From: Apostichopus japonicus
Lineage: Eukaryota; Echinodermata; Holothuroidea; Aspidochirotida; Stichopodidae
DNA length: 64,000 nucleotides
Direction: 5' to 3'
Assembly (NCBI RefSeq): GCF_037975245.1
Contig: NC_092579.1
Coordinates: 14,890,178 to 14,954,177, forward strand
Shown: one piece after another, positions 1 to 64,000 of the stretch
Layout: each line of letters begins with the position of its first letter
How positions within the stretch are numbered: the stretch's first letter is position 1
Position numbers and translations under genes: made by a program
The notes under the pieces: model-generated
What the model was told of the DNA's origin: nothing
What the model saw: the letters and a program-made list of their open reading frames with translations, nothing else
Database searches by the model: none

Positions 1-576
1 GAGAGTACCTCCGAAAGTCAACGCAAATGAACAAAATGTAGAAAATACAGTCAATTTGATGTCCTCAGTGGAAGGTCAGGTCATACGATACAGTCCACTC
101 AATTGAATTGCGTGACAAAACTCGCATCCTATGTCAGCTATATTATGACTCCATGCCTTAGCCTAACGATACTTGGCAGAACTACTAGTACTAGTGCACC
201 ACACCCATTACGTTGTCTGCCGGAAGTACCGTACTTTAGTACACTTAACTGTAGTAAATCATTTGAAATACCAACTTTTATCGGTTGGTATTTGGATCCA
301 CGGGGGGTTTAGATTGTGTTTTTCTTAATTAATATTAAATTAAAACAAAAACTGTTAGCAGACTGCTTATCCACTAAAAGAACCTGTGTAAGAGGATGTG
401 TAAAAGTAAGTGGGCTTGGCGTTTTGATCCTAGCAGGATCTTCTTAAATCAGCCTCTGAAAAAGATCCTGCTAAGCCTATCGAAACGTCCGTCAGGCCCA
501 CTTACTTGTAAACATTATTTAATATTAAACTGGAACACAAAATGAACCATCAATGTGAAGAGAGACCTTGTATTAA

Positions 577-1010
577 CAGTGGCGGAGCGTCCATACAGTC
601 AGGGGGCGGACTCAAATGGACTGCTGGCGCCCTTTTCAGCTTTTTACCACTTTTTACTTATTCGCGATTATTGACTTTTTTTATTGCGCTCTCATCTACC
701 TATTGACATTTGTCACATTTTTTTTGGCGATGACACCTATTTATTCTTCGTTTATCTGCAAATTAGCAAGGCCAGGATAGGGTCATTTCCGGCGATCTAG
801 GGAGTATCAGGCGCGGCGGAACGGAAAAATTATTGGGGGGCTAATGTGTGGAGACTATCTAAGCGGAGCGCCACCATCGGTTGGCGCGGAGAAAATTTTG
901 GGTTTTTTCAAACCCCCAGATGGCCGGAAACGGCACTTTCCGAGTGTTTTATGCTGCGAATACCTAGCCCTAAAATATGGGTCTCAAGCCTGCAATTTCT
1001 CAGATTGCAC
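577..1010 (+). mobile_element. Damaged CAGTGGCGGAGC-type element with internal hairpin core
   Basis: Starts CAGTGGCGGAGCGTCC, follows the 29433 element to about 790, then switches to other element sequence containing the AGCGGAGCGCCACC core (about 861-890) and an ACCCCCAGATGGCCGG stretch. No matching 3' TIR before the next element; probably nested insertions. Confidence 0.6.
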
Positions 1011-1115
1011 GTAAAAGTCTGTAAAAACTTTTTAATTTGTATATTCGATGGTTTTTTAAGAGAGTAGCTATTACTCGTAGTGTACTCGCAAAGATGTTTT
1101 TGAGTGTTGTAAGGG

Positions 1116-1511
1116 CAGTGGCGGAGCTAGAGTATTGGTCAGGGAGGGCAATGATGGTCTGTAGGGGCGCTTTCGACACTAAGCGGAGCGCCACCACAGG
1201 TTGGCGCGGAGCGTACAGAAGATTTTTGAGTAAAGATACTCCCTAGATTGCAGGAAATGACCCTTTCCGGGGCCTTGCTAATTTGCAGATAAACGGAGAA
1301 TAAATAGGTGTCGTCGCCATTTTGTCGGAAAATTACACCAACAGAATATGACAAATGTCAATAGGTATATGAGGGCGCAATAAAGTAGTCAAAAATCGCG
1401 AATAAGTAAAAAGTAGTGAAAAGCTGAAAAGGGCGCCAGCAGTCCATTTGAGTCCGTCAGGGGGGGGGGGGCATCCGCCTCCTGACTGTATATATGGACG
1501 CTCCGCCACTA
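1116..1511 (-). mobile_element. hAT-like MITE, TIR CAGTGGCGGAG, 8-bp TSD (7/8)
   Basis: Left end CAGTGGCGGAGCTAG, right end CGCTCCGCCACTA. Flanks TGTAAGGG (1108-1115) and AGTAAGGG (1512-1519) match at 7 of 8. Inverse of the 29433-29806 copy, which lacks part of the hairpin core. Contains a G10-type run. 8-bp duplications suggest hAT; superfamily is inference. Confidence 0.8.
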
Positions 1512-1749
1512 AGTAAGGGGATGTTGGAGAACTGGTTGAAATGAGGCAAGTCATTGGCCTAAGACGAAGTTGTGTTACGCTTACCGGTACTCACACTCAC
1601 TGCTTCCACTTTTCACTGGGCGTGAAGACGCGGTTGGGGTGAAAATGTGGTCTATAGCCAGGGGACGGGCCGAGGGTCCCCCAGCAAGGCTAAAATTATT
1701 ACACCTATAGAGTATACGTGTGCATCGGACAGATCGACAAGTATGCATT

Positions 1750-1960
1750 GAAAAATGGGCAGATGCACGTTTCGGAGCCTTGGTAAATATTGGGGGGGCT
1801 TATCATGCATTTGCCCCCTCAACTTTTTTATTGGGGGGCTGAGCCCCCCCAAGCCCCCCCGGTTCCGCCGCCACTGGGGAGTATCTTTACTCAAAAATTT
1901 CTGTACGCTCCGCGCCAACCTGTGGTGGCGCTCCGCTTAGATAGTGTCCAGAGCCGTATA
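1750..1960 (-). mobile_element. MITE fragment with hairpin core
   Basis: Contains GGTTCCGCCGCCACTG (an element end, about 1861-1876) and, at 1899-1946, the core with TACGCTCCGCGCCAACC and TGGTGGCGCTCCGCTTAG. Continues into CCGTATATAGAGAGAGTTTG, which recurs inverted near 6150. Confidence 0.6.
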
Positions 1961-1989
1961 TAGAGAGAGTTTGGCCAACTGGCGATTTG

Positions 1990-1997
1990 TGACGTCA
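1990..1997. promoter_or_regulatory. Palindromic CRE-like site TGACGTCA
   Basis: A perfect consensus CRE octamer about 130 bp upstream of the candidate start codon at 2127. An octamer can occur by chance; its position before a spliceable first exon is the only support. Confidence 0.3.
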
Positions 1998-2126
1998 CAC
2001 GCAAACCATGGGCATCAAAATAGGTCCAGTTGTCGTTACCAGTTGCGCGAAACACGAAAAACACCACACACAATATATAGCAGCTTTGCACACTGTGCTC
2101 GTTGCGAACAAACGAAGCGACTCAGA

Positions 2127-2170
2127 ATGTCAGATTTTGACAGGCATACGAGGAACAAAATGGATATCAG
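2127..2170 (+). CDS. Candidate first coding exon of an unidentified gene
   Basis: ATG at 2127 reads 14 codons (MSDFDRHTRNKMDI) to a donor AG|GTAATG at 2171. Possible acceptors are CTTTTCAG at 2453, giving five more residues and a stop, and TCTTTTCAG at 3365, giving about 14 residues and a stop. An AATAAA at 4120-4125 could end such a transcript. I do not recognise the peptide; it could be a non-coding transcript or chance. Confidence 0.2.
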
Positions 2171-4255
2171 GTAATGAATTAGAGTATGCGTTAGTTAATG
2201 ACATTTACGTTTATCTTCACACCTGAAATGCATAGAAAACTAGCTGAAAACCTGTCATTACACTTGTTTTATTTTACGCCTCATACTACTAGTCCTACTT
2301 TAGTCATACAAACGAAAAGCACACATCACAGTCCTGGCTAGGCTAGATTAAAGACGCACAACTATAGCATCAGGCCTACATTAATAGATCCTTCAATTAA
2401 ATGAAGTAGGCCTACACATAAAATGACAATTTATGCTTCACTGATCTTTTCAGGTTTGCCAAAAAGTAGTTGTACCAGAGGTCATTGTATTAAACTCCAG
2501 AAGTTACATAGTAGGATTAATATTCGGCATAACTTTTTCTCTAAAGTCTAATACAACTTATACAAGGGTTGTGAATGGATGGAATGGTTTGCCTGAGAAG
2601 GTTGAATTCCAAGTAGTGTGAATGGGTTTAAGAATACTTTGGATGAGTACATTAAGCATTGTAATTGGGTATGACATTTGATGTCCTCGGTTTTATTCCT
2701 CTCATATAGCCTTAGGGTCCTTAATGGGGACTTGAATGTCTCTCCTGGTCTTTTTTTCTACTAAACTAAACTATATACTTGAGTGTAGGAGTTAGCAATA
2801 GTTGGGAGTCTGTGGGCAAACCTAAGACTGATATTGTGGTGTTAATTTCTCAGGAATGTAGTACTAGGCTATAGTAGGTGCAACAGATTGAATGGGTCTG
2901 TCGAGAAAAAAAAAACCTGCAACAACTGAAGACTGGTGTATGTTGTAGCTTATGTATTTTCCATTAACATATATACTATAAGGTCATGTCCTTAATAAGG
3001 TTTCATGGATCACACTGACATAGTGTGCCTACTTGTCAGTGTTGTCAACTGAGCACAGGGCTGATGACATCATTCAGTTTGTTATTATGCAGACAGCAAA
3101 TGGCCATAATGATAATTATTAATTGTTACTTATTCTTCATACTGCCCTTACTGGCCTTACCTGAACAGTGATGTATAAAAATGCAAGAAGTCGTTAAGCT
3201 TTCCATTTAAGAATCGTTTCAGCCTGTCCTATTTCAAACATATGATTGGCAGGTTTCCACGTTACATAGCTTATCAAAATGGAGCTGTTCTGTAAAGCAA
3301 GAAAATCACACATATGCATGCATACAAACACACTCATATATAACAATTTCTGAATATCTTTTCAGCTGCCCAAAGGTACTGGAATGCAAGCTCTGTTGGG
3401 TGAATTAAAAAACCCTCATTGTACTCTTTTATCATGGTCAGCATAGCTGGAACCAGCAATGATGGTGATGTGGATTTGACAGTACCTAGACAAGAATTCA
3501 ATAGCTGCTTTGTGTTGAAGTGGGTTCAACTTGCTCAAGGCCATGACAGGATGATGACTAGACATTAGGATGAATTATCTGTTGCAGAGCTCTATAAACC
3601 AGGCAGTTGTTAAAACATCCATTGGGTGACCCTCACAGTCTACCAGCCACTGCATTGCAGAAGCAAAATGAAGTGTGTGTGATACCTTCATCTTATGAGA
3701 TTGGAATGGTATCAGTGTGGCCTCTGTCAATTTGGCTTCAAGTCTTTGTTTTCTTGAAAGCTGAGAAGATCTTTCAGTGGTTTCACACTGACCTCTGTAC
3801 TTGACAATTCATGTGTATTTGCCAGCTCAGGAGGAAGCCAGATTTTAATTACATTAACCAATGCTGACTTTTTTATGGACATGTGGTACATCTGCAAGGA
3901 GGTGAAGGAAGCAGTTGGAGTTGCATGGATGTGGAATCTTGTTGATAGTCTGGCAGTCTTATCCACAGATTATCCCAAAGCTTCTCCACATTGCCACATT
4001 CAGAACTTATTACATTGATAAACTTGAAAATTGCAGGAATCTAACGAAGCACCCATCAAGAGAATTTGTTTGTATAATTATTGAAAGCTGTGACCTTCTG
4101 ATGTGACAGACTAATGTGAAATAAAGGGCAGTAGATTACCTTGTAAATGAACCTTGTTATTGTTTGATTGTATCTAATGTTTGCAAAATTTTAAGTTGCA
4201 TGCTACCAATTGAAACATAATTCTTTCTCTATTAATGGGATATAAATACTTCTCC
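2171..4255. other. Intergenic or transcript region, no recognised gene
   Basis: Only short frames (65-79 codons) without recognisable motifs. Contains the two candidate acceptors and the AATAAA described with the 2127 exon. No repeats of the window's families were seen. Confidence 0.5.
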
Positions 4256-4618
4256 TTAAAGGGTGTGGAGACTCCCGCACAAAGAAACGTCTCATGCCGG
4301 TTATCGGACCTAGTTTCGAATGCGGTGTAACAGAAGTGTTAGACACCACCATTGATCCCAGAAAATACACACACAGCTTGCTACCATCTGTAAATAGACA
4401 TTAGTGTACAGTCAATACAAACATCACAGTCAATACCCACAACACAGTGCACATAGCAGCGTGGACATCTCAGGTCTAAATAAAAGATAACAAGGTATCA
4501 GGTTTCATTACTGTCTGCATTTTGTAGCGACACAAAAAAAACTTCACTTGCAAGCAACGGAAAGTAAACTTTTTCAGAGCGCGGCATGCGGTTTAGGGCA
4601 AGTCTTCAATACCTTTAA
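4256..4618 (+). mobile_element. TTAAAGGG-TIR miniature element, full-length copy
   Basis: Starts TTAAAGGGTGTGGAGACTC and ends AAGTCTTCAATACCTTTAA, which are imperfect inverted repeats. 363 bp, aligned over its length with 18527-18893 in reverse. No ORF of note. Confidence 0.8.
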
Positions 4619-6110
4619 ATATACTGCATCGGTTGTTGTCACTTGATCATTTGCTTGTGTGTGAGCTAAACAGCTTAAATAATATGTAAAAAAATAATAC
4701 AAACTTTCAAATTGCCAGATATTTACTTGCTCAAAATCATTATCCAATCATGATTTGTTGCTATCCTTGAGTCCATTATTCAGATGATGAGGCAGATTCC
4801 CTTCAACTCTCCATGATGAAGGTAAAACCTTATATCTTAACCAACTGCCATTGAGTGTCCATTTGAAAGTTTCAAACACACAAGTGCATTGATTAAAACA
4901 AAGACTTTATTGCTGTGGTTGCAGGAACTGGATTTCAGTCTAGTAGTCACTCACCAGGTTTGTCTTTATCACAGTCTGCTAACTGTGGCTTTTTATGTTA
5001 GGAGTTTTACTTCAGAGCACATGTCACCTTTGATTTGTAACAAAAGTCCTGAAATTCAGGGAGTTAAAATTTACTGTCTAAAGATAATTTAAAAAGATTT
5101 TTTTTAACTTCAATCGTCAATGTGGGTGTCAATTAAGGGAATAAGGAGGTACTGATGCAACTTTGATAAATGATAGTTGACTGCATCCAAATTAAACCAA
5201 GGCCTAGGCTATACTTTTGAAGAAGAAAATATTAGGCTGAATTCATGTTAGCCTAAAAAGGCTAGGCCAATGCTGACAATTAACACAAACCAAGATCATT
5301 TAACCATTTGGGCACTTGTTTATGGCATACTAAAAGGGTCTACATAATTAGGCCTGTATGAGTACACAACCCACAAGTTGCCAATGAGTATAGACCTAGC
5401 CTAACTAGTTTAGGCCTAGGCTACTTTGTTTTCCATAGACCTAGTTTAATTGGGCCTTATACTGTGCCATATTATGTAATGTGCTATAACAGTTGTAGTA
5501 ATAGCAAGAATGGTCCAGGTCTAACTAAGCCCAGGCTTAACTAAGGATTAGGGCTTTACGTGATGCCTAGAGGCTAGCCCACCCTTTTACATTAAACTAA
5601 AAGTGATACTTTTTTAGGCTAGGCATAGCCTAGGCATACAATAACTAGGAATTAGGATAACTATATATGCGACTGAAACTGCCATGCCTATGATTAGGAG
5701 AGCTGGCATAATGAAATCGAATTTGTGGATCGTAAAACGAGAGAGAATAGCCATGCATGTAATTACAGAAACCAGTCTGAACGTAAAATTCTCGCATTGC
5801 TTGTACATTACTCGTATTACACTAGGGCCTATGGCTAGTATGGGCCTAGGCTACACAGACTTTTTTTCATTAGATCTCCATCTTGTTCTTTCTACTTCCA
5901 AAAATTCCTCTTCTTTTATGGTCAGTCGGATAATCAAACAACAATATCCATGTTCTGACCGATTGCAGCATCCCCAGCACCATTTCTTTCATAATTTCGT
6001 ACTTTTTTCGTGTACACAAACGATAGTCTATACACTGTGAGTATGCGTGTCGTCTGCTATAAAGTTTTCAAGTGGACCTATTTTACCACCCTGTGTGGGC
6101 GTTTTCCCTC
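4619..6110. other. No gene seen; cluster of GCCTAGGC words
   Basis: From about 5200 to 5860 the palindrome GCCTAGGC and its halves (AGGCCTA, TAGGCTA) occur many times. A 118-codon + frame (5684-6040) and a hydrophobic 64-codon - frame (5614-5808) overlap; neither has convincing splice sites or family features. Confidence 0.4.
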
Positions 6111-6119
6111 TCGACCAAT

Positions 6120-6236
6120 CCAAATCGGTTACATGGTTGGCCAAACTCTCTCTATATACGGCTCTGATAGTGTCGAAAGCGCCCCTACAGACTATTCTCG
6201 CCCCCCTTGACCAATACCCCTAGCTCCGCCACTGCC
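6120..6236 (-). mobile_element. MITE 3' fragment ending TAGCTCCGCCACTG
   Basis: The last ~75 bp match the end of the 29433 element (GTCGAAAGCGCCCCTACAGA ... TAGCTCCGCCACTG). Preceded by CTCTCTCTATATACGGCTCT, shared in reverse with 1955-1975. Confidence 0.6.
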
Positions 6237-8430
6237 TTGTAACTTGTTTTACAAGCCGCCGTTATACACATATATACAGGATCGGAAGGGTAGGATATTT
6301 TGGGCACCAAACTTGTCCCGTTCACAAACCCGTTCACATATCAGAGGGTTCGGGTTTGTTGCCTGCGGTATGGTTAGAGCCAAAACTGGTCCGTCAACCA
6401 GAAACTTGGTGTTAATTCAATAGGATACATTCACTTTTGGTTTGTAGCATAACTATAAGTGAAGTTTATAGAAATTTAATAAAGGGCATTTCAAAAATTG
6501 TGTTATTATAGACAAAAAAGGTGTGTAAAGCCAGGACGGAATTTGATTAAAGTAACTAATTAACTAGATATAGCTAGGTTGATATCAAGTTCCTTTTCTA
6601 TATTAATGTTCATACTTGAATGCATACTCAAGAACACAATAAAAATGGCAAAAATGTTTTCTAAAAATCGACCAGGCGACCACGACCACGAACCACCCGA
6701 TAATTTGCTGAAACTTCCCCAAATGGTTACATATGACACACAAAATTTTGCCCCCACCCCCTCCGAAAAAAATGTTGCACATGTGTATTTCACTGAAAAT
6801 GTCGTCGTTGTGATTATTCCAAATCGTACTCAGTAATGCACACTTAAAAATCAATTTTCACTTCAAGAAAATAATAATTTTGCAAATTTTCGAGATGCAG
6901 CTTGGTCATGAACGCGTAGGCCTTAATACCTCAAACCTGCAGCAACTCAAGTTTATATGGCAATTTAGAGCTACTACCAAAATCAAATGATGGCTCAATG
7001 AATTCATAAATGATGGATCCAGACTTCAAAGTTGGTTCCAAAATTAAGTTGATGCACTTTAAGTGTTTTGGGATTTTTTTTTCTTTTTAGGGGTGGGGGG
7101 GAGGGTCATTATGTACCACGTAACGTGAGGGTAACGTCAATTCCACATCACATCTTTTGTGTATGGATACATGTCTATAACTGAATATAACTCAGAAAGA
7201 TTTAGTAAAACGTTTTCCAGAGGAATGATAGGCAATAAAAGTTAGGTCATAAATGTCAACTCAATATGATAGTCACATTTCATATTTCTACAGTCAAATG
7301 AGTAACCATGTGACCATGTATTTTAAAGTTGTTTTGAAGTTACAACACGTGCGATGCATATACGTGCTCACCAAATATAAGCTTTTTCACTTTAGGGCCC
7401 CTCGAGATGAGCATTTTGGAGGATTTTCAATTTCATGGTATAGTAGCTATGAATAGACTGAAATGCAACATATTATAATGATCCTTATATAATGTATCCT
7501 TCTTATTATGTTAACGGGATTTCCTCTCCCTATACTATAATGTAGCCACTCGCATTGCTGGAGATAACTTTCGTTAAGCATGTTTCCTAATTTTCCCTTA
7601 GTACGGTCGAGATACTAGAGCATGTGTATTGTATGTCATTTGAATGGTTTGAATCAAATTCATTGGTAAGTGCAGGCTGTATACATGTTTGAAATTCAAT
7701 GGTTAGGCGAGACAAGTTTAAAAAGGGAAGACGAGGGTTACTCAATGATGAATATTAAAGTTGACGAGACAGCAGCTCACTTACCACTACCCCTCTCCAT
7801 CTCATAGGATGAAACTCTAAATGCCGGTTGTGTGATATCTTTTTGTAGTAAAAATACAAAGATTCATGTTTAGTGCTTTATCTCCATCTCTAATAACATG
7901 GAAAAACATCCCGTACCTCGCATTGCGCCTCCCTCGCGTTTCCTTGTTTTGTTTGCAAAGGTGCATAATACCTCAAGTTATCAATGAGAATTTTTAAACA
8001 CCATTTAATCAATTTGAGAAGGGGCATTGAGTTTGCTATAAATATTGGAAATTGCATGAAACTCCAGCAACTTTTGATAAAAATATGAGAAACGTATGAC
8101 ATGCATGTAAACTCACTTTTTTTTCATTCCGTCCCTTTTTCGTTGCCATAGCAACATGCTAATATCTTATATACATATTCAAGATATTAATTTGTTTTCC
8201 CATTTTGTTGTAGGCCTACATTCCAAATTTTATTGAATTAACTATTTAAGGTACCTAACTGTACACCAGTGGAAACGTGCTTCAAATTCCGTCCCTCGAA
8301 CACACGGAGGTTTTGGCTCTGAAAGTAGAATTTCGAGATGATATATACAAATTGAGGGAAAACGGTACTTGAAAACTGTTGAGTTAAATTATATAGTAGC
8401 AACTTCGAAGTATAAAACCTTGGTCATCGT
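6237..8430. other. No gene or recognised repeat
   Basis: AT-rich single-copy-looking DNA with short frames only. A G-rich run lies at about 7088-7104. Confidence 0.5.
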
Positions 8431-8432
8431 AC

Positions 8433-8560
8433 CCAGTGGCGGATCCAGGATTTCGCCGAAGGGGGGCCCAGATGGGAAATGCCTAATCGTCGTCCTGGGG
8501 GAGGTCTAAGGGGAGTGGGTGCCCCCCTCCCCTTTGGGAAAATTTCACAAAATATGGAGG
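8433..8560 (+). mobile_element. Element 5' end, CAGTGGCGGATCCAGG
   Basis: Begins with a typical hAT-like terminus followed by a GGGGGGCCCAGATGGG stretch. No matching right end found, so length is unknown. Confidence 0.5.
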
Positions 8561-8869
8561 TCCTCGGTGCAATCTGGTGCTACTTTTCGTGAAAGTTTGG
8601 AGTAAAATTTATTTCCAATAAATCATGTATTCATGGTTTGCCGGGCATATATTTGCAATTTCGAGCAATGAGCTGGGATTTACGTCTTTGGGGAGTAGGT
8701 GGTGATGCAAACTACTTTTTACCAGGCTACTCCAGGCCATTTCATCTTGGATGCCCCCTTCCAGATGGAGACTATTGATAAAGTCAGAGTGCCCATCTCA
8801 CCTTCACTTTATCAGAATGATGGTGTACTCTTTTTGCAAATTTATTTTACAAAAAATTACACGCACAGT

Positions 8870-9035
8870 GGCGTAGCTAGGATTTTTTGAGTGGGGGGGG
8901 GGCATGGGGGGCTGTTCTTTCTTGTGGGGGGGGGCGGAGTTTACTATCTAAGCGGAGCGCCACCTTGGTTGGCGCGGAGCGTACAGAGAAAATTTGAGAT
9001 TTCAGCACCCCCCAGATCGCAGGAGATGGCACCTG
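8870..9035 (+). mobile_element. Element fragment with CAGTGGCGTAGCTAGG end and hairpin core
   Basis: A terminus of hAT-like type, two G-rich runs, then the CTAAGCGGAGCGCCACC core (about 8946-8982) and CACCCCCCAGATCGCAGG. The right terminus was not found. Confidence 0.6.
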
Positions 9036-9456
9036 TGAGGCAAAATAGCAACCAAAAAGATGTGCAACTTTGGTGACAGAAATGCAAAAAAAGTTTTTTT
9101 CTCTTTCATGCTGACTGGCCTTGCCAACTCAGCCAGACTTTTAACTTGAGGGAAGTTGGCATCATTTGTCGTTTCAAGCTGTCAAGGCCTTTCTCCCAAC
9201 TCAAACCCCTGTGGGCTACCGGTAGATTTGCAGGATATGCCCACATGTGGACTTAAATAGCATTAGAGGAAGGGGGTGGAAGACTAACACGCATCGATGT
9301 TTCGGTAATGGTCCACATTGATGGATCGGTGCTTATTAGGCCATTTATTGGGTTTCTTGAGGCAGCTGTCATCAGAATCTGGCTTTTTGTGCCAATCGAT
9401 GACCGATAACATGTATTGGTATGTAAATTTCTTCTTCATATATCTAGCAACACTCT

Positions 9457-9673
9457 AAAAACAAATGAGTGGATTTCATTCCATTTGAGTGATCACTCGG
9501 CGCACTTCAAATTAAGAGTAAAATTTAACTCTACTGGAGTTAACCCTCACTCCTAATATGAGTGAATATAACTCTATTAGGAGTTAAGATTTACTCCAAT
9601 GGAGTGGAAATTCACTCTTATACCGGAATGTGCTCAGTGATCACTCCCATGGAGTGAAATTCACCTATGTTTT
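9457..9673. mobile_element. Foldback element, ~39-bp arms, ~217 bp
   Basis: Left arm 9457-9496 and right arm 9635-9673 are near-perfect inverse complements meeting at GTGATCAC words. The interior is itself made of ACTCC/GGAGT inverted pairs, so the whole element can fold as a nested hairpin. No ORF. Confidence 0.75.
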
Positions 9674-9702
9674 ATCAGTACAGTACAGTGCATATCATCA
9701 TA

Positions 9703-9732
9703 GACGTACGTACGTACGTACTACGTACGTTC
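9703..9732. repeat. ACGT microsatellite
   Basis: Consecutive CGTACGTACGTACG units just right of the foldback element, with one break. Confidence 0.8.
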
Positions 9733-9958
9733 GTATATCAGACGCACTCGATACCCACGATACGATACGGTCCTGGAGAAACTATTTCCAGTCATCATTT
9801 TTTAAGGCGATACAGTAGTGAGTATTGAACAGGCACAGCCGCATGTTTGCAGGAAATTCAGAATTCCCAATATTTTATATCTCTACCAGTAGTGAAAATC
9901 ATGTTTCGACAGTTTCGTGGACATAAAAAGTTGTTTTGTGGAATATTCAATGACATAT

Positions 9959-10206
9959 CAGGGGCGGATGCAGGATTTGTGACGGGGGGGGGGGGGGTCT
10001 GACTGGTCCAGCCGCGCCTGAACGTAAGACTATCTAAGCGGAGCGCCATCATCGGTTGGCGCGGAGCGTACAAGAAAATTTTTGGCTTTACAAACCCCCC
10101 AGATGGCCGGAAACGGCACTTCCCGAGTATTCTAAGCAGCATGTACCTAGCCTGAAAATATGGATCTCATGTCTGCAATTTCAGGCCCCCCGTAGCTACG
10201 CCACTG
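9959..10206 (+). mobile_element. Composite element with hairpin core
   Basis: Left end CAGGGGCGGATGCAGG, right end CGTAGCTACGCCACTG; the ends are related but the 8-bp flanks do not match. Contains G-run, core at about 10033-10068, and CCCCAGATGGCCGGAAACGG shared with about 914-940. Likely two elements joined. Confidence 0.6.
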
Positions 10207-10261
10207 ATCACGCATGGGGCACTTTCCCTCGAACGCGGTAAAAAAAAAAAAAAAAATCAGG

Positions 10262-10305
10262 ATTTTCAAAAAGGGGGGCCCGGGCCCCCCTGGATCCGCC
10301 CCTGG
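10262..10305 (-). mobile_element. Element end fragment CCTGGATCCGCCCCTG
   Basis: A GGGGGGCCCGGGCCCCCC palindrome followed by a reverse-oriented terminus. It sits beside an A-rich run at 10241-10255. Confidence 0.5.
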
Positions 10306-10334
10306 TACCGGTACACAGTATATATTATATAAAA

Positions 10335-10570
10335 CCGCTGCTGTTAACCCGTATGATGGACGGTGCCCACCGGCGGTTGCCGCTATAAAACCGCTCTTAT
10401 CCCACTGGTCCATCGGCTGCCCGACCCGTCGGCAGACTGGCGGGCCGCCGTCGGCTACCGCTATCAAGCTGCTAAGCCTAGCCACCGCTTATCCGACGAT
10501 GGACCGACTTCGGCCGGACGGCGGGTCAGCGGCGGCCGATTATTATGGAAAAAGCTGCGTCGGATATATC
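10335..10570. promoter_or_regulatory. CpG-dense segment of unknown role
   Basis: GC- and CpG-rich against AT-rich neighbours, with a TATAAAA at about 10384 and many GCGG/CCGC words. A 219-codon + frame (10214-10873) runs through it but begins inside element debris and shows no known domain. It could be a CpG-island promoter or foreign sequence. Confidence 0.3.
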
Positions 10571-11575
10571 TGGGAATCTATTAGTAAAATTCGTGTTGAT
10601 AAGATCCACAAATTCCGCCCGTTTATGCCAGCCCCCTTCCCCCGTTATAGAGCCATGATACGACACTACCGTTCCTTTTCATCCCCTACGTCATGGGACG
10701 ACGATACTCGTCCGTCGAACAAAAAACCTATCAGTGACGGGTTATTATATCATCATTTTCAATGTAAACAAAACTCATTATGTCAAATTACCATGAACAA
10801 TACCGTACGTTATTTTTTTGTAATGGCTGTTATAAAATATAGTGTGACTTCCGGTACTTCAAAATACTTCTGATATTAAAAACCGATCGTGTGCATACAA
10901 ACGGTTATTACTGCTCACTGTGTTTACAATTATTTATAAACAAAATGAACAGATCGTGATTTACTCGTCCGAAAGTGAAATCTTGCAGTCCATGGCTTAG
11001 AATATGATGGCAGCATTCTATTGGCCATTAATCTCATATCGGGCAACCTATACAACAAGCGTAATCTGCGCTTGAGAGCAAACCACTTATTTAGGCCTAA
11101 TACGCGGAAAAACGCAAACTCATGCACTCAAGAAGTCTTCTATCACGTGATCTTCACGGTTTGACTTAAATACCATACTGTATATATAATTTTTTTTTTT
11201 GTATTCTTGTCAATTGCAGCTTACAAGAAGCAAGGGTGAAGGGCCCTAGGTGTTATATTCTTGAACTGCCGAACTGACGAAGGAAGGTACCCATGTTGCT
11301 TTTTTTTTTGGTGTGTATTTCTATTCAAGGTGAGTGTGTGAGGAGGTACCCAATTTATCCTAACATGTGCAAGTAGAATAATAAATCAGCTCCTCTTTCC
11401 AGTGCACCATTTCTACTGTAAAATGCATGAATTAAAATTGTTTCCATGAATGGGATTGACAGGCTATATGTGATGATTTCTAATCTAACATAAAACGGAT
11501 GAGGTAAGACTTTTTATACTGATAGAATATAGAAACCTGTCAGGACAAGAGACACAGAAAACCCACAGGACTGAT

Positions 11576-11880
11576 CAGGCGCGTAGCGAAGGGGGGGGGG
11601 CGAAGGGGGCAACCGCCCCCCCCTTGAGCAAATTTTGTGTGTATGTTTTTATGATATCGCTAGTAATTTCAAAATAGAAAATGCTTAGAAGCAACTTACA
11701 AGGCCTGGGAAATGCAATTTCCAGCGATCTGGGAGGCATTTTCGGCCAAAATTTTCTTTTACGTTTTGCGCCAACTCATGGTGGCGCTATGCGTAGATAG
11801 TTTACAGTGCCGAATCTACGGCTCTAATAGTTTGCCTACAGGTTCGCCCCTCCCTCGGCAAATTCCTCGCTATGCGCCTG
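11576..11880. mobile_element. hAT-like MITE, TIR CAGGCGCGTAGCGA, perfect 8-bp TSD
   Basis: Ends CAGGCGCGTAGCGA and TCGCTATGCGCCTG, flanked on both sides by GGACTGAT (11568-11575 and 11881-11888). 305 bp, non-coding; carries the hairpin core in reverse (about 11766-11803). Confidence 0.92.
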
Positions 11881-11888
11881 GGACTGAT

Positions 11889-12800
11889 GCACTTCTTCCT
11901 CCCCTTCCTATATTTGATTTTGACCTTCGACCAAAGCAATACCATTTCTACATAATTATTTAAACATATTTTACTAGTGAAGTTGCAGTGATGGCAAAGT
12001 CTCCTCCCCTTCCCATCCCTTGTTCCATTCCCTTCCTTCTCCAAGATCAACAAACGAAACACGTTAACACATATTTTGTACAATGCCTTTCGAGCATGCA
12101 GATTAAGAAGTAACAACTTAACTTGCTTTCCAAACTAAGGCATTCTATCTAATATTATTAAAAGCAAACTTAGCAGCTCTTATTTACCAATTTCATCCCG
12201 AAGGCCCCCCCCCCCCACAAAAACAAGAAATGATCGAAATGCACACATACACACATAAACACAAGAGAAATCTGAAATGACAAAGACAAAATTTTGTTGG
12301 TTGTTGCACGAAAGTGTAATACCATTGTAATATTGTAATATACACTTTTCTTTCCGACATGGTGTAATCAATATCATGTTAGTCACAGAGATGCATGCAC
12401 AATTGGCCAGATGTAGCCTGCGACAGCATCATGAAATAAACCATCCACTGTAAACTGCATGTTACTGTACAAGACGCTCTTAAGGTGTATCCTATATCTT
12501 CATCTGAGGATATTCAGATGGCTCTTTTAGAAACATATGGTAAACCCAAAAACCAGGAGGCAAACTTCTTCGGAACAGCAATAATAAGAAATAACATATT
12601 CCAACTGACAGCCTATCATCCTGAATATGATCCATCATTACCTTTAAGCATAGTAATAGCTTAATAATATTTGAACATTCATTTTCTCTTTTTACTAATA
12701 ACAGTTATAATAAAAAATAATCATAAAAAAATACAGCATTGCTTTTACAATTAATTTCTTCCATACTGTAGTCTCACACTAAATACATCCTAATGATGGA
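11889..12800. other. No gene; C-run
   Basis: Contains a C13-type run near 12205 and AT-rich DNA. Only short frames. Confidence 0.5.
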
Positions 12801-13530
12801 TTTATTTTAAAAGTCTCATTACAAAGACTTTTTAAGACACATTACTGGGATAACGCTTAAAACCAGCTGGTTGTGTTTCTTGCTAACGTTACGCATCCAT
12901 TACCTTACCAAAATAATGAAATTAATTAATTAATTATCAAATTATTTCACAAGACTGACATCAGTGCACTGCACTGGTGCACTGTCTAGTACAAATGCTG
13001 GAAATTATTTCTTCTTGCCAATATAAACCCAGTTAGCTAGTAAGTAATCAAAGATAATGATATCTGACCAGATTCTTAACTGCAAAGTAGGCTAGGTGAG
13101 GTACAATTATTACAATGGGCATATTTAAAGTATTGATATTTTGCTCACAAAGTATATGGATTGAAAACACAGAATTTTTATGAATGTAATGACATTAATG
13201 TAATGTTGGAAATACTAACACCATATGTTTTGTGCTCAAAGTGTAATAGTTCGTTAGGAATAGCTTCAAAATACAACCAGCTGTTTTCATTATCACGGTA
13301 TGGCAGTAGAGTGGATCGAACCATGAGTGGCTAAGGACAATCTTATCGTACACGAGAGAACCATCCCGGAGAGGATATCGGCAACAAGACCACCTGCAAG
13401 TCATAGCACACTTGTGTGGACAATATGAGTAGAATATTTAATTTTTACAATAAAAGGGTCTCTCTTTGAACTCAGTTTATGAGGTGAACCTAGTAACAGG
13501 ATGGCGAGACTGTGGAGTTAGTTCATCGTT
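12801..13530 (-). promoter_or_regulatory. Probable PDHA1 3' UTR with candidate poly(A) signals
   Basis: Downstream of the PDHA1 stop, a minus-strand ATTAAA lies at 13437-13442 (about 90 nt after the stop) and a canonical AATAAA at 12801-12806 (about 725 nt after it). Which one is used cannot be told from sequence. No other gene is visible here. Confidence 0.35.
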
Positions 13531-13692
13531 TCAGCTGGATGTGTGAACACTGAAAGCGTCGCAGCCACGTACTGTGTACTTTGGGGTATTGGCGTACACA
13601 TGTGTAAACGTCTCTGCTATTGCCGGCCTCGGGTCGGCCTTCGCCTTCACCACTGCTTCCTCAATTTCCTTGCGGACAGATTTATCGATATC
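13531..13692 (-). CDS. PDHA1: PDHA1 exon 9: C-terminus and stop
   Basis: Residues 339-391 plus TGA at 13533-13531. Begins [14 protein letters not shown], which aligns with the family's EID.EVRKEIE helix, and ends in a divergent tail. Acceptor TTTTTTTGTAG|GAT has a strong pyrimidine tract. Confidence 0.92.
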   Translation of the reverse strand, partial: DIDKSVRKEIEEAVVKAKADPRPAIAETFTHVYANTPKYTVRGCDAFSVHTSS

Positions 13693-16600
13693 CTACAAAA
13701 AAATCACAAAAGTAAAATAAATTTTTAGTGATTGAAAATTGAAATGTCATTTTGATTTAGACTTTGATATGGAAATTTCTTCAGGTGCTTCAATCTAGGA
13801 AAACGACTCGAAGAACAACAACACAGACTACACTTGTTAGTGACTACAGACTGATGTTTTCTCGTTCTGATACCGACAAACATACAAGGCATTATTTCAG
13901 ATTAGAATTTTGATAGCAGCACTTCTGGTTGGTCTTCCTTCATCGTGACAGCGATACTGAAATATGGCCCACACATCTGTGTCAGTTATCTATTGCTGAT
14001 AATCACTGGTCCTTTTTTGCTTGTTTGACAAGGAGAAATACAAATACTAAAGACAAACCAAGTAATGACAAATAAGTCTACATTTTAATAGTCTTTAAAT
14101 ATATTTGGTTTGAATGTCACAGACAGCAAAAAGAGGTGTTAACTTGTTTATTTACTGCATAGATTGATGGGAAACCATCTCTGGGGCAGACCCTGTCTAG
14201 GGCACCCTCTGATATAGTGTTTGTATGCAAATATACTTCCATAATTTCAGATTACTGCAAAAAGAAACAATTTTGTTTAAAAGGTTAAATCCATCAATTT
14301 TATCCTGATAACCACGGCTTAAACTCAGACATGTATTTCTGTGTCCTATCATATTAAATTTCCAACCTGATCTGTTATAGCTGCTTGATTTCCTTTTCTT
14401 ACTTTCAAACTTATTTGTATTTACATGCAGATGTGCTGTTAGGTGCAGCTCTTTCAGATTCATTCATAACTGCAAAGAGAGACATTTTTGACATTGTATT
14501 TACTGTCACCTTCGATATTGGATGAGCTACGAGTTAAACCTAACTCATTTAATATTCCTTAGCTGTATGTATCGACTGTACACTAGTGTCTAATTGCCGA
14601 CGGTAGCAAGCTGTGTGTATTTTCTGGGATCGAAGGTGGTGTCTAACACTTCTGTTACACCTAATTCGAAACTAGGTCAGATTACCGGCATGAGACGTTT
14701 CTTTGTGTGCGAGTCTTCACTCCCTTTAAGGAGAGTTGATTATAGCAAGTATTTACAATCACTCTGAATTGAATATTCTATGTGTATTGATGTGGACAAA
14801 AAGCATACATTAAAGAGATGATTGTAGCAGGTATTTACAATCACTCTGAATTGAATATTCAAGGCATATTGAATATCATTGAATATTCAATGGCCATACC
14901 AGAACATCCACATTTGCTGTCAAATACACATAGATACATATTTACAAGGTGATGAACATGCAGTAACTCTATATGCCCTTTGACTGGACCATGTTCCCAT
15001 TCCTCTTCAACCAACCCTAACCCAATCACACCACCCTCCTCCCTCCCTCCCCACCAACAGCTCTAGAAAGACAATGAATCAATACCTTAAGTTCCTCCTC
15101 TGTAGTAAGATTCAATTCAATGATCTTCTGTTTGAAGCTAATGATGGGATCTCTTTGCTGTCTGATCTCTTGTACTTCCTCTCTTGTCCTGTAACTTGTA
15201 CCGGGGTCACTCATGCTGTGTCCATGGTAACGATAAGTCTCCACTTCAAGAACCAACGGTCCCTTTGAATATCAAAAGTATCAAAATTGCATTCAAAATA
15301 ATGTTTTATCCATGACTATTCCAATCTTGAGGGAGTTCCAATTATGTGTGCATAACCAGAGGTATCAAGAGCTAGGTCAGCCCAACTCCCCCCACCCTCC
15401 CCACAGGACCCCCCACCCTCCCCACAGGAAAATTACAAGGCTCGTTTTTCACACTGTCATTTTTATTTCAGTGTATTATTTATTCTTTAACATATATTTC
15501 CCTGGCCGATAACTATACTCTTGTTCCCTCTAATCGACTCCAGGCACTCGGGTGTAGCCCCCCCCCCCCCACCCCCTGCCACCTCGTTAGGCCTGTGCAT
15601 TTAACACAAGGCCCAGTCAGAAAAACACTAAGCTACAACTCCCAAACAAAAATTAAAAATACAGCTTTAAAGGTATTTTCCAAATGCAGAAACTAAAATG
15701 CTCTAGGGAAGACAACAATATTCCCTCATAGCTAATTAATCTATGTTGCCCAAACAGCATGACGAAAACTGCCAAAGTGTTTGATGTACATTAAATTGAC
15801 ATAATCTTGACAGTCTGCAATTTGACTGAGTACAGTTCTTGTACTTTGCAATTTAACAAAATATCCTTTCAATACCATCTCACATATATGATAGCAATTT
15901 GAAATTGATTTACTTATCATTTCTCTCTTGGAGCAATTTCATGTTTTGTCATAAAGTGATGGATAACACGTAACAAGAAGAATCTTCACAGTTTGTTAAA
16001 TTACTAAATCCATGTGAAGATATTGATAAATAAAGTTTGTAATTTGATAAGATATCATTTTAGAGCCAAGTGTTGAATTCCTCATTTACTAGCAAAAAAA
16101 GGGGGGTGGGGGGATTAATCAATATATGTTTTCATCAATATATGATTAATCAATCATTGTGTTGAAACTTGCTAACATATGTACAGTACAATATTAACAG
16201 TTAAATGGCACCTTACAATTTCCAGTTCCACTTGAATTTTGGGTTATTTCAAAAGCTTTTTGTTACATATATGCTAACATAGCAAAAGGTGCATGATTGT
16301 CAGCCAACCAAATGTAGTGCTAATTGGTTTGTTTCATCCTCTTACCTTGCCTGAGAGGCAGTAATCCTTTGAAAATTTGGTTGCCTCCCTGACTGCAATT
16401 ACATCCATTCCGTCAATCTGAAGAGAGGAGGATAAAATGTTTTACTTGCAGGATGTGAAAAGTAGGTTCGAAGGACTGATTCTCATTAACATGAGGCAGT
16501 CATTTCTTCATTACGTTAACAGATCTCATGTAACAAAAACATCAACATCTTTCATTTTGATCTTTCTCCTTAGGCATGAAAACTAAGGAAATAAAACCAT

Positions 16601-19600
16601 TTTTGTTTTTAATTATTAGTGGACTAACAACATTAATATACAGCATATCAGTAACATATCACCTTGACTGAACTGTCTATAACATATAAAACTTATCTTC
16701 CAAAGATCTATCATTGGAATGGTTGTTTGAAACTTAATCAAGCCCTTTATACTTAAAATCAATCAGCACAGCAATGTATATTTACCTACATTGACACCAC
16801 TTCTGAGAAAGAAATATTCAGAAAACTTGGATTCTTCGTTTGAAGTCTCCTTTCCCGATGTGATGTTGGTGTCCCTTCTATTGCACTATTGCACCACTGT
16901 GACACTACGCAATCATGCTTAGGCATGAAAACTAAGTCAATAAACCCATTTTTGTTTTTAATTATTAGTGGACAAACAACATTTATAATTAAACAGTAAC
17001 ATTTCACCTTGACTGAACTGTCTATAACATTTAAAACTTATTTTCCAAAGATCTATCATTGGGAATGATCGTTTGAAACTTAATCAAGCCCTACTTTATA
17101 CTTGAAATCAAATCAGCACAGCATATTTATCTCCCTACATTGACACCACTTCTGAGGAGGAGATATTCAGAAAACTTGGATTCTTCACTTTCGCTTCTCC
17201 TTTCCCGATGTGACGTTGTTTTCCCTTCTCTATTGCACCATTACACCATTATTTCCCATTGTACCAGCGGTACTCATTCTACCAATGTCTTACCCATATG
17301 CCAGGTATGTAATCCCCTCGTGTGTAATAGTCTGTTGAAGCAGCTGCTCTGTCCACCGCAGTGCCCATGCCATATTTGTTATTTTCACAGACAAATATCG
17401 CTGGAAGATCCCACAGTTTTGCCATGTTGAAAGCTTCGAAGATTTGACCCTGGTTGGCAGCACCATCCCCGTAGAGCGTGACGCATACGGTCTTCTCGTC
17501 TCTGTATTGGTGGGCGAGAGCGATTCCAGCTCCGAGGGGAACCTGCAAATACAACGGATGATGAGCTAGATAAATGTTGAGATTGGAGACAACAGAATCA
17601 TGATAATGGAGCAATGAATGAATGGAAGAAATGAACTACATATATGCAAAATTTACACACTAATGAATTAAAAAAAAGAGGGACATTTTTAAGGAAAGCT
17701 AATTATGCCAGGTAAACTTAATTCTTCTCCTGCTGTAAGCAGACAACTCAATAGCTGGTTAACGAATGCATGGCATGTTTAAAATGCGTAGGTGATGAAT
17801 ATATAAATCCCAAGCAAATACAAGAGAGAGCTGCTTTCTTATCATTAACAACAAACTTTAAGCTACATTTGTTGATATCTCTGAGAGATTGGGGTAAGAG
17901 AGGTTGAAGCGGGTGGGGGGGGGGGGGACATTGAGCTGAATTCACAAAAAGTTCTAGTATACCATACGACCTACTACATGCAGGTTTTAACAAACTATCA
18001 ATCCTTCATCTGGTTCTGAAATCAAAGAGTAGACACAAACAGGAATTAAATGAGCAAATTTACAAATCATACAATTTTTTGCTGGGAAAGTACTTCTTAA
18101 TATTCAGTAACATCAACTTAATTTGCAATGTCAAGACATTCCTGGTTCAAAGCTTACCTGAGCACCGACTATACCATTTCCTCCATAAAAGTTCTTGGCA
18201 TACATATGCATGGAGCCGCCCTTGCCCTTCGCACATCCTGTTTTACGACCTGTAGAACACACAGACAAATACTTAACAAAATGGAGACAACATTTTGGAC
18301 AGAATAATCCTTAGCCAATCAATTGTGCCACCAATAACTGATAAAAAAATGTCACTAAAGATCTGTAATCATTGAGTCGTAGTGAAAATGGCTGCCTTTT
18401 TTCAAAATACTCCCCTGGATAATTCCCTCTTGTTGCAAGATATCCATCCATGTTTAACATTACCATCGCATGGTTAGGGAAGTACTTTTGCAGTTCAAAT
18501 CTTGAAGACCAAGAAATTTGTTTTATTTTAAAGGCATTGAAGAGTCACCCCAAACCGCGTGCAGCGCTCTGTAAAAGTCAATTTTCCGTTGCTTGCGAGT
18601 GGAAGTTTTCTTCTTGTCGCTACAAAATACAGACAGTAATGAAACGTGATACCTTGTTATCTTTTATCTAAACCTGAGTTGTCCTTCGCTGCTATGTACA
18701 CTGTGTTGTGTGTATTGAGCGTAGCTGTATGTATTGACTGTACACTAGTGTCTAATTACCGACGGTAGCAAGCTGTGTGTGTATTTTCTGGAACTGATGG
18801 TGATGTCTATCACTTCTGTTACACCTCATTCGAAACTAGGTCAGATTACCGGCATGAGACGTATCTTTGTGCGTGAGTCTTCACACCCTTTAAGCAATTC
18901 TTGAAACTAAGAATATTCTATGCATAAAATAGATAACTGCCATGCATCTAAAGATGCATATATGATGTATTAAGTTTACACTTTGCCAAGCATTTCCAGG
19001 TATGCTATTTACACTGCAATTTTAGAAATCAGAAGAAACTGAGGATATTTGCCCCTTGGGGCTTGAAACATAGACCTACAATTCAAAAAGCATATTAGGA
19101 GAGTCACATGGCAGATATCTTGCCTATTTAAAAGACAAACTAAGCATGGCAACCAATACCAAAACAAAACTTGGCATTAAAATATTTCACTTTTTAGAAT
19201 TATCACATATTTAAAACTAAACTAGGTTACGGTTTATAAAGCCAACAATTACAGTATCCATCCACAAAATGCCATTTCCTCATGTGATGAGAATCATGCC
19301 TTCATAACACTAAATACAACCTTACTTGATGTGAGAGGGTAGAATAACCTACCTGTTAATTCGGCCAAAATTCCATGGGCAGATATACCTCGCATGTAAG
19401 CCCAACCGTGGGCCCTATAAGCTGTGATAACTGCATCATCTAAAGTCAAGGCATTCTGTATACCTACACAGCAAGCTTCCTAGAGTTAAAATGAAGTCAG
19501 ATATTGACAAATGATCAAGAGAACTGGACAACCAATAAGTGGGAGATTCAAAAGTAGATAAAGCAGATTAGGTAGCAGAAAGAAGATAAGGTCGGATATT

Positions 19601-22600
19601 GACCAATAACTGATTACAAATCAACCAGCTGAAGATACAATTTCATAATTTCATAACGTCAGCTACAAATGATGTGATCCACTGATGAAATACCAACCAA
19701 AATGGAAGAAGCGAAAAATCAGGGAAACGTTTAATGCGATCCTCTTCAAAACTTGGACCGAGGCAGTTGTGGAAAGAACTGCAAAAGAATCATGTAATGT
19801 CAACCAGCTGCTAATCTTGTTATTAAGTTCAGTAATGACTTCTGGCTATTGTTTTATTTTTAACAAAGTTTATATAACTGTCAAAAGCTTAACATCAACT
19901 TTAAAGCATTTGTTTCGTCATTGTGGAAGATCTCTCAGTAATATGTTCATGATTTTCTTAGAACGCTTGTAACGGTAACTTTTCTCTGTGACATAAAATG
20001 AGAGAGTTAACCTCTCGTGGGTTTTGGTACCATCTGCTGATGCTTCCCTGTTGCTTCACTTTATCATCCCTTCAATAGTACTAGCTTCAAACACTTCTGT
20101 CTAGATCTCGGTTTCCCAAACTGTCTGGGTCCAGGACGTCAACTCTGTTTCGAGACAATATGTGGTGGGTCCCACTACTCCGTCCCAGGCTATTTTGTGG
20201 CATTTCTCTCTGCTTGACCAGTTAAATGCCAGTGAAAGGAATTCATGTACACAATAGTACTAACAGAATCCACAATTTCTTAGTCTGTAAACTAGTCCAA
20301 TAATTTTGTAACTGTAAGTGGCTGGGTTGCTTTTCATACCCATTTTCTTCTTCTCACCATATTCAATCGTTTTTTTTTATCTGCTGTTTGTTCTCTACAA
20401 AAACTATGAAATACAAATTATTTTGTGTTCATACAAAACAGGCATACTTACGTACAGCAGCTTCTATAGTTAAGAATGATAGCTTCTTCACCTCTGATTT
20501 AAATGCACTGTAGTCTAGGATATATGTACATAACCTCTGATATGTAATTTTAGCAGGTCTAGGGGAAAGTGCTGATGTATCTTGTGAAAATAAAGGCTAT
20601 TTCTAAAGAGAAATTGGCAGCGCTAGCAAAGGAGTTTGTCGGAATTTTAGCAACGTGTTCCTAACCTGCTTAGCTGTTACAGTAGTAGTATGGAAGCATC
20701 TAAGCTTCTTCTTGAAAGAATTTATCAAGAAGCATTTTTGACATGTACTGCATTTGTTATTTAAGCAGGGGTATGTAGCTAGTTTGTAGCTTCAACAGTT
20801 AATGATGATAGATGATTTATCTCTGATATATGCATAGGATAGGCTAGAATAGGTACAGTGCCTCTGTTTTGGAATTTTAGCAGGTCTTTGGAAAAGTAGC
20901 TAGTTTGTACTTTCAACAGTTAATGACGATAGATGAGTTATCTCTGATATATGCATAGGATAGGGTAGTGCCTTTGTATTGGAAGTTTAGCAGGTCTTTG
21001 GGAAAGTAGCTGGTTTTTAGCTTCTACTGTTAATGATGATAGCTGATTCATCTCTGACATATGTAAAGTAGTAGTAGGATATGCACAGTGCCTCTGTGTT
21101 GGAAGTTTAGCAGGTCTAGGAAAAGTGTTGCTATTTGAATGGGTTGAAAACGAATAACTTTTCTCACAATTATCTCAAGATATTAATCCTCTTTTATAAC
21201 AATGTAACAAGTAGATTAAGTAACAAGTTAGCTACTGTTCAAAACCTATGGGAAAGTGAGCAAGATTAAGCTGCAAAACCTAAGCAGCTGGATTAAAACT
21301 TTCTAGAATGACTTTACCTGTCCAGAGTAAAGATGACAGAAACCTCTGATCTCCTTTGACTTGTATAGAGTACCAGCGGCTGTCTCCATCCTCCTGATGA
21401 CCTGCATCTCCCTGTAGTACTTCAGAGCTTCATCTCTTGTCAGCACTGTGTTGGTTTCTGGGCCATCATCTAATTTATGCAGTTTGAAGTCCTGTGTAAA
21501 ACCAAGACAACTTTTTTTTTCAATTAAACTCAAACTCAGCTAGATGGTTAGAATGTCGATACAGTAACTACATTGTCACATGTTGACTTCCACTAGACCA
21601 TAGCCAAAAGGATGAGTGCAACATTGGGTTGTGCTCAATGTAAAACAGTTACATAATACACACATTTTCAGTTTCCAATCAATGTTCATTTTATGATTAT
21701 ATTTTATTTAAAGTACTGTATATACAGTATAGTAGCTTTATAGCTAAAACCTGTGCAGTTGTTAAGTTAAGTACAATTATGTATTGTTTGCTACCATAGT
21801 GGTCAGCATATAAAATTTTACAAATCTTGTTACGCAGTCCAAACCATGTACAGCTCGAGACCCTTCTGTACTGTACTATCCCCAATAAAAGTGCAGTACT
21901 TACCTAACAATTAATAATCAGCAGTTATTTTTGCTACGCTTAAGCGACAACAAATGTGGGAGAAACCCGCAAGGGCTTATCGATTACAACTTACACCATC
22001 GGGTGGCTTCCCATTCAACATTTTAACTCAAATTTGGAATCTTTTCAATTTAGAAATTCATTTCAGATGGGAAAACTGTAGATACTCTTGGATGAAAAAC
22101 CCACCTTACTATGTCCCGGCTGGGAATCGAACCCCGAACCTCCCGATTGCTAAGCCTCATTGCCTCAAATGCCACCCCCTATATCCACTCGGCCACAGCA
22201 CCTGTTTCAATCCACTCAGCCACAGCACCGGTGAAGCTTCAGCTTGAGTTCTTTTGTAATTTCGAACCAGATTTTTAGTACAGTAGTCTCTTTACATGAG
22301 CAGTAATGTGAATGATAACAAGAGACAAAGACATCTAAATTTTACTTACCAAAACTGTCACATTGGCTTCATTGACTGTACTGCTATAACATCTTAGAAA
22401 TTTCCACGATACAGCTTTCTATAGAATTTCAAATATTAACAGTAATTAGTGATTAAACAAATTATTTAAACCAATTCAAAGATTTGCAAATCACTTGCAA
22501 TATAGTTTATACCTTCATGGTTTACTGTGTTTCACTCACAATTTGTTTGCATCAATGCCTAACATCACGATGAATCTCCAACCAAATGAACCATGACATT

Positions 22601-23405
22601 GCAGTCATCAACTACTGTATTCATAAAGTTTTGCTTAGTCTACATTCAAATTTTGTATGTGTATATAAAACAGGATTATACCATATATACTATGTAATGG
22701 CAGCATGCAATGGTTCATGGTATTGTCAGATGACAACTGAGTTTTGGTATTCACTACTTAGGTGAATCTAGGCAATACAAGTATGATGGTATACAGTGAA
22801 TTCAAATGCAGCAAATTGAAAAAGTAGTTACAATTTGACTAATAAAAACAGCAACTACAGTGTCTGTCCATGCAGCTACATATTTATAACACAGTACGCG
22901 AATTTAGGGAACTCGCAAAATGACCATAATTAACAACTTTACTTTCGAAGTAAAGTTTGCTTATTTCAATTGTTATAATGTTTTCATGGATATTCTAAGA
23001 TCTACCACTGAGTAACATAAGAAACATATCAGTTTAAACTTTAAAAGTTAGTTTCATAATATAGGCTAGCTAAGTTTAAGAATATCATAGTGATTTGTAA
23101 CAAATGACCTCATCTTTGCAAAATGCTGGGGAAGTTGAAAGGATTTTTTCCCACAATTTTAGCAGAAGGGGTACACTCGGCTTGCCAAACTTGTTCATGT
23201 TACGCCTTTGAAAGTGTAACGTCAGTCCTAACTCAGGCTAGGCCTTTGGCTATCTGTAACTTACACTAAGTTACTGTACATTATAACTAGTATACTGCTA
23301 CTACTAGGAATAGGCAGGCTAGGAATAGGATGTAGTGAGGGAATACATCACCTTTGCGGAGGAGTGACCGGTACTAGTTATTCTAGCGGCGATTGAAGAC
23401 AACAT
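13531..23405 (-). CDS. PDHA1: Pyruvate dehydrogenase E1 component subunit alpha, mitochondrial (nine coding exons, complete)
   Basis: Joined exons: 23405-23352, 22418-22350, 21491-21318, 19479-19353, 18249-18158, 17542-17294, 16417-16346, 15262-15086, 13692-13531 (complement). All introns are GT-AG and phases agree; total 1176 nt, 391 residues, against 390 in human. The product is the TPP-binding alpha chain of the mitochondrial pyruvate dehydrogenase complex, which decarboxylates pyruvate with E1-beta and passes the acetyl group to E2 lipoyl. Visible: an Arg/Ser-rich transit peptide (about residues 1-30), the GFCHL active-site His at 94, AYRAHGW around 125, GDG at 197-199 with NN at 226-227 (TPP motif), and [16 protein letters not shown] with phosphoserine sites 1 and 2 at 295 and 302. 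Site 3 (human Ser232) is Ala234. Family identity comes from recognition of conserved blocks; exon limits were read by eye. Confidence 0.95.
13693..15085. other. PDHA1 intron 8
   Basis: Holds a truncated 171-bp copy of the TTAAAGGG-TIR element at 14559-14729, and just beyond it a short direct duplication (about 14738-14780 and 14820-14862) sharing the words GTATTTACAATCACTCTG and AATTGAATATTC. A CCTCCCTCC run lies near the exon 8 donor. No coding exon seen. Confidence 0.7.
14559..14729 (-). mobile_element. TTAAAGGG-TIR miniature element, truncated copy
   Basis: Matches only the half of the family that ends in GAGTCTTCACTCCCTTTAA. The other half and its TIR are missing. Confidence 0.8.
15086..15262 (-). 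CDS. PDHA1: PDHA1 exon 8: phosphorylation loop
   Basis: Residues 280-338. Contains [20 protein letters not shown], the loop in which PDH kinases phosphorylate sites 1 and 2 (Ser295 and Ser302 here). Starts with GGA CCG after CAAAG; ends CTTAAG|GTATTG, a usable but non-consensus donor. Continuation past the donor is not conserved, supporting the splice. Confidence 0.95.
16346..16417 (-). CDS. PDHA1: PDHA1 exon 7
   Basis: Residues 256-279, reading [15 protein letters not shown] and then DYCLSGK. Matches the conserved VDGMD...REAT segment between the TPP site and the regulatory loop. Acceptor CTTCAG|ATT, donor AAG|GTAAGA. Too short to stand out as an open reading frame. Confidence 0.95.
16571..17255. 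repeat. Tandem duplication of about 349 bp in PDHA1 intron 6
   Basis: Copy 1 begins at 16571 and copy 2 at 16920, both with TAGGCATGAAAACTAAG; the word ATTGACACCACTTCTGAG recurs at the same offset. Copies differ by scattered substitutions and small indels, so the event is not very recent. Copy 2 ends about 38 bp from the exon 6 donor. The short open frames here are not conserved. Confidence 0.85.
17294..17542 (-). CDS. PDHA1: PDHA1 exon 6: thiamine pyrophosphate motif
   Basis: Residues 173-255, the largest exon (249 nt). Carries [26 protein letters not shown] and ENNKYGMGT: the GDG...NN motif that binds Mg-TPP. After GMGT the family's Ser (human Ser232, site 3) is Ala234, codon [16 protein letters not shown] follows as in the family. 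Acceptor TTGCAG|GTT, donor TGG|GTAAGA, 38 bp from the edge of a duplicated intron segment. Confidence 0.96.
18158..18249 (-). CDS. PDHA1: PDHA1 exon 5: [12 protein letters not shown] block
   Basis: Residues 142-172. Starts with the two bases that complete Gly142, then [16 protein letters not shown] and [12 protein letters not shown], nearly identical to the human block. Acceptor CTACAG|GTCG, donor CAG|GTAAGC. Confidence 0.95.
18527..18893 (-). mobile_element. TTAAAGGG-TIR miniature element, copy in PDHA1 intron 4
   Basis: The ends are imperfect inverted repeats (TTTAAAGGCATTGAAGA and, complemented, TTAAAGGGTGTGAAGACTC). It is the inverse of the 4256-4618 copy along its whole ~365 bp. No coding capacity; a MITE of unassigned superfamily. 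Confidence 0.8.
19353..19479 (-). CDS. PDHA1: PDHA1 exon 4: TAYRAHGW block
   Basis: Residues 100-142, the last codon being split after its first base. Encodes [23 protein letters not shown] and ILAELTG. The family's Tyr-Arg pair that contacts TPP is present. Acceptor CTCTAG|GAA, donor ACAG|GTAGGT. Confidence 0.95.
20450..21122. repeat. Minisatellite, ~110-122 bp unit, in PDHA1 intron 3
   Basis: Units start at about 20774, 20895 and 21006 with GTAGCTRGTTT and end with TTTAGCAGGTCTWGG. A more diverged relative lies at 20450-20575. Each unit holds an AGTTAATGATGATAG word and CTCTGATATATG. Confidence 0.8.
21318..21491 (-). CDS. PDHA1: PDHA1 exon 3: N-terminal TPP-domain region with active-site His
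   Basis: Residues 42-99. Contains [16 protein letters not shown] and [12 protein letters not shown], both strongly conserved in E1-alpha. His94 corresponds to human precursor His92. Acceptor ACACAG|GAC, donor CAG|GTAAAG. Confidence 0.95.
21940..22205 (-). mobile_element. tRNA-derived SINE in PDHA1 intron 2
   Basis: On the minus strand an A box, TGGCCGAGTGG, within 22185-22201 is followed by a B box, GGTTCGATTCCCA, at 22133-22121. The spacing suits a Ser/Leu-type tRNA with a long variable arm. The would-be acceptor stem does not close, so this is not a functional tRNA. The tRNA-like head is followed by a ~170-bp unrelated body. A second A-box-like copy (plus-strand CCACTCAGCCACAGCACC) lies just upstream at about 22210-22230. 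Confidence 0.75.
22350..22418 (-). CDS. PDHA1: PDHA1 exon 2: end of transit peptide and start of mature chain
   Basis: Residues 19-41. Acceptor CTATAG|AAAGCT has a weak pyrimidine tract; donor TTG|GTAAGT is strong. An in-frame TAG just upstream forces an intron there. The LRCYSST stretch resembles a processing-protease site (Arg two or three residues before the cut). It joins in phase to [10 protein letters not shown] in exon 3. Confidence 0.8.
23352..23405 (-). CDS. PDHA1: PDHA1 exon 1: start codon and transit peptide
   Basis: Residues 1-18. ATG at 23405-23403 opens a short Ser/Ala/Arg-rich stretch ([10 protein letters not shown]...) typical of a mitochondrial presequence. Donor AAG|GTGATG at 23351; GTGATG is a weaker donor than GTAAGT. 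The start was chosen because its phase joins exon 2 and brings total length to the family norm. This is the least conserved exon. Confidence 0.75.
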
Positions 23406-23784
23406 TTTGCAGCTAAGTGTTACAGGTTAGCATAAAACAAAAAGGTTCCCTAACATTACTTAATTAGCCTAGCTGATGGTAATGCTTCAAGCGTAATTTA
23501 CACTGCTCACACTGTACTAATTGCAACGCAGTCAACAACACAATAAATGTATGATGTGCTGTTATCAGTATCAGACCTCGGAGACACCGCTGCGAAGTTA
23601 GTTACTTATTCCGCGTTCCTCGTTAATACATTCGCGAATGAGTAACTGCTACCTATTCAGTTACTTATTCGACAATGCTATCGACGTAATACCTATGGCA
23701 AACCGAATGCTATCTTACAAGATGTGCAAGATTTGGTCATAGAAAGCCAGATTTTAGTGTATTTTCCGAAAATAAAAGAGGTTT

Positions 23785-25935
23785 ATCTATGGGTCATATG
23801 AACTCTAAGGATGATTTAGAAAACTCCCACAATGCGTTTTGCCCGGTCCAAATAATACTTGACCAATCCTAATGACCACTACACTATCACTTCTTATGAA
23901 TGAAACCGGACCATGGAAATCTTTTGGCCCAAATCAAAGCCAGCACGCCTTGGACCACCTAACCAATGGGTCATATCAACTCTAAATACAAGGTAGAAGG
24001 GTCCCACAATGCACTTTACTTTGTCCAAAGAGTGCTGGACCAATTCAAATGACCACTACATCATCACTTCTTAAATGAATGTAACGGGACGACGAAAAAA
24101 AAAACCTTTCGGCCCTAGTCAAGACCAGCACGCCCTGGACCACCTAACCAATGGGTCATACGAATGCTAAGGGCAATGTAGAAGAATACCATAATGCGTA
24201 TTGCCCGGTCCAAAGAGTGCTTGACCAATTCAAATGACCATTATACCGTCACTTCTTAAATGAACACAAAGGGACCACGAAAAGCTTTGGGCCATAATCA
24301 AGACCAGCACACCAATGGGTCATTAAATTCTCAGGACAGTGTAGAAGAATACCATATAATGCGTCTTGCCCGGTCCAAATGGTGCTTGACTATTCCAATG
24401 ACCATTACATCTTCACTTCTTAAATTAATGAAACGTGACCACAAAAAAAGGGTTGGCCCTAATCAAGACCAGCACGCTGGACCACCTAACCAATGGGTCA
24501 AATGAACACTAATGACAATGTAGAAGAGTACCATGTTGCGTCTTACCCGGTCCAAAGAGTGATTGACTAATTCAAATGACCATTACAACGTCACTTCTTA
24601 AATGAACACAAAGGGACAACGGCAAAGCTTTGGGCCCTTATCCATCCAGGACGCCTTGGACCACCTAACCAATGCGTCATATTAACTCTAATGAAAATGT
24701 AGAAGTGTACCATGATACGTCCTGCCCGGTCCAAAGAGTGTTTGACCAATTTAAATGACCACGACATCATGATTTCTTAAATTAATGTAACAGGACCACG
24801 AAAAAGCTTTGGGCACTAATCCATCCAGCACGCCTTAAATCACCAAACCGATGGTTAACATGAACTCTGCTAACAATGTAGAAGAGTACCAAATTTCGTT
24901 TTACCCGGTCCAAAGAGTGATTGACCAATTCAAACGACCATTACATCATCACTTCTTAAATGAACTGAACACAAAAGGACAACGAAAAAGCTTTGGGCCC
25001 TCATCCATCCAGCACACTTTAGACCACCTAACCAATGGGTCAAATGAACTCTAATGGCAATGTAGAAGAGTACCATAATGCGTCTTGCCCGGTCCAAAGA
25101 GTGCTACGTGCTAGACCAATTTAAATGACCAATACATCATAACTTATTAAATTAATGTAACGGAACCACGAAAAAGCATTGGGCCATAATCCATCCAGCA
25201 CGCCTTGGATCACCAATCCGATGGGCAACATGAACTCTAAGGACAATGTAACAGAGTACCATAATGCGTCTTGCCCGGTCCAAAGAGTGCTAGACCGATT
25301 TAAATGACCACTACATCATAACTTATTAAATTAATGTAACGGAACCACGAAAAAGCATTGGGCCATAATTCATCCAGCACGCATTGGATCTCCAAACCGA
25401 TGGGTAACATGAACTCTTAGCAAGGGCGTAGGAACCGGGGGGGCTGGGGGGGGGCGCCAGCCCCCCAGTGAAAATTATGGGGGGGCGGAAGTATCGTTCC
25501 GCCCCCCCGCTCCGCAAGTCAGAAAACCCCTTTTTCATTTCCAAATAAGAAAAAAATCTCATTTGAAGCACCAAATTGCATCTAAGGCCAGGTGAAAATG
25601 CAAAATTCTTTACAAAATGGAGTGGGTGTTGAAGTGTGCTATATTGCACCAAATTGCATCTGAGGCCACCTGGAAATGCAAAATAATTCCAAAGGGGAGG
25701 GGGACACCCCCTCCCCTTAGACCCCTCCCCCAGGCCGGCCATCAGTCTTCAGCCCCCCACTCAAAAGTACCTTCCTACGCCACTGACTCTTAGGACAATG
25801 TAGAAGAGTACCATCATGCATCTTGCCCGGTCCAAAGAGTGCTAGACCAATTTAAATGACCACTACATCATAACTTCTTAAATTAATGTAACGGGACCAC
25901 GAAAAAGCTTTGGGCCCTAATCCGTCCAACATGCT
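23785..25935. repeat. ~180-bp tandem satellite upstream of PDHA1
   Basis: About eleven units begin near 23788, 23963, 24147, 24310, 24490, 24670, 24848, 25030, 25215, 25397 and 25793. Recurrent words: CCAATGGGTCA, GCCCGGTCCAAAGAGTGCT, CACTTCTTAAAT, CGAAAAAGCTTTGGGCC, CCAGCACGCC. Units are well diverged. The unit at 25397 is interrupted by a 365-bp MITE. Confidence 0.92.
25421..25785. mobile_element. hAT-like MITE inside the satellite, perfect 8-bp TSD
   Basis: Ends CAAGGGCGTAGGAA and TTCCTACGCCACTG; target duplication ACTCTTAG at 25413-25420 and 25786-25793. Removing it restores the satellite unit. The interior has an approximate internal duplication (ACCAAATTGCATCTRAGGCC twice) and G/C-rich ends. 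Confidence 0.95.
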
Positions 25936-26826
25936 TCAAAAATGTATACAATGTGAAATTCAACTAACGTTTTGTGTCACCTGCAGTGTTTAAAGTATTT
26001 AATAGACAACTTTCGGTGAAAATAAGCCCATTTTCATAGATTGGTTAGAACGAAATCTTTCACGTTGAAAGTGCATGCTAATGTATGAAGCTTTCTGCAG
26101 GTACATGAAATCTGGTCAGTTTATTTGGTCTTTACTTAGGTCCATTTGCAACAAGAGTCCATCAAATTACATATTTTGGATGGAACCCCCCCCCCCCCCC
26201 CAATAACTTGATTTTTCACTTGAAATCTTCATATACAAGTTTTTCAAAGTTAAAACAGTTCTCCAAAGTACAAATCACGTATATTCGAGTTCAACAAAGA
26301 CTAAATTTTATGTTAAAACAATCAGATGTGATACTCTGGTGTCTCAAACTTTAATTGGTACCTTTTCCTGTTACTACATACTTGGATTTTCCTATAGTTC
26401 TGTTGTCCAAATTTAAAGAAAAGACCTCAGACGGTCCATTAAGTCAAGCTATATTTAAAGAAAACACTCTTTCGAGTTGAAAGGGATGACTTTTTAATAA
26501 TTTAACATAAAAATGACTGTAAAAATGGCCGCTTAGTGTCAGTTTCTCTACCCCAGGATTCCTGTGGTTTAACTGTGTAAAGTATAGCACTGCACCCTAA
26601 GTCAATGGAGTTATTATTTTTTTGCTATGAAGCCCGCCCCCAAAATTTAAACTGACCAGGGCGTTCATAAAAAGGAAAAATACTAATAATTAGGTCACCA
26701 CTCAATGGATTGTACTGAAGTTTATATATATATTTTGCAAACTGTTCAAGTTATTAATTGATATAAATTTCGTCTTTTAACTCGGAATTCAAAAGTTATA
26801 CAAAGAATTAAATTTTGCCAAATTTG
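25936..26826. other. No gene seen
   Basis: AT-rich, with a C-run near 26188. No family repeat recognised. Confidence 0.5.
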
Positions 26827-27765
26827 GGGGTTCAGAGCGGATCAGTCGGTTCTTGTTTGGTGCCCAGGTTCTTTCCCTGTTGACTTTTCTTAAAAGTATT
26901 ATTATGTTCCCTCTTCTAAGTGGAATCGAGATACACCCGTGACGGTGATCACACAGTCACAGATTTGACGCAGGGGACTGGGGTTGAGAACGGATCAGTC
27001 GGTTCTTTATTTGGTGCCCATGTTCTTTCTTGTGTGACTTTTCTTAAAAATCGAAAGCAATCGCTTCTTCGTCCTCTGGCTAAGAAGTAAGATCATGTGT
27101 AGCATTTGTGTCTACGGGAATCTGCCAATTTGCATAAATGCATAAGTTTGCATAATTGTAAAACGTGTACCCTCGCATTAGTTGAATTTCACCTGTATGA
27201 TCGCGGAATATAATAGTAAGTTATCTTTTGTGCATCATGATATCACGCGACGAACGTAGAATGTATATTTTAATATGACGTTAACTTAGAAAAGAACGAA
27301 TCACAAAATAGCATTCGTCTTTTAATGAGTTAAACATATCTTAAGCCGGATAATTTATGATATTATAGAATTGTGTAACATTTATCCTAAATGTAGTAAT
27401 TAACCTTCCCAAATAGTTGAAATAATCATCTTAATGGATGTTAAACTTATATTAAGCTAATTTTGTGATACACATTACTGTCAGTTGATTGGTGACAGTA
27501 TAGGCAGGATGAGAGGGGCATGGTTTTCTCTCTTGTACAAGTCCTATATGTTCTTGTATGAGTATAGTCTTTTCGCTTCTCGGCCTTTTGACTAAGATCA
27601 TGTAATAGTATCTGTTTCCTTTCGAGGGGAATGGTGATGTACACCCGACGATGAACACACAGTCACAGTCCCGATGCAAGGGGACTGGGGCTGAGAGCGG
27701 ATCAGTCGTTTGGTAGTTTGGTTTCGTGCCCAGGTTCTTTCCTGGGCGACTTTTCCTTAAAAAAA
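26827..27765 (+). mobile_element. Repeat family with U2 snRNA-like head and conserved stem-loop tail
   Basis: Three tails (about 26827-26897, 26917-27052, 27618-27762) share CGGATCAGTCGGTTC, GGTGCCCAGGTTCTTTCC and GACTTTTCTT. In the last, GCCCAGG and CCTGGGC form a 7-bp stem (27728-27747) followed by TTTT. Two heads (27059-27112, degenerate, and 27571-27616) resemble the 5' end of U2 snRNA: TCGCTTCTCGGCCTTTTG then CTAAGATCA and AGTATCTGTT. The match stops after about 45-50 nt, so it is not a U2 gene. Best reading: an snRNA-headed SINE or related small-RNA family. Confidence 0.6.
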
Positions 27766-27808
27766 AGTCTTTTCGCTACTGATCTGATGAGTACCCAATA
27801 CACCCCGC

Positions 27809-28350
27809 GAACCGGTTGTCCCCTATATGCTTCAGTACACCGTTGTGTACCCCGGCACCCCATGAGCAGGTTTCCCCCTGTATGCTTCAGTACACCGTTG
27901 TGTACCCCGGCACCCCGTGAACAGGTTGTCCCCTGTATGCTTCAGTAGACTGTTGTGTACCCCGGCACCCCGTGTACCGGTTTCCCCCTGTATGCTTCAG
28001 TGCACCGTTGTGTACCTCGGCACCCCGTGAACCGGTTGACCCCTGTCTGCTTCAGTAGACTGTTGTGTACACCGGCACCCCATGAGCAGGTTTCCCCCTG
28101 TATGCTTCAGTACACCGTTGTGTACCCCGGCACCCCATGAGCAGGTTTCCCCCTGTATGCTTCAGAACACTGTTGTGTACCTCGGCACCGCGTGAACCGG
28201 TTGTCCCCTGTATGCTTCAGTAGACTGTTGTGTACCCCGGCACCCCGTGTACCGGTTTCCCCCTGTATGCTTCAGTACACCGTTGTGTACCCCGGCACCC
28301 CGTGAACAGGTTGCCCCTGTATGCTTCAGTACACCGTTGTGTACCTCTAC
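27809..28350 (+). repeat. 55-bp minisatellite, ten units
   Basis: Units read GARCMGGTT(GT/TC)CCCCTG, TATGCTTCAGTACACC, GTTGTGTACCCCGGCACC and so on. Two unit types (TTGTCC and TTTCCC) alternate almost perfectly. Open frames in it are by-products of GC-rich repeat sequence. Confidence 0.93.
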
Positions 28351-28359
28351 TAATTTAAA

Positions 28360-29424
28360 TAAATTACACAAAAACTCAATTTCTCGTTCATTTCTTACTC
28401 ATTTATTTAGTGCAATCGTTCAGCAGACAGACACAGATTAGTTCGTACTGTTTGACACGAGATTTCCTTCCTAGGGTTGGTGAGTAGCGGTGTACCTAAA
28501 ATTGTGTGTGTTTGAGGGAGGGGGAGGGGGTAAGTTTGAAAATATTTTTTATCATGTCCTGAATTAATATTCATATAATCATAAATTAAAACATGTATAC
28601 TCCCCCTGGTTGAGATTCATTACCGAAATACGGTCAGAAACGGTCGAAAACGGTACAGTACATACATGGCTACCTTTGTTAAAACGCTGGACCTCCTCAT
28701 TTATTCCGGCAAAGTATCAAGCCTAGGATAACGAGAGATCGGTTTAGTGATGTATAAAAATCGATTCTAACATATGGTTATGTAAATGCAAAAAATGATG
28801 TATACAGTTGTCTAATTCTACCCCTGTTAATGAAAAAAAAATCCACTAAACCATTTACCCTTCCTCGACTGAAGATAGGGGAAGCGGGCATTCCTCTTGC
28901 GCACGCTACTGCTAATGTTATACATTGACCCTGAATACAGAGGCCCTAACATGAAAACGTACGAGATATTTAACAGTTATGATCCGATGGTGTGACGCCC
29001 GGAGGAGCGTCACGTAAACGCCTCCGTACATAGGTGGTATCACTGCTGGAGTAGTCCTGTTTGTGTGTATTGTTTTATTGTTCTCTGAGGGTCTGTTTGA
29101 TCTAATATCTTTTATATGTATAGTGATCGAATTGTTGAAATTTCTCATGCTATTTTATTCCTTTGTTTCCGTCTCCCTTTCAGTGACAAAAGTCTTGTTC
29201 CTTTGTAGCTATGTGGAATGTTCGAGCCACGCGAAGATCCGCGGTTTCGAGTCAGTATTTGTATTAAGTTATTAGCACTTGTTGCAATTTTGGTTTCCAA
29301 GAGTGTGTTATGTTTTTGGTGTTAGCCGCTGCCCAGTGAGGTCCGTTGGCCAGTTCGTTAAGTAAGTTAAATGTTCTTTATAGTTTAAGCAAGTCCGAGT
29401 CTTTTTTCTTATAATATTGTGGGC
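28360..29424. other. No gene; competing small hairpins near 28992-29030
   Basis: GTGACGC and GCGTCAC form a perfect 7-bp stem with an 8-nt loop, and CGGAGG can instead pair with CCTCCG downstream. Otherwise nothing recognised. Confidence 0.4.
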
Positions 29425-29432
29425 GTATTTCC

Positions 29433-29806
29433 CAGTGGCGGAGCGTCCATACAGTCAGAGGGGGCGGATGCCCCCCCCCCCCCCTGACGGACTCAAATGG
29501 ACTGCTGGCGCCCTTTTCAGCTCTTTACCACTTTTTACTTATTCGCGATTATTGACTTTTTTATTGCGCTCTCAAATACCTATTGACATTTGTCACGTTT
29601 TGTTGGTGTAATTTTCTAACAAAATGGCGATGACACCTATTTATTCTTCGTTTATCTGCAAATTAGCAAGGCCCGGAAAGGGTCCTTTCCGGTGATCTAG
29701 GGAGTATCTTTACCCAACCTGTGGTGGCGCTCCGCTTAGATAGTGTCGAAAGCGCCCCTACAGACCATTCTCGCCCCCCTGACCAATACCCCTAGCTCCG
29801 CCACTG
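29433..29806 (+). mobile_element. hAT-like MITE, TIR CAGTGGCGGAGC, 8-bp TSD (7/8)
   Basis: Perfect 12-bp TIRs, CAGTGGCGGAGC and GCTCCGCCACTG. Flanks GTATTTCC (29425-29432) and GTATTCCC (29807-29814). Contains a C15-type run near 29472 and part of the hairpin core (GTGGTGGCGCTCCGCTTAG). Confidence 0.9.
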
Positions 29807-29850
29807 GTATTCCCCGTTTGTCTGAATCCCTTTAAATTATTACTCTAAAC

Positions 29851-30243
29851 CAGGGTTGTCCAACCTACGGCCCGCGGGCCACAGTCCGGCCCGCCGCAGG
29901 GTTGCGTCCGGCCCGCCAGAGATGCTCTACTGTGCGAAATTTTAGTGAGCAGATTTATTGATAACAATTTGAAGCTATATAATCAATCATTCGAACATTC
30001 TGGGTCCAAAAAACTGCATACAGGTCAGTTTGTGTGACACTCTCTCAGCGGAGGAGGGGGCGGCTGAACTTTATTCATCTGTTTTATCAGGAAGGAAAAT
30101 AAATCAGTGCGCACCGCGCGCCGTGCTCACATTTTGTTGCCTTGGGCTTCGGGCCAAAAAATCGAGCGTAGGGTTCATGCGGCCCCCTCCTTCATCAAAA
30201 TCATTCCATGTGGCCCTCCTCTGCAAAAGGTTGGACAACCCTG
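29851..30243. mobile_element. hAT-type non-autonomous element, perfect 8-bp TSD
   Basis: Ends CAGGGTTGTCCAACC and GGTTGGACAACCCTG, 15-bp perfect TIRs of a type common in animal hAT elements; target duplication CTCTAAAC at 29843-29850 and 30244-30251. Interior starts CTACGGCCCGCGGGCC. 393 bp; frames within it have no transposase features. Confidence 0.95.
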
Positions 30244-30251
30244 CTCTAAAC

Positions 30252-33040
30252 CCATTAAAAGTTTGGGAACAGCATGTTTTCGTCGGACGATATTATCGCT
30301 TCACCCTGCGGGATTATTCTTGTATTTGTTGCTCGGGGGGGGGGGGGGGGTTGTTTCGATTCGGATTGAATTATCCCATAGGCAACGCCTACGTATTGGC
30401 CACGGACTTCAAAGGTACGTCTCGTTTTTATTATTTATGTAAATTATAAGCTGGGATTTATGTTGGTTTGCAATGTTATTAATTAAACATTGGTACTATA
30501 GGGAATATATTAAGGTGTATGTTGGGCAGTTGATTTCTTTCTATCATTAACTTCGTTAGTGATTTATTGCCTATTAGTGAAGTATTAATTTATCACCTTG
30601 TATTAAATTTATTGGTAGTACGAAATTCAATTTATTTGTTCGTATTTTATTAGTTCAGGTTGTGTTAACTTGTAGTTGTCCCACATTGATTCTGACATAT
30701 GGTGGCCGACAGCGGCCCTATCGAACCCACAGCCGCTCGGCTAGTTACAACCTGTTGGGGGCGCTACAATAGTACGATACAGAATAAATATAGTCCTACC
30801 ATTACAATCATTCTGAAAGTTCGGAACTCTGAAAAAGGCTTCCCTCCAGTGCCGCATAAAGAAAGAAAGAAAGAAACATGATTACACGACAGGTTCTGCA
30901 ACTCTTTTCGTGGAAATTTGGTTCATTGGTTGGGACATCACTTAAAGAGAGCGGGAGTGGGCGTAGAATATGAGGGAACATTTTGACTGCCTGCTCTTGT
31001 TTATTTCACCAAGGTTGCACAAGCCTCAGTGTTACACTAAGTCACAATAATGTAACCCCCCCCCCCCCCCTTGTTAGACACATTAAAATAGCAAATCATT
31101 TTAAGTAACTGCGAGTGAATATAGTTCCAGATTTTCTAGGCCACTGAGATCTTCTCTTGATTATATGAAATAGAAGAAATATGTATGTGATTTTAGCCTA
31201 ATAACAGACCAAGAGGTTCACTGAGGTTACATCTTTGGGAAAATGGGAGGAGTATGACTGAGTTCGGGGGGGGGGGGTGGGGCATAAGTGAAGTGTCAAG
31301 AACATTGAGCTCTCAGAATATGATGAAATGTGTCCGTAGAGTCGCGTTTATCCGACCTCCCCGTGACTGAAGTATATTACTGTAAATTTTGAATGTATTT
31401 GCTTCATGATTGTTGTTGGTATCATACCAAATATGTTCAATAAGCTGTAATTGTCCAATGCAAACGAATTACATTTAAAAACTATTCAGGAAGCTCAGCA
31501 AAGAAAACAATTCAAACTTAAAATGCAGGGAAACAAGCTTTTATCGAACCAACTTGTACAACTATTGAACTATAAATATATGAACCAATATAAGTTAAAA
31601 TGAATGCATGAATGAACAAACTAAAGCAATAAGTAAATGCTGCAATGAAATATTAAGCATAAGAAATGAGAAACTATAACCCTGCTCGAATTTGAAAGGT
31701 TACAATACACTTCTCCAACATAATATTGTTCAGTTGGACTAAAATAGCTACACATGTGGTGAAAATGATAAATTTCTCCTTAACTAGAAACCCCTTTCTA
31801 TACCCATGCATGTATTTAATAGTTTCAAACGTTCTACGAATGATATCATTTGAAGAAGCATAGGCCCCGACAGCTATTAAGAAATTAAACACTGTTGCAC
31901 CACTACTGCAGCCTGATAAATATAACAGTCACCGTCCAGCTTCCTTCACACTACTAATACGCATAGTTATACATTAGGATTTAAATGATATCAGGACTCA
32001 ATTGCATGGAAAACTACCCACCCACATGCACACACCCACACAAATGTATGCCCACGAAAAAAAAGTTATATTTGGATAATAATCACAGAAGCTCAGTTAA
32101 CCAAAATTTTAAGTGAACGGAAAATAGAATAAACTGCATAGAGTTTTTGGGCAAATTTCTCATGTACATATCTCTTTGAAAATATGAATGTATCAATAAA
32201 TATATTAAAGAAAATGATTTATTAAGCGTAAAAAAAGACCGTATATCAACTTTGATAAACTATTATGCCTACAACGATTTAAAATGGATGCAATAAATAT
32301 CTCCATCATATGGCATCGTACCGTTTATTACTTCAGATGTGGTAAAATCATGAAATCCTCCTGGACTAAAAACCCAATCAATTCTCAATTTAGGGATTTT
32401 GTTAGTTCATAAACCAGACAAGTGGTAAACTGGTTTTCTATTGATTGGGAAAACCGTTGATCGACGGGTTCCTGACTTTCTTAAGTGAATTTACATGATT
32501 TTAATTACATGAACACACTCTATTTACGTGAATTTTGTTTGGAAATACATTTTTCAACAGATTATAAATACAGGTAATTTAGTTTGCCGAAAATTTGAAT
32601 ACTGTCGCATGCGTGCATGCCTGTTCCATCGTTTTAGCATATATACAATTGCACAGGAGGTATGACGTTCTGTGAAAGAGCATATGCCCCAAGATATATA
32701 GTGCAGCAACAAAACACTCATGCAGGTCTATGGCGGGCTGATTGTCCGCCATTCCCTCTAATACGTATAGCATTACGTCCATCTTCATTCTTCATCGTCC
32801 GTGATGGTTGTCCTACGTTTTCTCCATCTTCATCTTATTTATCCTTCTAATTCTGTATTTTTCCGTCTTTAATTGTTCTGACTTAATCGTCGTGCAGTCT
32901 TCATCCATGAATGTCCTTGGACTGCAGTCCTCATCCACCTTTTATATATCCGTCGCCCTGCAACCTCATCCGTCTCCATCCAACTCAATCATCCTTCATT
33001 CCTTGACTCCCCTTGTTCTTCTTCTGGTGGCATCGTTCAG
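30252..33040. other. No gene seen
   Basis: G/C homopolymer runs near 30337, 31057 and 31266; otherwise AT-rich. 32780-33010 is a pyrimidine-rich stretch with repeated TCATCC and CTTCATC words, an imperfect resemblance to the distal satellite. Confidence 0.5.
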
Positions 33041-33044
33041 TGTC

Positions 33045-33245
33045 TCAGTCCACCAACACATAGTGGCGCTACGCTTAGATAGTTTGCCTACATGTATATA
33101 CAAAATATAACGAAGCGTGCGAACAATTTTGGGGATGAAAGTTGCTATGTGCCTGCACCCATGGGCGCAGATCCTGGTGGGGACAGCGGGACGCGTCCCC
33201 ACCAACTTTTTCAGTGGTGGTGACATGATATACCGTGTCCCCACC
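33045..33245 (-). mobile_element. MITE fragments (hairpin core and GGGCGCAGATCC type)
   Basis: TAGTGGCGCTACGCTTAGATAG is the 3' half of the core; then from 33163 a GGGCGCAGATCCTGGTGGGG terminus and GTCCCCACCA words that pair internally. Confidence 0.55.
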
Positions 33246-33544
33246 AATTTGTCTTGACCAAACGCTGCATTTCAGATTCCCCCGTATTGAACTTTGGTGC
33301 AGTTTGATCCAGCATTGTGCAAATGACACGCAGCAGTTCTCATTTTATAATATTTATCCACAGTTGTTAAATATAGAACGGAAATCACATTTGCGGCAGT
33401 CTACAATTGTTTTCTGGGAGACGACATCGTAAACAAAAGTCTACTTGGATTATTTGTCCCCTGATTTTTTTTTCTGCAGACGCCCATGTATTTCCCCAAA
33501 CTAAATTTCTAAGCCATTAGATCAAAAACTTAAGGAGGTTTGGG

Positions 33545-33665
33545 AGCATCATTGGGTCTGGGAAGTGTTATTTCCGGCGATCTGGGAGGTATATTTGCCA
33601 AACAAATTCTTGTACGCTACGCGCGAACCCATGGTCGCGCACTGCTTAGATAGTATCAGAGAACA
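33545..33665 (-). mobile_element. MITE fragment with compensated hairpin core
   Basis: TTTCCGGCGATCTGGGAGG, then TACGCTACGCGCGAACC and ATGGTCGCGCACTGC. The stem keeps pairing although a C and its partner G have both swapped relative to other copies. Confidence 0.65.
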
Positions 33666-33834
33666 GACACGCATCCCCACCATTATCCAAGATTGATCTA
33701 AGCAAATTTCCCTCCCAATATTTGAAACAAATCGCCCCCCCTGGACGGTAGACACTCTTGGTATAAATTTTTTGGTTCATCAAGTAGGGTTTTTCCAGCC
33801 TGTTTGAATGAACATAGATTAACTATCAGAACTT

Positions 33835-33934
33835 TCACGATGTTCTCCTGACATGCAGAATGTATCCATAGGTTTTGGGCTCTTTCACAGTTACCGGATG
33901 CAATTGTTTGGTGGCTGTGGAGTACTTCACGTAC
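33835..33934 (-). CDS. Candidate terminal exon of a minus-strand gene
   Basis: With acceptor GTCAAG|G at 33935, one base completes the codon left by the 34385 exon and 32 residues follow (YVKYSTATKQ ... GYILHVRRTS) to TGA at 33837-33835. An upstream acceptor TTTTCAG, 7 nt earlier, has the better tract but gives a different, less protein-like frame. I do not recognise the peptide. Its link to the CIDE-N exons is inference. Confidence 0.35.
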
Positions 33935-34384
33935 CTTGACCCTGAAAAGAAATCATAACAGGTGGTGGTGATTTGCATATTCCTTTGTGCACCTCCAGAT
34001 AATCAACACACAGGGTATTTTAACAAATATCTACATATAAAGCTCTAAGGCTGCTCTCAATTAAATCTTGATTGTTTTCGCTATGAAATACTACCTAGAA
34101 ACAATTAACATCATCAAAAGGAGTGTAGAACTGTATGTTCATGTACTAGGTAAATACCTTTAAAGAGCTTCAATTCAGTTATGCATTTAACCTCTGGTTT
34201 AAGACATGAATGAATCCACAAACCACCAATTGCATCTATGGTAATCATGTAAAAGTTCTGTTGTGAAGAGAGTCAGAAGTGTGGCTTAAAGGTATCATTT
34301 GAAATGGGTTGTAGGCTACATCTAATGCCATGCACTACACATATTAAATAAGCATATAATGAGGGCATAGACAGAAACACTTAC

Positions 34385-34479
34385 TCATCATTCCCATCTC
34401 CATCTTCGTTTGAGACGGTTTCTGTAATAGTTGAAATCGGTGGCTGCCAAGTTACTTTCTCACCACATATCCAACGTAG
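34385..34479 (-). CDS. Candidate internal exon (WQPP ... acidic tail)
   Basis: TTTATCACAG|CTACG to GATGA|GTAAGT, a strong donor. Only one of three frames is open: LRWICGEKVTWQPPIS, then an acidic SNEDGDGND end. 31 codons plus two bases; enters in phase 0 and leaves in phase 2, in step with the 33835 exon. Function unknown. Confidence 0.45.
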
Positions 34480-35384
34480 CTGTGATAAAGAATGACAAAG
34501 TTTGGGGTCATATGTTAATTATTAAGTTTGATTATGCAAACTTTTATCAGGGTTTCTTTGCCAGAATATATTTTATAGTAATATTTACCTTTTCAGTAAT
34601 TGAGTTTGCAAGCAGTTATCTTACCATGTTCACAAATACACACGCACAACATTTCCATCACATTCGTGGCCTTTTGGCAAGAAATCAACAATTATTCACA
34701 GACCGTCATGAGCCATGATTCTAAAAAATTATTATGTCAGCTGGCAGGGTAGTTGAAGGATGTCCATGCAACCCACTGCATGCAGTATTTTGTGAATGTT
34801 TGACAGTGCCAAATTTATGTGATTAGCAAGGTTCTTGCACTCCTATGGACCTGTTTACAAGCTTTTGATTTCTTTTGACCTTCACAGGAAAATAGTATGT
34901 TGTACTTATAGGTCTCCTGTATTGAGTGTAATTTGGGGTCAATACCTTTAATTATGTAAAATAACACACATGACATTCATCCACGTATTTAGACTGAACC
35001 CCAGTGACATATATCTCAGAGGATATCTAAAACAGGATCCTGGTACTTAAAATGGATTATTATCAATAGATACATTTTAGTATTTATTTCAGGAAGATTT
35101 TTTTCATGAAAGAAGCAATACAGGGTTCATAGAAACCATGGGGCCTCTGCAACTGAGGCTGGGTTTTGTTTTGCTGACTGTTTTCAGAGCAACATAATTA
35201 GCTGTAATCCAGTACATACAATACAAATGAATATAGCCTACTACTGTATCTTAGAGAAGAGTAATGGATGTAATCCGCTAGTTTGTGGAATGAAATAACA
35301 ACCCTTATGACAAGGCCTTGTAAGTTGCATCTCAGCATTTCTACTTTGAAATTACTAGCAATATCATAAAAAAAATACAAATAA

Positions 35385-35668
35385 TATGCTCAAAGGGGGA
35401 GGGGGAGGGGCAGTCGCCCCCTTCAACCCCCCCGCCTTGGCTACGTGCCTGTGGTTAGAAGTCCTGTAAGAAACAGGCAAAATGGAAACCCAGTGAACCC
35501 ATATCGATGTGGTTGTACGTACTTACACTCATACACAAGAGATGTACAGACATTATGATTATAAAAAAAAAAACAATGCCACCAAATATTGGGGGGATAT
35601 TAGATACTATATCCCCCACCTAAAATATTGGGGGGGCATGTCCCCCCGTCCCCCCATGATCGCCGCCC
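35385..35668 (+). mobile_element. Repeat family C, short copy
   Basis: Matches 44401-44848 in reverse: G/C-rich start, GGTTAGAAGTCCTGTA, then CTTACACTCATACACAAGAG, then an inner palindromic block of CCACCAAATATTGGGGGGAT and CCCCCACC. Lacks ~130 bp present in the other copy. Confidence 0.75.
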
Positions 35669-38308
35669 ATGCTACCATCCATAAGCCAACAATGGAAGAC
35701 TTACAGAGCCAATATAAGAGTTGGTTTACATATAATCTATGGTTGTAGATTCTGAAGCTCATTTCCACAAATATGTGATATGATTAATCAAACATTAAAA
35801 AGTTGAAGTCAAATTATTGTTGGCAGTTAAAAGATGGTAGAATGTTTGACAAAAGAACGATCAAAACCGTACTATAATTTGCTATTATTTGATCCCATTC
35901 GTTATCACAGCTTGCATTAGACCAAATTTTATGGATGTAAGCTCTTGAATTCACAGGAGATAAATACTGCAGGCAAACATCAAACATCGTTATTAAATTT
36001 ATGCCCTAGTCACCAAATTGGTATGAGAACTTCTGAAATTGTGTGTATAGTACATTCTTGTGAAGGTGAGACACGTGAGGCAGTTTTTGTGGACATATCG
36101 GCGAGGTATGGATAGTTGCTTTGGAAGAAACACTACACCATTTTCCACAACTACCTATCCTATATATTTCAAAGTTGTTCATGCATATGACATTGAGAAG
36201 TGTAGCCTCTATAGGTCAATATATAAAGGCCTATACATATGTCAAAATAAAAATGTCTAGCATGTATTGTCTTTTCCTTAAACAATACCTGATCCTTTCC
36301 GTACCCTCAACAAAAGTTATCTTACAATCCATGATATGCATTGAAAAACATTAGTGTTTCTTAATTTGAATATGATTTTCTAAAATATGCCAATTTTAAA
36401 TCCTGTGCAGTGACAAGCCTCTGATGGAAACCTGTTCCTTATGCACCAAACTACACAGGATGGGATGACTACACGATTGTAACGTCCAGTTCTGACGGCT
36501 TTCCAGTAAATAAAGGACCTATATGCAGTGTACCTGTAGGTACTATTACATGACCTGTGTCCCAGTATCAGTATCTTTGGACCATTGCCAGATCCAAAGC
36601 TTCAGGTCCATTATTAATGACCGAAAATGTACTTTTGTTTAATGTAGGAAGCGATTGTCTTGACATATGATCTGCTTGGTCCTCGAGTTCTAAATGAATG
36701 TTATGAAAGGGCTCTTGCTACCCTAATCCCAAATATAAATTAGCATGTAAAACTAGCAAAATCATTGTAACCAGTATCATATTATTTAGCAATTATTGTC
36801 AACCGATACTCATAGCTAGTACAGTAACTAGCTACGGTATCTCTTGATTACAGTTCACACCTCTCTTTAAATGACTCCAATTCGTCATGAAGATAACAAA
36901 GAAAGGCCATGTTCGGGTATATCCGTAGACCTACTGAGAGCAAAAATTTACTAGATACGACTTCATTTTACAATCGCGTATTAAAGCACTTGCACTTAAT
37001 GATTGGATCAGGAGCTCCCTGATTGGATACAGCAACCGTGCATCAATAATTACTACTTTGTATTCCTAACATGTGTTACAGGACCTGAACAGTAGTTACT
37101 GTAGAGCCATGAGGATCGGTTGTTTTGTATACCATTAAGGTCTCTGCTGTGACACTGTTTTAATGAATACTCCAGAGGCAACCTATGTACAATAATATTT
37201 AAAAAAAAAACTTCTTAAAATTAAATGTTTTTTGAAATTATGTGATTGGCCACTGTATGAAATTGTCATAAATAATAGAAGGGAGTTATTTTCTGTATGG
37301 CTGATGTGATGAATTCGCTCACAAAGACTCACATTGGTGTTACCATATATATATACATTCTTAAAAGTTCACTAAATTATAAGATCACTTCTCCAAAATA
37401 AAATATGATTTATGGATATTGTTTGCAACATATGCTTACAAAAAATGTACGGCAAGTTGTTAATTCAATCACACCCTAATATCAGCTTCGTCGTTACTGT
37501 AAAATGTTCAGAAAATAAAATAAATAAGGGGATTAGGGGGAGGCATTAAACCCAGTTCCCTCTCCCAAATGGATTCATCGCAAGGTTTCACAACAGAAAG
37601 AAAGTTTCAGTCAGATCTGGTCAGTCAAGCTCATTACACTGTTCCTGCAGTAGGCTATACTCTGACAAAAAGATGGTAGGAAAAATTCTACCAATTATTA
37701 ATGCCAGACTGGTTGCCGGGGGTAGTTGGTAAGCACCCCAGCCTTGGCCCCTGAATCATCAATTTGAAATTAAAAAGTACAAATTTTGAACCGCTTGTCA
37801 GATCTCCTTTGTTTTATTTTCACCTTTTTGTTTCTTATATTTTTCCATTTTGTAGCTAATATGGGCCTGCTCCATCCCCACCAACCCCCCCTCCCCCCCA
37901 CCCGAATCGTCTGCTACTGTGTCACACTTTTGTCAAAAGCAGAATTATTGTTGATCTTTGGAGGGGAACGCATATCCCAAGGTGAAGAATATTACACCCA
38001 TACATATGTCATATTGAATTACCACTATGCCTTACATCAGTGAAATAACTAAAAATATAAATCAGCATCACATCCTTTGCACTTGGCCGACCTGAAAATT
38101 TTTGAATTTGTTTGCCCACAGATGTGAACCTTCAATGTGTGTTAAACTTACCCACATGTCCCACACTACAAATTATAACAGGTCATTCGAAGTAGTACAT
38201 GTAACAACTCCCTTGGCGTTCTCCAATAACATAAACATCTAGGCCTATTGAGCATTCCACAGTCATTCTACTATGATTGAGGTGAAACATTACCTTTCAC
38301 TGCCTGAA

Positions 38309-38339
<31 letters not shown>

Positions 38340-39616
38340 AATGGTACAACACTTAATCAGAAAGTTGGAGAAAAATAGAGGGCGTCTGACATTAATTGCT
38401 TTGCTGGATTCATTGTGTAGCCCCTTTAAATATACACATATGACATGTTGCAAGGAATTACTAATTAAGTTTGTCTGGAAGTTAATTGTCTGCAATAAAA
38501 TGTAGACCAGTGTATTGTAATGAAGCTTTATTACTTACATGACCAGTTGGTGTGTGTGGGTCTGCAAGGATTTAAAGCGCGTTGACATTAATACCAATGG
38601 CATATTTTCTTTTAGTGATCTGTAGGTGGAGTCCCACTGAATGACAAAGGAGATTTAAGGATATAAAATATATATCAAGTGTATTAATATTTTGTTTTAA
38701 TAAATGTGTGATTATTTTAAGTTGCACAGCTACTTTAAGTGGGATTAATTTTGCTTTAATATAATCACACACTAACTGATATCAACCTTGCTGATCTAAA
38801 TTGTTCCCAGTAGTGATACACCACATTCGCCAGTATAGAGCCGTTGGTCACCCCTTGAACACACAGACAGACCTCTTAGTCAGATTACTCTTGCAGTAAG
38901 GTCATGAGCTCAAATTTTACCACGACGGCCATGGTCTACGGTGCCCTTCCAACTGACCTTGGTGCCTTTCGGAAATCTGCCGTTATTACGGCCAAAATGC
39001 CTTGCCCTTTTTTCTCGGATGGCTGCCGTGCCCTTTTTGAGAAACAAACCTCAAGTAAACCCTGACAGCTAGATCAACAGAACATATAACAAAACACATT
39101 ATTGAATGAACATCTTTCATTATTTCTTTCAAAAACCACAACTTCTGACAAGAACCAAGATTTCTCCCAATCCTACAGATAATTGAATTCTTTTGAAAAT
39201 AAATATATCATAACAATCAACCACAAGGTACAGGGTTTACAACACTCCATTATAGAGATTTTCATGCTAAAATATAGACAATGATGCTTTTCCAAAATTC
39301 CCGTGATTTGATTGGCTAATAGTCCCTATCCATTGTCTGGGAAACATTCTTGCATCTGTAGTGCTCACTGAACACAAAGTTGTTTAACAACAATTACTTG
39401 CAACATTACTTTCCCCTGTGTAGAGAAAACAAAGTTTGTTGTATAGGCTATCATATGTGTGCACTCAAAGATCATAACGTTAGGCCTTGCTGCATACCAT
39501 CCTACGTAATTTCTGACAACAATCACTCCTGGTACAAAGATGCACTTGAATTGTATTTGAGATAAGCAGGTAATATTTGAATCATTGTTTTGATCAGAAC
39601 ATGTTATGAGTTGAGA
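35669..39616. other. Presumed intron/intergenic DNA, nothing recognised
   Basis: AT-rich. A C-run followed by CA repeats at 38309-38340. A degenerate stretch at 38921-39050 uses the GGTGCCCTT/GCCTTGCCC wording of the 39625 element. No convincing exon found. Confidence 0.45.
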
Positions 39617-39624
39617 CAATCTAT

Positions 39625-39815
39625 CAGGGCTCGAATTTCGTAATTTTTAGGGCAGGCCAGTTTGGCCTCAGGACAGGTTATTTACTGTTGTGCATATGAG
39701 CATATTGACCAGGGCACCAAGGCCAGTTACCAGGGCCAGTGAATAGGGCACCAAGGCCAACTCCAAGGGCACTGAGGCCAGTGGCCTCACTGGCCTTGGC
39801 TTATTTTGAGCCCTG
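39625..39815. mobile_element. Short hAT-like element, perfect 8-bp TSD
   Basis: Begins CAGGGCTCGAATTTCG and ends TTATTTTGAGCCCTG; target duplication CAATCTAT at 39617-39624 and 39816-39823. The interior repeats AGGGCACCAAGGCCA and GGCCAGT words. 191 bp. Confidence 0.93.
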
Positions 39816-39958
39816 CAATCTATGAATTTTGTGGGAAGCTATTAAACAACCCTGATCCTAAAAAGGATACTACATCTCAATGTAGGTTTCTTCTCTCTGC
39901 ATTGACAGTTGCTAATGTGAAATGTGCAATAATACCACAGTAGTTCCTGTTGAAAATT

Positions 39959-40250
39959 TGTTCGCGGTCCAATTGACCACATGCTTCAGTAATTTTTTTT
40001 GGTGCAACGTTCATGTGTGAACTACTGTGAATCGTCAAAATTAGACATTGAAGTATGACTTTTTTAATCCACATTGCGTTAAAAGCTATTTACATATAGG
40101 CCTACTGTAATTTTCGCGGTCCAATTGACCACATGCTTCAGTAATTTTTTTTGTGCAACGTTCGAGTGTGAACTACTGTGAATCGTCAAAAGTATGACTT
40201 TTTTAATCCACATTGCGTTAAAAGCTATTCACATAGGCCTACTGTAATTT
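39959..40250. repeat. Tandem duplication, ~150 bp unit
   Basis: TTCGCGGTCCAATTGACCAC begins both copies (39960 and about 40115). They end with AAAGCTATTYACATA followed by GGCCTACTGTAATTTTCG. Copies are almost identical apart from a 13-bp-scale deletion in the second. Confidence 0.88.
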
Positions 40251-40755
40251 TCGTAGAGATGATGGTTTGCAAAGAGCCTAGCCCAGGATAAATGATGGAT
40301 CGGGTATTGAGGATTTGCACATGCGTAGTTGAATATGAAGTTCGAATAGGCCTATGTACATGCAATAGTACAGTCAACTGTGTGGAATTTAGCAAGAGAT
40401 ATGCACACTGTAGGTACAGGGATTTTTGAAGAGTTGGTTGTAGGAATCGTTGCAAGGTCAACGCATGGAGCCAGTACTACAGAGTTGGCGATTAGAGAAG
40501 TAAAAGGGCGGACGAAGGGGAGGGGGTGGGGGCGGGGAGAAAATTGGTTGAAACGGCAGGTTGGGCGAAAGAGGGGGTGGGCAGGGCCGCCCCTGTCAAA
40601 CAGCGAAGCTAAGGCACAGAGCCATCTGCCCTATCTATTGTGTACACAGTTCACTAATGAGTTATCTAGGGGTTAAATAATTCTATTGACAAAAAGGAAA
40701 GCAAAGTGAGAGGGACCACCATCTACTGTTCTGCTGCATTAAAACAGCCACCAGG

Positions 40756-40869
40756 CAGGCGCGTAGCCAAGGGGGGGGGAGGCGAAGGGGGCAGCCGCCC
40801 CCCTTGAGCATATTTTTTTATATTTTATATTTTCGCCCCTCCCTTGGCAAATTTCTGACTACGCGCCTG
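40756..40869. mobile_element. 114-bp MITE, TIR CAGGCGCGTAG, perfect 8-bp TSD
   Basis: Ends CAGGCGCGTAGCCAAGG and GACTACGCGCCTG; target duplication CCACCAGG at 40748-40755 and 40870-40877. A shortened relative of the 11576-11880 element without the hairpin core. Confidence 0.95.
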
Positions 40870-40894
40870 CCACCAGGACCTGAACAGAACTTGT

Positions 40895-41050
40895 TTTATC
40901 ATGTTGATTCTTTATGGCCTTGTTGCCCTTCTTTAAGATGCAAGTTGGCCTTGGTGCCTTACCTCATAGCCCTTGGTGCCCTTTAAAATTTTGGCCCATT
41001 CAAGGCCAAAGTGGCCTAGCCCTAAAAATTGTGAAATTTGAGGCTTGCAC
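40895..41050 (-). mobile_element. Fragment related to the 39625 element
   Basis: Shares GGCCTTGGTGCC, CCCTTGGTGCCC and AATTTGAGGC wording with the 39625 element, without clean ends. Confidence 0.45.
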
Positions 41051-41340
41051 TTTAGTAGCTGCAAACTTACCTATGGTAGGGAATATCAAATTTCTGTATG
41101 TGTACATTGAAATGCTTTCAAGTTCATTACAATATGCAATCATGCCTTTAAGCAGGAAAATTGAAACATGCTGCAGATACTCAACCTGAGCAGAATATCC
41201 TAAACATGGGTTGACCATGTAAAGTTTGTATCAATTGGGCATATATACCGGTAACAAGTCTCAATAAATTCATGTTTACAAACATGTTATTGTATGCATC
41301 AAATTCATATGAAATCGATATGATAAAAAAAAATACTTAC

Positions 41341-41428
41341 CTATGTTCTACCATCATGTTAGCAACCACTGTACGTTTACCAAAGATCTCCTGCATTTTG
41401 CATTCAGATATGTTGGCACTGCATTTTG
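41341..41428 (-). CDS. Candidate internal exon downstream of the CIDE-N exon
   Basis: Acceptor CACTGTTTTAG|CA and donor CATAG|GTAAGT. Its two leading bases complete the codon split at the end of the 42051 exon (G plus CA), then KCSANISECKMQEIF and GKRTVVANMMVEH. The other two frames are closed. A similar donor, CATAG|GTAAGT, closes another open stretch ending at 41071, whose phase does not fit. Confidence 0.45.
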
Positions 41429-42050
41429 CTAAAACAGTGACCTGCACTTTTCTAAAGAACTGCCTAGCTGATCACGGTGCTTTAAATTAGGTGTGGAAAA
41501 CAAAATACAAGTATTCTTGAAAATTGAAATGAATAGAAGAGGATCATAATTAGAGCTTACATAACATAAATTATAGGCCTACAGAACTTTCATTATTATT
41601 TTTTTGTAATATGAGTATTGTACTTCCAAGTCCTGGTGTGTTTCAAATTCTTGCCGAGGATACCCAAAGACCATGCAAAATCCACTTATAATTTTCAAGA
41701 GGTGATTCCCTTCAAACCATAGTTGTTCAGGCCACCTGTTTGATAGTTAAAGATTGATTAAGAATTATCCAGGTTAACAGCATAGTTGAATAGTCTTTCA
41801 AAAGTAAAGTTACTCTCCTGTCAACGGAGGGGAAATCTGCAGTTTGACCCGCCAAATGTGGTCTAGACACCTCAAATGTTATATTTGAAGAGACTGGGGA
41901 AATCCTTCCCATGAAAAAAGGTAGACTCAGTGTGTTTGAGGAAAACTTGTCAAAAAGATCCCCAAATTTGTATGCACACTTTTCGAAACACTGCTGATTA
42001 TTCATGTCAACAGAGTATTTTGGATAGGCTGGAGCTTAATTGTCACTTAC

Positions 42051-42170
42051 CCCACATTCCATCGCTCTTCAACACTATGATGGCTGTGTTTGGCTCCATT
42101 TCAATGAGAGGTACAAGAGCATCTTTGTTGATCTCTGCTTCATCCTCTTTATCCACAAGTACCACATCTT
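42051..42170 (-). CDS. Exon encoding the C-terminal half of a CIDE-N-like domain
   Basis: AATTGCAG|AA to TGGG|GTAAGT. Reads DVVLVDKEDEAEIN, KDALVPLIEM, EPNTAIIVLKSDGMW. This follows the CIDE-N pattern (hydrophobic strand, ED pair, L.....NT....L....W) of DFF45, DFF40/CAD and CIDE proteins, which interact in apoptotic DNA fragmentation or lipid-droplet biology. The identity rests on pattern only. Confidence 0.5.
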
Positions 42171-43179
42171 CTGCAATTTTACACTTTCGATGATAACAAA
42201 GATGAAAGAACATATTTATATGCGGCCTAGTATTTGTAACAAACTTGTTTACGCCATTGTTTAGGTTTTAGCCATGCATATTAAGTATTAACATTATGGG
42301 TAGGCCTATAGGGCAGTTAACGCTAATGTTTCCTGTAGAATTGTATGCCTATACCTTTGTAGGCAAACACCCCTACCGCAAGTACGTACTACTATACTAG
42401 CAGGGGCGTAGCCAGTACGTAGCACTGTAGGCCCGGGCCTACCCTTTTATTGGCCAAGTTATCTTTTTCTTAAAAACACCCATAATTCAAATCGATAAGC
42501 TTGCTGGACGAGTTCAAGGGTCTAGACAGGAAAAACTATTGAAAGAACGTAGCAAGAATATGGCTAAATTAGGTGACCTATTCTTCTGTCATCTAGGCTA
42601 TCATTTCTATCGCGTGCCATTTCATTCAACACTCTACCTGCCGGAAAAGACTATAGGAACCTATCTTGTCATTTTTTTAACATCTAGTTAAGAACCCATT
42701 TACACAGATAATATTTCAGTTGAGAACATTCCACAGTCAAATAAGCCTATCGTTCTGCGTTCTACGATAAATGAAGAGAGACTCAGCGGTTTGGCACTGA
42801 TGCACATCCACAGAGACTTTGCAATTGACGTTGATGCTGTGCTGAGGAAATTTGTGTCAGATGGCAATCATCGGATAGCTCTCGCCCTTTTTTATTCGGC
42901 TAACTAAAACATTTACTAGCTACAGTTGTATCAAAGACAATTAGCTATAGTTGTATCAAAGACATTTCTTGCCTATCTTTGTATCTACAAGTATCAGAAG
43001 TTGAAAAGTAAGACTACTCTGTACATGTAGGTCTTGCTAATTTTAAATTCATTATGTAGTATTGAATTACGTACTACTTTAACTTGTTTTTTTTTTGGTT
43101 TAAAAGTGATATTGAATGAGGTGTCTCAGGTTAGCAAGAGGCCAGGGAACCAGAATGAACACCGATCGGGAAGGGCCGT

Positions 43180-43265
43180 TTCCGGCCATCTGGGGGGTTT
43201 GCAAAACCAAAAATTTTCTTGTACGCTCCACACTAACCAATGGTGGCGCTCCGCTCAGAATAGTC
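43180..43265 (-). mobile_element. MITE fragment with damaged hairpin core
   Basis: TTTCCGGCCATCTGGGGGGT, then TACGCTCCACACTAACC and AATGGTGGCGCTCCGC. The 5' arm of the stem has lost pairing. Confidence 0.6.
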
Positions 43266-43382
43266 GTGCATACAACTGAAAATCCTGGCTAACCCCCGAC
43301 TAGTGCTATTTCACTAGTTTTGTAGACTAACACCTCTACCGCATGTACGTACTACTAGTACTAGTTCACAATAAGTATAGGC

Positions 43383-43432
43383 CTAACGTTAGGCCTAGTT
43401 AACGTTAGGCCTAACGTTAAGCTTAGTTCTAC
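43383..43432. repeat. Palindromic AACGTTAGGCCTAACGTT cluster
   Basis: AACGTTAGGCCTAACGTT is a perfect 18-bp palindrome; two overlapping versions sit side by side near the start of the CIDE-like gene. Confidence 0.7.
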
Positions 43433-43643
43433 CTTCCTCAATATGTATTGTTACTTAAACTATGGCAAAGTCTATATTACTTATTAGGCAATAACTAGGC
43501 GACGTATTACGGGCCTGGTCATATATAGCAAGGTGTAGTATCTTGATAGTGATACTATTATGATATGTAGGCTGACAGAAGTCACGTACAACCGCCTCTC
43601 CGTATGCTATCTTTTAATGAGTTCTAAACATACTCAATATTAC

Positions 43644-44191
43644 CTCCAAAATAAATGCCTACCGGTTTCAACTAAATCTCTGAATTCACTGAACACCACA
43701 ACTTTTCTTGTTTCATTTCGAACGAATAACCGGCATTTATCAACCTTATTTCCCGTCTCGTATCGTATATATGTATCATAGTGGCCTATAATAATTACTG
43801 GTACTACTTTGGACCAATTAGGAGTGCCGGTTTCAATGACGTAATCTATTTGCACAGTTAGGATATAAACATGGTAGGGGATCGGCTTTTTAGTTCTTTT
43901 GGATTCACTCAACCACAAGAGCACAGAACGTACAGGGGATACTGGCCTAGCTTCCAACAGCTTAGTATGTATGGTTGACTGACTTCGATGTAAGACAAGA
44001 TAGGAAAACATCCATAATAATGAGGTAAGGCACGCGACAGACGCGCTTGGCGGGAACTTCATTTTAGACTTTGGGAAGAGAAGCAGTGACTGAAGCGGTC
44101 TGCTTTGCAGTGAAGGTGAGTTAGAGGAATCTAAATAGAGTATCTTAATTAAGTTAATTTTCCGTTGTTCCGGCTGAGGAATGCAACCCAT
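43644..44191 (-). CDS. Candidate 5' exon with N-terminal half of a CIDE-N-like domain
   Basis: A 183-codon frame, the longest non-repeat frame in this part of the window. Its last ~33 residues (KCRLFVRNETRK, VVVFSEFRDLVETG) resemble the CIDE-N start (K.FRV.N..R...GV....L.EL). The donor is uncertain: GGAG|GTAATA (exon end 43644) is good but its phase does not fit the 42051 exon, while ACCG|GTAGGC (end 43663) fits but is weak. A hydrophobic stretch (SVACLTSLLWMFSYLVL) lies at about residues 51-67. True exon start may be later, for example after TTATTATAG. Confidence 0.35.
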
Positions 44192-44400
44192 CTTAAAGAG
44201 ATTGCTAATAATGTGCGTTACTGTAAAATAATTATAACACCATATGCATGTAAACAGCTGAAGGCAATGATGTCAGATATTCTAAGTGCAACGTTGTTGG
44301 CCTTTACTTAATGGTAATGCTAATTGTAATTTGTATAAGCCTACAGCAAGTAAAGAGCTTACATCCAGGGATGTGTAGTCACATATAGTCCAGCTCATTG

Positions 44401-44848
44401 GCGGCGATCATGGGCGGGGGGGGGGGACGGCGGGGGGGGGGCATGCCCCAATATTTTAGGTGGGGGATTATAATATCCCCCAATATTTGGTGGCATATGT
44501 TTTTTTGTGGCTTTAAAAAGAAAATAATGCGTGAGATTATTTATCCAAATCATATTTGACGGTGGCTAAAACTTCATCCAACACATGCTGCATGAGGTAA
44601 ATGACTCTTCGTAGTCGTTTCTGTGACCGTATAGCATGTTGGCATTCATCATTATTATAAGAATGTCTGTACATCTCTTGTGTATGAGTGTAAGTACGTA
44701 TAATCATAAATCCACATCGATATGTGTTCACTGGGTTTCAATTTGGCCTGTTCCCTACAGGATTTCTAACCGCATGTGCTAATAGTCAGGGGGTGGGGCA
44801 AAGGGGGAGACCGCCCCCCCCCCATCAAGCATATTTTGTTCATGATAT
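44401..44848 (-). mobile_element. Repeat family C, longer copy
   Basis: Begins GGCGGCGATCATGGGCGG with a long G run, and mirrors the 35385 copy. It holds an extra ~130 bp (about 44510-44650) whose minus frame reads RSQKRLRRVIYLMQHVLDE, a possible relic of the parent element's protein; not identified. Confidence 0.7.
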
Positions 44849-45169
44849 CGAAGTTTTATAGTAGCCGTTATAAGAGGTTTAATTTTTGTACACCAATAAA
44901 TTAACTGTGTCTGAATTTTTGAGCATTAAGCATTAAGCCTATATCATATCTTCCAAATGAAAAAAGACTTTTGCTTAGATGTTTGGAGAAGTTATGCATG
45001 GCATATATATCACATGATCAACCAATCAAGAAATTTTGTTTTCAAATGTTGCAATGGGTGACAATTGATAAAAAGTCATTTTGTTGTTTTGCAGCACAAA
45101 GTTGATTTCCTCACTAATTATTACATTTAAGAAATTTCTCATTTTGCTGCAAAATGTCAATATATTTAC

Positions 45170-45442
45170 TTGAAGATGAAATTTTTGACGGTACGTTCTA
45201 AAACGTTTCTTATTTTATGGGACTTTCTTTTGGGATACGTCTGCTGGGACCAGGAAATCTACAGATTTAGCAACCAGCATTATTACGAATATTGCAATTT
45301 AAAGTTAGGACATACTCCAAACAACATTAAAGAGAAACTAAACATACAATTATACTGGTTTGCTTCTAGATTGATGACCATGCGGACCAGGACCAAGACA
45401 ACAGATCAATGGAAGAATGAAAGGAAACTGGTAATGAACTAA
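45170..45442 (+). CDS. Unidentified 90-codon ORF left of the satellite
   Basis: Starts MKMKFLTVRSKTFLILW, a basic then hydrophobic stretch resembling a signal peptide, and ends basic (MTMRTRTKTTDQWKNE). No family recognised, no ribosome or splice evidence; could be chance in AT-rich DNA. Confidence 0.15.
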   Translation: MKMKFLTVRSKTFLILWDFLLGYVCWDQEIYRFSNQHYYEYCNLKLGHTPNNIKEKLNIQLYWFASRLMTMRTRTKTTDQWKNERKLVMN

Positions 45443-45569
45443 CCAGAAGAAGAACAAAGAACGGTGTAGTACTGGTATCAATTGAAAAATAAGGTTTTGA
45501 TTGCTCATCTCTAGTTTATGTATTGTAGGTGTTACAGGTTTGCACTCATCCACCAGCCAACAGCCACGT

Positions 45570-45980
45570 ACCAGCCTTTTGCCACGGGCAAAAGAGTAGT
45601 AACGTTTGTGTGTTTGTATTGCAATGATTTTACTATATATTTTATGCCGATATGAAGATTGCTTTTAATAAAATAAAATATGGCATACTTTGTTAAAAAA
45701 ATGCCTTAATTGTTCTTTCTAGTTTATATTTTATAGATGTTCCAGACATCTCAAGCCACCAACTTGCAAATACCACAACCACCCACCACCTTCCTCCGGC
45801 ATCCACTGACTACCAGCCTTTTGCCACGAGCAAAAGAGTTGTAACATATTTGTGTTTGTATTGCAATGATTTTACTATATATTTTTATGCTGATTTGAAG
45901 AGTGTTTTAAAAAAAATATGCCATACTTTGTTAAAGAAATGCCTAATTGTTCTTTCCAAGTTTATATTTTATAGATGTTC
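45570..45980 (+). repeat. Direct duplication at the satellite boundary, ~236-bp offset
   Basis: ACCAGCCTTTTGCCACGRGC, GTATTGCAATGATTTTACTA and TTATATTTTATAGATGTTCC occur in order in 45570-45743 and 45812-45978. CCACCAAC/CACCCACC-rich spacers lie between. The right copy leads straight into the octamer array. Confidence 0.85.
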
Positions 45981-46583
45981 CGTTTGTATCGTTGCATCGT
46001 TGTATCGTTGTATGGGTGCATTGTGCATCCTACCATCCTAACATCATTACCATCCTTACCATCCTTACCATCCTACCATTCTACCATTCTATCATTGTAC
46101 CATCCTTCCATCCTACAATCCTAACATCCTACCATCCTATCATTCTATCATTGTACCATCCTACCATCCTTCTATCCTACCATCCTACCATCTTACCATC
46201 CACCATCTTACCATCCTACCATCTTACCATCTTACCATCTTACCATCTTAACATCTTAACATCTTACCATCTAGCCATCTTATCATCCTACCATCCTACC
46301 ATCCTTCCATCCTTAATCATCCTAACATCTAAGCATCCTCCCATCTAGCCATCTTACCATCCTTCCATCCTACCATCTTATCATCTCACAATTTAACCAT
46401 CCTACCATCTAAACATCCTACCATTCTATCATCTTATCATTCTACTATCCTACCATCCTTCCATCCTACCATCTAACCATCCTAACATTCTACCATCCAA
46501 CCATCCTTCTATCTTACCATCCTTCTATCCTACCAGCCTTCCATCCTTCCATCCTACCATCCTTCTAACCTACCATCCTTCCA

Positions 46584-47098
46584 GGATGGAAGGATAGTAG
46601 AATGGTAGGATGTTAGGATGGAAGGATGGTAGCATGGTAGCATGGTATAATTGTAGGATGGAAGGATGTTAGGATGGTTAGATTGTAGGATGGTTAGATG
46701 GTAGGATAGTAGGATGAAAGAATGGTAGGTCGGTAGGTTGGTACGATGGTTGGATGGTAGGATGGAAGGATGGTTAGATGGTAGGATGTAGGATGGAAGG
46801 ATGGAGGGATGGTAGAATGGTAGGATGGAAGGATGGAAGGATAGTAGAATGGTAGGATGGAAGGATGGTACGATGGAAGGATCATAGGATGATCGAATGG
46901 TAGGATGCTAGGATGGTTAGATCGTAGGATGGATGGATGGAAGGATGGAAAATGGTAGGATTAAAGGATGGTAGAATGATAGAATGGTTGGATGGTAGAA
47001 TGGTAGGATGCTAGGGTGGTTACATGGAACGATGGAAGGATGGAAAAATTGTAGAATGGTAGGATGGTAGAATGATAGAATCGTTGGATGATCAAACC
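46584..47098 (-). repeat. Inverted block of the octamer satellite, copy 1
   Basis: The + strand switches to GGATGGTAGGATGG-type words. Left junction ATCCTTCC-AGGAT-GGAAGGAT is a hairpin; right junction GGATG-ATCAAAC-CATCC likewise. About 515 bp. Confidence 0.93.
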
Positions 47099-47936
47099 AT
47101 CCTACCATCCTTCAATCCTACCATCATACCATTTAACCATGCTACCATTCTATCATCCTACCATTCTATCATTTACCATCCTACTATCCTACCATCTTTC
47201 AATCCTACCATTCTACAAACCTTCCATCATACAATCTAACCATCCTACTATCTAACCATCCTTCCATCCTACCATCCTTCAATCCTACCATCTGACCATC
47301 CTACCTTTCTACCTTCCTTCTATCCTTCCATCCTACCATATAAACATACTACCATCTAACCATTCTATCATCCTACCATTCTATTATTCTACCATGCTAC
47401 CATCCTTCCATCCTACCATCTAACCATCCTACTATCCAACCATCCTACCATGCTACCATCTAACCATCCTAACATTCTATCATTCCACCATCCTACCATT
47501 ATTCAATCCTTCCATCCTACCATCTAACCATCCTACTATCTAACCATCCTTCCATCCTACAATCCTACCATCTAACCATCCTACTATCTAGCCATCCTAC
47601 CATCTTACTATCTAACCATCCTACCATTATTCAATCCTTCCATCCTACCATCTAACCATCCTACCATCTAACCATCCTACTATCCAACCATCCTACCATG
47701 CTACCATCTAACCATCCTAACATTCTATTATTCCACCATCCTACCATTATTCAATCCTTTTATCCTACCATCTAACCATCCTACTATCTAACCATCCTTC
47801 CATCCTACTATCTAACCATCCTACCATTCTATTATCCTACCATCTAGCCATCCTACCATCTTACTATCTAACCATGCTACCATCCTTCCATCCTACCATC
47901 TAACCATCCTACCATTCTATCATCCTACCATTCTAT

Positions 47937-50900
47937 CATTCTACCATCCCTCTATCCTTCCATCCTACCATCCTACTATCCTTCCATCTAACCATCCAAC
48001 CATACTACCACCTTTCCAACCTACCATCCTTCCATTCTACTATCCTTCCATCCTACCATCTAACCATCCTACAATCCTACCATTCTACCATCCTACCATC
48101 CTACAATCTAACCATCCTACCATCTATCCATCCTTCCATTGTACCATTTAACCATCCTATCATCCTTCCATCCTACCATCCTACCATCAAGCCATCTTAC
48201 AATTCTATCATTGTACCCTCCTTCCATCCTACCATCCTACCATCCTTCAATCCTTCCATCTTTCCATCCTACATCCTACCATCTAAGCATCCTACCATCC
48301 AACCATCCTTCCCTCCTTCCATCCTAAGATCCTTCCATCCTTCCATCCTACCATCTTACCACACTACCATCCTGGCATCCTACCATCTAACCATCCTACC
48401 ATCTAACCATCCTTCCATCCTATCATCCTACCATTCTAAAATTCTGCCATCCTATCCTTCCATCTAACCATCCTACCATTCTTTCATCCTACCATTCTAT
48501 CATCCTTCTATACTACCATTCTACCATCCTGCCACCTAACCATCATACCATCTAACCATCCTACCATCCTGCCATCCTTCCATCCTTCTATCCTGTCATC
48601 TAACTATCCTACCATCCTACCATCCTTCCATTATACATCCTACCATCTAACCATCCTACCATTCTATCATCCTATCATTCTACCATCCTACCAATCTACC
48701 ATTTTTCCATCCTTCCATCTAACCATCCTACCATTCTATCATCCTATCATTCTACCATCCTACCATTCTACCATCCTGCCACCTAACCATCATACCATCT
48801 AACCATCCTACCATCCTGCCATCCTTCCATCCTTCTATCCTGTCATCTAACTATCCTACCATCCTACCATCCTTCCATTATACCATCCTACCATCTAACC
48901 ATCCTACCATTCTACCATCTTACCATCATACCATCCTTCCATCCTACCAGCATACCATCCTTCAATCCTTCCATCCTACCACCTAACCATCCTACCATCT
49001 AACAGTCCTACCATTCTATCATCCTACCATTCTATCATTCTACCAGCCTACTATCCTACCATTCTACCATCTAACCATCCTACCATCTAACCATCCTACC
49101 ATTCTATCATGTACCATCCTACCATCTAACCATCCTACTATCTAACCATCCTAACCTCCTTCCATCCTACCATCATACCATCCTTCCATGCTACCAGCAT
49201 ACCTTCTTTCCATCCTACCATCTAATCATCTAACCATTCTACCATTCTATCATCCTACCATTCTGTCATTCTATCATCCTACCATCCCTCTATCCTTCCA
49301 TTCTGCCATCCTTCAATCCTACCATCATACTATCCTTCATCTAACCATCCTACCATTCTATTATTCTACCATCCAACCATACTACCATCCTTCCATCCTA
49401 CCATCCTACCATCTAATCTCCTACCATCCTTCCATCCTACCATCCTACCATCTAATCTCCTACCATCCTTCCATCCTACCACCCTGTCATCTAACTATCC
49501 TACCATCTAACCATCCTACCATCCTTCCATTATACCATTATACCATCCTTCCATCCTACCCTCTAACCATCCTACCATTCTTTCATCCTACCATTCTACC
49601 ATCTTGCCACCTAACCATCATACGATCTAACCTTCCTACCATCCTTTCATCCTTCCAACCTTCCATCCTACCCTCCTGTCATCTAACTATCCTACCATCT
49701 AACTATCCTGCCATCCTTCCATTATACCATCCTTCCATACAAACATCCTACAATCTAACCATCTACCCATCCTACCATCTAACCATCCTACCATCTAACC
49801 ATCCTACCATTCTATCATCCTACCATCTAACCATCCTACCATTCTATCATCCTACCATTCTAAAATTCTGCCATTCTACCATCCTACTATCCTTCCATCT
49901 AACCATCCTACCATTCTTTCATCCTACCATTCTATCATCCTTCTATCCTACCATTCTACCATCCTGCCACCTAACCATCATACCATCCTGCCATTCTTCC
50001 ATCCTTCTATCCTGTCATCTAACTATCCTACCATCTAACCATCCTACAATCTAACCATCCTAACATCCTTCCATCCTACAATTATACCATGCTACCATCC
50101 TTCCATCCTACCATCCAACCATCTAACCATCCTACCATCCTACCATCCTTCCATCCTACCATTCTACCATCCCTCGATCCTTCCATCCTAACATCCTACC
50201 ATCCTATCATTCTATCATTGTACCATCCTACCATCCTTCTATCCTACCATCTTACCATCCACCATCTTACCATCCCACCATCTTACCATCTTAACATCTT
50301 AACATCTTACCATCTAGCCATCTTATCATCCTACCATCCTACCATCCTTCCATCCTTCCATCCTACCATCCTACCATCCTACCATTCTATCATTCTACCA
50401 TCCTTCCATCCTACCATCCTTCCATCCTTTCATCCATCCATCATACCATTCTACCATCCTACCATCCTTTTATCCTACCATACTACCATCCTTCAATCCT
50501 ACAATCCTTCCATCCTACCATCCTACCATCTAACCATCCTACCATCTAACCATCCTTCCATCCTACCATCTAACCATCCTACCATTCTATCATCCTACCA
50601 TTCTATCATTCTACCATCCTACCATCTAACCATCCTACAATCTAACCATCCTAACATCCTTCCATCCTACAATTATACCATGCTACCATCCTTCCATCCT
50701 TCCATCCTACCATCCTTCCATCCTACCATCCTTCCATCCTACCATTCTATCATCCTACCACTCTATCATTCTACTATCCTACCATCTAACCATCCTACAA
50801 TCTAACCATCCTAACATCCTTCCATCCTACAATTATACCATGCTACCATCCTTCCATCCTACCATCCAACCATCTAACCATCCTACCATCCTTCCATCCT

Positions 50901-53900
50901 ACCATTCTACCATCCTGCAATCTAACCATCCTACTATCTATCATTCTACCATCCCTCTATCCTTCCATCCTACCATCCTACTATCCTTCCATCTAACCAT
51001 CCAACCATACTACCACCTTTCCAACCTACCATCCTTCCATTCTACTATCCTTCCATCCTACCATCTAACCATCCTACAATCCTACCATTCTACCATCCTA
51101 CCATCCTACAATCTAACCATCCTACCATCTATCCATCCTTCCATTGTACCATTTAACCATCCTATCATCCTTCCATCCTACCATCCTACCATCAAGCCAT
51201 CTTACAATTCTATCATTGTACCCTCCTTCCATCCTACCATCCTACCATCCTTCAATCCTTCCATCTTTCCATCCTACATCCTACCATCTAAGCATCCTAC
51301 CATCCAACCATCCTTCCCTCCTTCCATCTTAAGATCCTTCCATCCTTCCATCCTACCATCTTACCACACTACCATCCTGGCATCCTACCATCTAACCATC
51401 CTACCATCTAACCATCCTTCCATCCTATCATCCTACCATTCTAAAATTCTGCCATCCTATCCTTCCATCTAACCATCCTACCATTCTTTCATCCTACCAT
51501 TCTATCATCCTTCTATACTACCATTCTACCATCCTGCCACCTAACCATCATACCATCTAACCATCCTGCCATCCTTCCATCCTTCTATCCTGTCATCTAA
51601 CTATCCTACCATCCTACCATCCTTCCATTATACCATCCTACCATCTAACCATCCTACCATTCTATCATCCTATCATTCTACCATCCTACCAATCTACCAT
51701 TTTTCCATCCTTCCATCTAACCATCCTACCATTCTATCATCCTATCATTCTACCATCCTACCATTCTACCATCCTGCCACCTAACCATCATACCATCTAA
51801 CCATCCTACCATCCTGCCATCCTTCCATCCTTCTATCCTGTCATCTAACTATCCTACCATCCTACCATCCTTCCATTATACCATCCTACCATCTAACCAT
51901 CCTACCATTCTACCATCTTACCATCATACCATCCTTCCATCCTACCAGCATACCATCCTTCAATCCTTCCATCCTACCACCTAACCATCCTACCATCTAA
52001 CAGTCCTACCATTCTATCATCCTACCATTCTATCATTCTACCAGCCTACTATCCTACCATTCTACCATCTAACCATCCTACCATCTAACCATCCTACCAT
52101 TCTATCATGTACCATCCTACCATCTAACCATCCTACTATCTAACCATCCTAACCTCCTTCCATCCTACCATCATACCATCCTTCCATGCTACCAGCATAC
52201 CTTCTTTCCATCCTACCATCTAATCATCTAACCATCCTACCATTCTATCATCCTACCATTCTGTCATTCTATCATCCTACCATCCCTCTATCCTTCCATT
52301 CTGCCATCCTTCAATCCTACCATCATACTATCCTTCATCTAACCATCCTACCATTCTATTATTCTACCATCCAACCATACTACCATCCTTCCATCCTACC
52401 ATCCTACCATCTAATCTCCTACCATCCTTCCATCCTACCATCCTACCATCTAATCTCCTACCATCCTACCATCCTTCCATCCTACCACCCTGTCATCTAA
52501 CTATCCTACCATCTAACCATCCTACCATCCTTCCATTATACCATTATACCATCCTTCCATCCTACCCTCTAACCATCCTACCATTCTTTCATCCTACCAT
52601 TCTACCATCTTGCCACCTAACCATCATACCATCTAACCTTCCTACCATCCTTTCATCCTTCCAACCTTCCATCCTACCCTCCTGTCATCTAACTATCCTA
52701 CCATCTAACTATCCTGCCATCCTTCCATTATACCATCCTTCCATACAAACATCCTACAATCTAACCATCTACCCATCCTACCATCTAACCATCCTACCAT
52801 CTAACCATCCTACCATTCTATCATCCTACCATCTAACCATCCTACCATTCTATCATCCTACCATTCTAAAATTCTGCCATTCTACCATCCTACTATCCTT
52901 CCATCTAACCATCCTACCATTCTTTCATCCTACCATTCTATCATCCTTCTATCCTACCATTCTACCATCCTGCCACCTAACCATCATACCATCCTGCCAT
53001 TCTTCCATCCTTCTATCCTGTCATCTAACTATCCTACCATCTAACCATCCTACAATCTAACCATCCTAACATCCTTCCATCCTACAATTATACCATGCTA
53101 CCATCCTTCCATCCTACCATCCAACCATCTAACCATCCTACCATCCTACCATCCTTCCATCCTACCATTCTACCATCCCTCGATCCTTCCATCCTAACAT
53201 CCTACCATCCTATCATTCTATCATTGTACCATCCTACCATCCTTCTATCCTACCATCTTACCATCCACCATCTTACCATCCCACCATCTTACCATCTTAA
53301 CATCTTAACATCTTACCATCTAGCCATCTTATCATCCTACCATCCTACCATCCTTCCATCCTACCATCCTACCATTCTATCATTCTACCATCCTTCCATC
53401 CTACCATCCTTCCATCCTTTCATCCATCCATCATACCATTCTACCATCCTACCATCCTTTTATCCTACCATACTACCATCCTTCAATCCTACAATCCTTC
53501 CATCCTACCATCCTACCATCTAACCATCCTACCATCTAACCATCCTACCATCTAACCATCCTACCATTCTATCATCCTACCATTCTATCATTCTACCATC
53601 CTACCATCTAACCATCCTACAATCTAACCATCCTAACCTCCTTCCATCCTACAATTATACCATCTAACCATCCTTCCATCCTTCCATCCTACCATCCTTC
53701 CATCCTACCATCCTTCCATCCTACCATTCTATCATCCTACCACTCTATCATTCTACTATCCTACCATCTAACCATCCTACAATCTAACCATCCTAACATC
53801 CTTCCATCCTACAATTATACCATGCTACCATCCTTCCATCCTACCATCCAACCATCTAACCATCCTACCATCCTTCCATCCTACCATTCTACCATCCTGC

Positions 53901-53940
53901 AATCTAACCATCCTACTATCTAATCATCCTAACATCTAAG
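47937..53940. repeat. ~3.0-kb tandem higher-order unit within the satellite
   Basis: Landmarks recur at offsets of 2,998-3,006 bp: CCATTGTACCATTTAACC at 48136 and 51141, ATGCTACCAGCATACC at 49188 and 52186, and the frame starting at 50089 again at 53095. The join at about 50940 reads CTACTATCTA|TCATTCTACC. Confidence 0.9.
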
Positions 53941-54966
53941 CATCCTCCCATCTAACCATCTTACCATCCTTCCATCCTACCATCTTATCATCTCACAATT
54001 TAACCATCCTACCATCCTACCATCTAAACATCCTACCATTCTATCATCTTATCATTCTACTATCCTACCATCCTACCATCCTTCCATCCTACCATCTAAC
54101 CATCCTACCATCCTACCATTCTATCATCCTACCACTCTATCATTCTACTATCCTACCATCTAACCATCCTACAATCTAACCATCCTAACATCCTTCCATC
54201 CTACAATTATACCATGCTACCATCCTTCCATCCTACCATCCAACCATCCTACCATCTAACCATCCTTCCATCCTACCATTCTGCCATCCTGCAATCGAAC
54301 CATCCTACTATCTAATCATCCTAACATCTAAGCATCCTCCAATCTAACCATCTTACCATCCTTCCATCCTACCATCTTATCATCTCACAATTTAACCATC
54401 CTACCATCTAAACATCCTACCATTCTATCATCTTATCATTCTACTATCCTACCATCCTACCATCCTTCCATCCTACCATCTAACCATCCTACCATCCTTC
54501 CATCCTACCATTCTATCATCCTACCACTCTATCATTCTACTATCCTACCATCTAACCATCCTACAATCTAACCATCCTAACATCCTTCCATCCTACAATT
54601 ATACCATGCTACCATCCTTCCATCCTACCATCCAACCATCCTACCATCTAACCATCCTTCCATCCTGCCATCCTGCAATCGAACCATCCTACTATCTAAT
54701 CATCCTAACATCTAAGCATCCTCCCATCTAACCATCTTACCATCCTTCCATCCTACCATCTTATCATCTCACAACTTAACCATCCTACCATCTAAACATC
54801 CTACCATTCTATCATCTTATCATTCTACTATCCTACCATCCTTCCATCCTACCATCTAACCATCCTAACATTCTACCATCCAACCATCCTTCTATCTTAC
54901 CATCCTTCTATCCTACCAGCCTTCCATCCTTCCATCCTACCATCCTTCTAACCTACCATCCTTCCA

Positions 54967-55481
54967 GGATGGAAGGATGAAAGAATGGTAGGATGTTAGG
55001 ATGGAAGGATGGTAGCATGGTAGCATGGTATAATTGTAGGATGGAAGGATGTTAGGATGGTTAGATTGTAGGATGGTTAGATGGTAGGATAGTAGGATGA
55101 AAGAATGGTAGGTCGGTAGGTTGGTACGATGGTTGGATGGTAGGATGGAAGGATGGTTAGATGGTAGGATGTAGGATGGAAGGATGGAGGGATGGTAGAA
55201 TGGTAGGATGGAAGGATGGAAGGATAGTAGAATGGTAGGATGGAAGGATGGTACGATGGAAGGATCATAGGATGATCGAATGGTAGGATGCTAGGATGGT
55301 TAGATCGTAGGATGGATGGATGGAAGGATGGAAAATGGTAGGATTAAAGGATGGTAGAATGATAGAATGGTTGGATGGTAGAATGGTAGGATGCTAGGGT
55401 GGTTACATGGAAGGATGGAAGGATGGAAAAATTGTAGAATGGTAGGATGGTAGAATGATAGAATCGTTGGATGATCAAACC
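54967..55481 (-). repeat. Inverted block of the octamer satellite, copy 2
   Basis: Same junctions and nearly identical sequence as copy 1, displaced by 8,383 bp, so one inversion was later copied with its flanks. Confidence 0.93.
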
Positions 55482-58400
55482 ATCCTACCATCCTTCAATC
55501 CTACCATCATACCATTTAACCATGCTACCATTCTATCATCCTACCATTCTATCATTTACCATCCTACTATCCTACCATCTTTCAATCCTACCATTCTACA
55601 AACCTTCCATCATACAATCTAACCATCCTACTATCTAACCATCCTTCCATCCTACCATCCTTCAATCCTACCATCTGACCATCCTACCTTTCTACCTTCC
55701 TTCTATCCTTCCATCCTACCATATAAACATACTACCATCTAACCATTCTATCATCCTACCATTCGATTATTCTACCATGCTACCATCCTACCATCTAACC
55801 ATCCTACTATCCAACCATCCTACCATGCTACCATCTAACCATCCTAACATTCTATCATTCCACCATCCTACCATTATTCAATCCTTCCATCCTACCATCT
55901 AACCATCCTACTATCTAACCATCCTTCCATCCTACAATCCTACCATCCTACCATCTAACCATCCTACTATCTAGCCATCCTACCATCTTACTATCTAACC
56001 ATCCTACCATTATTCAATCCTTCCATCCTACCATCTAACCATCCTACCATCTAACCATCCTACTATCCAACCATCCTACCATGCTACCATCTAACCATCC
56101 TAACATTCTATCATTCCACCATCCTACCATTATTCAATCCTTCCATCCTACCATCTAACCATCCTACTATCTAACCATCCTTCCATCCTACTATCTAACC
56201 ATCCTACCATTCTATTATCCTACCATCTAGCCATCCTACCATCTTACTATCTAACCATGCTACCATCCTTCCATCCTACCATCTAACCATCCTACCATTC
56301 TATCATCCTACCATTCTATCATTCTACCATCCCTCTATCCTTCCATCCTACCATCCTACTATCCTTCCATCTAACCATCCAACCATACTACCACCTTTCC
56401 AACCTACCATCCTTCCATTCTACTATCCTTCCATCCTACCATCTAACCATCCTACAATCCTACCATTCTACCATCCTACCATCCTACAATCTAACCATCC
56501 TACCATCTATCCATCCTTCCATTGTACCATTTAACCATCCTATCATCCTTCCATCCTACCATCCTACCATCAAGCCATCCTACAATTCTATCATTGTACC
56601 CTCTTTCCATCCTACATCCTACCATCTAAGCATCCAACCATCCTTCGCTCCTTCCATCCTAAGATCCTTCCATCCTTCCATCCTACCATCTTACCACACT
56701 ACCATCCTGGCATCCTACCATCTAACCATCCTACCATCTAACCATCCTTCCATCCTATCATCCTACCATTCTAAAATTCTGCCATCCTATCCTTCCATCT
56801 AACCATCCTACCATTCTTTCATCCTACCATTCTATCATCCTTCTATACTACCATTCTACCATCCTGCCACCTAACCATCATACCATCTAACCATCCTACC
56901 ATCCTGCCATCCTTCCATCCTTCTATCCTGTCATCTAACTATCCTACCATCCTACCATCCTTCCATTATACCATCCTACCATCTAACCATCCTACCATTC
57001 TATCATCCTATCATTCTACCATCCTACCAATCTACCATTTTTCCATCCTTCCATCTAACCATCCTACCATTCTACCATCCTACCATTCTTTCATCCTACC
57101 ATTCTACCATCTTGCCACCTAACCATCATACCATCTAACCTTCCTACCATCCTTTCATCCTACCATCCTTCCAACCTTCCATCCTACCATCCTGTCATCT
57201 AACTATCCTACCATCTAACCATCCTACCATCCTTCCATTATACCATCCTTCCATCCTAACATAATACAATCTAACCATCTTCCCATCCTACCATCTAACC
57301 ATCCTACTATCTAACCATCCTACTATCTAACCATCCTAACCTCCTTCCATCATACCATCCTTCCATGCTACCAGCATACCTTCTTTCCATCCTACCATCT
57401 AATCATCTAACCATCCTACCATTCTATCATCCTACCATTAGGTCGTTCTACCATCCCTCTATCCTGCCATCCTTCAATCCTACCATCCTACTATCCTTCA
57501 TCTAACCATCCTACCATTCTATTATTCTACCATACTACCATCCTATCATCCTTCCATCCTACCATCTAATCTCCTACCATCCTTCCATCCTACCATACTA
57601 CCATCCTTCCATCCTACCATCTTTCCATCCTACCATACTATTATCCTTCCATCCTACCATCCTTCCATCCTATCATCTAATCTCCTACCATCCTACCATC
57701 CTACCATACTACCATCCTTCCATCCTACCATCTTTCCATCCTACCATCTAATCTCCTACCATCCTTCCATCCTACCATCCTTCCATCCTACCATCCTGTC
57801 ATCTAACTATCCTACCATCTAACCATCCTACCATCCTTCCATTATACCATTATACCATCCTTCCATCCTACCCTCTAACCATCCTACCATTCTTTCATCC
57901 TACTATTCTACCATCTTGCCACCTAACCATCATACCATCTAACCTTCCTACCATCCTTTCATCCTACCATCCTTCCAAACTTCCATCCTACCATCCTGTC
58001 ATCTAACTATCCTACCATCTAACCATCCTACCATCCTTCCATTATACCATCCTTCCATCCTAACATAATACAATTTAACCATCTTCCCATCCTACCATCT
58101 AACCATCCTACTATCTAACCATCCTAACATCCTTCCATCCTACAATCCTACCATCCTTCCATCCTACCATCTAACCATTCTACCATCTAACCATCCTACC
58201 ATTCTATCATCCTACCATTCTATCATCCTACCATCCTACCATCGCTCTATCCTTCCATCCTACCATCCTACTATCCTTCCATCTAACCATCCTACCATAC
58301 TACCATCTTTCCAACCTACCAACCTTCCATTCTACTATCCTTCCATCCTACAATCTAACCATCCTACCATCCTACCATTCTATCATCCTACCATCCTACC

Positions 58401-61400
58401 ATCCTTCCATCCTTCCATCCTACCAGCATACCATCCTTCCATTCTTTCATCCTATCATCTAACCATCCTACCATTCTATTATCCTAAAATCTAACTATCC
58501 TACCATCTAACCATCCTACTATCTAACCATCCTTCCATTCTTCCATCTAACCATCCTACCATTCTATCATCCTACCATTCTATCATTCTACCATCCCTCT
58601 ATCCTTCCATCCTACCATCCTACTATCCTTCCATCTAACCATCCAACCATACTACCACCTTTCCAACCTACCATCCTTCCATTCTACTATCCTTCCATCC
58701 TTCCATCTAACCATCCTACAATCCTACCATTCTACCATCCTACCATCCTACAATCTAACCATCCTACCATCTATCCATCCTTCCATTGTACCATTTAACC
58801 ATCCTATCATCCTTCCATCCTACCATCCTTCCAACCTACCATCAAGCCATCCTACAATTCTATCATTGTACCCTCCTTCCATCCTACCATCCTACCATCC
58901 TTCAATCCTTCCATCTTTCCATCCTACATCCTACCATCTAAGCATCCTACCATCCAACCATCCTTCCCTCCTTCCATCCTAAGATCCTTCCATCCTTCCA
59001 TCCTACCATCTTACCACACTACCATCCTGGCATCCTACCATCTAACCATCCTACCATCTAACCATCCTTCCATCCTATCATCCTACCATTCTAAAATTCT
59101 GCCATCCTATCCTTCCATCTAACCATCCTACCATTCTTTCATCCTACCATTCTATCATCCTTCTATACTACCATTCTACCATCCTGCCACCTAACCATCA
59201 TACCATCTAACCATCCTACCATCCTGCCATCCTTCCATCCTTCTATCCTGTCATCTAACTATCCTGCCATCCTACCATCCTTCCATTATACCATCCTACC
59301 ATCTAACCATCCTACCATTCTATCATCCTATCATTCTACCATCCTACCAATCTACCATTTTTCCATCCTTCCATCTAACCATCCTACCATTCTATCATCC
59401 TATCATTCTACCATCCTACCATTCTACCATCCTGACACCTAACCATCATACCATCTAACCATCCTACCATCCTGCCATCCTTCCATCCTTCTATCCTGTC
59501 ATCTAACTATCCTACCATCCTTCCATTATACCATCCTACCATCTAACCATCCTACCATTCTACCATCTTACCATCATACCATCCTTCCATCCTACCAGCA
59601 TACCATCCTTCAATCCTTCCATCCTACCACCTAACCATCCTACCATCTAACAGTCCTACCATTCTATCATCCTACCATTCTATCATTCTACCAGCCTACT
59701 ATCCTACCATTCTACCATCTAACCATCCTACCATCTAACCATCCTACCATTCTATCATGTACCATCCTACTATCTAACCATCCTACTATCTAACCATCCT
59801 AACCTCCTTCCATCCTACCATCCTTCCATGCTACCAGCATACCTTCTTTCCATCCTACCATCTAATCATCTAACCATCCTACCATTCTATCATCCTACCA
59901 TTCTGTCATTCTATCATCCTACCATCCCTCTATCCTTCCATTCTGCCATCCTTCAATCCTACCATCATACTATCCTTCATCTAACCATCCTACCATTCTA
60001 TTATTCTACCATCCAACCATACTACCATCCTTCCATCCTACCATCCTACCATCTAATCTCCTACCATCCTTCCATCCTACCATCCTACCATCCTACCATC
60101 TAATCTCCTACCATCCTTCCATCCTACCACCCTGTCATCTAACTATCCTACCATCTAACCATCCTACCATCCTTCCATTATACCATGATACCATCCTTCC
60201 ATCCTACCCTCTAACCATCCTACCATTCTTTCATCCTACCATTCTACCATCTTGCCACCTAACCATCATACCATCTAACCTTCCTACCATCCTTTCATCC
60301 TTCCAACCTTCCATCCTACCCTCCTGTCATCTAACTATCCTACCATCTAACTATCCTGCCATCCTTCCATTATACCATCCTTCCATACAAACATCCTACA
60401 ATCTAACCATCTACCCATCCTACCATCTAACCATCCTACCATCTAACCATCCTACCATTCTATCATCCTACCATCTAACCATCCTACCATTCTATCATCC
60501 TACCATTCTAAAATTCTGCCATTCTACCATCCTACTATCCTTCCATCTAACCATCCTACCATTCTTTCATCCTACCATTCTATCATCCTTCTATCCTACC
60601 ATTCTACCATCCTGCCACCTAACCATCATACCATCCTGCCATTCTTCCATCCTTCTATCCTGTCATCTAACTATCCTACCATCTAACCATCCTTCCATTA
60701 TACCATCTAACCATCCTACCATTCTATCATCCTATTATTCTAAAATTCTGCCATCCTACCATCCTACTATCCATCCATCTAACCATCCTACCATTCTTTC
60801 ATCCTACCATTCTATCATCCTTCTATCCTACCATTCTACCATCCTGCCACCTAACCATCATACCATCTAACCATCCTACCATCCTGCCATCCTTCCATCC
60901 TTCTATCCTGTCATCTAACTATCCTACCATCTAACCATCCTACCATCCTTCCATTATACCATCCTACCATCTAACCATCCTACCATTCTATCATCCTATC
61001 ATTCTACCATCCTACCAATCTACCATTTTTCCATCCTTCCATCCTTCAATCCTTCCATCTAACCATCCTACCATCTAACCATTCTACCATCTAACTATCC
61101 TACCATTCTACCATCTTACCATCCTACCACCCTACCATTCTTTTATCCTACCATATAACCATCCTACCATCTTAATATCTAACCATCCTTCTATCCTACC
61201 ATCCCTCCATCCAACCATATACCCATCTAACTATCCTACCATTCTATCATCCTTCCATCCTACCATCTAACCATCCTAACATTCTATCATCCTACCCTCC
61301 TGCCATTTAACCACCATCTAACCATCCTACCATCTAACCATCCTACCATTCTATCATCCTATTATTCTATCATTCTACCATCCTTCCATCTTTCCATCCT

Positions 61401-64000
61401 ACCATCCTTCCATTCTACCATCCTTCCATCCTCCCATCTAACCATCCTACCACCCTACCATTCTATCATCCTACCATCCTTCCATCCTACCACACCATCC
61501 TTCCATCCTACCACACCATCCTTCCATCCTACCAGCATACCATCCTTCAATCCTTCCATCCTACCACCTAACCATCCTACCATTCTATCATCCTACCATT
61601 CTATCATTCTACCAGCCTACTATCCTACCATTCTACCATCTAACCATCCTACCATCTAACAAATATAACAAATATCTAACCATCCTTCTATCCTACCATC
61701 CCTCCATCCAACCATATACCCATCTAACTATCCTACCATTCTATCATCCTTCCATCCTACCATCTAGCCATCCTAACATTCTATCATCCTACCCTCCTGC
61801 CATTTAACCACCATCTAACCATCCTACCATCTAACCATCCTACCATTCTATCATCCTACCTTCTAACCATCCTATCACCCTACCATTCTATCATCCTACC
61901 ATCCTTCCATCCTACCATCATACAATCCTTCCATCCTACCAGCATACCATCCTTCAATCCTTCCATCCTACCACCTAACCATCTAACCATCCTACCATTC
62001 TATCATCCTACCATTCTATCATTCTACCAGCCTACTATCCTACCATTCTACCATCTAACCATCCTACCATTCTATCATGTACCATCCTACCATCTAACCA
62101 TCCTACCATCTAACCATCCTACTATCTAACCATCCTAACCTCCTTCCATCCTACCATCATACCATCCTTCCATGCTACCAGCATACCTTCTTTCCATCCT
62201 ATCATCTAACCATCCTACCATTCTATCATCCTACCATTAGGTCGTTCTACCATCCTACCATCCCTCTATCCTTCCATCCTGCCATCCTTCAATCCTACCA
62301 TCCTACTATCCTTCATCTAACCATCCTACCATTCTATTATTCTACCATACTACCATCCTACCATCCTACCATCCTTCCATCCTACCATCCTATCATCTAA
62401 TCTCCTACCATCCTTCCATCCTACCATACTACCATCCTTCCATCTTTCCATCCTACCATCTAATCTCCTACCATCCTTCCATCCTACCATCCTTCCATCC
62501 TACCATCCTGTCATCTAACTATCCTACCATCTAACCATCCTACCATCCTTCCATTATACCATCCTTCCATCCTACCCTCTAACCATCCTACCATTCTTTC
62601 ATCCTACCATTCTACCATCTTGCCACCTAACCATCATACCATCTAACCTTCCTACCATCCTTTCATCCTACCATCCTTCCAACCTTCCATCCTACCATCC
62701 TGTCATCTAACTATCCTACCATCTAACCATCCTACCATCCTTCCATTATACCATCCTTCCATCCTAACATAATACAATCTAACCATCTTCCCATCCTACC
62801 ATCTAACCATCCTACTATCTAACCATCCTAACCTTCCATCATACCATCCTTCCATGCTACCAGCATACCTTCTTTCCATCCTACCATCTAATCATCTAAC
62901 CATCCTACCATTCTATCATCCTACCATTAGGTCGTTCTACCATCCCTCTATCCTTCCATCCTGCCATCCTTCAATCCTACCATCCTACTATCCTTCATCT
63001 AACCATCCTACCATTCTATTATTCTACCATACTACCATCCTATCATCCTTCCATCCTACCATCTAATCTCCTACCATCCTTCCATCCTACCATACTACCA
63101 TCCTTCCATCCTACCATCTTTCCATCCTACCATACTACCATCCTTCCATCCTACCATCCTTCCATCCTACCATCTAATCTCCTACCATCCTTCCATCCTA
63201 CCATACTACCATCCTTCCATCCTACCATCTTTCCATCCTACCATCTAATCTCCTACCATCCTTCCATCCTTCCATCCTTCCATCCTACCATCCTGTCATC
63301 TAACTATCCTACCATCTAACCATCCTACCATCCTTCCATTATACCATTATACCATCCTTCCATCCTACCCTCTAACCATCCTACCATTCTTTCATCCTAC
63401 TATTCTACCATCTTGCCACCTAACCATCATACCATCTAACCTTCCTACCATCCTTTCATCCTACCATCCTTCCAAACTTCCATCCTACCATCCTGTCATC
63501 TAACTATCCTACCATCTAACCATCCTACCATCCTTCCATTATACCATCCTTCCATCCTAACATAATACAATTTAACCATCTTCCCATCCTACCATCTAAC
63601 CATCCTACTATCTAACCATCCTAACATCCTTCCATCCTACAATCCTACCATCCTTCCATCCTACCATCTAACCATTCTACCATCTAACCATCCTACCATT
63701 CTATCATCCTACCATTCTATCATTCTACCATCCTACCATCGCTCTATCCTTCCATCCTACCATCCTTCCATCCTACTATCCTTCCATCTAACCATCCTAC
63801 CATACTACCATCTTTCCAACCTACCAACCTTCCATTCTACTATCCTTCCATCCTACAATCTAACCATCCTACCATCCTACCATTCTATCATCCTACCATC
63901 CTACCATCCTTCCATCCTACCAGCATACCATCCTTCCATTCTTTCATCCTATCATCTAACCATCCTACCATTCTGTTATCCTAAAATCTAACTATCCTAC

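Follow-up and report, generated by a model that had tools for sequence, protein, structure and literature searches.

The origin of chromosome-private satellites is an open question, and a long octamer repeat on contig C19 of the 671.6 Mb genome of Apostichopus japonicus raises it directly: does such an array stand alone, and how could it have acquired words of its own? The stretch analysed, hereafter the window, comprises 64,000 nucleotides (C19:14,890,178-14,954,177), and coordinates given without a contig are those of the window, extended beyond its end where needed. The array begins at 46,020, occupies the plus strand up to 64,000 with CCATCCTA words and runs on to C19:15,065,713, amounting to 129,517 bp in the assembly, with 1.3% G and zero N, and exceeding the minimum of 18 kb given in the preliminary description. 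The CCATCCTA words extend for 46.5 kb and are followed by 83 kb of CCATTTCA words, the switch being located outside the window at approximately extended coordinate 92,540. Tandem Repeats Finder assigned a period of 8 to 46026-46583, 46583-47090 and 47096-63971; the far end of the array also has period 8, and the identity at a lag of 8 stays at 0.68-0.72 in every 5-kb step along its whole length. In its long head-to-tail runs of short non-coding units, the C19 array corresponds to a simple-sequence satellite.

Regarding its composition, 46024-64000 contains 7018 C, 5647 T, 4695 A and 617 G, which, together with the period, confirms the nearly G-free octamer array and the strand asymmetry described earlier. 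The claim that CpG is absent was overstated, as 25 CpG occur within these positions; in the C-rich part at 55520-175536, 348 are observed against 428 expected from base counts, the rarity of CpG in the array being mostly due to the rarity of G itself. The first landmark word of that description is present at all four positions claimed for it, and the second at six sites, five of them exact and one shifted by one (62172, not 62171). An RNA gene was rejected, the window having no Rfam match at gathering thresholds, and so was a coding repeat, as the stop-free frames of the array (up to 334 aa) are a by-product of its words and those of the adjoining head are not conserved.

Above the octamer level, the array contains irregular, nested duplications of up to 6.4 kb with 90-99.95% identity. 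Repeated 200-mers constitute 29% of 47091-64000 and appeared in none of 20 shuffles of the octamer order; in three stretches of the array, they reach 29%, 18% and 55%, with none in 20 shuffles each. In the block-pair comparison, where pairs overlapping earlier ones by more than 30% were skipped, a 1.9 kb duplication relates 46314-48244 to 54697-56626 (98.5% identical, offset 8383), and a tandem duplication occupies 47866-53922 on the plus strand (47866-50940 versus 50872-53922, 98.2% identical, offset 3006), parts of which have a further copy at 58457-60693 with 97.6-97.8% identity. Another duplication on this strand, from 57299 through 64000, passes the window end (57299-58749 versus 62791-64254, 95.9%, offset 5492). 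The two inverted blocks that the preliminary description had noticed, G-rich on the plus strand, were located on the minus strand at about 46583-47090 and 54967-55477, the latter within the 1.9 kb duplication, and this 0.5 kb block, in its two copies, accounts for all the inversions seen in the C19 array. The kilobase structure claimed for the array is thus real when set against the shuffles, but it consists of nested segmental duplication: the offsets vary (1.5, 3.0, 3.2, 5.2, 8.4, 10.6, 19.4 kb and others), no single dominant kilobase period was found across the array (at most 9 pairs fall into any one 50-bp offset class), and a regular higher-order repeat of the alpha-satellite type was rejected because of the many differing offsets.

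The largest and youngest of these blocks extend up to 6,428 bp at 99.95% identity, which, together with a run of 2,500 N at the C9 locus, could point to an assembly artefact, where a real but much shorter array was enlarged by false duplications. This is considered very unlikely, as not one N interrupts the C19 array, many duplicated blocks bear private differences (95-98%) and similar arrays are present on other contigs.

The array is not solitary, and the shared flank extends left at least to 38,426. From this position to 45,981, with interruptions, the left flank is a member of a dispersed non-coding family, with all of its blocks on the plus strand. The leftmost block found lies at 38426-38921, with 38836-38921 occurring in 11 other copies and 38426-38835 common to eight of those neighbourhoods; in the C3 and C4:12.05 Mb copies, the left block stands 13-27 kb away from the head. 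In C19, it is followed by a first head block at 41048-42286 (83-91% identity with the C22, C12, C9 and C4:12.05 Mb copies), a second at 43299-44386 (sub-blocks 79-88% identical with C22, C12, C14 and C4:12.05 Mb, and partly with C11) and a third at 44928-45568. The last contains the head stretch 45034-45560, of which the genome holds 12 full-length copies including that of C19, distributed over nine contigs with 87-99% pairwise identity. Next to it, at 45569-45981, are two tandem minisatellite units of approximately 220-250 bp with at least 335 genome matches; among the matches listed, those of the 220-bp unit are clustered near heads. Since 37033-38430 is an interspersed repeat unrelated to the family, the true left edge of the C19 family unit was not found. 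The retained order of the family blocks and the splice-site-like stretches seen by eye in the units and head would be compatible with a duplicated lncRNA or pseudogene family, with the arrays located in introns or 3' parts and the 220-bp units as repeated exons. However, no conserved reading frame was found among the 12 heads, and this explanation is regarded as quite improbable.

Each of the 12 full-length heads (nine other loci plus C11, C14:14.4 Mb and C19) leads into a nearly G-free short-period array on its own strand, and the HINE-type arrangement of a conserved flank and then tandem repeats in dispersed copies is therefore present in 12 of 12. The words of the sister arrays differ, comprising CCATCCTA, CCATTTCA, ATCATTTT, CATTTTAT and the 12-mer CATCACCATTTC. 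All 74 genome matches of the 12-mer pattern are downstream of family heads and on the head strand, as are all 100 matches listed, of 137, for the octamer ACCATTTC pattern, within about 60 kb of the heads. A 24-mer of the C19 array has 121 genome matches, every one in the window and the next 30 kb. As judged by this 24-mer, the C19 words are private to their locus, in a family of constant order and polarity. A 46-bp satellite accompanies seven of the 12 full-length members, that of C19 not among them, and outside the family five of its 19 exact matches are elsewhere on C19. Among nine diverged heads, a G-poor 9-mer array starts within 1.5 kb in four and is missing in five, two of which have G-rich repeats instead; no units were seen at the diverged head at C19:18.23 Mb. 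The reversed control word ACCACTTT has 26 + 63 genome matches, and the doubled word occurs in none of the family loci examined; therefore, short G-poor arrays need not all be family members.

As for the mode of dispersal, the family could be a mobile element, large and non-autonomous, of the Helentron/HINE kind or another class; the tandem repeats would then belong to its 3' part, and the satellite would be an internal array that had overgrown. In the oyster HINE elements described in PMC7492417, conserved flanks enclose satDNA arrays, at times two in succession, and the similarity of the C22 and C12 copies to the left side of the window ends at the identical base, 38836. A mobile element with the end AGAGCCGTTGG was favoured at first; it was weakened by sequence shared further left, at C4:12.05 Mb and others, and by the margin of the query. 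Ten of the 11 other copies start at 38836, but this is weak evidence because the query held only six bases upstream, the C4:12.05 Mb copy has a small indel at this base and matches further left, and eight neighbourhoods share sequence beyond it. In the element-end comparison, the left ends of the copies are ragged, C9 starting differently and C4 and C11 having another left end. Regarding the right end, none is common to C14 or C20 and C4/C11, and the C19 flank shares none with C4 or C9; by eye, the C19 array abuts LINE-like sequence differing from the LINE-like fragment common to C4, C9 and C11. In addition, the C4:12.05 Mb copy has, over its 13 kb, no stop-free frame longer than 131 aa. On this evidence, a mobile element is considered rather unlikely.

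C4 and C11 have both edges of one piece in common, 51-53 kb apart, with identities measured at the edges only: 94.6% over 933 bp and 97.8% over 465 bp on the left and 96.7% over 1,751 bp and 96.9% over 445 bp on the right. The left ends differ among the other family copies. A giant mobile or duplicating unit (50 to >130 kb), carrying a polarised, nearly G-free array and re-inventing its words at each move, is a speculative and unlikely reading, in which the polarity would be kept by one-direction copying or transcription, for instance through C-rich RNA or one-way break-repair copying. If such a giant moving unit existed, one family would generate chromosome-private satellites.

The C19 array is located at 14.94-15.07 Mb of a 32.43 Mb contig, and this interior position excludes a telomere or subtelomere, leaving the subtelomeric role once suggested for it without support. 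The same position suits a centromeric role, which was also proposed, and would fit a centromeric or pericentromeric satellite acting in chromosome segregation. The 21 head loci entered in the position test all fall between 0.357 and 0.815 along their contigs, with those sharing a contig clustered; the interval 0.30-0.85, with limits chosen after seeing the data, includes every one of them (21 of 21) and 18 of the 31 copies of control repeats (Fisher P 6e-4). These loci were taken from 32 head-match rows, leaving out eight short weak matches (C1:12.288, C22:6.651, C5:21.683, C19:19.066, C8:9.909, C8:27.435, C3:15.602 and C13:1.087 Mb) and three second pieces at C20:16.579 and C20:16.773, and the controls were other rows of two repeat searches on contigs of known length, 14 of 39 in one and 17 of 41 in the other. 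However, the array words are private to one locus rather than forming a common satellite at all centromeres, strong heads are on only nine contigs (a missing match in the search not being proof of absence), and the loci spread widely, three over 3.3 Mb on C19 and six over 4.1 Mb on C20. A shared centromere sequence is unlikely, and a role in segregation is held to be very improbable.

The C19 array is probably a non-coding satellite locus, one member of a dispersed duplicated family whose arrays grew in place by unequal exchange. Each full-length member has a conserved head, the tandem minisatellite of about 220 bp and then the same-strand, nearly G-free short-period array, and large interchromosomal duplication may have carried the family from one chromosome interior to another. 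A small number of G-free founder words would have been amplified in place after every such move through repeated unequal exchange or break-repair copying, a process expected to leave overlapping blocks of 90-99.95% identity and to give the loci their own words. The G-freeness looks inherited from the founder words because young duplicates gain G, with 22 of 116 differences (19%) involving it in the youngest class, 46 of 308 in duplicates at 95-98% and 132 of 1,056 at 90-95%, while adjacent octamers show 5-6% (453 of 7,054 and 763 of 15,170). The extreme strand bias would then be inherited from those words and maintained by one-direction copying. The array most likely has no sequence-specific function other than as presumably heterochromatin-prone DNA.

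The C19 array, being real, could help to show how satellites grow. With a dozen sister arrays of different words beside a comparable non-repetitive head (87-99% identical), word turnover could become measurable with the head as a clock, and the G share of differences relative to block age offers a means of separating founder words from new mutations. Loss of units bearing G would be another explanation for the small proportion of G among the old differences, and the young class may be inflated by errors in near-identical copies. Among the open-access papers listed, no title or abstract beginning dealt with echinoderm satellites of the octamer or G-free kind.

In its proposed copying of large non-coding blocks from one chromosome interior to another, close to satellite, the C19 family resembles the interchromosomal segmental duplications of primate pericentromeres. 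The simple satellites of Drosophila also have long arrays of 5-10 bp words, in sets that differ between chromosomes; unlike the C19 family, they build heterochromatin blocks of very large size and have no duplicated head in common. As described in PMC2588610, human satellite II/III and GAATG arrays are similar to C19 in their short diverged words and in the kilobase higher-order repeats, inversions and domains of arrays that reach ~100 kb. The satellite nature and kilobase nesting put forward for C19 are supported, and their rarity for an 8-bp simple repeat was partly right, given the precedent of the human GAATG arrays, whose 5-bp words carry kilobase higher-order repeats with stated periods of 3.36, 3.6 and ~5.8 kb (PMC2588610). 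C19 differs from them in its 8-bp, nearly G-free words, locus-private main word, irregular offsets and duplicated head in fixed order. The Cg_HINE Helentron of Crassostrea gigas is also comparable in its conserved flank followed by a tandem array, in dispersed copies, and in its related flanks with divergent repeats, sometimes as two serial arrays (PMC7492417). In that account, Cg_HINE has conserved flank stretches of 50-100 bp with subTIRs and a palindrome, whereas the C19 family has members of tens of kilobases, about 20 copies and ragged ends.

The period-8 repeats, which begin at about 46,020 and take up the rest of the window (C19:14,890,178-14,954,177), continue in the adjoining sequence to C19:15,065,713 (C19 being contig NC_092579.1 of assembly GCF_037975245.1, which holds 671,581,487 bases in 35 contigs, 32,433,329 of them in C19). 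The array of at least 18 kb in the preliminary description is therefore assembled over 129,517 bp, free of N, with 49,318 T, 46,466 C, 32,018 A, 1,715 G and 366 CpG. The near absence of G outside two inverted blocks was likewise confirmed. G exceeds C only in those two stretches, both inside the window and copies within one duplication. Regarding the words, CCATCCTA dominates from 46,020 to approximately 92,540, in window coordinates extended past the right end, and CCATTTCA beyond that point.

Kilobase blocks of the array recur at many different offsets, such as pairs of 6,428 bp (99.95% identity, offset 3,199), 5,084 bp (99.9%, 19,422) and 5,325 bp (99.5%, 5,230) and, within the window, of 3,087 bp (98.2%, 3,006) and 1,939 bp (98.5%, 8,383). 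Duplicated segments of at least 1 kb and 95% identity cover 21,563 bp of the first part (46,521 bp) and 63,938 bp of the second (82,996 bp). In addition, 29%, 18% and 55% of the 200-mers in three array stretches are present more than once, and none in 20 octamer-order shuffles of each; these shuffles make all their cuts in a single phase and are therefore a weak null where short words are concerned, though not for 200-mers. Of the nested kilobase order proposed earlier, the large near-identical blocks stand, at many different offsets. Such a pattern is expected from many rounds of unequal exchange or of break-repair copying, and one of these probably produced it here.

Most of the old variation of the array is among A, C and T. 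G takes part in 22 of the 116 differences between the youngest duplicated blocks (98-99.99% identity), a share that may be overstated if near-identical copies contain assembly errors, in 46 of 308 at 95-98%, in 132 of 1,056 at 90-95%, and in 453 of 7,054 and 763 of 15,170 differences between neighbouring octamers. Mutation does produce G, as seen by those 22 young differences, and its low share among old ones could alternatively be explained by the loss of G-bearing units. The simplest reading of the low G is that the array would be a mosaic of a few G-free founder words, such as ACCATTTC, ACCCTTTC and ATCATTTC, recopied many times, and not the product of drift from one word. On contig C11 the G-bearing word ACCATTTG is itself amplified, so the family can tolerate G. 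As a sequence pattern, two-tetrad G-quadruplex-like motifs occur on the complementary strand, 588 of them across the 37 kb made up of CCATCCTA words and 26 across the 83 kb made up of CCATTTCA words.

Directly left of the array are two units of a minisatellite of about 220 bp, with at least 335 genome matches, found, among the matches listed, on C3, C4, C9, C11, C12, C14, C19, C20 and C22. These units are preceded by a non-repetitive block, the head, of which window 45,034-45,560 has 12 full-length genome copies, the C19 copy included, with 84-88% identity to the window copy and 87-99% among themselves; a further seven copies are longer but partial, and another 13 matches are weaker. No reading frame is conserved among the heads. 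Other blocks common to the family reach back to window 41,048, plus 38,426-38,921. The family unit is bordered on its left by an interspersed repeat of about 1.4 kb (window 37033-38430), with 41 other matches on 17 contigs. The leftmost block of the family also has a copy at C14:11473914-11474002, which is followed by no known head.

At 18 loci the 1.5 kb beyond the final minisatellite unit listed (at C19:18.23 Mb, beyond the head itself) was examined, as were C11, C14:14.4 Mb and the window. A G-poor short-period array lies downstream on the head strand at all 12 full-length loci, being octameric on C19, C22, C14 (both) and C20:20.326 Mb and an 11/12-mer on C3, C4, C9 (both), C11, C12 and C20:20.308 Mb. 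Seven of the 12 (C4, C9 twice, C11, C14 twice and C20:20.326) also carry a 46-bp satellite, which is absent from the C19 array; some G-poor arrays start after it or interleave with it. Among nine diverged heads, four are followed by repeats of 29 bp and 96/97 bp, after which a G-poor 9-mer begins, and in the stretch examined at the other five no G-poor array was found, two carrying G-rich repeats instead. Genome-wide, all 74 matches of the 12-mer pattern and, among the matches listed, 100 of 100 of the octamer pattern (137 in total) lie downstream of heads, on the head strand, at distances reaching about 60 kb, and a 24-mer of the C19 array has 121 genome matches, all within this array. Against arrays bound to the family stand the 89 matches (26 + 63) of the backwards control, ACCACTTT repeated, which lie outside the loci examined and constitute another octamer array or arrays, and the 46-bp satellite elsewhere on C19 (5 of 19 exact matches; the other 14 lie inside family heads or no more than about 85 kb downstream of them). 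The doubled word ACCACTTT is absent from all family loci examined. Copies of the 46-bp satellite at C19:1045084-1048240 (about 1 Mb) are far from any known head. At C11:23.176-23.180 Mb, a 12-mer array of CATCACCATTTC has a 431-bp higher-order repeat in 9.6 copies, more regular than the C19 array.

Comparing edges only, the C4 and C11 copies agree on the right at 96.7% over 1,751 bp and 96.9% over 445 bp, and on the left at 94.6% over 933 bp and 97.8% over 465 bp. As these common edges are 51-53 kb apart, large pieces appear to have been copied between chromosomes. Spread as a mobile element with fixed ends is the less preferred origin, because left ends differ between family copies; this variation and the shared C4/C11 edges favour interchromosomal duplication, as judged from sequence comparison. 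The family sits in contig interiors: all 21 head loci lie at 0.30-0.85 of their contig, compared to 18 of the 31 control copies taken from two other repeats (Fisher P 6e-4, with limits picked post hoc and loci sharing a contig not independent), and with one value per contig the mean distance from the middle is 0.11, compared to 0.25 expected (P 0.001). Head loci on the same contig cluster, 0 of 20,000 random draws being as tight. By eye, the right end of the C19 array adjoins LINE-like sequence, which runs from C19:15065714 onward, and the C4, C9 and C11 arrays end at a common junction with a different LINE-like fragment.

Elsewhere in the window, a dehydrogenase E1 component exon (17279-17635, minus strand; Pfam E1_dh, E 3.8e-41) lies to the left of the array at a distance of about 28 kb and, by eye, belongs to a pyruvate dehydrogenase E1 alpha. 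A 179-bp tandem repeat of about nine copies (23789-25417) has a related array inside the C4:12.04-12.05 Mb family copy, and a 55-bp minisatellite has ten copies (27801-28345). A cox1 match on C35 forms a single 517-residue frame under translation table 5 or 9 and is followed by nad4L-like and cox2-like frames, as judged by eye; table 9 (AAA Asn, TGA Trp, AGA Ser) gives, at reassigned codons, residues that presumably resemble the ones in other cox1 proteins. This code and the gene order suggest an echinoderm. Further cox1-like pieces, also containing TGA codons, at C29:14745-16086 and 30842-31219 (minus strand) may be copies in the nuclear genome or may mark C29 as a second mitochondrial contig.

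Among the records listed from the open-access literature, none described G-free octamer satellites in echinoderms and, to the extent of those searches, the combination of a duplicated head usable as a clock, strict polarity at 12 full-length loci and locus-specific words is new. Related features have been described in other animals: oysters have dispersed elements that contain satellite arrays (PMC7492417), and kilobase order in simple repeats is already documented for human GAATG arrays (PMC2588610).
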